A DNA stretch of 43,699 bases from Candidatus Absconditabacteria bacterium (GTDB taxonomy: Bacteria; Patescibacteriota; Gracilibacteria; Absconditabacterales; Absconditicoccaceae), in contig JAQUVI010000006.1 of NCBI GenBank assembly GCA_028693445.1, positions 1 through 43,699 of the forward strand. The letters are read 5' to 3'. How positions within the stretch are numbered: position 1 is the first letter of the stretch; each line of letters starts with the position of its first letter. The position numbers and the translations under genes are program-made. This document shows positions 1-43,699 of this stretch, piece by piece. The notes beneath the pieces were generated by a model. It ran no database searches and was not told where the DNA came from. It saw only the letters and a list, made by a program, of their open reading frames with translations.

Positions 1-521
1 ATTTTTTCTGCATCATCTTTGCTATTTAAGACATCTAGAAATTTTGTAAACCATGATTTGTTTATTTTTTCTGCATCTTTTTCTCATTCGTAATAAGGAA
101 CTACAATATAGAAATCTTTGGTATATATTAGTCCTTGTTGCATATCTATATCTTGTAAAAACTTGATGTATCAATCTCATTGTCATTTTAAAGTAAGATT
201 TTCTATTTTTTCTACATTATCTTTCATATAATTTATATAATTTGATAGGTCAAGATAACTATTACGAACTAATATTTGAATAGGAAAATCAAGTCAGTTA
301 AGAAATTTTTTGTATTGTTCCAATACTATTCATTGTTCATCTCAGTTTTTAAGATCCAAATTTAGTCAGCTTATCCTTAGTATGCTTCTAAGTCATCAAT
401 CTTTTAGTATAATTGTATCGTTTTTTATTTCAGAAAAAGGAAGCATTGTTTCTGTATTGAAAACATTTTCATGTTTATTTTTTTGTATTTTTGATTGATT
501 TCATAAGTTAAAAAGACTCAT
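1..521 (-). CDS. TraC/VirB4-type secretion protein, N-terminal part (runs off window)
   Basis: Read with TGA = Gly this gives about 173 residues starting MSLFNLGNQSK; the C-terminal part lies left of base 1. The segment LPFSEIKNDTIILKDGGLRS followed by an EQ..VLEQYKKFLNGLDFPIQILVRN stretch resembles the N-terminal region of TraC/VirB4-like proteins that CPR genomes encode beside VirB2-like pilins. The family normally carries a C-terminal ATPase and drives type IV secretion or conjugation at the membrane; no ATPase motif is inside the window. Two pilin-like genes lie directly upstream on the same strand (15-base gap), which supports the call. Family assignment is by recall of conserved motifs, so moderate. 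Confidence 0.7.
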
Positions 522-536
522 AGTATATTATAATAA

Positions 537-1061
537 TTAAATATTTTTAACAGCTTCTGAGGAGTAAATTTCAAAAAAGAAACTAACAAGAACCCATGAC
601 AGTCACATAACTACTAGAGCTATTGCCACTCATATAAGAATCTTCTTCGCTTTTGCAAAACCCTCTTCTTGTTTTTGGAAGAACATTAAATAGAAAGCAA
701 ATATAATCAAAATAAGCGATATAAAACTAGTAAGTCACAAGGCCATATTCATAATCATTGTGATATATCCTGTTGCTGGTTTATCTTGATCATAAGCGTC
801 AGTTCCAGTTAATCTGAAATATTTACGAATTTTGTATAAGAGAGTTTCATCCTCTGTATTTATGCTGTCGTTTTTCAATACTTCTGCTAAATCTGTTTTT
901 TGATCTTCATTTAGACTTCCTCATTCGAATTCTGTTCAATAATAAAATCATTCATTACTTTGTCAGTATACAGTTAGGACATTTCCTCACAAAAATATTC
1001 AGACAAGTAGTATAGCCATATAAAAATAATGTTTTTTGATATATCATAGTATATAGTTCAT
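537..1061 (-). CDS. VirB2/TrbC-like pilin-type membrane protein
   Basis: 174 residues under code 25 (MNYILGYIKKHYF...). An N-terminal hydrophobic segment (about residues 14-32) looks like a signal sequence. It is followed by a polar region and then two membrane segments (about 112-135 and 145-165) separated by a short basic loop, KKQEEGFAKAKK. This two-helix hairpin with a cytoplasmic basic loop is the usual shape of VirB2/TrbC pilins. It sits between a second pilin-like gene and the TraC/VirB4-like gene, the common order in CPR type IV secretion clusters. No paralogue-specific function can be assigned. Confidence 0.72.
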
Positions 1062-1084
1062 GTTTTATAATAAATAATATAAAT

Positions 1085-1585
1085 TTATATAGTTGGTTTT
1101 AGTAATACTTCAAAAATAAGCCAAAATATCGAACTTACAACAATTCGACTTAATCATATTCATACCAATGCAATTGCAGCAAATTTAACTCATTTCAATC
1201 ATTGTTTGTATTTTGCATCATCTCCTGCAGCAGTCAAAATAATAAATCCATGGTAAATTATGTATATCAATGCAATTAAACTTAGTAATCATAACGCATA
1301 ATTGATTAAGTTTTTTATAATAGAAAAAGTTCTTTCTCTAGCCGTGGTATGATCTTCTATTTTTTGTCAAGCTCCTTGTATTCAACTTATTTCATTGGTT
1401 TCATCTGGGCTTTTAATAGCGGCATATGCTCAATCTCTAATTGGATTTGAGATGTCGTTTGCGTCTATATATTGATCTTGATTGTTGTTGAAAATTGTTG
1501 ATTCTCAAGGTATTTCCAATTGAGCACTACATATTCAGAATGATAATATTAATAGTATAAAAGTTAATTTTTTTACTATTTTCAT
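1085..1585 (-). CDS. VirB2/TrbC-like pilin-type membrane protein (second copy)
   Basis: 166 residues (MKIVKKLTFILLILSFGICS...). A cleavable-looking signal peptide ends near residue 20, and the C-terminal half holds two membrane helices (about 98-117 and 130-155) flanking DDAKYKQGLKGVK. Architecture matches VirB2/TrbC pilins and the neighbouring 537-1061 gene, although the mature N-terminal parts differ. It is the first gene of the minus-strand operon, 25-32 bases downstream of a strong promoter-like sequence. Two different pilin-like genes in tandem suggest either a heteropolymeric pilus or one structural and one accessory subunit (inference). Confidence 0.72.
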
Positions 1586-1616
1586 TGATTTTTTTTATTG
1601 AATAAAGCTTGTTTTG

Positions 1617-1645
1617 ATTATATCGAAAAAATAGCAGATTTTCAA
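1617..1645 (-). promoter_or_regulatory. Sigma70-type promoter of the pilin/TraC operon
   Basis: On the minus strand TTGAAA (1640-1645) and TATAAT (1617-1622) are separated by exactly 17 bases. Transcription would start near 1610, about 25 bases before the ATG at 1585. No other start codon lies closer. Confidence 0.7.
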
Positions 1646-1738
1646 ACTTTTCACTTGAAAAAAACTTTTTGTTGTGTATAAAGCAAATATTATTGGTAAA
1701 AGAAATTGACATTTTTTATAAAATATAACTTGTATAAC

Positions 1739-3073
1739 ATGCAAACCTCTTTTCTTTTGTTTTTTGTTAGTTATTTTTTGGTAGTTTTTGTAGCACTTTT
1801 GGGATTTTTTTGGAATGACGCAAGATTTTTTTGGTTGGCTTTAATTAACCTTTTGTCTTTAGTTATTTTTTTCGTTGTTTCTTTTGTTTTGAAGAAAAAG
1901 GAAGGTGAATTAAAAAAAGTTTCTGAAGAGTTAAAATCAGAAAAAATACGTTATCCTCATCAATTTGTAAAATATCCTAAGATGAAGAATGAAAAAAAAT
2001 GAAAAATAGTTCTTTGATATTTACTTTTTGTTTCGATTTTCTTGTTTTTGTTTTCTGTTTTGGATTTAATTGTTTTTAAACTTCTTTGACAATATGTTCG
2101 GGTTTTTCCTATGTTGTACTTATTGTTATTACTGATTTTAGGAAAAGATCTTATTGAAAATAAAATAAAAATATTTGGATTTGTTTTTGATTTTTATTTT
2201 TTTTTGTTTATTTCTAGTATTATTGTGGGTGTTTTAGTTTATGGAACTTTGATTTCTGATGTTTTACCTATTTTATTGTTGGCGTGATTAGTGGTTTCGT
2301 TCTTGTTCTTTTTTGTATGATATATTTTTATTAAAAGTCAGGGTTTTCGTTATTTTTTTCGTCTAATTTATGCTAGATTATATTTTGTTGCTATTCTTGT
2401 GATTTTGGTTCGATCTTTTATTATAATTCCACCTAAAAATACTTTTTGAGAATCTATGTCAAAATTATCAAACCAGGTTTCTACTTTTTTTGAAACAATA
2501 TTTGAAAAGAAAAACAAAGACCCATTGCTTTATACTTGAGAAGGTCAGGTTATTAGTTCTTGATTTATTGAAACTAATATAGAAGAAGACGATATTTTTG
2601 AAGAGACATGAGAAGTTGTTTCTGAAATTAATTCTGTTTTTGTAGCGGATGAAGAGATAGATGTTGTCACTTGATCTTTGGATAAAGATGATAGCATAGA
2701 AATAATAAAAGAAGAACTTTGAATAAACAATACAGATACTGTTTCTATGATTGATTCTTTGAGATTCTTGATGGAAACAAATAAAATAACTCTTTCTACA
2801 AATACTAATACAAATCTCACTTATGTTTCAAAAACAAATCCATTATATGCATACTGGAAAACTGCTTATGATAAAAGTATGATATGAGCAAAAACCAATC
2901 CTAGTACAAAAATTACTTGTGAAATATATCAAGTTTTCAAAGGAATGTTATTAAACCGAGATCTTAAATATACTTCAGTTAATGTAAAGAAAGTGTTTTG
3001 GGATGAAGCAACCAAATTGGATGTTTTGAATGGTTGTGAATATGGTAAATTATTGAAAGGAGAAAATTTATAA
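1739..3073 (+). CDS. Polytopic membrane protein with acidic C-terminal domain, unknown function
   Basis: 444 residues from ATG 1739 (MQTSFLLFFVSY...). An in-frame TTG at 1706 is possible, but it coincides with a TTGACA hexamer. About seven strongly hydrophobic segments fill residues 1-235. The rest is a soluble domain that begins acidic (TGEGQVISSGF..., EEDDIFEETGE) and ends with a Lys/Tyr-rich part containing two cysteines. In-frame TGA codons fall in both halves, so it is native to the recoded genome. It is divergent from the pilin operon and followed by two hairpin terminators, so it is probably transcribed alone. I do not recognise the family. Confidence 0.75.
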
Positions 3074-3144
3074 TTGTGTTTATAAAGTTTGTAAAGTTAT
3101 AAAATTCTAAAGTCAATTAATTGTTTGTTAGAAAAAATATAAAT

Positions 3145-3175
3145 AAAAATATCAACGTTCGAAGTTTATATTTTT
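3145..3175 (+). terminator. Hairpin terminator after the 1739-3073 gene
   Basis: AAAAATATCAAC (3145-3156) pairs with GTTTATATTTTT (3164-3175) around a 7-base loop with one mismatch. It lies 70 bases after the stop codon and ends in a T run. Confidence 0.5.
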
Positions 3176-3183
3176 CAACGGCT

Positions 3184-3217
3184 AAAAACACAAACAAATA
3201 CTTGACTCTGTGTTTTT
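3184..3217. terminator. Bidirectional hairpin terminator candidate
   Basis: AAAAACACA (3184-3192) pairs with TGTGTTTTT (3209-3217), with A and T runs on either side. It lies between two convergent genes, so it could end transcripts from both sides. Confidence 0.4.
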
Positions 3218-3315
3218 TACGCCTAAAATATAAAGGCTTCACTTATGATGTTTTTATTTATATTTGGGTATAAACCAATCTGTTATATTTTTTATTGCTT
3301 TCGTGTGATTTGTTT

Positions 3316-3630
3316 TTACATATCAAACATTTTTTTGAGGTCTTCGTCTCTGATCATGGAGGGAGATCGCATAGGGTCGAAGGTGATTTCGAGGTTTATC
3401 GAAAAATCTGGTGCGATCTCCGCGATAGCGTTTTTTATCATTTCTTGTATCATTTCTGCCATGGGGCAGGCAGGTGTTGTAAATGACATTAGTATATTGA
3501 TAATATTTTCTTTTTCGTTTATATCTACATTGTAAATCAATCATAGTGTATATATATCTACCATAGGAAACTCTGGATCATAAACTGTCATGAGTTTATC
3601 TTCTATAGTTTTTTTATTTATTTTTGTCAT
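3316..3630 (-). CDS. SufT/MIP18-like (DUF59) iron-sulfur assembly factor
   Basis: 104 residues. The sequence VYDPEFPMVDIYTLGLIYNV followed by a TPACPMAEMI motif matches the small DUF59/MIP18 family (SufT, PaaD), whose hallmark is DPE-P near the N-terminus and a T.-CP motif around a reactive cysteine. The family helps mature Fe-S proteins. One in-frame TGA encodes the Gly of the conserved LGLIYDV-type strand. The gene starts inside the 3' end of the upstream membrane gene (17-base overlap), so the two are probably cotranscribed. No suf genes are visible here, so its partner is unknown. Confidence 0.8.
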
Positions 3631-4000
3631 TTTTTTCTGTGTTTAAAAATAAACTAATATACATTCGCACAAAAGATCATAATAATAATATTCCTAAAAA
3701 TTTATTTCGCCATCATAAAACTATAAGAAGAAAATTTATTATCATATATATCCCAAAAAGTAATGATAGTTTGTAACTATCTTTTGCTATTAGCAATGCT
3801 CACTTATTATTTTGATATAATTTTTGTATTCACCAAAAAAGATAAAAACTTCATCATCGTGATGCAATAAAAATTCCTAAAAAAGCCAAAGCTATACCTA
3901 TAACAGGATCTTCATAAATATTTATACTTGTGTAAGTGATTATGATTATAGCTATTCCTAATGCTAATTTTATTGCAGACGCTATGTTATATAGATGCAT
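3614..4000 (-). CDS. Small membrane protein, unknown function
   Basis: 128 residues (MHLYNIASAIKLALGIAIII...). Three or four hydrophobic helices are visible at about residues 8-25, 31-55, 75-95 and 97-118, with a charged tail ending EKNDKNK. Several in-frame TGA codons read as Gly. Its end overlaps the start of the SufT-like gene by 17 bases. The segment just upstream (4006-4035) is a copy of the 15-bp repeat, so its promoter or ribosome site lies inside or beyond the repeat. Family not recognised. Confidence 0.65.
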
Positions 4001-4005
4001 TTTTT

Positions 4006-4035
4006 GGAACGTTAAAAATTAGAACGTTAGACTTT
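4006..4035. repeat. 15-bp GGAACGTT repeat, two units (intergenic)
   Basis: Two adjacent 15-base units (4006-4020 and 4021-4035), both beginning RGAACGTTA. They fill almost the whole gap between two minus-strand genes. The same unit occurs at 6910-6939, 12263-12277 and 41143-41180. Confidence 0.75.
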
Positions 4036-4041
4036 ATAATA

Positions 4042-4902
4042 TTATCATTCGATGTTTATTTCTGACTCTTCTTGAAGCATTTTTTGTTCTTGGTCTTCGT
4101 CTTCCTCACCTTCTCCAGGTGAAGGAATATAAAAAGCATTGCTTCACATTTCATAAATTTTGTAATACACTTTTTCTCGTATTCCTGCTCCAAGAGGGAT
4201 AAGTCAATAAGCTAAAACAGGTGGAAGCAACATAACTAAATATGTTTGATTTTCTACTCAACCGCTCATTGTAAATGATTTATAAAATAAGCTATATACT
4301 AGAAAAGATCATGCAAATCATATAATATTTCACATAAAAGAAGATCCTGAATAATTTGGGTTTGCTGTAAATTCGATTTGGCAAGCTGATACAAATACTG
4401 AAAATATAATATGAAATCCCAAAACCATAAATAAGTTTTGTACTTGACTAGCAAATATGAAATACATAGGTGCTAAAATAAAAAATAACAATCCATTTGT
4501 AAGTAATAATAATCAGAATGTTTTTGATCAAGCATGATATTTTTTTGAAAAGAATAAGTTATATACTCATGCAATAGAAATATTTCCAATAAATGTACTT
4601 AAAAATCAAATAAATAGTAAAATTATTGAAAGCATTGGATTTGATGTTACGCTTGCGCTTTCACTCATTGCTGATGTTAGCATTCCACCAACAAAAGTTG
4701 TTACTATAAAAAGTAATGTAGATATTATTCATCAAATAACTAATCAGATCCCTATTTTACCAATTAATTCTCGTCCAGAAAGATTTCCTGGTTCATTAAA
4801 AATGTTTTTTGCTTTTTCTGGTTTTGTATCAAAATTTGCAGTACTTGGCATTTGTTGATTTGGTGCTTGAATAGGGTCAAGTCATTGTAGATCAAAACTC
4901 AT
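4042..4902 (-). CDS. Six-helix membrane protein, unknown function
   Basis: 286 residues. A polar N-terminal region of about 45 residues (PIQAPNQQMPSTANFD...) precedes about six membrane segments, and the protein ends in an acidic tail (SPGEGEEDEDQEQ). The cytoplasmic N-terminus followed by a helix bundle is reminiscent of Yip1-like or other polytopic CPR membrane proteins, but no diagnostic motif is visible. Many TGA codons fall in the helices as Gly. It precedes the 3614-4000 membrane gene and follows a lipoprotein gene on the same strand, so it may belong to a cell-envelope operon. Confidence 0.65.
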
Positions 4903-4926
4903 AGTTAAATTATTTAAAAATAAATA

Positions 4927-5454
4927 TTATTCTAAACAAACAATGTTTTTTATGCTTTTTGAAAGATTTTTTGTTTCGGTTCTATTGGTTGTCATAGTAG
5001 ATATTCAATATAGATGATTATCTTCTGAAAAGAATATCTGGTTTATGTATTGTGTTTCTTTTCAATCTTTGATTGTTATTTTTTGAATAACTCAATCTAT
5101 ATTTTTTTCTTTGCATTCTATTTGAAACTTGTCTGTGGATGGTTTTTTTATTCCTGGAATTTTTTTTGTCATTGATTCCGCATTTTTTTCTGCTAAATCT
5201 ACAATATTAATTTCTTCTTGTATTTTGGTCTTTGCTATAATTATTGAACTAGCAAATCATGTTTGTGTGTCTTGAATGTATTGTTTTATCGTTGAAACTT
5301 CTGGAACTATATTGGCATTGATTTCTTTGTAATTGTATTTTGTAGTTAGTGTAATATTATAATTTTCAAAAATGATAGGTTTTTCTATCTTTTTAGTACA
5401 TCATCCTGCTATTAATGTTATTGTTCATAACAATATTATGAGAATCTTTTTCAT
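4927..5454 (-). CDS. Predicted lipoprotein, unknown function
   Basis: 175 residues. The N-terminus MKKILIILLGTITLIAGGC is a typical lipoprotein signal with lipobox IAGGC, so Cys19 would be lipid-modified and the protein would sit on the outer face of the cell membrane. The mature part (KEINANIVPEVSTIKQYIQ..., ending KNIVCLE) has no motif I recognise; its size and pattern resemble small secreted CPR lipoproteins. The two Gly of the lipobox are encoded by GGA and TGA. Directly cotranscribed with the 5457-5750 membrane gene upstream (2-base gap). Confidence 0.68.
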
Positions 5455-5456
5455 AT

Positions 5457-5750
5457 TTATAGAATAATATAAATAATTGCTAAAAGAATTCCAATACTTA
5501 TTCATATCAAGAAGTATTTTGTATATATTTTTGCTTCATTATCTTGGTGTTCGTTGTATCATATATTTATGCGAGCCAAAATATATCCCAACATTATTCC
5601 ACAAAAAATTAGATATCATGGCATTAAAACCTCTTTTATGATCACAAATGATTGTTGATTTACAATATCTTTTCCTCTTAAAAAAAACAATCATACAACC
5701 ATAGTAATAAAAAAGAATATTCACTTACATATTTCCATAAAAAAAGCCAT
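5457..5750 (-). CDS. Small membrane protein, unknown function
   Basis: 97 residues (MAFFMEICKGIFFFITMVVG...). Three hydrophobic segments at about 8-25, 40-60 and 78-97 leave almost no soluble part. Four in-frame TGA codons are read as Gly. Its stop codon is only 2 bases before the downstream lipoprotein's ATG, which implies translational coupling. Family not recognised. Confidence 0.6.
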
Positions 5751-5772
5751 TTTTGTTTTTTGATAATATAAA

Positions 5773-6354
5773 TTATTCTTCTATTTTTTCTACTAGGTTT
5801 TCAAGTAAGTTTTCAAGATTTTCAATATCTTCTTCTGTTACTTGTTCATCTCAGCTTGTACTAGTTTGTGGTGTGTTTGTGGGAGTTGACTGTATAATTC
5901 ATGAATTGTTTTGTGATTCTTGATTTCTTCTTTCTAAAGCTGCTTTAAGTTTTTGTTGTAATATACTTAAGTTTGTTCAGCTTGATATATTTTCTTGTTC
6001 ATTTGTTTCTTGAATGTTTTCTAAATCTGTAGTTATCTCATTTCAAGTTGTTCCTGATAATATATTTCCTGTTAAATCTTCTTTAATATCTTCTGTGTAT
6101 GTTGTTGTTCAATCGTTACATTGTCTAGGATAACTTTCCATTATTGGAAATCATGAATTTAGACAATCTTCAAACGATTGAATTATAAACCCTGTTGCAT
6201 CCTGTATATCTCAATTAATTTCTTGTGTGTTTCATGTTGAGTCTTGTATATCATTGATAGGTATTTCTATTGCTGGATCTGAATTTGTTATTGTTTGGCA
6301 TCATATCAAAAACAGCGTTGTTAAACTAACGGTAATGATAAGAAAATTTTTCAT
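5773..6354 (-). CDS. Predicted lipoprotein with SYPRQC motif
   Basis: 193 residues. Lipoprotein signal MKNFLIITVSLTTLFLIGC puts the modified Cys at position 19. The segment FEDCLNSGFPIMESYPRQC followed by DGTTTYTE is a small Cys-paired module seen in many CPR and archaeal secreted proteins. The remainder is low-complexity Asn/Thr/Gln/Glu (SSGTNLSILQQKLKAALERR, then TPTNTPQTSTSGDEQ), ending in an acidic helix. It probably lies on the cell surface. Exact function unknown. Confidence 0.68.
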
Positions 6355-6416
6355 TTGTTTTTGTTAATATAAAAATTAGTCCCAATCAGAATATTGTTTT
6401 TGGAATAGAAATCAAC

Positions 6417-7808
6417 TTAAATTATAGTCTTTGTTGGAGAGAGTTTTGTGCGAATTTCGTAATCAATATCTCCAGCAGAAAAAATAGCAATAACATGGTT
6501 TGAATCAGAATTGTTTATTATATTTTCTATATCAGATCGTTTGTCGGTATATGTTCATCAACAGGCTTTGGCAAATATTTTTCAAAGTTCTGTTAGACTA
6601 TGGATGTTTTCTCATCTTTTGGAAAAATCAAAATGCGCAACATCTTCTCTAGCAGCGTAAATATCATAGATAAAAATTTCATCATATCATTTGAAACTTT
6701 GCACAAAATCATCTCGTCAGGTAAAAATTCTATTGATTTGGTGTGGTTGGAAAATTGCAGTAATTTTTTTGTCAGGAAATTTATTTTTGAGAGCTTCAAA
6801 ACCTATTTTGATTGATGATGCCATATGTCCATAATCCGAAAAAAGTTGAGTTCAATTTTGTGTCTTTCCGAGATATTCTAGGCGGCGTCGGAGTCATTTG
6901 AATGATTTTAGAACGTTAGTATTTGGAACGTTAGATTTTTTAATATTTGATAACAATGCTAGTGTCAGAGAAGAGTTTTTGTTGGTATGTGGTCAGAAAA
7001 TATAGTCAAATTTGTATTCTGTCTCTGGGGTTTCTATGATATTTTTAAAAAATTTAAATTCTGGATTTTTTTCGAGGAATCATTTTGTAACAAAACATTT
7101 TTGTTTTAATTTTGTTAGCATTTCTTTGAACGCATTTTTGTAATCATCAAAGGTTTTGTAATAGTCGGCGTGGTCGTATTCTATATTAGTGATAGCTGCG
7201 TAATCCAGATCTAGATTTAGGAAATGGCGTTTATATTCACAAGCTTCAACTATAAAAAGAAGCTTTTTGTGATCTATAGGTGTTGGAGTTTTGCCAGTGA
7301 AAATTTTGGTAAAAATGTTTTTGATTTCTGATTTATGGTTTGAGTTGATAAGATAACTTTGGTTGTTGAAATCTGGTGTAAGAGCTCATAGAATTCCTAG
7401 TCCAAAATTTGGTATATCTTTTGCTCAATAAATAGTTAAAGCTGTTGTCGAACTTTTCCCGTTAGTTCAAGTGATTCCTATAGTTGTAAAATATTTAGAA
7501 AGTTCTCCCAAAAATTGGAAATAATTCATAATTAGTATCATTTTTTGTTCTTGGGAAATTAGCTCTCTTGCTCAAATAACTTCTGGACTGTTTACCGCAG
7601 CTTCAGAGTAAATTATTGCGTCATCGATTTTTGGTTGATAGTTTCCATGGCCTATAATTACTTTGAGCCCTTTTTTTTGTAGGTTGTCAGTGAGTTGGCT
7701 TTGATTATTATCGATACAGATGATATTGGTAAATCAGAGTTCGTGCAGAATTCCTGCAACCCCTGACATTCCTGTTCATCATGCTCATACGAGGACTATG
7801 TTTCACAT
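6417..7808 (-). CDS. murC: UDP-N-acetylmuramate--L-alanine ligase
   Basis: 463 residues, a normal MurC length. It adds L-Ala to UDP-MurNAc in the cytoplasm, the first step of the peptidoglycan stem peptide. Visible features are an N-terminal nucleotide-binding fold (VLVGAGGTGMSGVA, residues 6-19), the ATP loop GITGTNGKSS (111-120), and a TNIEYDHADYY segment in the central domain. The C-terminal domain includes RRRLEYLGKTQNG, SDYGHMASSIK and FQPHQINR. Residue 2 and several catalytic-loop Gly are TGA-encoded. Unusual: the linker SNVPNTNVL (encoded at 6910-6939) comes from a 15-bp dispersed repeat, and the usual VEADE motif reads VEACEYKRHF. The cell therefore keeps at least part of peptidoglycan synthesis. 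Confidence 0.95.
6910..6939. repeat. 15-bp GGAACGTT repeat inside murC, two units
   Basis: Units 6910-6924 and 6925-6939 both carry GAACGTTAG. They are in frame within murC and encode SNVPNTNVL, just before the FKGLRRRLEYLG segment that opens the C-terminal domain. Confidence 0.75.
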
Positions 7809-7828
7809 AGAAGTTTAAAATTAAGGAT

Positions 7829-8299
7829 TTAAATTAATATTGTTTTTATTTCTTTATGTAGAAGTTCTATATCTTTTTCTAAAAATCTTCTATTAAAATC
7901 TTTTTTTGCGATGATTGTGTTTCATGAAAATTCTTTCTCTAAGTTGTTAAGTGTTTTTCCTGGTCATCCTTCGTGAGTACAAAATATAATTATTTTTTTG
8001 TTTTTTAATGATTTTTTTTTAATAAAAGATCTGATCGCTGGAGTATAAATAAATGACCAAACAGGCGTTCATATGTATATTGTTTCGTATTTGTTGAAAT
8101 TTACGTCATATGCTTTTAGTGTAGGAATTTCTTTCATTATTACTTGTTTTCATCCTCGAAAATATTTCATAAATCATTTGGAAATAGTTTTTTTTGGTTC
8201 TAACTCTAAAAGATCTCCTTTTGTTTCTTTTGCAATATATTTTGCAATTTGTTTTGTAAATCATTCTAGTGAATAAAAAACAATAATTGTGTTAACCAT
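7829..8299 (-). CDS. Flavodoxin-family protein
   Basis: 156 residues. The N-terminal strand and phosphate loop IIVFYSLEGFTKQIAKYIA match flavodoxin/NAD(P)H oxidoreductase folds (S-x-x-G-x-T FMN loop). IYIGTPVWSFIYTPAIRSFI and FCTHEGGPGKTL are the second and third FMN-contact regions typical of the flavodoxin_4 type. It would bind FMN and carry electrons in the cytoplasm. Six of ten Gly codons are TGA. Located 20 bases upstream of murC on the same strand; partner reductase not visible. Confidence 0.8.
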
Positions 8300-8478
8300 A
8301 ATGTTTGTTTAAATAAAGATGTTTTTAGCCTATAGATTTTCTCAAAAAAAGCAAGATTAGAAAAAATATACTATATATTAATATTACTATAAAATAATTT
8401 GTTTTTATTTAAAATATTTATTGATTTTAGTGGTATTTTTTTTATATTTAATCGAATAATAATTAGAAAAATCAAAAT

Positions 8479-8571
8479 ATGAAAAATCAAAAAAAATCAG
8501 AGTATCCAAGTATTGTTTTTATTGTTTGGATAATAATCCTTTTGTTTTTAAAGGATTTGTTTCGTTTATAG
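8479..8571 (+). CDS. 30-residue single-helix micro-protein
   Basis: ATG 8479 to TAG 8569-8571 encodes 30 residues: a basic start MKNQKKSEYPS, then one membrane helix IVFIVWIIILLFLKDLFRL. A perfect hairpin terminator begins on the stop codon, which supports a genuine small transcription unit. No homology can be judged at this length. Confidence 0.45.
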   Translation: MKNQKKSEYPSIVFIVWIIILLFLKDLFRL

Positions 8572-8589
8572 CTCACAAATTTGTGAGCT
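8570..8589. terminator. Rho-independent terminator, perfect palindrome
   Basis: A 20-base perfect palindrome (AGCTCACAAA / TTTGTGAGCT) is followed by TTTTTTATTT. It directly follows the 30-residue ORF. Confidence 0.75.
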
Positions 8590-8610
8590 TTTTTATTTAA
8601 AAAAATTCCA

Positions 8611-8805
8611 TTGTTGGAAATCTTTAAATTAACTTACCTCGACCGGACTAATTTTGAAACACATCTATGCTTATCGATAGTCAGATCTGCGGAGTTTGAG
8701 AGCTTTTGTTTTGTTATGAATAGTATAATCGAGATATTGATAAAATGTAAAAGTTTTTGCGAGAAATTGGAGTTTTATAGGAAGTATATGGAGGAATTTG
8801 TATAA
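8611..8805 (+). CDS. Doubtful 64-residue ORF
   Basis: A TTG-initiated frame with no TGA, ending TAA 8803-8805, just before a hairpin terminator. The product (MLEIFKLTYLDRTNF..., ending KLEFYRKYMEEFV) has four Cys and no clear motif. Base use (CTCGACCGG, GATCTGCGGAG) is richer in G+C than the surroundings, as in the adjacent TGA-free genes. It may be a small foreign gene, a remnant, or part of an untranslated RNA; evidence is thin. Otherwise 8590-8814 contains nothing I can identify. Confidence 0.25.
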   Translation: MLEIFKLTYLDRTNFETHLCLSIVRSAEFESFCFVMNSIIEILIKCKSFCEKLEFYRKYMEEFV

Positions 8806-8814
8806 ATTTTAAAT

Positions 8815-8852
8815 AAAAAAGCCTCTGGATATATAAATCAGCGGCTTTTTTT
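8815..8852. terminator. Bidirectional hairpin terminator
   Basis: AAAAAAGCCTCTG (8815-8827) pairs with CAGCGGCTTTTTTT (8839-8852) with one internal mismatch. A and T runs on both sides suit termination of the plus-strand ORF and of the minus-strand gene at 8871-9488. Confidence 0.65.
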
Positions 8853-8870
8853 GAATACAGAATAATAATA

Positions 8871-9488
8871 TTAGATCCCTATAGAAAACATAATCGATAG
8901 TCCATCTGTATTGTTTTCGGATCCTAAGTAATTTTTTTCTATTCCTATGTGATACATTGCCTCCAATGTAAGTGCCTTATAGGAGACTTTTGTTCCAAAA
9001 CCTGGGCCCAAATAAGCTTGGCTACCTATGATTATGCCAATACTTTCCCAAGGATTGTAAGAAATCCATGTTCTGTGCCAATTTGGCCAAGCATTGTGTT
9101 CTGAGTTGAAAAATAAACCGAATTTATCATATTTTCCAATCATTATAAAGGCATAAATCGGTTTGAAGTTTTGACTTGTAACTCCGGCTCCGGTGCCGAT
9201 ACTTAAGAAACCTTTTTCAAGGTTTGTCATGAAAGACAATCCTCCGTACATATAACCCAAGGTATTGTCTAAGTATTCGAAATGCCAGAAGTTTATTGAG
9301 TGTTTCTCAGAGAAATTGTAAATTGGTTTCTCTCCACCAAACATCAATATTGTTGTTGCTGTTCCGGCTTTTGGAATCGTCTGCATTACTGCGCCGTAAG
9401 AATTTCCTTGTCCAAACCATTTACTTTCCTGTGCATTTGCATTGATTACAATGATAACGCATAATATTAATAATAAAGTTCTTTTCAT
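8871..9488 (-). CDS. Outer-membrane beta-barrel-like exported protein, probably foreign
   Basis: 205 residues. Signal peptide MKRTLLLILCVIIVINANAQ with an AQ|ES type cleavage site, very like Bacteroidota secreted proteins. The mature part alternates Gly/aromatic residues (GYMYGGLSF, GFLSIGTGAGV, YLGPGFGTKVSYKALTLEAM) and ends in a hydrophobic strand, LSIMFSIGI, as outer-membrane beta barrels do. All 24 glycines use GGN codons and none is TGA, whereas nearby native genes use TGA for many Gly (7 of 13 in lepB, 6 of 10 in the flavodoxin). CPR cells have no known outer membrane, so recent transfer from a Bacteroidota-type donor, or a chimeric contig, is likely. Function unknown. Confidence 0.8.
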   Translation of the reverse strand: MKRTLLLILCVIIVINANAQESKWFGQGNSYGAVMQTIPKAGTATTILMFGGEKPIYNFSEKHSINFWHFEYLDNTLGYMYGGLSFMTNLEKGFLSIGTGAGVTSQNFKPIYAFIMIGKYDKFGLFFNSEHNAWPNWHRTWISYNPWESIGIIIGSQAYLGPGFGTKVSYKALTLEAMYHIGIEKNYLGSENNTDGLSIMFSIGI

Positions 9489-9618
9489 AATGATATATTT
9501 TTTGTTTTAGTTTGTTTTTATATTTTTATTATAATTTTTCTTGGTAATATGTTAATAGATTATATTGATTTTTGTTCCTTAAAATGTATATTGAATTTGT
9601 AATTAAAAAATCGAAGAT

Positions 9619-9933
9619 ATGGATATTCAAATTGAAACATTGTTTATTGGAGATCAAATCTTTTGTATAGAAGGTATTGATAAAGCAGCGGCAAAGTTTG
9701 CACGCGATGAAGAAGCTCATAAAGAGTTTTCAAAACTAATCAGAGAATCCCATATGATTGGGTATCCTGGACTTATTGAGCATCAAAAAATTGTTGGTTT
9801 ATTATCTCAACAATGTCATGCAGGTTGTTTGCCTAAAGTATTATTTGTTATTGTTCAGGAGTATAAAAAGCTAGGCTATGAATATTCCGAAAAATGCCTT
9901 CTTTGCCAGGCGAACTCTTGCGCCAACAACTAA
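9619..9933 (+). CDS. 104-residue cytoplasmic protein with C-terminal cysteines, unknown
   Basis: Starts MDIQIETLFIGDQIF and ends with QQCHAGC about residue 72 and CLLCQANSC near the C-terminus, a spacing that could bind a metal. No signal peptide or membrane helix. All seven Gly are GGN codons and no TGA is present, so like its neighbour at 8871-9488 it looks acquired from a standard-code organism. It is followed by its own terminator. Family not recognised. Confidence 0.6.
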   Translation: MDIQIETLFIGDQIFCIEGIDKAAAKFARDEEAHKEFSKLIRESHMIGYPGLIEHQKIVGLLSQQCHAGCLPKVLFVIVQEYKKLGYEYSEKCLLCQANSCANN

Positions 9934-9943
9934 AAAAAATATT

Positions 9944-9968
9944 AAAACCTGGATTTTATTCAGGTTTT
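9944..9968 (+). terminator. Rho-independent terminator after the 9619-9933 gene
   Basis: AAAACCTG (9944-9951) pairs with CAGGTTTT (9961-9968), followed by ATTTTTAAAT. It lies 10 bases after the stop codon. Confidence 0.7.
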
Positions 9969-9978
9969 ATTTTTAAAT

Positions 9979-10009
9979 AAAAAAAATCTGCATTTCGATG
10001 CAGTTTTTT
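9979..10009. terminator. Hairpin terminator beside tRNA-Leu (bidirectional)
   Basis: CTGCAT (9988-9993), a TTCG loop and ATGCAG (9998-10003), with an A run before and TTTTTT after. On the minus strand it lies just downstream of the tRNA-Leu gene. Confidence 0.65.
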
Positions 10010-10014
10010 AATTT

Positions 10015-10098
10015 TACCCAGAGTGGGACTCGAACCCACACATCCGTAAGGACACCAGATTTTGAGTCTAGCATGTCTACCAATTCCATCATCTGGGC
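10015..10098 (-). tRNA. tRNA-Leu (anticodon CAA)
   Basis: 84 nt. The acceptor stem GCCCAGA / TCTGGGT closes with discriminator A; no CCA is encoded. Anticodon loop CTCAAAA gives anticodon CAA, which reads UUG. A long class II variable arm (about TGTCCTTACGGATG) and T-arm GGTTCGAGTCCC fit tRNA-Leu. It lies at the right edge of the TGA-free island; tRNA genes are common integration sites, but I found no second copy of its 3' end to act as an attachment repeat. Confidence 0.93.
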
Positions 10099-10228
10099 AT
10101 ATCTTGGTATTGTGTGCAATTGTTTATAGAAAAAGAAATAAAAATCAATTGATTTTTAGGTAAAATTTGTTACATACGAAGTGATGGATGTTCCATTTAC
10201 TCTTTTATCTGAATAAAAATATGCGAAG

Positions 10229-10630
10229 ATGGATTTGAATAAAGTAATGATTATTTGAAGAGCTACCAACAATTTGCAAGTGAAAACTATAGAAAGTAGC
10301 TGAACTCCTGTGGTAAATTTTACTGTTGCAACCAACAGGAAGTTTAAAAACAAAGATGGTAATGTGTTGGAAGATGCAGAATACCATAGATGTGTTGCAT
10401 ATGGAAAAGGTGCTGAAGTATTGGGAAAATATCTCAATAAAGGTAAAAGAATTTATATAGAAGGTCGTCTTAGAACAAGAAAATGGCAAGACAGTGAAGG
10501 TGTAGAAAGATTTTCTACAGAAATTATTGTTGATAATTTTATCTTCTTGGATCCTAAATGAGTTAGAGAAGAAGGTGGAGAAGAAATTGATTTGGTTGAA
10601 CATCCAGAAGACGAAGAAGTACCGTTCTAA
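10229..10630 (+). CDS. ssb: Single-stranded DNA-binding protein
   Basis: 133 residues with one OB-fold: MDLNKVMIIGRATNNLQVKT, then TPVVNFTVATNRKF, AEYHRCVAYGKGAEVLGKYL and IYIEGRLRTRKW. It ends in an acidic tail, HPEDEEVPF, the usual bacterial SSB tip that recruits partner proteins. It coats single-stranded DNA in replication and repair. TGA encodes the Gly of IIGRAT and SSGTP, so the true start is ATG 10229 rather than the GTG at 10310. Followed by its own hairpin terminator. Confidence 0.96.
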
Positions 10631-10657
10631 ATCTTGTTTAAATAAAATTCGAAAATA

Positions 10658-10694
10658 AAAGAATGAATTTGTTGTATTTTTTCATTCTTTGGTT
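10658..10694 (+). terminator. Terminator after ssb
   Basis: AAAGAATGAA (10658-10667) pairs with TTCATTCTTT (10681-10690), followed by GGTTTT. Confidence 0.55.
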
Positions 10695-10717
10695 TTATTC
10701 TGATTAAAATATTTGTA

Positions 10718-11305
10718 ATGTTATTGAAAAACAGAAAGTTTTTGGAGATAGTGTTTGACTTATTTGATATGTTATCGTTTTTGGTATTTGTATGATGAAT
10801 AGTTTTGTTTGTCAGATTTTTTATAGCAAATCCATATACAGTAGTTGGTGCTAGTATGGCTCCTACTTTTGAAGAAAATGATTTTATTATAGTAGATAAA
10901 ATTACTCCAAGACTTTGAGAACTTCAAAGAGGTGATGTGATTGTTTTTATTCCACCAGAAAAAACTGTTCCTTATATAAAGAGAGTTATTTGATTGCCAG
11001 GTGAAACTATAAAAATTCGTAATAATAAAGTTTCGATTTGTTCTATTAAAGATAATAATGAAGATTGTTTTCAACTTGAACAACCTTATTTACCAGAAAC
11101 CGTTTGGACTGATACTAGGTGTGGATTAAATGAATTTAAAGTATTAAATGGTTATTTTGTAATGTGAGATAATAGAAGTTTTTCAACAGATTCTCGTTGT
11201 TGTTTTTGATTGGATTGTTATAATGGTGCTAGTTATGAGGTACCTTTGGATCATGTTATTTGAAAGGTTTATCTTAGATTTTTACCGCATTTTAGCTTCT
11301 TTTAA
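10718..11305 (+). CDS. lepB: Signal peptidase I
   Basis: 195 residues. One N-terminal membrane anchor (about 18-35), then the catalytic box GASMAPT with Ser46, the Lys box PYIKRVIGLPGE with Lys88, and the conserved MGDNR near residue 154. It removes signal peptides from exported proteins at the outer face of the membrane, so it would process the many secreted products in this window. TGA encodes 7 of 13 Gly, including that of MGDNR. Four cysteines in a central insertion (VSICSIKDNNEDC, TRCGLN) are unusual. Confidence 0.95.
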
Positions 11306-11322
11306 TCTTTTCAATTATTTTC

Positions 11323-11886
11323 ATGAGAATTTTCTCTAACTTCGATACTAATATTAGATCTAAGTGTATTCTTGAGCATTCTGCGAAATATAGTAGAGAA
11401 AATATTTTGTGTTTTTGAAGAAGTAGACTATATTTTTTTGTAAAAATATTTTTCCCTTTGCTTTTTTTGTTGATCCTTTGTGCTTTAATAATCGTGGTTT
11501 TTTATTATGTTTTTGATGGGGATTATTTGTTGTTTTTTTCGCTAGCAACCTTTGTTCTTTCTTTGTTTTTTTTGATACCATTGGTTTGAAAATGGATTGA
11601 TTATAAAATGGATTTCATAATTGTAACTCCAGATTATTTAGTGATGTATGATCAAGCTTGAATTTTTAATAAAAAAGTTATTACATTAAATGAAAAAAGT
11701 ATAAAAACAATATCTATAGAAAGAAAGGGTTTTCTTTATAGTGTTTTTAATAACTGAGATATTATTTTTTTGGCAGAAGGAGATGTGACTGAACATGGTG
11801 ATGTAAAGCTTAAATGGATTCCTAAACCAGAAAAAAGAAGACAACAAATTGCTAAAATTATGCACAAAGAAGACTTTATTAAATAA
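11323..11886 (+). CDS. Membrane protein with bacterial PH-like (bPH2) domain
   Basis: 187 residues. Two adjacent membrane helices at about 42-62 and 68-87 are followed by DYKMDFIIVTPDYLVMYDQA and a beta-rich region (KSIKTISIERKGFLYSVFNN), the pattern of bPH2/YdbT-like domains. The pleckstrin-like domain would face the cytoplasm. TGA codons encode Gly at several turns. It lies 17 bases after lepB and 11 bases before the hsp20 gene, so the three probably share a transcript. Role unknown. Confidence 0.65.
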
Positions 11887-11897
11887 TAAAAAAATAT

Positions 11898-12257
11898 ATG
11901 AAAGAAAACAATCAAGAAATGCCTATAATTCCTTATGATATTTATGAATCACCTCAAGAATTGGTTGTGTTTTTGCCATTGTGAGGAGTGAAAAAAGAGA
12001 GTGTTTGTCTTTCTATAAAAGATTATAAATTAGTTATTAGTGGTGAAAGAGTTCAACCTATAATCAAAGATAATCTTGTTCCACTCAAAGAATCTTGTTA
12101 TCGAGGACCGATTCACCAAGAAATAGATTTACCTCCACAAGTTTATTTTGATAAAATTCATAGTAAGCTTTCTACTGATAATACTTTGCAAGTTATTGTT
12201 CCAAAGGCACTTATCCCAGAAAAAATCGCTTTGGAAGTAGAATATGATTCTAACTAG
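11898..12257 (+). CDS. Small heat-shock protein, Hsp20 family
   Basis: 119 residues. The alpha-crystallin-type pattern is visible: YDIYESPQELVVFLPLGGVK, then IKDYKLVISGERVQP, YRGPIHQEIDLPPQV and TLQVIVPKALIPEKI, where LIP resembles the IxI tail motif. It would hold unfolding proteins in the cytoplasm. One Gly of LPLGGVKKE is TGA. The sequence is slightly short and divergent at the G-x-L core, reading STDNTLQVIVPK. Stops with TAG. Confidence 0.82.
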
Positions 12258-12262
12258 ATATT

Positions 12263-12277
12263 GGAACGTTGGATATT
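12263..12277. repeat. 15-bp GGAACGTT repeat, single unit
   Basis: GGAACGTTGGATATT, one unit of the family seen at 4006, 6910 and 41143, directly after the hsp20 stop codon. A partial second unit (GGATATAATC) follows. Confidence 0.6.
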
Positions 12278-12306
12278 GGATATAATCTAAAGACTAAAAA
12301 ACTAAG

Positions 12307-12326
12307 ATTCCCATTTTTATGGGAAT
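12307..12326. repeat. Perfect 8-bp hairpin element, ATTCCCAT
   Basis: ATTCCCAT, TTTT, ATGGGAAT, followed by GACATAG. It lacks a T run, so it is not an obvious terminator. It resembles the widespread TCATTCCC...GGGAATC type of dispersed hairpin. The surrounding 12278-12410 holds no gene. Confidence 0.55.
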
Positions 12327-12414
12327 GACATAGAGAAGATAGGGATGATATAGAAAAAAGCTAATTGTTACTAATGTTCTAAAGATCTAATATAGTTTGA
12401 TTTTGTAAAGGAAA

Positions 12415-12443
12415 AAACTATCATTATGGTAGTTTATTTTTTG
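12415..12443 (+). terminator. Hairpin terminator between hsp20 and holA
   Basis: AAACTATC (12415-12422) pairs with GGTAGTTT (12428-12435), then ATTTTTTG. It ends 9 bases before the holA ATG, so it may attenuate rather than separate the units. Confidence 0.55.
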
Positions 12444-12451
12444 TTTAAAAA

Positions 12452-13453
12452 ATGCTTTCAAATATATTTTTATTTACCTGAGAAGAAAAATATTTACTTC
12501 ATCAGGAGTTGAAAAGACGAACAGATAATTTTGTTCAAAAATATTGAACAGATTCGCTTTTTGTCTATAAAACAGATGAGTTTGATTTGGAATCTTTGAG
12601 GCAGGGACTGTACAGTGGCTGACTTTTTGTCCAAAAAAGAATGGTTGTTGTGTACGGGCTTCCTTTGGATGGAGACACCTCAAACAAACTTTCTGCCTCA
12701 ATTGTTGAAGCTTTTTCTAATGATTTTTTAGAAAGAAAAGGTTTTATAGATCCTGAAACTATATTGATATTTGTTTCTTACAAACCAGATAAAAGAACAA
12801 AATTATATACTTTTTTTAAAAAAGAATTAGACCCCAAAACTGGTATAAAAGAATTTTGACCACTAAGAACATCAGAATTAAAACAATTTGTTCGTCAAAA
12901 ATCATGAAATATTAAATTATCAGAACCTGTGTTGGATTTGTTTTTGACCAAGACATGATCTTGAATGTTTCATATCCAAAATGAACTTGATAAATTGATA
13001 AATTGGGCTGAGACTAATCAAAACTTTGAAATACTTGAAAAAGATGTTGAGCTTATTACTTTTGGATTAAGTGATATAAATAATTTTGAGTTTTTTGATG
13101 TTCTTTTTGTAGATAAAAATAAAGCGTTAAAATTGATAGCTGGGTTACAAGAAGAAGGTGCTGCATGGAACTCTATTTTGTGAACTTTATATCGATGAAT
13201 AAAAATTTGGCTTTTTGTTTTGGATTGTTTTGAACAAAATATAAAAGATTCTAAAATAATTACGTCTATGTTAAAGGTACATCCATTTGTTGTTTCCAAA
13301 ACAGTAAAAAATATTGATGTATTATCTCGTAACAAAAATGGAATTATTTCGTTGTATAAATGATTGATAGAATTGGATAGTGATATGAAAAATGGTAAAA
13401 AATCAGAATTAAGCTTTTGGTTTGATGTAAAAAAATTAGTTTATAATATATAA
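12452..13453 (+). CDS. holA: DNA polymerase III subunit delta
   Basis: 333 residues, the usual length. It begins with the clamp-loader delta pattern IFLFTGEEKYLLHQELKR and has VVVYGLPLDG, a central LRTSELKQFVRQKSGNIKLS region, and IQNELDKLINWAE followed by FEFFDVLFVDKNKALKLIAG, the delta collar-domain signature. The subunit opens the sliding clamp during loading. About ten TGA codons encode Gly. It is followed after 6 bases by a secreted-protein gene, an unrelated neighbour. Confidence 0.88.
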
Positions 13454-13459
13454 TATATA

Positions 13460-14044
13460 ATGTATAACTATTTGAAATATTTATTGTTTATATTGGTTGT
13501 GGTATTTGGTTTATTTTCCAAGTCCTTTTCGTATTTTGAAGATAAAATGTATTGTGAAATATCAAAGAGTAAAATAGTTATTTCTCTTGATGCCAAAAAA
13601 AATCATACTTGTAATGTCTATATAAGATATATAGAAACTCAAATGAAGAAAACGTATAAAGATATTCTTGTTATTCAAAAATATATAGATCAGAAACAAG
13701 ATCTTGGGTATTGGAAACCATTGAAAGATGATAAAGTTGATTTGCTAAATTTACTTCAAAATATGAGGTTAAATATATTGTCTCATATGAAAACTTTTGA
13801 GTCAAATCTTTTTGAAACTTCCAAAAAATATTTTTTGGATAGCATTTCTGATTATCAAAAAAACCTTGATAATTCACTGGAAACTCTTCTTGTTTTGGAA
13901 GATTCATCGGCAGCTAAATATGTGTCTCTTTTGCAGCAGCAACTTGGAATTATAGAAAGAATTTCTCAGGCTACAACGTTTAAGCAGCTTGATGTATATA
14001 TACAACGTTATGTTTATCTCAAAAATCAGCTTTTATGAAAATAG
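13460..14044 (+). CDS. Secreted helical protein, unknown function
   Basis: 194 residues. N-terminal signal YLLFILVVVFGLFSKSFSYF; the mature part has two Cys (MYCEIS, HTCNVY) near its start and is then mostly long amphipathic helices (RYIETQMKKTYKDILVIQKY; QQQLGIIERISQATTF). Read with code 25 the end is ...NQLLGK and TAG 14042, so it overlaps the next gene's ATG (14035) by 10 bases. In the standard code it would stop at that TGA in a classic ATGA overlap. Family not recognised. Confidence 0.68.
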
Positions 14045-14841
14045 GAATTCTAACCTCAGGAAATGATAATTTGGCGTTGTTCTCTTTTTTACAACGTTAT
14101 GATCACGAATATCATATCTGGTATGATGATAAATTTTCGTTTTGGTGAGATAAATCAGTGGATTTGGTAATGGAAAGAGTGACAGAGGGAATAGGGGCTT
14201 TGGTGGCCGAAGGGGTGGATGTAGTCGTTTTGCCACCGATGGTTGAACTGAAAGCTCGCAATGAAAATCTTTTTTCAAATGTAAAAATTTTACCGCTTTT
14301 TGAAAATTATATTTTGGAGAACTGTTTTGCGTATTCATTGGTTGGTAAAATTGGTTTTTTTGGTGATTATTTTGATATACAGGAAGGACAGAAACAACTA
14401 ACAATTCTGGCTAAAAATTATAATTTGTCCGAAAATCAACTTCAGATTTCTAAATTTCATTTCCCTTTTGCATATTGGGGTAAGGAGGTAAGAAATTGGA
14501 AATATCTCTTGGATACTTGTAGTTGGTCGATGCCATTGGTTCATCATAGAATTAAGCAAGATTTGCGCTTCTTCAAAGATGCTGGTGTGGATACAATTAT
14601 TCCTTGTAATTATTCTTGTTTTTTGGCAGAGAAAGCTATAGAAAAAGCTAGATATACCAAGATGAGATTTTATAAGTTATCTGTCTTGGAAAAAGTTTTT
14701 GCAAATTTAAAATGCGAAAAATCTGAGTATTCTGTCTCTGTGATTTGCACAGATCATTGAGATTTTCTCAAAAGAGAGAAAAAATTACAATGGTTGTTGT
14801 CTAGGTGAAAGAAAATAAATATAAATTATAAACAAGCATAA
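14035..14841 (+). CDS. Asp/Glu racemase-superfamily-like protein
   Basis: 268 residues. MKIGILTSGNDNLALFSFLQ, EGVDVVVLPPMVELKAR and AGVDTIIPCNYSCFLAEKA follow the beta-alpha order of glutamate racemase (SG-x-GG..., VVACNTA, D-T-LILGCTHYPLL). The second active-site Cys may survive in PCNYS, but the first (CNTAS) is replaced by LPPMVEL. MurI would supply D-Glu for peptidoglycan; here catalysis is uncertain, so the call is fold-level. Translationally coupled to the preceding secreted-protein gene. Two TGA codons near the ends encode Gly. Confidence 0.5.
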
Positions 14842-14867
14842 TTCTTTATTTTTTAACTTTTTATTTG

Positions 14868-15026
14868 ATGAATTTTTGGAAAAATAATATAAATTGGTTT
14901 TCTGTCGTTTCTTTTGATCTTACCAAATTAGAAGTTATTAAATGTGTTGAACATGATGAAGAAGATGATGAAGATGAGGATGATGACGAAAATGAAGATG
15001 GTTTGGAAGAAAGATTTTTTGGGTAA
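14868..15026 (+). CDS. Small acidic protein upstream of secA
   Basis: 52 residues: MNFWKNNINWFSVVSFDLTK, a short linker, then an almost pure Asp/Glu run (EEDDEDEDDDENED) and ERFFG. It has no TGA codon. The frame is supported by the ATG, the regular spacing after the previous stop (26 bases) and the TAA before secA. It might be a charged small protein or a leader peptide for secA; neither can be shown. Confidence 0.4.
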   Translation: MNFWKNNINWFSVVSFDLTKLEVIKCVEHDEEDDEDEDDDENEDGLEERFFG

Positions 15027-15119
15027 TTTAATTAAGTAAAAAATTCTTTTTTTAGCTTGTTTTCCTTGCTTGTTTTTCTATACTTAGCTGTCGTAAATTT
15101 TATTACTTATTTTTTTTGA

Positions 15120-18100
15120 ATGTTGCAATGGATTTTGAACTGGATGTCTGGAAACTACAACCAAAAACAGATAGATAAGATGATGCCTTTGGTTCGTCAA
15201 GCTAATACTTGGTATGAAGAGTATAATTTTTTGAAAGATGAAGATTTTCCAAAAAAAACACAAGAATTTAAAGATAGAATAGCTAAATGAGAAACTTTGG
15301 ATGATATTTTACCAGAGGCTTTTGGGCTTGTAAAGCAGGCTTGTAAAAAACTTATTGGAAAAGAAATTGAGGTAAGATGACAAAAACAAATTTGGGATAT
15401 GATTCCCTATGATGTTCAACTTTTGTGATGAATTATTTTGCACAAAGGAATTATTACTGAAATGAAAACTTGAGAAGGAAAAACCCTGGTTGCAGTAGCT
15501 CCTGTTTATCTCAATGCTTTGGAATGAAAATGAGTACATGTGGTGACTGTAAATGATTATCTAGCATCTCGTGATTCGGATTGGATGTGATCAGTATATC
15601 GTTTTTTGGGACTTAGTGTTTGATGCGTGACGAAGAAGGTTTCTATACAAAAGAGACGTGAAATGTATGAGAGTGATATTACCTATGTTGAAAATTCAGA
15701 ATTATGATTTGATTTTTTGAGAGATAATTTGGTGAAATCAATCAAAGAGAGAGGTCTTACCTGGAGACCACTTCATTATGCGATTGTCGATGAAATTGAT
15801 AGTATTTTGATTGATGAAGCAAGAACTCCGTTGATTATTTCAGAAGCTAGTGCTGAAGCTACAGATAAATATGCTTATTATTCTCAGATTGTGCGTTTGT
15901 TAAATCCTTGTTCGAGTAAAAAGAAAGTTTCTAAATGACTTTTAAATGAATTGATTCGTGCAGAAGAACTTCAACAAGAAGAAGATGGTGATTATTATAT
16001 TGATGAAAAAACAAAAACAGTTTCTTTGAGTGGAAGATGAATCAAAAAATTGGAGGATGTTTTGAAAGTAGATAATTTGTATAAAGATATTTGATACGAA
16101 GAAATTCATCATATAGAAAATGCTTTGAGGGCTCAAGCAGTATATCAAAGGGATAGAGAATATATAGTTGTAAACTGAGAAGTTTTGATTGTTGATGAGC
16201 ATACTGGTCGTACTATGCCAGGTAGAAGATTTTCTGAATGACTTCATCAAGCAATTGAAGCAAAGGAAGGGGTTTCCATACAAAAGGAATCGAAAACTAT
16301 GGCAACTATTACTTATCAGAATTTTTTCAAACAATATAAGAAACTTGCTGGTATGACTGGTACAGCTACTACGGAATGAGAAGAATTTGAAAAAATTTAT
16401 GAGCTTTCTGTTTTGGAGGTTCCAACAAACAGACCTACAATTAGAGTAGATAAACATGATAAAGTTTATTTTAATCAGGCTGCAAAATGGAAATTTGTAA
16501 AAGATTATATCAAATTTGCTTATGAAATTGGTCAGCCTATTTTGATTGGTACTTCGTCAATTGATACATCTGAACATGTTTCCAAGGTTTTGGAAAAAGA
16601 AGGGATTACTCATTATGTACTTAATGCAAAATTTCATGAACAAGAAGCTCATATTGTTTCGCAAGCTGGTAAATTTAAAAGCGTCGTTGTGGCTACAAAT
16701 ATGGCATGACGTGGAACGGATATTAAATTGGAAAAATGATTAAACGATAAATTGGCAGATAATTATGCACAATGGATAAAAAAACAAGTTTTTGCTAAAA
16801 GTCCATTTTCTATTTCAGCTGTGGTTTATTCTCAAATAGAATATGAATTGACTATGGATTGAATAATGCGTGTTTGGAATTTGAATGAAGAACAAATTCG
16901 TAATATAGAATCTGGTTGATTGGATCTTGATGATGTTGTTTTGAAAGTAATATTCAATTCTCGCAAAAAAAACAATGAAGACGCTTATGCAAAGATAGTT
17001 GTAGAACATAAAAATGGTGGTGAATTAATTCAAAAGGATTTTCATTATGGATTGTTTATTTTGGGTACAGAAAAACATGAATCAAGACGTATAGATAATC
17101 AGCTTCGTGGACGTGCTTGAAGACAATGAGATCCTGGTATTTCTGTGTTTTTTGTGGCACTTGATGATTTGATTATGAGAAAAATGTGATGAGAAAGAAT
17201 TCAATCTATGGCAGCAATGCTTTTGCCAAAGGGTGAATTGGAAAACCTTGAACTTACTCAAAAACAGTTTAATAGTTCTATTGTGAGAGCTCAAAAACAA
17301 ATGGAGGCTTGGCATTATAGTTCTAGAAAACATGTATTTGAGTATGATAGCGTGATCAATAAACAAAGACAAGCTATTTATAAAAAAAGAGATGATATTT
17401 TGTTTTCTGAGCAAGATGAAACTCGTAGAAAGACATTGTTAGAATCTATGTTGGCTGAGATTCCTCAAAACATCCGTGATGTCGTGACTTATCAAATTGT
17501 CACTTCTCAATCTTTGGGACAATCTGAGTCTGCTTTTTTGGAGACAGCTAGTAAAGAGTTTTGATTGGAAAAAGATGTTGTTGCTAGGTTTGCTGGAAAA
17601 GATTTTGCTCAGCTTACATCTTTGATATCTGAATATCTTGTAGATAAGATAACAACTGCATTATCTTCTGCTGATGAAATGATGGCTTATATGCTACTGA
17701 AAGATGTGTATTTGTATCATCTTGATGCTCTCTGGGTGAAACATATAGATGAAATGGAATATTTGAGAGATAAGGTATGACTTATGTGATACGCTCAGAT
17801 TGATCCTTTGGTTATGTACAAAAAAGAAGCTTTTGAAAAATTTCAAACATTGCTTTTGAGACTAAAACAAGATGTTACTATGTATTTAATGAATTTTGAT
17901 TTTGGTGGAAAACCTTCTGCGCAGCCAGTTATTGAAATTCAATCAGATCCAAATTACCTTGATATTTTACAACAAGCTGGTAATTCAGTAAAAAATATTA
18001 AGCCTCAGCAATTGAGATCTAAGCCGAAGAAAAGTGATGATGGTGTTGAAATTTTTGAGGTTTCATCAGAACCAGAGTCTCCTTATAAAAATATTTTTGA

Positions 18101-18185
18101 ATGATGATCCAAAAAAGCAAAACCAAATGATCCTTGTCCTTGCTGAAGTGGAAAAAAATATAAAAAATGTTGTTGAGCTGTATAA
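15120..18185 (+). CDS. secA: Preprotein translocase ATPase SecA
   Basis: 1,021 residues. The motor pushes preproteins through SecYEG. Motifs in order: Walker A EMKTGEGKTLVA (about 113-124), [16 protein letters not shown] (about 223), [14 protein letters not shown] (about 411), [16 protein letters not shown] (about 521), RGRAGRQGDPG (about 661), and a C-terminal zinc motif [19 protein letters not shown] encodes invariant glycines in several of these, the best proof of UGA = Gly in the window. Start chosen at ATG 15120 ([15 protein letters not shown]). The frame stays open upstream to 15036 with a hydrophobic stretch. Slightly long for the family because of insertions in the helicase domains. 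Confidence 0.97.
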
Positions 18186-18188
18186 AAA

Positions 18189-18214
18189 AAATGGAGCAAT
18201 TGCTCCATTTTTTT
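18189..18214. terminator. Bidirectional terminator between secA and lipoprotein gene
   Basis: Perfect palindrome ATGGAGCAATTGCTCCAT (18191-18208) flanked by an A run and an eight-base T run. It serves both convergent genes, and its T run reaches the stop codon of the minus-strand gene. Confidence 0.85.
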
Positions 18215-18720
18215 TATTTCATTAGATATTCTGTGATATCAATAAATGTTATATTTGTAGGTATGGTAAAAATATTTTCATCTACTTCTGTTTCTTCACA
18301 AATAAATTGTAAATCTTTGTCATTTAGTGGGTCTTCTTTGTATTGTTGTTCACTATTTGCATCTATGTTTTTGAATTTTGCTCATTGATCTTGGGTATTG
18401 CTTCGTGTGTATGTGTATTCGTTATCTGTTATAATATTTGCTTCAATGCTGATATTTTCTTCTTTTAATTCAATATTTCAAATGCTTTTGATTTTTCATT
18501 GATGGACATAAATTGTTCAATTTTCTTTTGATTTTTCATCTTCAAAAGCGAAAGAACATACAAGACTTTCTTCTTTTTTAAGCAAATCTTTTACTGTTCA
18601 TTTGAATACATTTTTTCATCAAATGGTTGCTGTGTCGTCACTTTCTTGTGTAGGTGTTTTGGAACATCATACAAGGATAATACTTCCTGCGATTATTAAT
18701 AACGCAATTAATTTTTTCAT
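18214..18720 (-). CDS. Predicted lipoprotein, unknown function
   Basis: 168 residues. Signal MKKLIALLIIAGSIILVGC with lipobox LVGC, so Cys19 is the predicted lipidation site; the Gly is TGA-encoded. The mature protein is acidic and beta-rich (VCSFAFEDEKSKENGTIYVH, then GKIKSIGNIELKEENISIEA) with two further cysteines, the pattern of small ligand-binding or processing-inhibitor-like lipoproteins in CPR genomes. Lies 64 bases downstream of rarA. Function unknown. Confidence 0.7.
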
Positions 18721-18783
18721 TAGAAAAAATAATGATATAAAGTAGTTGTATTTTATATACTTGTAATGATATTTCAAGTAATC

Positions 18784-19977
18784 TTATTTTCAGTAGTTTC
18801 TGCCTTCTAATTCTTTTGGAAAAAGTTGATTTGTTGTTTTTTTATTTGGTTGATCGTGAGTATATTGATAGTTTTTTCCGTATCATAAATCTCCCATAAA
18901 TTTGGTTGGTGCATTTCTGATATCCATTGGTACAGGAAGATTTCCATATTTTTCTATATCGGCTTTTGTTTCCAAAGAAATTTTGTAAGTAATATTGTTT
19001 TTTGGAGCTTTAGCTAGGTATAGAGCAAGTTGTATAAGAAAAATATCGCATTCTGGCATACCAATTTTATGAACAGAATCGTAGACTTGATTTGCTAAAA
19101 GAAGAGCATTGTTGTCGGCGGGGCCGATGTCTTCGGATGCGAAGCGGAGTAATCTCCTCGCTATATATAGCGGGTCCTCCCCGCCGGCTAGCATTCTTTG
19201 AATTCGATAACAGGCCGCGTCAGCGTTGCTGTCGCGAAGTGATTTGTGAATTGCTGAGATGATGTTGTAGTGTTCTTCACCGTTTTTATCGTAATAAAGA
19301 TTTTTTTGTCCGGCTATTTTTACGTCTTCTTGAGTTATTTCTCCTGTTTTTTTCAAAAAAATAGTCGCTTCCAAAATATTTAAACTATTTCTCAAATCTC
19401 AGTTACCAAGTCTTGCTATATAAGAAATAATCTCGTCGGAAACAATAATTCCAGGATGAGATATCAGAATTTTTTGTCGATTGTTTTTTATAAATGCTAC
19501 GATATCTTCTTCTCATAATTTTTCGAAAACGAAGGTTCTTGTCCTAGAAAGTAATGCGCTATTAATAGAAAAACTTGGATTTTCTGTGGTTGCTCAAATC
19601 AAAATAATATCGCCTTTTTCTACATGGGGAAGAAGTGTGTCCTGTTGTGCTTTGTTTCGACGATGAATTTCATCCAAAAAAATGATAGTTGATTTTCCGT
19701 ATTGTCTATTGGTTTTTGCTTGTGCTAAAATTTGTTTGAGATCTTCTTTTTTACTAGTTACTCCTGATAAAAAAAAGGTTTCTGCCTCTATAGTATTTGC
19801 TATAACTTTGGCAATAGTAGTTTTACCGCAACCTGGAGGTCATCGGAAAAGCATTGAAGGGATTTTTTTTTGTTCCAAAAAAATGCGAATAGGTTTGTTT
19901 TCACCGATAAGGTGCTTTTGTCCTATACATTCGTCTAGGGTTTGTGGTCTAAGTAATGATGAAAGTGGTTCGGACAT
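18784..19977 (-). CDS. rarA: Replication-associated recombination protein RarA (MgsA family AAA+ ATPase)
   Basis: 397 residues. MSEPLSSLLRPQTLDECIGQ and the Walker A GPPGCGKTT (46-54), Walker B IIFLDEIHRRNKAQQD, sensor IGATTENPSFSIN and the C-terminal RRLLRFASEDIGPADNNALL are diagnostic for RarA/MgsA, which acts at stalled replication forks with SSB. The first Gly of Walker A is TGA-encoded. A patch around 19105-19235 (LAGGEDPLYIARR...) is far richer in G+C than the rest of the gene. A tract of 18-bp repeats lies directly upstream of the start codon. Confidence 0.95.
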
Positions 19978-19981
19978 ATTA

Positions 19982-20063
19982 GGTGGGTTAGATAGATTAG
20001 ATGGGTTAGATAGATTAGGTGGGTTAGATAGATTAGGAGCCTAATAATGTCTAATCTATCTAA
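19982..20063. repeat. 18-bp tandem repeat with terminal inverted repeat
   Basis: Three units of GRTGGGTTAGATAGATTA lie at 19982-20035. The last unit forms a 13-base perfect inverted repeat with 20051-20063 (TTAGATAGATTAG / CTAATCTATCTAA). The same unit occurs inside the DnaQ-DinG gene at 40603-40633 and 41826-41864. It lies between the rarA start and the giant gene. The remaining 20064-20224 is AT-rich with no clear promoter. Confidence 0.8.
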
Positions 20064-20224
20064 AGCGAAGCGTGTCTATGTTACAATATACATTTAATGT
20101 TAATTGTCAATTTGAAAAGATGTATAAAATCTGATTTTTTGTTTATTTTTGATTTTGTTTTTGTATAGTTGCCGTGTATTGTTTATTGTGTTTTTGTTTG
20201 TAAATTTTATCTTGGAAAACAAGC

Positions 20225-23200
20225 ATGTATTTTTTGCATAAAAGGCCTTTAATTTGACTTTTGTTGCTTATATATTCATTATCCTACTTTTTGCAGAGTT
20301 GGTTTTTTGTTGACTTTTGAGGTGTTTTTGCTGAAAATCCTTTGAATAGAACCAATTTGATAGCTGTTTTTGTAGATAAAGATGTTTATCAAAATTCCAA
20401 AAATAGCATAGAACGATATGCAACTGATTATATTCAACAACGTGTTTCTAACTCAAAAGCATTGATATTGCCTATAAATACTCAAAATTTCAAAGCGATT
20501 GATTTGGTAAGAATGCTTGAAAATATGTATTTTGATTGAATAAAATGAGAAACATCAACATTGCTTTGAACAGTTTTGATCTGAGATATTCCGTTGCCTG
20601 TTGTACAAAATAATTGATTTGTATATCCTACAATTTTTCCGTATGTGGATTTTGAAGAACAACAATTTATCTACGATAATAATCAGAAATTCTTTGTATA
20701 TAACAATAATCCTAGAGGCCAGGCTGAAATTTGGCATTGAATAATTAATTTTTGATCAGATTCAAAAAAATATGGTGACTATTTTCAAAAACTAAAAACA
20801 TATGTAAGTTCTCCAAAAGATTTTGTTGCACCTCTTATGTGGTATGATGATTTTGTAGGTATGAAAACTACTTTTGATGATGATACACTTCCATTTTATG
20901 TTAATAATTTTTTGTTTACAGAAGACGTTGGTTATCATAGATTTACCAATTTGATGCTTGATTATTTTAAACAGGTTCAAAATGATGGCGTAGGTGATTT
21001 GGTTTCTTCGTTATCGGCTGCATCTCAAAACAATCCACAATTAGCTCAAATTGCATCACAATCTCAATCATCTTTGGATGCTTTATGATCACCAAAAGTT
21101 CCTACTACAATGTTGTTATCTGTTATAAAAGAACTTTTGAAATGATATGAAAATTTGTATCCTGGTGTTTTTCTTTCTGCTATGAAAGATAATGCACAAG
21201 CTGCGGCTAGATGGTACAAAAAAACATGAAGTGGGGTATGGTTGGATGGTATGGATTCACATCTTCATAAAATAGTTCTCAAAGATACTCTTACATTATG
21301 AGATCCTGGTAAGTGATTATCTCCTTTGATAGTGTCTTTCAATGACGCTATGGAAAAAGCGTTGGATGAAAGAATAGAAGAAGATCGTCTTTATATGACA
21401 TTGCCTGTAATTGTACAATATAATCATCAAGATTTTAAAACAGAGAAAAAAAGAATTTTATGAATTCCTAAACGTTGGTGTGAAAAAATAACAGATGATA
21501 TTTATAATAATTACTACTTTGGTACTTATGCGGCTGATATAACTTCTGCTGAACAGTTTAGTGCTTATAAATGAACTTTTAGAAATTTGAATACATTTTC
21601 TGGTGTTGTTGTTTTGGATACTTGATACAATTCTTCAAATGCTAAATCTCTTTGATCTAGTAACAATCTTTTCTCTACTCAAGTAGATGCAAATAGATGA
21701 TATAATTTGATGTCAGCAGCAGGTGATTATGATACTTACAGTGAAAATAAAATTAAAGAAAAAAAAGAAATTTCTTGTAGTAAATGGTTTCTTCCTTGGT
21801 TTCATATTTTTTGTATGACAAAAAAATCTAAAGAGATTTGAGATACTTATGAATCAATAGAAGACTTTGCTATTAGAGGATGGGGATGAGCATCTAGTTT
21901 GAATTTGAATTCTTGATTGTTGTCGTCAGATATCCCAGAATATGTGTTGAATCAATATAATTATAAATCAGCTTTGTTTCCTGTTTATGATATTTGATGA
22001 TCATTATCGGTTAAAACTTGAAATCTTTCTGCTTATTCATCTTCTGGAAGTAAGGATTATGCTTCTCTTGTTAAAGTTAATGATCGTTATTGAAAAGTAG
22101 ATTATCCAAAATATATTAAAGGATCTGTTGATAATTATCCTGATGGTGTTTATGTATCAAGTGGTGGTTATAAAATGCTAAGTGGTACATCTAGAATATG
22201 GGAAGATTACAATAATTTTGATTTTTTTGATATTTGGAATAAAACATCAGATAAATGAAGCAAAATGTGGAAAATTATCGATATGAATTCTTTGAAAAAA
22301 GAATGGAAATCGTCTGATTCTATGTGATGAAAATGTGACGGTAAAAGAGAAATTTATAGTTATACATATAAGACTATTGATTCTAGAATAAAAAACACAT
22401 CACCAACTCCAGATCAAATAAATGGTACATATCAAAATGAATTTTCTGAAGAAGGATTGTTTTGGAAACATTATGATTATCTAAAAGAAAATATAGAATT
22501 ATTGAAAGATCAATCAAAATTATCTTTTGATGATGCTTTTTCTGGTTTGCAATTTTTGTTGTCTTGACACAAAGAAATTAATTCTGGCATAAATTCTTTT
22601 GTTGAATTAAATTCTACTGATCCTGTTGCTTTATTGTCTTGAGTACAAGATATTTTTTCTCAAACAGGAAAACAACAATATATTGAAATATTTTCTGGGG
22701 TATTTAATTCAATGGAAGCTAGTTCAGACACTTTACCGGCATTAAATTTTTGATTGGTACTTGCTTATTTTGATGTTATAAGAGAAACTGAAACACTGTA
22801 TAATCAAAAAACAAAATTTCTTTCTGGATGGAGTAATGAATTATTGTCATGAATATCTGTTATACAGATGCAATATAATTCTTTGCCTAGTACTTTTGCT
22901 CAAATTACGTGACTTTACTCGCAAATAGAAAATCAAAAATTTGCTACATGATCTTTGATTACCAAAAAATCTGAAATCAATAAATTACAAAATTGTTGAA
23001 CAGCATTGTTGCCAGATTATTGTTGATGTACAAATAATTATAAACAGGTTTGTGATAAAATAGATGAATTAGTGCTTTCTTTAGATGATTTATCTCAAAC
23101 GCTTCCAATATTAAAATATACAACTGTTGAAGAAGAGATTGATTGAGAAGTTGTTACAATAGAGATTAAAATTATAGAATCTATTCAATTATCTTTACAA

Positions 23201-26200
23201 GAAGCTTCTGCTGAATGATGATTTTTACAAGATATTCCATTTGTTGTATTTGGTATTAATTCAATAGAAAAAGTTGATGAAGTTCCTCCATTAACGTATG
23301 TTAAATGACTCAATCAAACAACGCAAGATAGACCTATAGATTGACCAAGAAACATTACTTTTCAATGACTTGGTGGTGATGTAGTGACTTTTGTATATCC
23401 AAATCTTTATGATGTTTCTGTATATAAACAAGAATGATCAAATCTTGTTTTGAAGACAATTGCAGAAATACAACAATGAATCACTGCTTATCTAATTAGT
23501 AAAGCGAAAGAATACAACCAGCTTCTTACCAAACAAGAACAAAAACGTCAACAATATTATAATAGTGATTTTGCTGCGTTTGATTTTCTTGCAGAAACAG
23601 ATTCTTTAGCAACACCCAAAAATCGCACTACAGAGTTATTGTCAGAAGATTTTTTTGTAAATTTGATCGGTAATCAACGTATTTTTGAATTAGCAGAATT
23701 AATGTATTATCAGACGCTTCCAGTATATTCCAAAAAAAACGAGTCTTATGTAGACAAAGATTTGGATGCTATTAGGACAGCTTTTGATGTAAATAAAAAA
23801 ATATCTTATATTCTTTCTGGATATCTTACTCATCATGAGAATCAATGAGAACTAATTACACCAACATATAATGCTTCATGATATGAAGTTGCTTATATAA
23901 ATTCTGATAGAGCTGATTATATTTCAGCGGCAGAGATGCCCCCATTTATAAAACAAATTCAGGAACAACAAAAACCAATTTCTAACGTAATTATAGAGGA
24001 TCCTGTTTTATCACAAAATGAATTGTATACAGCTACTAAAGCTCAGTGTTGAATAGATTCTAGTTATTCAGAATTACTTTTTGATCTAAAAGAAGAACAG
24101 GGTAAATGAAAAATGCCTTGGGTTACTGCTTTTGAATGTTGGCTGACAACAATTCCTTCGTCTATAAAATTTGATATATCTATGGAGGTTTGACCCTCTT
24201 TTGGTGATTTTTTGTCTGGATTACAAGCTTCTCTTGATGATTGGAAAACTTCTATGAAACAAGTTTTTGATCCTGAAGAAGAAGAACCTTGAGCTGAATT
24301 TTCTGGTAATATTGATGAGTATTGGACCAATGTTATTATGATAACTTGAGATAGTGTTGTTTGACCAAAAATAAAAACTATTTCTTTAGAAACACCTACA
24401 ACAAAATTACTTGCTTGATCTCAGTTTCCTATTCAAATAACAGCAGAAGATTTTTCTGGAAAAGTTGTAAAAAGAACTATGGATACTTATTTTGTTTATG
24501 TTTCTACTGGTAATTGAGAATTTATATGAGGTGGTTCAAGTTGACCGAAAAGTATGGAGTTTTCAGATTTTGATAGGACTCTTGTTTATCAAGCACCTAA
24601 TGTACAAAGACCAACAAATATTACTGTTTTCTTGGCTTGAGCAGATGTTTGAACTCAAAAAAATATTTTGGTAACACCAGGAAATTTCAAAGTTAGTTAT
24701 GAAAATCGTGCTTTATATGAAAATAATACTTTAAAAAATTGATTGTCGTTTACTCTTACTTGAATTGATTCTACTTTTTCTAGCGTTCCAAGAATTGTGA
24801 TTTCTTTGCGTGCTCAAGATGGTTCTTTGTTGCAAACTCCATTTTCAGTTGTTAGTAAAAATGGTCTTGTTAGTCCATGAATAATTTCTTCTTGAGTTTT
24901 TGTTTGATTGCATACTTATTTTTTGAAAAACACTGAACAAGTTGTATTCTTGATGCCAAATTATCGTGCATGAAATGATGAGTTATATATTCAAATTCCT
25001 GGTCTTGATCGTATTGTAATTCCTATTACAGTAAATCCATGAAAAGCATATAATGTTTCTATAAATATGGAATCAAATATTTATAATATTTGAGATTCTT
25101 TTAGTGGGTCATTTTTTGTATCTGATAATTGGTGAAATCCTATTTCTGGTACTGCAGCATTGAAGATTTGATCATTATGAGCACTGGATTTTTCTACAAA
25201 AACAATTTCAGTAAAAAATGAACCATATTCTTTTTCATCATCAACAAAAGATCCATGATGAATTAGTTATATTTATGCTTTTATTGATTGAATTCCACTT
25301 AGTGATCAGTCTCCTGCTTATAAAAAAATTATTGTTCAAGAGACGTTTCTTCCACAAAAGAATTTGAATGTTATGTACTTAAATCTTTTTGGCTCTGATT
25401 GGTGAGATATTTGGACTTTTGATGCTATAAATCCTAATTATATTCCAAATCTTATTAACTCTTCTCAAAAGCTTCTTTCAATTACTACACAAATAACTGA
25501 TACTTCTAGTATAAAAAAATTTGCTAGTGTTGTTTCTGATAATGGTCAGATTTATAATTTTTCTAATCGTGAAACAATTTTAAAAATTGATTCAGGTTTT
25601 TTGATTGGTGAAATCAAAGATGTTGCTAATATTTCGTTGTTTAAAACAAAAGATATTTCTCTATTTTCTTCAGATAAGCCAATTGATTCTATAAAATCTT
25701 TTTCTTCCAAAAATTCAGCTGCTTTGTTTTTTGAAAAAAATGAAGATACCAAAGACATAGAAATAACAGACAAAACTATTTCTTTGGATGGCCAGTTGCT
25801 TTTTGATATCAAAAATAATCTTTGGAATACTTGATTGAAAATTGTATTGTCTGATAGTATGAAGCAATGATATAATGTGTGGAATATTCTTTATGAAGAA
25901 GAGCAAATCTGAAATTTGTATTTTGTAAAAAATAATTCTACATTGTTGTCGGATATTGTACTTTATAATGTAGTCACATACGATAAAACTATTACTTTTG
26001 CAGAATGATCTACTAATTGACAAAAATGAATCTGAATAGTTGATGTTTTGTGAGTTTTTGAAAAAGAATGATACGCTTCTATTGAGGATAGTAATGACTA
26101 TGAGTTGGGTATTTGATTTAGATCTGATTTCAAAAACATTACTTTGTTTGGTGATGGTAAATCTGTTTGAGAATCTACGATTCCTTTTGGTTCTCAATTT

Positions 26201-29200
26201 TTGATAAATTTTGGAGACCCTCTTTTGACTAGAATATCTAATAACAATGAAATAAAATCTGTTTCTATGGATTTGGGAATAGGTGAACAAATATATACCA
26301 ATCCTTCAAAATCTATATTTAAAGTTATTGATACTGATTTTAATAATGATTGACTCAAAGATATTTTGGTAGTCTTTACTGATTGAACAATAAAATTTCT
26401 AAAAAATTATGGAGGCACTCATCCTTATACGAATATGCAAGATCTTATTCGTTTGGCTGATAGTATAAAAGATGTTTTTGTATGAGATGTAGATGGAAAT
26501 AATTATCCAGATATTTTAGTTTGGACAAATAGTGATCAATTGAGAGTATATAAAAATGATAAATGAATTGTAGATGTGGATTGAAATATGATATGTTTGA
26601 ATATAAATGTTGATAATACAAAAGTACAAGAAAATCCAGAATCTGTTGTTTGATTACAACAATTATTTTTTGAAGATATGGATAAAGATGGAAGTATTGA
26701 TATTGTTACAAATGATCTTGTCTGAGATATAAAAGTATTTTATGGGTGATCAAAAAATTCGAAAGCAAATTATGTTTCTACATTGCCTTATGCTTGTGAT
26801 GATGATTGGTATGACAGACAAAAAGATAATGTTAAATTGGTGAAAAGTTTTGGTGTGGTTGTAGATCCAGATTTCTATATTCAGGATGATAGTATGATCC
26901 ATGTTGAGGGGTGGCTTATAGAAAACCAATCTGATTCAATAAACGACTCTGATAGTCAATGATGAGATTTGCCAGACGAACTTGATATCCCTATGGGAGA
27001 AGATTTTGATATAGGAACTTTTGTTTCTTCTATGTCAAATTATTCTCAACAATTGGCTTATGATAGTCTTAGTGATGTGTTTTCTGTGGCGCCTGTATCT
27101 TATATGCCAAGTTATGAATCATGAATTAGTCTGGAAAAAATCTGATATAGAACATTGATACAACTTTCGTGAAACGACTCTATAAGTGTTTATAAAAAAT
27201 ATAAAGATTTGAATTGATGAGCTTTGCTTAGTTGAGATATAGTAAAGATAAATACCACTATTGTTTGATTACAAAACAATACGAAAGCAACTTATTTTGA
27301 TCGTATTCTTTGACCTTGGGAAGTTGAAACTGATGATGAAAACAAAATAATTTCTTTTGCTAAAGAATCATGAGAATTTGATATGGAAGATATTAGTTGG
27401 TTTGATAGTGATGATTCGTTTTTTGTCTTGGATAATATAATATTGGACAATCGTCAATCTATGAGTTTTTCTTATCAAGTTGTGTATAGATGAGAGCCAA
27501 CTGTTGCTATATCTGTTGAAGATGTTGATTTTTTGGAGAAGGATAATGAAAAGGATGAATATCTAGATATTGTTGTTACACCTCTTGATAGTTGTCAAAA
27601 ATATAGATGGTTGTTTTTTAATACTTCTTCTCAAAGTCATAGATCGTATCAGGAAGAATTTGATGATATACAGGCAAAAATTGATTCGTTTTCAGAAGAT
27701 TGATTAAAAGAATGACAAGAATTATTTGATAAATCGGTTCCTGAAATGAGTAAGGATGATGCAGATGATGAATGTGATGAAGGTTGTGCAAAAGAAATAC
27801 AAGATAATACCCAATCTCTTATTGATGATGCCATGAATTCAGTTCCTGCTATAGCAGATGTCTTTGAATCCTGGACTGTTTCTGATTTATTTTCGTCTTC
27901 AACAGAGACGAATTTTGAGATTAATATGGATGCTATTAATTCTATGTTGGCTCCTGTATCTGAATGATTGGATAAACTTTTGGATGATCTTTGTGCATGA
28001 TTTAAACTTTGAAGTGATTGATGTCAACCACCATTTCCATTTAATAAAATCCCATTTAATCAGGCATTTTTGGCGCCAGGTAAATATCATATTTTTGGCT
28101 GTACACCTACTATACCACACCCTTTGGCGCCGATTTTTACGATAATAAATGATAGATTTTGAGCCTGATTTCCATTATTATTTTTCCCTGGTACCTTACA
28201 AACTCCAGTAGGTCCTGTTCCTATGATTGGTTCAAGCTTTGTGCCTATTGTGCAACAAATGCCATGAAGTGATTGATTTTGACTTTCACCCGGATTTCCT
28301 CCTACTTGATGAACATATCCCTCACAAATTAGATTATATTTGGTTCCTACTTTGACGCTTCAACTTGGAGTTGCTATCTGTTTTGGTCCTTATAAGTTAT
28401 GAACAGCTCTTCCTCCTTTGGTAAGAGATTTGTGATGACAATGTGTTGTGGTAGCTTTTCCTTTATATACTTGTAATAAAACACCAAAACCTTGATCTGA
28501 AGACGAACCTTCCACAGAAAAATTGGATTCTTGGATGGTTGATTCTGCAAAAAATTGATCTTGTGATGAACCAATGCAATATTGATCAGCAAAAGTTATT
28601 TCAAATACAACTATTATTCAACAACAAACACAAAAATCACCATTTAGACTTTCATCTGTTTGAGCTCAAAATTCTTCTTGGACTTCAGCTGTTCCAAATG
28701 CAAATATTGGATATGTTTCCTTTTCTTCAAAACCAACAAAAAAATCTTCTTTAAACACAAATCCTGCATTTGTTCGTTGATTTAATTTGGATCCATTTAG
28801 TTTTTTACAATGACCTACTGTTGATTTGAAGATAAAAGATAGTAATGCAAAATGAATTATAAAAGCATTGGTAAAAGATTGGTTTGGTAGACAGGTTAAA
28901 TATATGATAAATAATTTAACAACACTTACTATTAATGTTACTTTACCAGATATTTCTCAATTAGCTGATTGATTTGGTGGCTTATTTTCTGCAACAGCTT
29001 GGAATTCTGCTTCAGAGGAATCAGATAATTGACAATTTGATTATATAAAAGATGCAGAATGATTTTGAAGTAAATTAAAGGCTATTACATCAAGGCAAAC
29101 TTATGCTGCAGCTAGTTCTGCTACCAATAATCCGTTTGAATCTTTGATTACTATATTTCAATCTATACCTTTGGTTGATTTGTATACAAAAGATGTAGTT

Positions 29201-32200
29201 ATAAAAATTCCATTGCCAACATCTGATGATATTGTAAAATATGAAAATTATGGTAGAACTTGGTTGGATAATCAAAAAAAAATATTGAAAAAATGGTTGG
29301 AAGCCGTACATGAATTGGCTTATGTTTGTGGAAAAGTAACAAAAGAAGATGCAGAAACCTGAATTAAATATTTAGAGTGAGAATTATCTAGAATAGAGGA
29401 AATTAAGAGTGATGCTAATTATCCAAAACTTAAAGAATCTTTGAATAAAGAAAAAGATTTTCTGGAAGATGTTTTGGAGGATCCGTCGCTAACTGATAGC
29501 GATATGATTAATATAGAAGATGTAAAAGCTGTCTTGAATGATATAGGCAGACAATTTGAATTTTTTGGAAAGAGAGTTGTAGCATTACCAAGATTGAATT
29601 TTGTTAAAACTTGTTTGGAAAGTTCTGATTCAACTGGTAATTGTAAACCTTGGGCAACTCTAAATGATAAAGAAAAAATTAATCAATTATCTATTGTAAA
29701 TAAAAAAGTTGATGAGCTTTCTAGTTGTGCATCTTTTGCCGGTGATTTAGACAGTTTTGTTAATTTTTATAATGATGCTTTGTGACTTGTAAGAAATGTA
29801 CAGCAAAATATTCAGGTATTGGAACAATACAAACAATTCCCGTTACAACTTTATGATTGGATGCATTTTGTAGATAAATATATGTCGGATATTATTGGGT
29901 TTGTTTCTACATTATCATCTACTTTGATGTGATGGATGAATGTAAATGCAAGAATTTATGCTAAGTGGATAGATTCTTTGATTCTTATTTTGACTACTAT
30001 AAAAACATATCAAGTTTTGATAGATTTGACTGTTAATTGGACAAAAAATTGTGGTAAATGTTCTCGTGATTGATATGGGGCTCATGGTTGTAGTCTGAGC
30101 TTCTTGTTTCCACAAATCCCTATTATACCTATACCGCCTTTTAAAATACCAAATATAAATATAGATTTTTCTCATGTAGATTTGTGAATTAGTATAGCTT
30201 TACCAAGATTTGTTTTTGTCCCAGTTGATTTTCCGTTACCACAGTTACCTAGTTTGCCATCGCCACCAGATTTTAATTTGGCTTTGTGATTGGATTTTAA
30301 AATAGATTTAAAATATGATTTACCACAAATCCCTTTGTTACCGTCACCACCTAATTTACCAGAACTACCTTCTTTTATACCAAAGATAGATTTTTCTTTA
30401 CCAACAATACTTCCACCTGCTCCCAAAATACCATCAATTATTCCTGAAGTATCTACTATTATTGAAATAGCAGAATTGGTTTCAAAAATATTTTGTATTT
30501 TGAAAAAGGGGATTGGTTTGGTTTGAGAAAAATGAATAAAAGCAAAAGTTGAACAACTTACTCAGAGAACTTGGGATGTGCCTATTTTTGATTTTTTCAA
30601 TCAGACTTTTAGTTGGAATGCCGATCCAAAACCACAATGATTTGATTATCAAATTGACTGATTTCTGCAGTTTAAGATGGATTTTTCTGGATTTTATGGA
30701 TTTTTGAATCAGATTTCTGAATATGCAAATTCTTTGACTTATAGCGTAACTAGTGCTTATTCAAAATGATTGGATTTTGTTAATTCTGGAAGTAATTCTA
30801 TTACAAATTTCTTGGATGAGAGTATCCAAGATGTAGATTTGGATTTTACTATTCCTCCATTAGATATTTCTGTAGATGCTTTGTCTAGTGTTCCGACTAT
30901 GGATTATGAAGTTGCTTATAAAGAATTAAATGATCAATTATTTACTTTCAAAAATAGTGTTGAAGAACAAAAAATAATAAATGATGTAGAAAGTATGATA
31001 TCTGTTTTAAATACAAAAGCTGTTGTAAATCCAGCTACTGAAAATATACAGAAAATACATGATGAAATTCAGACTATATTGGATGAAAAACAAAAAGAAG
31101 TTCGTCAATTAGCTACATCAATTTCTTCTTATGACAATTTTATTGCTAAGGTAAAGCGTAATGATATAGCTTTGGTAAATGATGATAATATTGAAATTAG
31201 TTTTTCATCTCCTTTGTTTACTACGACAAAAGAAACGTACGAAATTATTGAAAACCAAGAATCTCCGCTTAAAGCATATATGGATACAAACTCTAGTTTG
31301 GTAGGTTGATATTTACAATCTTTGGAAGATTCTTCGTATGATGAATTGAAAATTTCGAAAGATGATTATGAAAACACCAAAACTTATTTAGAGTCAATGA
31401 AGTTAACAATAGATAATGTTTATGATAAATTGTGATTTGATAAAGTAGCTTATTCTTATTGTGGGGTGCCTTCTATAGTTGAAGATACTACTAAATTTGA
31501 TTCATCGACTTCTTCTATTCCTTTATTGGCTCAATCTTGTCCTACTTGTGGAGATTGAGATTCTGGTTGAAGTCCATCATGATTTTGATGAGATATATCT
31601 TCGTATGTTCGTGGTGTATTTGTTGAAGATTCACAATCTTGAAATATGGTAAATGTTGTTAGATCAGATTCTTTTATCTCCAATATACGTGATCGTTATT
31701 TTGTTTCTGATATAAATAACAATAATTTACAAGATCTTGTGATGCGAGACAATAACTCTATCTATGTAAAATATGCGAAACAAGAAACTCAACATAAAAA
31801 CACCAAAAATAATTCATCTCTTTTTGCTTATTCTCCTGGTATATTTTCATCTTATTATATAAACTCTTATGATGATCTTTTGGAAAAAACAGCTAAAGAT
31901 GATGGATATGTAGATTTTTGAAATATATCTGTAAAACTGACTTCATCTGTTCAAGAAGTGAAAAATTTTAGAGTTGCTTGACAATCTTTTGATGCGATTC
32001 AAATGTCTTGGATAAATCATGATTCTTTTGGAGAAACGGTAGATGGTTATTTAATAAAACTTAATCATAGAATAGATACTTATAATGATAAAGATACAAA
32101 TTTCCGCTTTTTGGATGATAAGTTTTTGAATAAAAGATATATTTTGATGCTTCCTAATGATTCAAATTATAGTTGATCTACAATAGATTTTAAAGAAAAA

Positions 32201-33484
32201 TATTATTATAAAGGTAAAGATGCTGATAGGGCTAGAAGTGTTGTAGATTTCTTATCTTGATGAATGTATTCAGAATTAATTTTGGCTGTTAAATTTTATC
32301 AACCAGCCCAAAAAACTATTTCTTTGTGACTCAATGAAATACCTAGAAATTGGCAATATGCAGAAATAATTCCTCTCAAAAATACAAATAATGAAGAAAA
32401 TCCTTATTATATTCCAAGTTGACCATGGTCAAATCAAATAGTGGCTGGAAGACAAATTTTGTCTGATAGTATTTGACCAGAAGCTCTTATACATTTTAAT
32501 AGACCATCAATATCTGAGACAGTAAGTGTTTGATCTCGTCATAATTGATTTGTTTGAACAAATTATGATATTGTTATTGATTGGAAAGATAATGTGGCTG
32601 TATCGGATATGTGGATAGAAAAGGATTGAAAAATTATTTCTTCTTCCAAAGCCAATTCTCCAGAAGCGACAATACAGCTTACATGATTGTATTTTACGTG
32701 AGAAACAAAATTGGAATATATTGCAGGAGCTCAGGATTTTAACTGAAACAAACAATTAGAAAAAATTACTATAGAAATCAAAACACCAACAATCGAAATC
32801 AAAGATTTTATACCTATATCAGAGTTTTCGTGACAACTTGTTGCTGAACTTTCAAACGATATTGATCAAGGTATGGTAGTTTTCCAAAGACAAAGAAATG
32901 ATGTTTGGCAAGAAATGTCATGAACATTGGCAAATACTTATTGATGATTCTTTGTTGGTCCAAATCAAACAACTGTTACATGATCTGTATTTAGTATGTG
33001 AAATACCCTTGGTTTGTATGATAATAATTGAAATGAAATAGGGCAAATTACTATTGATGGACAAGTTACTATTCTTCCAATATATCAAGATCAATATCAA
33101 ATAATGTTGGATCTGGTGACTTGATATCCATTGGTTCGTGTTTTGGATAAAAAAAGCGGTACTACTGTGTTCTGGATACAAATGCCATCTACTTCTTTGA
33201 GCGATGTTACTTTGTATCAACAGGAGCCTTTCTATACCAAGGTTGATCTTACTGAATCAAGCTTTGGTGCGTTTTTTGGTGGAACTTGTATCCAATCTTT
33301 GGATAAAGATTGTGTGTTATATATTTCTTCAATAGGTCAAATATATATTCCAAATTCTTCATCAACATCATTGGTAGGTGAATATCGTTATGATACTACA
33401 ACACGTTCTGTTATTTATGTGATAAAGGATTTTTTGGAAAAAGATATTGTGAGAATTACTACAAAAACTCGTCTTATGAAATAG
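20225..33484 (+). CDS. Giant secreted surface protein with FG-GAP/VCBS-type repeats (about 4,419 aa)
   Basis: One open frame of 13,260 bases under code 25; the standard code would cut it at a very large number of TGA codons. ATG 20225 gives a signal/anchor segment (KRPLIGLLLLIYSLSYF... to FAENP, residues 1-40). Residues about 40-200 have alternating strands and a LLGTVLIGDIPLPVV motif that recalls caspase-like (C25) folds, unproven. Calcium-type repeats D-x-D/N-x-D/N-G are seen at about 2031 (DTDFNNDGLKDILVVF), 2088 (VGDVDGNNYPDILVW), 2148 (FEDMDKDGSIDIV) and 3828 (VSDINNNNLQDLVM). Pro-rich stretches lie at about 2610-2720 and 3295-3410, and Ig/FN3-like segments after about 3890. No C-terminal anchor. 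Likely an adhesive or contact protein on the cell surface. Confidence 0.9.
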
Positions 33485-33509
33485 TTTAATTTATAATTTA
33501 TAACTTATA

Positions 33510-34343
33510 ATGTATAATAATTATTTCAAAAAAAATATAATCTGATTGTTTCTGTTTGTTGTGTTATTTTTTTCTACATTTGTTTTTGCTTGAGATGATT
33601 GTAAATCTATAGATGTTTCTCTTGATCCAAACTTGATATTTACACAGGAAGATATAGATTTGGCAAGATCTCATCTGTTGGCTTATTGTTGTAGAGAAAA
33701 TGAAAAATTATTTAAAGCTGAAGATTTTTTAAGTACCTGACAATGTAAAACAGCCACAGCTTGACCAGATAGTCCTTATTGGTATGATCATTTGATTGAT
33801 ATTGGGATGAGAAAACTTTCTGGAAGAAAAGATGAAATTTATCCTGAAATGGATTTGGATAAAGATGCTAAAGAGTGGCAAGACTTTTTATCAAATTCTG
33901 AAAAAGCTAAAAATCCTGTAAATGTTAGTGAAGAGTATAAAAAACATTGGAAATTAAATGATTTGCCAGTTGTTGATAATTTATCAGATTCTTTAAATAA
34001 ATTTTATGCAACTACTGGAATAACGCTTCATGATAAATATACCAATCTTTGTATGGTGGCTCTTGGTATGTATAAAAATATTAGTAATATAGATATTGTA
34101 AAAGATTGATATTATTCTAAATGTGTGTCATTGGCTTCTATGAAAATAAATGAAGAAACTTTGTTTACTGTTGCTATTTCTCAAAATAGTGCAGCCAATA
34201 TGCTTTCTGATAGTTGGACAAGTTATACAAACCATTTTTTACAAGATAGATTGATGAAATTACGTGATAAGATGGTTGCTATTTCTTCTTATTTTAATAT
34301 ACTTTTGAAAAAAGCTCCTTTGTCAAAAGATTGCCAAAAATAG
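33510..34343 (+). CDS. Secreted Cys-containing protein after the giant gene
   Basis: 277 residues. Signal peptide IIGLFLFVVLFFSTFVFA, then a mature helical protein with about nine cysteines (DDCKS, YCCRENEK, GQCKTATAG, LCMVALG, SKCVSLAS, KDCQK), which suggests disulfides outside the cell. It starts 25 bases after the giant gene's TAG and ends 22 bases before a pilin-like gene, so it belongs to the same operon. Several TGA codons encode Gly. Family not recognised; it may be a partner or chaperone of the giant protein (inference). Confidence 0.72.
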
Positions 34344-34365
34344 TTTTATTTTTTATGATTTTGTA

Positions 34366-34824
34366 ATGAAGTATATTCTTATGCTATTGATTTCGTTTGG
34401 AATGTATGGTTCTTTGTTTGCTCAAAATTTACAAATAATCCCTGAAGCAAAAGATGATGTTTCAAGTGGTGTAAAAAATATATGAAGTGAGTGAGGTAAG
34501 GTTTGGGATAAATATAATGAAAAAGCTGCTGAACTACAAAAAGATTGAGATCTTTGAGCTCAGATGGCATCTGGAGTTTTTACATGGGATACATTACTTG
34601 ATTATTTGGCATATCTTATTAAATTTTTGTCTGAGGTTGGTATTTTTGTCTGAGCTTGTTTTATTGTATATGCTTGATATTTGTATGCTACTAGTATATT
34701 CAATTCAGATTCTTGAGCTACTTCAAAATGAAACACATCAATTAAAAACGCTATTATATGAGTTATAGTGATTACATTTTCTTATGCTATAATGAAGGCA
34801 ATAACTGCAGCATTTCTAACTTAA
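34366..34824 (+). CDS. VirB2/TrbC-like pilin-type membrane protein (third copy)
   Basis: 152 residues. Signal peptide MLLISFGMYGSLFAQ, a helical mature N-terminus (SEGGKVWDKYNEKAAELQKD), and two membrane helices at about 80-104 and 128-150 around a small basic loop (GATSKGNTSIKNA). This is the same shape as the two pilin-like genes at 537-1585. Placed last in the giant-gene operon, it ties that operon to type IV secretion or pilus-like machinery. Its TAA is directly followed, with no spacer, by the stop codon of the opposing gene. Confidence 0.7.
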
Positions 34825-36852
34825 TTATAATTTTTGTTGTAAACTATAAACTATTGAATTTATGTTGTTTAGTTTTTCTTCCATATCTACTCGAAACTTG
34901 TAATTTTCGTTTAAGAAACCATCTATCTTATCCAAGATAATTGATTTTCATTTGTTTAAATTATTTGGTAATTCTTTGGGTGATTGAAAGACAAACTGTT
35001 GTTTATATTTTTCGACTTTTTCTGCGTATTCTTCTGGCGATGATGCATATTCTTTGTATACTTTGTTTTTGATAGGATCTGCAACAATTATATATTTGTT
35101 TAGATTTAGTTTTGATGCAGGAGAATAATCTTTATCGTCCTGTAATTTCTTTATTTCAGTTTGTTTTTTATCTTCTTTTGCTGATTTAGAGTTGTTGCTA
35201 AAAATTGGTTTAAGGTCTATGTTTAATTGAAAAGATAATATTTTTGAGAAACTGAAATCTGCGATAGGGTTGTCCAAAAATTCTTTTGTTTTTTGAAATT
35301 TTAGCATTGATCATCAGTTTATAAGATTGTGCATTATAGACTGTATTCTTGTAAGTATGTCATCAAAACTATAAATAGATTTTCATTTTGATACAGTCAT
35401 ATTTTGTACAGGAACCATACAAAATCTTAATTTCATCATTTCATTCATCTCTTTTAGTCTAGGGTCTGGATCATTTGGTCGAGTATACATTTTACAAGTA
35501 CATTGTATTTGGCATATTATTTTTTGGTCTAATGGCAGCGTTTTACAATCGTTAAAACAACTTTCTGCAGATTCGTTATCAAAAAAGGAATTTACATATT
35601 CTTCTATAATTTGATTATTTACTCATGTATTGTTGTCTCATGTTGTATTGTTGGAAATATCTGAAAATATGTTTGGAATAAGTTTATTTTCCGGATATAT
35701 GTTGTTGATAGAATCTACTTGTTCTTGAAATGTTTCTAAATACTCATCTAGAAGTTCTTGATCTATCTCTATTTCTTCGTCTTCGGTTATTGGTATTTGA
35801 GCGCTAATTCATTGTATACAAATATTTCATTGTATAGGTTGTAGCTGATTACTAGTTTTCTGTGTTAGGTCATTTTCTTTGATAAAACTATCCAAAGATT
35901 TGTCTTCTGTCTCAAATATATCTGTTTCAATAATATTTGCTGTTTGATTTGCTTGTGTTGTTTGTTGGTCTCATCATTGATCTGTTGGTTGTATAATTCA
36001 TCAATTTGTGATAACTCATGTGTTTGTAGATCATGATGGATTTAATAAATTTTGTAATAGAGTATATAATTCTTCTTTTTGTGCAGAGCTTCAATTATTT
36101 CATCAATTAGTTCATCCGTTTTGTGAAGTTCATCATCATGCATAATTTGGAGGTAGTTTATAAAAAACTGTTTCCACTGGGGCTATAAAAGATTCGAATA
36201 ATATATCTCCTATATTTTGTATGTCTATTTGTAAATCGTAATCACTATCATCAGCAACTCAATTCATAAAATAATCTTCTCATATGGCAGCTTCGTTTAG
36301 TGTTTGCAATGATTTTTTGTTTTCTGATATTGTTTGAAATTGGTTGTTTACTCGTATTTCAACAAATTTTTTGTTTGTGGAATTGTAGTTGTTGCTTGTT
36401 TTTAAAATTTTTTCAGAATATAATCTTTGTATTATTGTGTTATAACTTTTTTCAATTTCTTCCTTTGATATTTTACAATTTTTGCAGCTATTTTTTATTG
36501 TCACTCTGATTCTTCTATTTGTATCGTATAAAATATTTAAAAGATCTGATTTTTCTATATTTAGATCATTATTTATAAATCTGATGTCGTCCAAAGATGT
36601 TGTTATTTCTTTTGCTGATTTTGTTTGATTTGCCTCAAGAGCTTTTTTGTAAATATTTTCTTTCATAGCATCTCATTCAAACATGTCTTCTATAGGTTCA
36701 TTTTGTTCTATCGTGTTTAATAATCATTGTAAACTACTATTTATTGTTCCAATTCCAAAAACTTCTTCTTTTACAAAAAATATGCTTCGTATAAGTCAAA
36801 GTAAAGCTCATAATAAAATAATTAATTTTATTCTAGTCTGGTTTTTGGACAT
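34825..36852 (-). CDS. Large exported protein with Gly/Asn-rich linker and Cys cluster
   Basis: 675 residues. N-terminal membrane helix (RIKLIILLGALLGLIRSIFF). Then helical domains (TTSLDDIRFINNDLNIEKSD; CKNCKISKEEIEKSY) and a low-complexity region, GGGTSQNGGTNGGNNGSS, in which nearly all Gly are TGA. A Cys cluster, ESCFNDCKTLPLDQKIICQI and QCTCKM, precedes a C-terminal helical domain rich in Lys. It overlaps the next upstream gene by 20 bases, showing coupled translation. Probably extracytoplasmic; no family recognised. Confidence 0.72.
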
Positions 36853-37990
36853 TCCTAAGGATATCTTGTAAAGTATAAATAGGGGTTAGTGTTTTATTCA
36901 TATTTCAAACAAATTTGTATATATCTTCACTGTACATCAAAAATCAAATATGGATTGGAAATGTGTATTGAATTTCTTTTAATATTTTGATGCTTGTTTG
37001 AATTGCTTTTCTTGATGAGTCTATATTATCATACATTTCTGAAATTCTATTTTGGTTGTTTGTTATTTTATCACTGAAATTTTTTACATTTCGATTTTTA
37101 AATTCGGATTTGTTTTGGAGCAAATATGAATAATATTCTACAAATAATCCATAATACATAAGTTCGTTGTAAACTAAGTTTATAAAATTATCTATATTTC
37201 ATCAATACAATCATTCTGTTATTGTGTTGTATTTTCTGTCTTTCTCGTTTTTTTCATTTTCTTTTTTATAGGCTTTGTAAATATTTTCATCATTTAGTAT
37301 GTTTTCTGCGTTTGAAGTTATTAGATTTCTAGCTGCATAAAAATATTCTTTGAGTTTTTTACATGTTTTTGGATAGCCATAATGTTTGTCTGTAGCACAT
37401 ATATCTATAAAATTGTTTGATCAATAACTAAAATATTGTTTTGAAAAATGCTGTGTAAAATCAGATTCTTTTGGGTCATTCATATATCAATAAATATTGG
37501 CTTGATAGATACTTACATAACTTCCGATTATTTTATCAAATAATTCTTGTATAAAATCTTCGGTTTCTTTGTAAAAATCCGGTAATCATTTTGTCAGTTG
37601 GTTTGCTGGGTTTCAGTCAACATCTTCTTTGAATTTTATATATGATTTTTTTTCGTCATCACCAAATCATTCAATTTTGAAAAAATCTATTTTATCTTTG
37701 TATTTGCAAATGTTGTACAAAAATATTGATTCTTCTGGCCTGAAAGAAGTATCTGAATCTATTTTTTGATTTTTTATTGCTTCACAAAAAAATGTTATCA
37801 TGTTTCCAAAATTGTCTCTGTCTGTGTTTTTTATGGTATCAACTGCATCAACTCCTTTTATTAAATTGTTTATGTCTATACTATTTGCTTTTGTAGTTTG
37901 TAAAAATCAATATCATCAAAAAAATGTTGATACCAACAAGATACTAATAAATAATTTATAAAATTTTTTGATAATAAGTTTTTTTGTCAT
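36833..37990 (-). CDS. Exported helical protein, unknown function
   Basis: 385 residues. Signal-like start KKFYKLFISILLVSTFFGGY, then a mostly helical, Lys/Asn-rich protein with paired cysteines (FFCEAIKN, YNICKYKD, DICATDKHYGYPKTCKK). TGA codons are read as Gly throughout, and the frame ends at TAG. It starts 3 bases after the stop of the upstream gene and overlaps the following gene by 20 bases, so this is one operon with 34825-36852 and 37994-39388. No family recognised. Confidence 0.72.
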
Positions 37991-37993
37991 GGT

Positions 37994-39388
37994 TTAGTAA
38001 TAACATTTTTTATTTAAAATATTGCTACATTGTTTTTCACAAAGCAATCATAAATTTTTGATAAGACAGTTGTCGATTCAGTCTTTGCTTCAAATAATTT
38101 TATTGTTTATATTGTTTATCCTTTCTGATAATAAAACAAATTTTGATAATATATCGTGAGGAGTGTCTAATGTAGTATATTTGTCTTTCATTTGTTTTTT
38201 TTCTGCTTTTATTGTATCTATAGTTTCATTGAAACTATTTTGGAAATCAATTACTATTTCTTGTTTGTTTGTATCAATATTTAGTGGAAACTGATTTTTT
38301 GTTTCTGTTATATTGTTTACTGTTGATTCTGATGTTTCTTCTGTATTATCTTCATCTGTTCGTACTTGTACTTGTTGATATACAGCACTGTTTTCTATCT
38401 CATATTTAGCTCTATTTCTTCGATCTTTTACTTCGTTGATAGCACCAGAAAATTGGTTAAAGATTGCGTTTTCTGTGATTACTTTTTTGAGATTTTCTTT
38501 GGAATATGCTTCTAATAGTTCTGAGCTAGCTCTTTTGACTTCTGATCGTGCATTGTTTCGTCAATTTTTGTATATTTCTCATATTTTTTTGATTTCTTCT
38601 TGTATGTTTCATCGAGAATCTTCGCAAGCGTACATTTTGGTACAATCATAATTTTCTTTGATTTGTTGTATTGCTTCTTTTTTTATTTGGATAGAAGCTT
38701 TACCTTCGGTTCATTGGAAAGGTATCTCTTTTGTGTTTTTTGCTCGGTCTTCTCAGCCCAATGCTACTAAATGTTTTAGAGAACTATTAGTTTTTCATAG
38801 TAGCATAATCAGATCTCAATATTCTGCTCAGTTTGCTATTTCTGTTCAAGTTCATAAAACTCATAATCATTTGTATCTTTCTATTATATCTTGCATATTT
38901 TCCAATGTTACTCATCATATTTTGTCTGTTCGTCATCATCAAACAGAAAGTTCATATTTTTTTTTGTTGATATCTTGTTCTATTCTTCAGACTTTTTGTC
39001 GATCTCTTATGATGGTTTTATTTCTAGCCATTACAGACAAAGAGTCTCAAATATTTGCTAGATCACTAAATTCTAGATGAATTCTTCTCACTGCTAATGC
39101 ACTTCATAGTGTTTCTCTTGCTCGTCTTGTGGTTTTGGATAAAAGGCTTTGTTTTGGTGCAACAAATTTTCCTGAATCAAATCGGCTTGGTGGTACGTAT
39201 TTGCCAGCATAAGGAGCTTCGCTTCCTATGGTTTTTATTGTTCAAAGTATTTCTGTTGTAAAACTATTTATCAATGTGACATGTAAAGGAGAACTTCAAC
39301 AAGCAGGACAAGATTGTCAAAAAGATATGAATGGAATCATTCATCAGATTGTTATAATTATGCTGAGTATAATTTTCTTTTTGTTCAT
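37994..39388 (-). CDS. Exported protein with CPxC motif and coiled-coil regions
   Basis: 464 residues. Signal peptide MNKKKIILSIIITIGGMIPF..., then FGQSCPACGSSPLHVTLIN right after the cleavage region. A short Gly-rich part (YELSVGGGRTDKIGGV) is followed by a long helical middle (IQIKKEAIQQIKENYDCTKM; EIKKIGEIYKNGRNNARSEV) and a Cys-rich end (DNCLIKNLGLLCEKQCSNIL). More than 25 TGA codons are read as Gly. First of three exported-protein genes in a coupled minus-strand operon, 18 bases after the metallopeptidase gene. CPxC could be redox-active or metal-binding. Family not recognised. Confidence 0.72.
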
Positions 39389-39406
39389 ATATTTTATGTA
39401 AATAAA

Positions 39407-40336
39407 TTATAGTTTTGTAGTATCCCAAGGTCTTCGATCATAGTTGTTTTTTAGTAAAGATATAGCTTTAATATTTTTTTCTGTATAATTTCATTGTAAT
39501 AGTGTAGCTATAAAGTTGTATTTTTGAGCTAATACTTTGTTTTTGCTGGCAGTAAATTTGAAGAAGCTTTGATGATTTATAAAGAGATTGAAACATTCTG
39601 CAAAATCTTCAAATGGGTTTGTCATTCCATATCAACTACAAAAATCTCTTTTGGTGGCGGTTTTTTTTCTGACTTTTTCGGATTCTCGAGATATTTTGTA
39701 ATATAATAATGATGGGTCGTTTATAGGAAAAACTATTTTATTGAATTCTGTAAAAAGCTGGCTTTTTGTGTTTTTATTTCCTTGGATTGTTCATAAATCA
39801 AATATGTGACCTAGTTCGTGAGTAGATAAATTATGAAATTCTTTGATGTCGTTTACTGGTCATATATTGAGTACAATAGTATCTCGTGTTGCATATCATC
39901 TTTTTTGGGATTCGTCGTTTTTGATTGTGATTTTTTTGATAGTATCGATAATTTTTTTGTTTATTATTTGATTGTCGTTTATAAAATATGTTGCTGCATG
40001 TACTTGATTTTTGTAAGGAATTATAATAGTTTTGTTTTGTGTTTCTATTTTTTGGCAAAGAGGGTCGCTTTGTTTACATTTATCTTGAATATCTGGGGCG
40101 CTTTCGTGTATTTCTTCCACAATATTTTCTAAATTATTTGTCTCTTTTTCTTCTTCCTTAATAGGCTCTTCAATATAAGTTTTGCTTAAATAATCTTTGA
40201 AAAAGATTGATTCCTGTGTTTCGCCCACTTTTTCTTCTTTTCGCAAAAACCCTAGCAAAAGGATACTTGTTGCTATCAAAAATTTGATAATATCGCTGAA
40301 CAAGACTTTATTTGTTGGCATACCATTGGATGTCAT
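39407..40336 (-). CDS. Membrane-anchored zinc metallopeptidase (HELGH type)
   Basis: 309 residues. One N-terminal membrane helix (about 14-31), an acidic linker (EEPIKEEEKETNNLENIVEE), then a peptidase-like domain. This has VNDIKEFHNLSTHELGHIFD, giving the zinc motif HELGH (His173, Glu174, His177), and a downstream NPFEDFAECFNLF (about 240-252) that could supply the third zinc ligand, as in gluzincins with an ED-x-x-E helix. It would act outside the membrane. TGA encodes Gly in GLY/GYG positions after residue 146. It overlaps the end of the DnaQ-DinG gene by 29 bases and precedes exported-protein genes, a plausible set of substrates. Confidence 0.75.
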
Positions 40337-42437
40337 TTAAAATTGATTGTTCATTATTTCCTCTTATATTGAAAATGATGATTTCATCAAGAGAAATGCA
40401 CTCTGCATATATGGATAATAAGAACGCATAGCCACCGATAATGATTTTTGGATTGTTATTTTTGAGTTTAAATATATTTTTTCCGGCTCATCATGTGATG
40501 TTTTCGGCTACTATGGTGTAATGATTGTGGAGATTGTTTTTGTATAATGTTTCAAATATTTGTTTGGATTCTTCTTTTCTTGTGGATGCGATGAAGAAGG
40601 ATTTAGATAGATTAGATGGGTTAGATAGATTAGAAGAGTTAGGTTCGTGGGTTGGAATGTTACTTTGTATGTAAGTGAGAATCCTATCATAAAGTCAGAT
40701 TTTGGTTGTTTTGATTGATTGTTGTGGTTGAAGATCTGGAAAAAGATTGATAGCTGTTTTGTCGCTATTTGAGAAAAAGTAGATATTTGATGGAAAAATT
40801 TCAATAAATTCTGACCATGATGTATATTTGGTATGTTCGCTATAGACAAAATACATGTCTTCATTCATCATTTTTTTCTCGATATTTATCACAGTGTTTA
40901 ATAGCGTTTCGATGTGATCAAATTGTTTTTTGATAATAATAAAATCAGATTTTTCTATTTCATTTTCTAGTGTTGGAAAAGATTCTTTGATTTGTTTCCA
41001 AAGAAGGTTTGTTTTGTAAAAAGTTGAATCTGTGGTAATTGGGTTGCTTTGGATTCTATCAGCGTTATTTCCCGTAAAAAGCTGTTTGCTTTCCATAAAA
41101 AGTTGACCAATGAAAATTTGGAAAGAGTTGTAGAATGATTCTAGAACGTTAGGATTTGGAACGTTGGAACGTTGGTTTTGGGTTTGAGCATCGAGGGATT
41201 GTCTGTATAGGAGTGTTTCGATAAAATTGAGTGTATAGTACATATCCCAAGGGCGAGATAAGAAAAGATTGTAGCTTTTGTATCGTCGTTCTGCATCAAA
41301 AAACAAGGTTTCGTAATCTTGATATTCGTTGATTTCATCTTGGACATATGAAAATAATCCTTGATGTGTAGCCAAAACAATAGGATATCTCGTTTTTTCT
41401 TTTTTGTTTTTGATGTAATGATAAATTTGATAATCACTTTTGGTGTTGAGATCTAGTAGTCCAAGACCTTGTTCGAGATGAGAGTAATATTTACAGATAA
41501 ACATTATTTCTTCGTTGGTGTAGGTTGATTTATTGAGAAAATTTTCAAATTTTTGGTAGTCAATCATTTGATCGTCTTTGAGAAATCCGAGATTTTTGAT
41601 ACCCATAGAGTTGAGCATAGATTTTGCGATATTGAGTTTTTGTAGGTTGGAAAAAGCCAGAATTATTTTTTTGTTTGGGATAATTCTCTCAAGGAATGAT
41701 TTGAGATTTAGATTTCCTAAATAATATCTTTTTTGATTTTCTAACTCTGATGTGCTGAGCGTTTTTTCGTTTGGTTGGGGTTGGGTATTGGCTCACATAA
41801 TTTTGTTTAGCTTTGGGATGTCTTTGATAGATAGATTAGATGGGTTAGATAGATTAGATAGATATTTGGATAATGAGAAATTTGGGTTGGAAGTGAAGTG
41901 AGAGAGGATTGGATATTTTGTTTGTAGGAGTTCGAGTCTTTCGATAACTTTTTGAAAAAGAATAAGTGCATTTCTTGTATCTTGAAGTGCGTTGTGAGCG
42001 TTTTCTCCTGGCACAAGAACTTCAAGGGCGTAACTTGGCTGATAGTGTATCACGCCTTGTGCCAGCGGAAATGTATCAATGCTTTCAGCGTAGCTGAGAT
42101 CAGGAAAAAACTTATGTAAAAATGCTAGATCAAATTTGATATTGTGACCTATAAGCACAGTATTTTCTGTAAAAAATTGTTTGATATTTGGTAGAATATC
42201 TTGTGGTGTTGGAGCTTTTGCGATATCTTCAATATTGATTCCTGTAATAAATCAGACTATTGTTTTGAGTTCACTGAGATCTTTGGTAGGCTTGAGAAGT
42301 GATGAAAATTCGTTGATGATTTTGCCTGTGGGATCAATCTCGACTATTCCAATTTGGATTGGTTCGTCTTTGGTGAAATCTAATCCTGTGGTTTCAAAGT
42401 CGAGACCTATATATTTATAGTTTGGATTGAAGTTCAT
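40308..42437 (-). CDS. DnaQ-type 3'-5' exonuclease fused to degenerate DinG-like helicase
   Basis: 709 residues in one frame. Residues 1-170 form a DEDDh exonuclease: YIGLDFETTGLD (Asp13, Glu15), LIGHNIKFDLAFLHKF and AHNALQDTRNALILF. After an Asn/Ser/Pro linker made by 18-bp repeats, the rest follows the DinG helicase order: KIILAFSNLQKLNIAKSML, then VLATHQGLFSYVQDEI and LFFDAERRYK in the DEAH place, and TGGAGKNIFKLKNNNPKIII and GYAFLLSIYAECISLDEIII near the end. No Walker A GxGKT lies between exonuclease and these motifs, so ATPase activity is doubtful. Bacillus-type DinG has the same domain order. Two repeat-derived insertions (41143-41180; 40603-40633) also interrupt the helicase part. Confidence 0.82.
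40603..40633. repeat. 18-bp repeat inside the DnaQ-DinG gene
   Basis: TTAGATAGATTAGATGGG followed by TTAGATAGATTAG. In frame it encodes SNLSNPSNLS on the minus strand. Same unit as 19982-20035. Confidence 0.8.
41143..41180. repeat. 15-bp GGAACGTT repeat inside the DnaQ-DinG gene
   Basis: AGAACGTTAGGATTT (41143-41157), a truncated 8-base unit (41158-41165) and GGAACGTTGGTTTTG (41166-41180). Encodes RSNVPNPNVL on the minus strand, almost the same peptide as in MurC. Confidence 0.8.
41826..41864. repeat. 18-bp repeat at the exonuclease-helicase junction
   Basis: GATAGATAGATTA, GATGGGTTAGATAGATTA, GATAGATA. In frame it encodes YLSNLSNPSNLS, the linker between the exonuclease and helicase-like domains. 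Confidence 0.8.
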
Positions 42438-42511
42438 GAATCGGTTGAATTACTAAAAATTTCTCTTAAAGAATTGTGTTGTTTTGATGGGAAAAATCAA
42501 GGAAAAGAGAT

Positions 42512-42538
42512 AAAAAAATCTGGATTTTTGGTCCAGAT
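42512..42538 (-). terminator. Rho-independent terminator (minus strand)
   Basis: On the minus strand ATCTGGA and TCCAGAT (42532-42538 and 42518-42524) form a 7-bp stem followed by a run of seven T. It lies about 95 bases after the DKNYY lipoprotein stop and before the DnaQ-DinG start. Confidence 0.75.
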
Positions 42539-42630
42539 GTTGTGATGATTTTTGGATAACGTTTGAGCCTCGTACAATCGTATGAAATATGTCGTTACAG
42601 GCTCTGTTGTGGAATCGTAGTAACCGATAA

Positions 42631-43404
42631 TTATTTTCTTTTTGTTGGATACGTAAAAGAAGGATCTTTTATATATAAACATCAATTTTCATCGCATCAA
42701 TCAAAATAGTAACTAGCGTCTTTATCTTTAAAACATCATCGAATACAATTTCTTTCTTCTGTTAGTGTTTTATAATCAAATCATGAAAACAAAATTCGAA
42801 AATCTCAATAAACATTGTTTTTGTCTTTTCCAAATGTGTGAGGTCATTCTCAACATTGTTTATCCTTATATAAAAAAGTAAATGAATTTTTGTCTGCTCA
42901 TATAATTTTATTTCCTGTAGAATTAAGATAAATATCTTCTTGGTATACGAAATATCATCCTCATAATTCTATAGCTCATGTTGGTAATATATTTTGATTA
43001 ACAATGAATTCTTCAGGAAATTGTTTTGTAGTATCTTTTTTATAAGCTAGTTCTGGTGTGTTTTCGTGATAATATGAGGCTTCTTTATCCTGAAAACATC
43101 ATCGCATACAATTTTCTTTTCCTGTTAATGTAGTATAATCAAATCCTGTAAATAAAACTTTATCTTCTCAATAAACATTATTTTTATCTTTTGCAAATAT
43201 CTTAATATCTCCACAATGGTTGTCTTTATATAAAACAATGAAAGTATCAATATCCGCTCATATAACTTCACTACCTGTTGAATTATAGTATATCTTATTT
43301 TTATAAGAAAAATATCAATCTCAAAAATTTTTGTTATCATTTTTTAAACATCAAGAAGTAATAGTGATAATTATAAACAATAATGGTAATAAGAACTTAT
43401 TCAT
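42631..43404 (-). CDS. DKNYY-type repeat lipoprotein
   Basis: 257 residues. Lipoprotein signal MNKFLLPLLFIIITITSGC (Cys19; Gly18 is TGA). The mature part has two homologous halves of about 110 residues: each has YYNSTG/YLNSTG, then VIGAD/IIGAD, F..LYKD, KDKNNVYGE/KDKNNVYGD, FTGFDYTTLT/FSGFDYKTLT and NCMRGCF/NCIRGCF. The DKNNVY motif is typical of the DKNYY repeat family of surface proteins of unknown role. Both halves carry a conserved C-x3-C. Followed by a terminator, preceded by another, so transcribed alone. Confidence 0.82.
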
Positions 43405-43467
43405 AGTTAAATATTAAAGTTTAAAAAATAAATTATGTATTATATATATTTTTCGTTCCTTAAAGTA

Positions 43468-43493
43468 AAGGAGATCTAATAATAGACCTCCTT
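43468..43493 (-). terminator. Hairpin terminator of the partial right-end gene
   Basis: AAGGAGATCTA (43468-43478) and TAGACCTCCTT (43483-43493) pair with one mismatch. On the minus strand the stem is followed by TTTACTTT. The stem also contains AAGGAGGT, but the next start codon is about 80 bases away, so a ribosome-site role is unlikely. Confidence 0.6.
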
Positions 43494-43514
43494 AATAAAT
43501 TACATAAATAATAT

Positions 43515-43699
43515 TTAGTTGAAACTCATTGCACAATAGTATTCGTTACCTACTCCAGAAGTTATTTGAACGTTATACCAATTAGAATCTAAAAGATCAG
43601 TATAACTAAAATATTGTGTGGATGAACTTGATGACCAAACATCTTTTACTCCGACAACTGAACCAGTACCATCTTGAGTTAAGTACATTTCTACAACGT
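43515..43699 (-). CDS. C-terminal end of an exported-type protein (runs off window)
   Basis: The last 60 residues only: VEMYLTQDGTGSVVGVKDVW..., ending GNEYYCAMSFN and TAA. The Ser/Thr/Tyr-rich, beta-like sequence with one Cys near the end suggests a secreted or pilin-like protein, but the start lies outside the window. All four Gly are GGN codons, too few to judge the code. Separated from the DKNYY gene by a hairpin terminator. Confidence 0.5.
   Translation of the reverse strand, partial: VVEMYLTQDGTGSVVGVKDVWSSSSSTQYFSYTDLLDSNWYNVQITSGVGNEYYCAMSFN

Follow-up and report, generated by a model that had tools for sequence, protein, structure and literature searches.

Short DNA words dispersed between the genes of a Candidatus Absconditabacteria genome have also landed in frame in flexible loops of housekeeping enzymes, MurC among them. 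The repeat consists of TTAG or TTGG cores at 7-, 8- or 9-nt steps, with no constant 15-mer. We think it probable that they are short tandem repeats, dispersed and specific to this lineage, which persist in genes only where the reading frame and the linker tolerate them. Our literature search, incomplete in its coverage, found no paper on such repeats in this lineage.

The stretch of DNA analysed here (the window, 43,699 nt) belongs to a 1.17-Mb draft genome, G000, in 11 contigs (99.8% complete, 6% estimated contamination). Its genetic code is table 25 (TGA = Gly), under which MurC alone contains 19 TGA codons. A code-25 open reading frame of 4419 aa (20225-33484) occupies almost one third of the window. 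Its closest relative with a complete genome is Candidate division SR1 bacterium RAAC1_SR1_1 (G043; CP006913.1), a single contig of 1,177,760 bp. The same-genus species used for comparison were G043, the closest sister, and G044; the family set comprised 49 genomes. Gene calling covered 444 kb of G000 and, in the two relatives, 778 kb (G043) and 322 kb (G044). The family survey took about 38% of G000, partly around known sites, and its densities are not genome averages; genes make up about 87% of the G000 sample and intergenic DNA about 13%. The features of the window are as follows.

4004..4030, no strand: intergenic copy of two units 15 nt apart
6417..7808, minus strand: murC, open over 463 aa under code 25; TIGR01082 match at E 4e-63, below the curated cut-off
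6906..6935, minus strand: 30-bp two-unit repeat (TTTTAGAACGTTAGTATTTGGAACGTTAGA on the plus strand) read as SNVPNTNVLK, MurC residues 292-301
12261..12280, no strand: intergenic single unit with degenerate TTGG neighbours, directly past a gene's stop codon (gene end at 12257)
19978..20063, no strand: intergenic 9/18-nt array plus inverted copy, touching the ATG of rarA (18784-19977, minus strand)
40308..42437, minus strand: DnaQ/DinG-like gene, 709 aa, open under table 25; exonuclease domain at residues 11-161
40602..40642, minus strand: 9/18-nt family, in frame, SSNLSNPSNLSK in the DnaQ/DinG-like protein (site DinG-40603)
41141..41175, minus strand: GAACGTT family, three units at 8/15-nt spacing, QRSNVPNPNVL in the DnaQ/DinG-like protein (site DinG-41144)
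41829..41861, minus strand: 9/18-nt family, in frame, LSNLSNPSNLS in the DnaQ/DinG-like protein (site DinG-41826)

The window contains the word GAACGTTRG seven times where 0.13 occurrences are expected; none of the shuffles reached seven, and a chance origin is rejected. Its positions (4007/4022, 6911/6926, 12264 and 41144/41159/41167) confirm the initial annotation, made from the sequence of the window, which had placed such units between genes, in murC and in the DnaQ-DinG gene. The fixed 15-bp unit described there does not hold. Copies are spaced 8, 15 and 22 nt apart, and what the family has in common is a TTAG or TTGG core repeated at 7-8 nt steps; most of the intergenic sites have degenerate neighbours as well. 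The genome-wide count proposed at that stage gives 24 occurrences, against 11 for the reversed control word.

Two sister families share the TTRG phase: a heptamer, CTTAGAA/CTTAGAG, and a 9/18-nt unit, TTAGATAGA/TTAGATGGG (also given as TTAGATAGATTAGATGGG). The earlier site list was right for GAACGTT and missed the 9/18-nt family, both in the DinG-like gene and upstream of rarA, whose immediate upstream region is a 9/18-nt array (window 19978). In 444 kb of G000, TTRG cores 7-9 nt apart form 34 runs of four or more, compared with 0-1 in Markov shuffles; the same criterion gives one run in 778 kb of G043 and none in 322 kb of G044. As families, the TTRG repeats are missing from the 778 kb of G043 examined, and the 322 kb of G044 hold only REP-like families. 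Neither G043 nor G044 contains TTRGAACGTTRG or the exact 13-mer of the 9-nt family. Sampled G000 contains a further, longer dispersed element with the words CACAAAAAACCCTCAGACCGG ... GACCGGTCCCGCAATTCTGCCGGATAAAAGTCCAAGGGTTC in 12 clusters, all intergenic. A palindrome, ATTCCCATTTTTATGGGAATGACA (H type, with ATGAC), lies at window 12307-12330, about 30 bp past the GAACGTTGG unit at 12264.

Could GAACGTTRG be a functional DNA site, such as a regulator, uptake or segregation signal, that is selected in place? Its AACGTT core is palindromic and its orientation is constant along each of contigs C3, C6 and C7, which may reflect the replication strand. We nevertheless consider such a site very unlikely: it has only 24 copies where the control word has 11, TTRGAACGTTRG is absent from G043 and G044, TTAGAACGTTAG is found in 3 of the 49 family genomes (G000 being one) and is absent from the other 46, and sister families with different cores show like behaviour.

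Inside genes, the repeat encodes nearly the same peptide in two unrelated enzymes. As the initial annotation had noticed, SNVPNTNVL in MurC and SNVPNPNVL in the DnaQ/DinG-like protein are read in the same frame; under table 25 they are residues 292-300 and 424-432, respectively. The latter protein has no Pfam match outside residues 11-161, and 47 of the 49 family genomes have a match for murC. Outside the window, PrmC carries one in-frame copy of the 9-nt family (SSNLSNPSNLSNPSN, C11:22992). The MurC peptide directly precedes the C-terminal ligase domain, and in solved MurC relatives the repeat segment aligns gap-free with the stretch preceding that domain. All four in-gene sites of the window fall in variable, gap-rich columns of the family alignments.

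A near-identical nonapeptide in two unrelated enzymes might suggest a conserved functional peptide, arising from protein-level selection or convergence. That is hardly credible here. None of the 29 family homologues aligned for each protein has the peptide, nor does either same-genus orthologue, and identical DNA occurs in intergenic arrays. The relatives examined already refute a conserved peptide, and the segment is lineage-specific and repeat-derived. An assembly or contamination artefact is also extremely improbable. The genome is an 11-contig draft with 6% estimated contamination, but the host genes are intact, their same-genus orthologues are 79% and 70% identical for MurC and 79% and 64% for the DinG-like protein, and the families are present on several contigs.

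The repeats are in frame, as first claimed, but three of the four window sites are near length-neutral replacements rather than clean insertions. At the DNA level the MurC repeat is no plain 10-codon addition: the net gain is only 2 aa over both same-genus orthologues. DinG-41144 has a net gain of 1 aa over G043, and DinG-41826 shows no net change relative to both sisters. At these sites a variable linker has been replaced with a net change of 0-2 aa, which is unlike the prediction of simple insertion. DinG-40603 (+9 aa relative to the G043 orthologue) and PrmC (+13 aa in a 78%-identical orthologue pair) are true insertions.

Insertions were also compared systematically with G043. Across 132 orthologue pairs we collected internal insertions of at least 4 aa and called them repeat-derived when repeat words made up 20 bp or more of them. 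Over-represented dispersed words reach this total in 4 of 14 G000 insertions, whereas the rate for random segments within genes is 0.70% (P 2e-6); the 13 G043 insertions contain no repeat word at all. Raw 11-mer recurrence was dropped as a criterion, with 45-90% of control segments positive. Of the four repeat-derived insertions, those in PrmC and DinG come from TTRG families; the other two, absent from G043, come from other palindromic repeat families:

L156:10194-11300: REP-like VIASEMKQS, +10 aa, in an HI0933-like flavoprotein
L139:7931-9268: CGATTAATCGCG, +5 aa, in an RsmB/F-like methyltransferase

Repeat clusters are strongly depleted in genes, which make up most of the sample. None of the 19 clusters of the 7-nt heptamer (up to 186 bp long) lies within a gene, compared with 2 of 18 for the 7/8-nt family and 3 of 18 for the 9-nt family (binomial P 2e-17 to 4e-11). 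With counts this small, the difference between the heptamer and the other families (0/19 versus 5/36) is not significant (Fisher P 0.15). Stop codons account for part of the pattern. Heptamer arrays have stops in all six frames. Because four of them (L147, L153, L156 and L157) start at a gene stop codon, the TAG there is supplied by the TTAG of the repeat. The 15-nt form, reversed, leaves one of three frames open; the MurC copy leaves two of six (SNVPNTNVLK and FRTLVFGTL) and the 18-nt unit three of six (PSNLSN, LDRLDG and HLIYLT). The earlier argument that 15 bases never break the frame was thus half of the logic: the length does preserve the frame, but stop codons leave only one of the three antisense frames open. 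MurC and DinG have a peptide and frame in common partly because stop codons close the other frames. All five in-gene copies (MurC, three in DinG and PrmC) are read in the antisense, hydrophilic Ser/Asn/Pro frame, and by our estimate such agreement has a chance of about 1 in 100 when every open frame is given the same likelihood. A preference for this frame beyond stop avoidance is suggestive only.

Our explanation is that TTRG arrays originated in this species after it diverged from the sister species, and spread among its intergenic regions. Replication slippage would expand the arrays; short-homology template switching or repair copying would seed new sites and could swap a linker at near-equal length. 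Selection would purge new arrays from nearly all coding DNA. To survive in a gene, an array would need a spacing and strand that leave a frame open, and its Ser/Asn/Pro-rich peptide would have to fall in a change-tolerant linker. SNVPN(T/P)NVL, common to both proteins, would then be a by-product of this frame and linker filter, with no functional motif, and the repeat-encoded peptides are probably neutral. Dispersal, lineage specificity, in-frame presence, loop position and depletion in genes are observed; the spreading route is our inference.

The alternative is a non-autonomous mobile element, RPE- or MITE-like, that a dedicated enzyme moves and inserts in gene loops. The clean +9 and +13 aa insertions would suit such an element, as would the finding that in other species other elements sit in the same loops (DinG in G044; TsaD in G000, G044 and G048; PrmC in G046). 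We regard it as unlikely, however, because the arrays vary in their ends and spacing and lack terminal inverted repeats, because a linker was replaced at three sites, and because no Y1_Tnp and no DUF559 gene was found in the 99.8%-complete G000. On this absence, both the Y1 transposase and DUF559 were rejected as the agents that move the repeats of the window.

The same loops hold different inserts in different relatives. The DinG loop that has GAACGTT repeats in G000 holds another repeat in G044 (TGAGTCATTGCGAGCGAAAGCGTTGCAATCCAA, read GVIASESVAIQ). The TsaD loop preceding LDDAAGEC is short in G043; in G000 it has two REP-like units, whereas G044 has a single TAGATTCCGGCTCC..GGCCGGAATGACAT unit there and G048 a hairpin pair (loci L146:11277-12442, minus strand, L242, L239 and L241); these in-frame REP-like or hairpin repeats differ across three species. 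Among the inserts that differ between relatives in the DinG, TsaD and PrmC loops is an in-frame DUF559 nuclease domain.

DUF559 domains (PF04480) are present in 28 of the 49 family genomes. In the ten proteins of relatives that we scanned, the domain forms an in-frame part of a longer open reading frame and splits or adjoins recognisable enzyme domains. These proteins, by locus, are PrmC (L255), RimO-like (L257), LepA (L258), LeuRS (L259), MnmA (L263), MurC (L264), Tgt (L271), Elp3-like (L273), MnmA again (L276) and Fmt (L277). The MurC and PrmC hosts were recognised via matches to P0001 and P0006 and the others by Pfam. The inserts are 105-110 aa long, and several are flanked by coding hairpins of the CCCTCC/GGAGGG type. 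The in-frame domain looks like a translated, non-splicing mobile nuclease. Among the titles of DUF559 papers that our literature search reached, with incomplete coverage, none concerned in-frame insertion of the domain. It is possible, and we propose it tentatively, that permissive loops of essential enzymes in this family are a common landing ground for TTRG arrays, REP-like palindromes and DUF559 domains, with DUF559 cassettes as unspliced, translated mobile nucleases and hairpin-only copies as their non-autonomous counterparts.

These findings bear on how such genomes are read. Short peptides common to their proteins may be DNA residue rather than function, and the inserts mark natural insertion-tolerant loops in MurC, PrmC and TsaD. 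Because a clean, complete sister genome is available, the filter of stop codons, frame and loop can be counted rather than assumed.

Among known repeat systems, head-to-tail intergenic 7-nt arrays are matched by the CTTAGAA/CTTAGAG family only. Cyanobacterial STRR are likewise tandem heptamer arrays, mostly intergenic and patchy among relatives. TAACTGA heptamers form direct repeats in Beggiatoaceae and cyanobacteria, and a stop-codon argument has been made for their exclusion from genes in one orientation (PMC4679880). The CTTAGAA/CTTAGAG family resembles this type in its 7-nt, mainly intergenic arrays and patchy distribution (PMC4679880), although the word differs. Unlike the heptamers, the sister families with 7/8-nt or 9-nt spacing are not shut out by stop codons and are found inside core enzymes. 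A related code-25 bacterium, gracilibacterium BD1-5, has a 9-nt coding repeat as well; this PTD 9-mer, unlike our 9-nt family, is confined to many tandem copies in one predicted surface protein and is not dispersed in housekeeping genes (PMC6851277).

Neither a REP/RAYT system nor a DUF559-linked element describes the window repeats: the Y1 transposase (PF01797) is absent from G000, G043 and G044, G000 has no DUF559 genes, and the arrays are without hairpin ends. The best-documented cases of repeats spreading in frame into core genes are the palindromic elements of Rickettsia and Wolbachia. Rickettsia palindromic elements (RPEs) are 100-150 bp palindromes; like the TTRG repeats they have intergenic copies and in-frame, peptide-encoding copies in unrelated core genes, and RPE groups differing in kind are reported close together in orthologues of one gene (PMC10969869, PMC3767692). 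RPE-4/6/7 are rich in ATGAC and are reported to have common landing sites, with hot spots or common origin left open (PMC3767692). The TsaD and DinG loops, with repeats that differ between G000 and its relatives, present an analogous situation, and the AATGAC families of G000 and G044 (GTCATTGCG, TGTCATTCC) are nearer to RPE-4/6/7, judged by the ATGAC motif alone (PMC3767692). The TTRG copies are instead direct tandem arrays of 24-60 bp with variable spacing, lacking a palindromic unit of some 100-150 bp and palindromic only in the AACGTT core. The likeness to RPEs first suggested therefore stands for in-frame repeats at loop positions of core genes, but not for architecture. The process resembles RPE spread without being RPE: here, in a code-25 Absconditabacteria (SR1) relative, it is short, tandem, non-palindromic arrays that enter core genes.

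What the first reader, a model, noticed from the sequence alone, without database searches (positions are those of the whole stretch)
20225..33484. Single 13.3-kb gene for a giant (about 4,419 aa) secreted surface protein, hidden by UGA recoding
With TGA = Gly the frame is open from ATG 20225 to TAG 33482; with the standard code it is shattered. It has an N-terminal signal/anchor, FG-GAP/VCBS-like Asp loops in two clusters about 1,700 residues apart, Pro-rich blocks and Ig/FN3-like C-terminal segments, but no C-terminal anchor. One gene takes about 30% of the window in a small-genome lineage. From memory, predatory Absconditabacteria have been reported with giant surface proteins; that link is recall, not checked here. 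It is the best candidate for the host- or prey-contact factor.
Basis: partly seen in the sequence, partly recalled or inferred. Interest (0 to 1): 0.88.

Follow-up and report, generated by a model that had tools for sequence, protein, structure and literature searches.

The report
Class-wide giant secreted protein of Gracilibacteria
The 13.3-kb gene is real and encodes one 4,419-residue secreted protein; nearly the whole class Gracilibacteria, a group of tiny, mostly host-dependent bacteria, carries exactly one such giant gene, usually beside genes for smaller secreted proteins, which points to a shared cell-surface machine rather than a prey factor special to this species.

Summary
In detail: with TGA=Gly, 20225-33484 is one open frame of 4,419 aa (175 TGA), far beyond chance. 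Relatives that use the standard code carry the same protein as one uninterrupted 3,900-7,900-aa ORF, so it is a single gene; at its TGA codons those relatives have Gly as often as at its GGN codons. It has a signal peptide with an A-x-A motif and no C-terminal anchor. Its N-terminal domain has a gingipain-like (C25) fold but no cysteine in 24 of 26 orthologues: a dead protease. It also has one FG-GAP segment, a Cys/Pro-rich module and a conserved helical/Pro-rich core (aa 2882-3460). It is single-copy in most of the class (core 109/145 genomes, N-domain 106/140) and absent from 343 and 261 sampled genomes of other classes. Genes for secreted proteins (A-D) lie beside it in several families; one family keeps only a ~1,000-aa core protein beside similar genes. 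Best reading: scaffold of a class-specific, multi-protein cell-surface complex. Host contact is plausible but untested.

The parts
20225..33484 (+). giant gene, 4,419 aa, table 25, 175 TGA=Gly codons
   Evidence: single-ORF orthologues; Gly test
20225..20332 (+). signal peptide aa 1-36, SPase-I-like A-x-A site (VFA|ENP)
   Evidence: hydrophobic core and A-x-A-type motifs in most orthologues
20348..21010 (+). N-terminal domain aa 42-262, gingipain/C25-like fold without catalytic Cys
   Evidence: AF2 model of aa 42-1241 with VIA match to 1cvr Z 8.6, rmsd 2.6, 132 residues; PF01364; no Cys in 24 of 26 orthologues
23267..24010 (+). conserved block B2, aa 1015-1262
   Evidence: conservation profile, alignment A4
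26042..26869 (+). FG-GAP segment aa 1940-2215
   Evidence: PF13517 E 8e-8; profile matches to FG-GAP/integrin structures
27977..28519 (+). Cys/Pro-rich module M aa 2585-2765; Cys 2590, 2719 and 2740 in 26/26 and Cys 2600 in 25/26 orthologues
28868..30664 (+). core module aa 2882-3480: helical region (long helix predicted at aa 3148-3276) and Pro-rich segment with LPPAPKIP and EQLTQR motifs
   Evidence: alignment A2; hhalign 98.3% to the short form of family f5; low-confidence AF2 model
33510..34343 (+). gene A, 277 aa secreted protein 25 bp downstream of the giant
   Evidence: blastp conservation and signal peptides
34366..34824 (+). T4SS/VirB2-pilin-like gene, start inferred by comparison with L062
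   Evidence: PF18895 E 4e-4 for the longer ORF 34150-34824; orthologues
34825..36852 (-). gene C, 675 aa, N-terminal signal or anchor
   Evidence: hhalign to class-wide gene C 94%
36833..37990 (-). gene B, 385 aa, secreted
   Evidence: hhalign to class-wide gene B 86%
37994..39388 (-). gene D candidate, 464 aa, secreted, Cys-rich N-terminus
   Evidence: relatives beside the giant also in L065, L066, L067, L092; no profile match to class gene D
39407..40336 (-). 309 aa membrane-anchored HEXXH metallopeptidase-like protein
   Evidence: sequence HELGH; PF15887 E 0.002, below cut-off

Best explanation
The gene encodes the giant scaffold subunit of a secreted, cysteine-containing, multi-protein cell-surface complex that belongs to the class Gracilibacteria. 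The chain is exported by Sec, its signal peptide is removed, and it is held at the surface without an anchor of its own, presumably through the smaller secreted partners A-D. The helical/Pro-rich core (aa 2882-3460) and the Cys-rich M module form the indispensable assembly part. The catalytically dead gingipain-like domain and the FG-GAP segment are display or binding modules. Shown: one gene, collinear orthologues, signal-peptide motif, fold of the N-domain, loss of its catalytic Cys, class restriction in the sample, neighbouring secreted genes. Inferred: physical complex, surface retention, roles of the modules, and use of the complex for contact with other cells.
For: Single-copy and collinear in the class, absent in 261 (N-domain) and 343 (core) sampled genomes of other classes. 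Class-invariant Cys and Pro positions. Gene A directly downstream in many genomes (gaps of about -10 to 62 bp); order giant-A-B-C-D in several standard-code families; B and C recognisable in the window's family by profile. Family f5 keeps a ~1,000-aa secreted protein matching only aa 2882-3425 (hhalign 98.3%, E 2e-14) with similar secreted genes after it. Family f13 carries the N-domain as a separate ~630-aa secreted protein. N-domain fold 1cvr Z 8.6, no Cys.
Against: No biochemical or proteomic evidence of assembly or location. A-D homology between families rests on moderate profile scores plus position and size; D is not confirmed by sequence and the f5 C gene matched nothing. Two UGA-recoding families (L141, L142) have the giant without A-D adjacent. 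The AF2 model of the core has low confidence (pLDDT 58). Disulfides are inferred from conservation only.
Confidence: 0.58

Rival explanations
1. It is primarily a host- or prey-specific adhesin: the FG-GAP segment and other domains bind a partner cell directly.
For: FG-GAP profile matches to integrin-like structures; authors of the Vampirococcus and Strigamonas papers assign their giant surface proteins to host recognition.
Against: Nearly universal in one copy across the class; across the class the N-domain and the Pro-rich core are conserved more than the FG-GAP segment. A fast-evolving binding face was not tested for.
Confidence: 0.24
2. It is the extracellular part of a type IV secretion-like apparatus.
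For: VirB2/T4SS-pilin-like gene directly after gene A in the window and several relatives; a VirB6/TrbL-like protein farther along the same cluster in G007 (E 4e-4, below cut-off).
Against: T4SS-pilin-like genes occur 6-20 times per genome, so one neighbour means little; the VirB4 profile match in G002 is weak and about 650 kb away; in the other families examined the pilin was not seen next to gene A.
Confidence: 0.12
3. It is an active gingipain-type secreted protease.
For: C25-like fold.
Against: No cysteine at all in aa 36-330 in 24 of 26 orthologues and no GHG motif; Pfam match ends at profile position 207.
Confidence: 0.02
4. The frame is an artefact of misassembly or of several genes read together through a wrong code.
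For: Many TGA codons; genome contamination estimate 6%.
Against: Same single gene in independent genomes and in standard-code families; Gly test.
Confidence: 0.01

Closest known systems
Giant surface proteins of Absconditicoccaceae (Vampirococcus lugosii, up to 4,163 aa; Strigamonas, >1,500 aa)
   Same: same bacterial lineage, similar size, predicted surface location, adhesion-type domains
   Different: described as a list of large proteins per genome; no class-wide single-copy family, neighbouring genes or C25-like domain is described in the passages read; identity with our protein could not be checked
Gingipain RgpB / peptidase family C25
   Same: fold of the N-terminal domain (1cvr Z 8.6; PF01364 over cut-off in one orthologue)
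   Different: no catalytic Cys; in the model the conserved strands are followed by helices rather than the catalytic half
FG-GAP/VCBS proteins (integrin alpha, secreted esterase 8w20)
   Same: FG-GAP repeats in aa 2036-2160
   Different: only a short segment; full propeller not shown
Huge proteins of Peregrinibacteria (PMC11573180)
   Same: Peregrinibacteria noted as enriched in >5,000-aa proteins without COG assignment; several orthologues here exceed 5,000 aa
   Different: no family was defined there in the passages read; that our standard-code families include Peregrinibacteria is recall

Membership tests
Peptidase C25 (gingipain) | C25 catalytic-domain fold | tested here: met
   1cvr Z 8.6, rmsd 2.6, 132 residues; PF01364 23.5 bits over the 23-bit cut-off in G014. 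Only the N-terminal part matches
Peptidase C25 (gingipain) | catalytic Cys-His pair | tested here: not met
   no Cys in aa 36-330 in 24/26 orthologues, no GHG motif
FG-GAP / integrin-alpha-like propeller | FG-GAP repeats | tested here: met
   PF13517 33.2 bits over cut-off 26.9
FG-GAP / integrin-alpha-like propeller | complete multi-bladed propeller | not tested
Anchored surface adhesins (membrane or S-layer anchored) | C-terminal membrane anchor or SLH domain | tested here: not met
   no hydrophobic C-terminal stretch; no SLH hit in Pfam. A sorting-motif search was not run
Giant surface proteins of predatory Absconditicoccaceae | very large protein with export signal | tested here: met
Giant surface proteins of predatory Absconditicoccaceae | orthology with a named Vampirococcus or Absconditicoccus protein | not testable with these tools
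Type IV secretion apparatus | co-located VirB4-type ATPase | tested here: inconclusive
   PF03135 finds few matches in these genomes; the one in G002 is weak and about 650 kb from the giant
Type IV secretion apparatus | VirB2-like pilin beside the gene | tested here: met
   but 6-20 copies per genome

The most novel reading that the evidence does not exclude
The giant protein and its secreted partners form a class-specific extracellular apparatus that docks Gracilibacteria to other cells and moves material between them, with a dead protease domain reused as a structural or binding head: a host-contact machine unlike any described, fixed since the ancestor of the class.
Probability: 0.12. Interest if true: 0.9.

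Novelty: new variant of a known kind. Interest (0 to 1): 0.6.

Why it matters
Giant surface proteins have been listed in single Absconditabacteria genomes and Peregrinibacteria have been noted for huge proteins without explanation. Here one orthologous family may tie these together: a single-copy giant gene, about 1% of each small genome, kept across most of a class and not found in the rest of the phylum sample. It names one gene and its neighbours as a testable candidate for what makes the Gracilibacteria surface distinctive, bearing on the open question of how these bacteria attach to and feed on others.

Tried and rejected
Active protease: rejected, no catalytic Cys. Separate genes or artefact: rejected. 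NCBIfam: no match. PDB sequence search with the N-domain and core profiles: no credible relatives (core hits are helical-bundle chance matches). Foldseek PDB and viral searches of model 1, and VIA on model 2: only generic helical bundles apart from 1cvr; other families are not excluded by absence from these lists. First related-locus scan with the class-wide alignment failed for lack of conserved stretches and was repeated with closer sequences. The T4SS idea was weakened by the high copy number of the pilin family. f13 564- and 1,693-aa ORFs do not match the giant. Literature searches found no paper defining this family, but only open-licence papers are held, and the Absconditicoccus genome paper was not read.

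Full report
Observation. Under NCBI table 25 the window holds one ORF from 20225 to 33484 of 4,419 aa with 175 TGA codons; under table 11 the longest ORF anywhere in the window is 307 aa. Chance is excluded: 200 shuffles of the window never gave a TAA/TAG-free run above 194 codons, and the other five frames of the gene contain 103-292 TAA/TAG codons.

One gene, and TGA means Gly. The window is contig C6 of a 1.17-Mb genome. In the same family the orthologue is a single ORF of 3,615-4,910 aa wherever the contig is long enough. In other families of the class that use the standard code the orthologue is a single ORF with no recoding at all: 3,921-4,694 aa in the seven aligned, 7,874 aa in an eighth. 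At the window's TGA codons 33.2% of aligned residues in the seven standard-code orthologues are Gly, close to 36.5% at GGN codons and far from 4.8% elsewhere. Identity to the window protein runs from 66% in the same genus to about 20% in other families, and the alignment is collinear over the whole length. In a FastTree tree of the conserved blocks the members of the window's own family separate from the standard-code ones with support 1.0 on the long branch.

Who carries it. Named relatives include CP006913.1 (SR1 bacterium RAAC1_SR1_1, same genus) and MAGs labelled SR1, Absconditabacterales, Gracilibacteria and Peribacteria. The core profile (A2) matches 109 of 145 genomes of the class, the N-domain profile (A1) 106 of 140, almost always once. 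Outside the class the counts are 0 of 343 and 0 of 261 sampled genomes (my count from the tables). Many of the absences inside the class lie in families f5 and f8. Note that the tally also shows five of 40 relatives without a match to the first 2,800 residues.

Anatomy. The protein starts with a hydrophobic segment ending in VFA|ENP; an A-x-A-type site follows the hydrophobic core in most orthologues, and no C-terminal anchor is seen. Conserved blocks are aa 40-250, 1020-1250, 1950-2200, 2700-2750 and 3200-3460. The AlphaFold model of aa 42-1241 (pLDDT 78) matches gingipain RgpB 1cvr with Z 8.6, rmsd 2.6 over 132 residues in model residues 1-286. Z 8.6 alone is middling, but Pfam agrees independently: Peptidase_C25 is the family that most N-domains match (4 of 26, best E 3e-4) and it exceeds its cut-off in one orthologue, over profile positions 53-161. 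There is no Cys in aa 36-330 in 24 of 26 orthologues, so the domain cannot be an active cysteine protease. FG-GAP is found at aa 2038-2099. Cys 2590, 2719 and 2740 are present in all 26 orthologues and Cys 2600 in 25 of 26; module M and the Pro-rich part of the core are 16% and 22% Pro against 4.4% overall. The model of aa 2560-3700 has low confidence (pLDDT 58) and suggests a ~129-residue helix at aa 3148-3276 followed by a long strand and the Pro-rich segment.

Neighbours. Gene A (277 aa, signal peptide) starts 25 bp after the giant and is conserved in that place in about ten relatives. In several standard-code families the order is giant-A-B-C-D, nearly all with N-terminal signal sequences. 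The window's family has matching genes: 675 aa with class gene C (hhalign 94%), 385 aa with B (86%); D (464 aa) is assigned by position and repeated linkage only, and gene A of the window's family found no profile match to class gene A either, only the same place and kind. In the window B, C and D lie just downstream on the minus strand; in G007 they follow the giant in one direction. hhalign probabilities here come from single-pair comparisons of small alignments, so they are supportive, not conclusive.

Reduced and split forms. Family f5 has, at the head of a similar set of secreted genes, a 1,000-1,200-aa protein matching only aa 2882-3425 of the giant (98.3%, E 2e-14). Family f13 carries the N-domain in a separate ~630-aa secreted protein (98%, E 2e-13). 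This suggests that the core plus partners is the essential unit and that the N-domain can act in trans.

Mechanism. I read this as the scaffold of a secreted multi-protein surface complex. Export motif, single gene, class restriction and linkage are shown; assembly, retention at the surface and role in contact with other cells are inferred. The reported fibrous surface and giant proteins of Vampirococcus (PMC8080830) and the large surface proteins of Strigamonas (PMC13059738) fit, but their sequences could not be compared. A T4SS link was considered: a VirB2-like pilin follows gene A in the window and some relatives and a weak VirB6-like protein lies in the G007 cluster, but such pilins occur 6-20 times per genome and no VirB4 lies nearby as far as tested.

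Novelty. Giant surface proteins in these bacteria and huge proteins in Peregrinibacteria are known as categories. A class-wide single-copy orthologous family with a degenerate gingipain-like head and linked secreted genes is not described in the papers I could search. I rate it a new variant of a known kind.

Noticed in passing
window 3-1585 (-): Row of small ORFs at the window's start, at least one with a T4SS_pilin match (G000:C6:1133-1324, E 2.8e-8); 14 such matches in this genome and 6-20 in each relative.
   Followed up: partly
window 39407-40336 (-): 309-aa protein with an N-terminal membrane segment and an HELGH (HEXXH) motif, weakly Peptidase_Mx; conserved beside gene D in the genus and a candidate processing enzyme.
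   Followed up: partly
L133, L134, L135 (family f5): Short ~1,000-1,200-aa secreted form of the giant containing only the core module, followed by secreted genes of similar size and order.
   Followed up: yes
L136:141-2033 and L137:5900-7816: Family f13 carries the gingipain-like N-domain on a separate ~630-aa secreted protein.
   Followed up: yes
L086/L087 (G025:C6): Orthologue of 7,874 aa, the longest seen; the extra length was not analysed.
   Followed up: no
L092 start (G020:C70): Contig begins inside the giant's frame with DIDGDG-type calcium-binding repeats not seen in the window protein.
   Followed up: no
L147 (G007) 458-7264 (-): Three consecutive large multi-TM proteins, one weakly TrbL/VirB6-like, beyond the partner genes.
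   Followed up: partly
window 10718-11305 (+) and 15057-18185 (+): Signal peptidase S26 and SecA lie upstream of the giant; SecA linkage was seen only in the genus and G004.
   Followed up: partly
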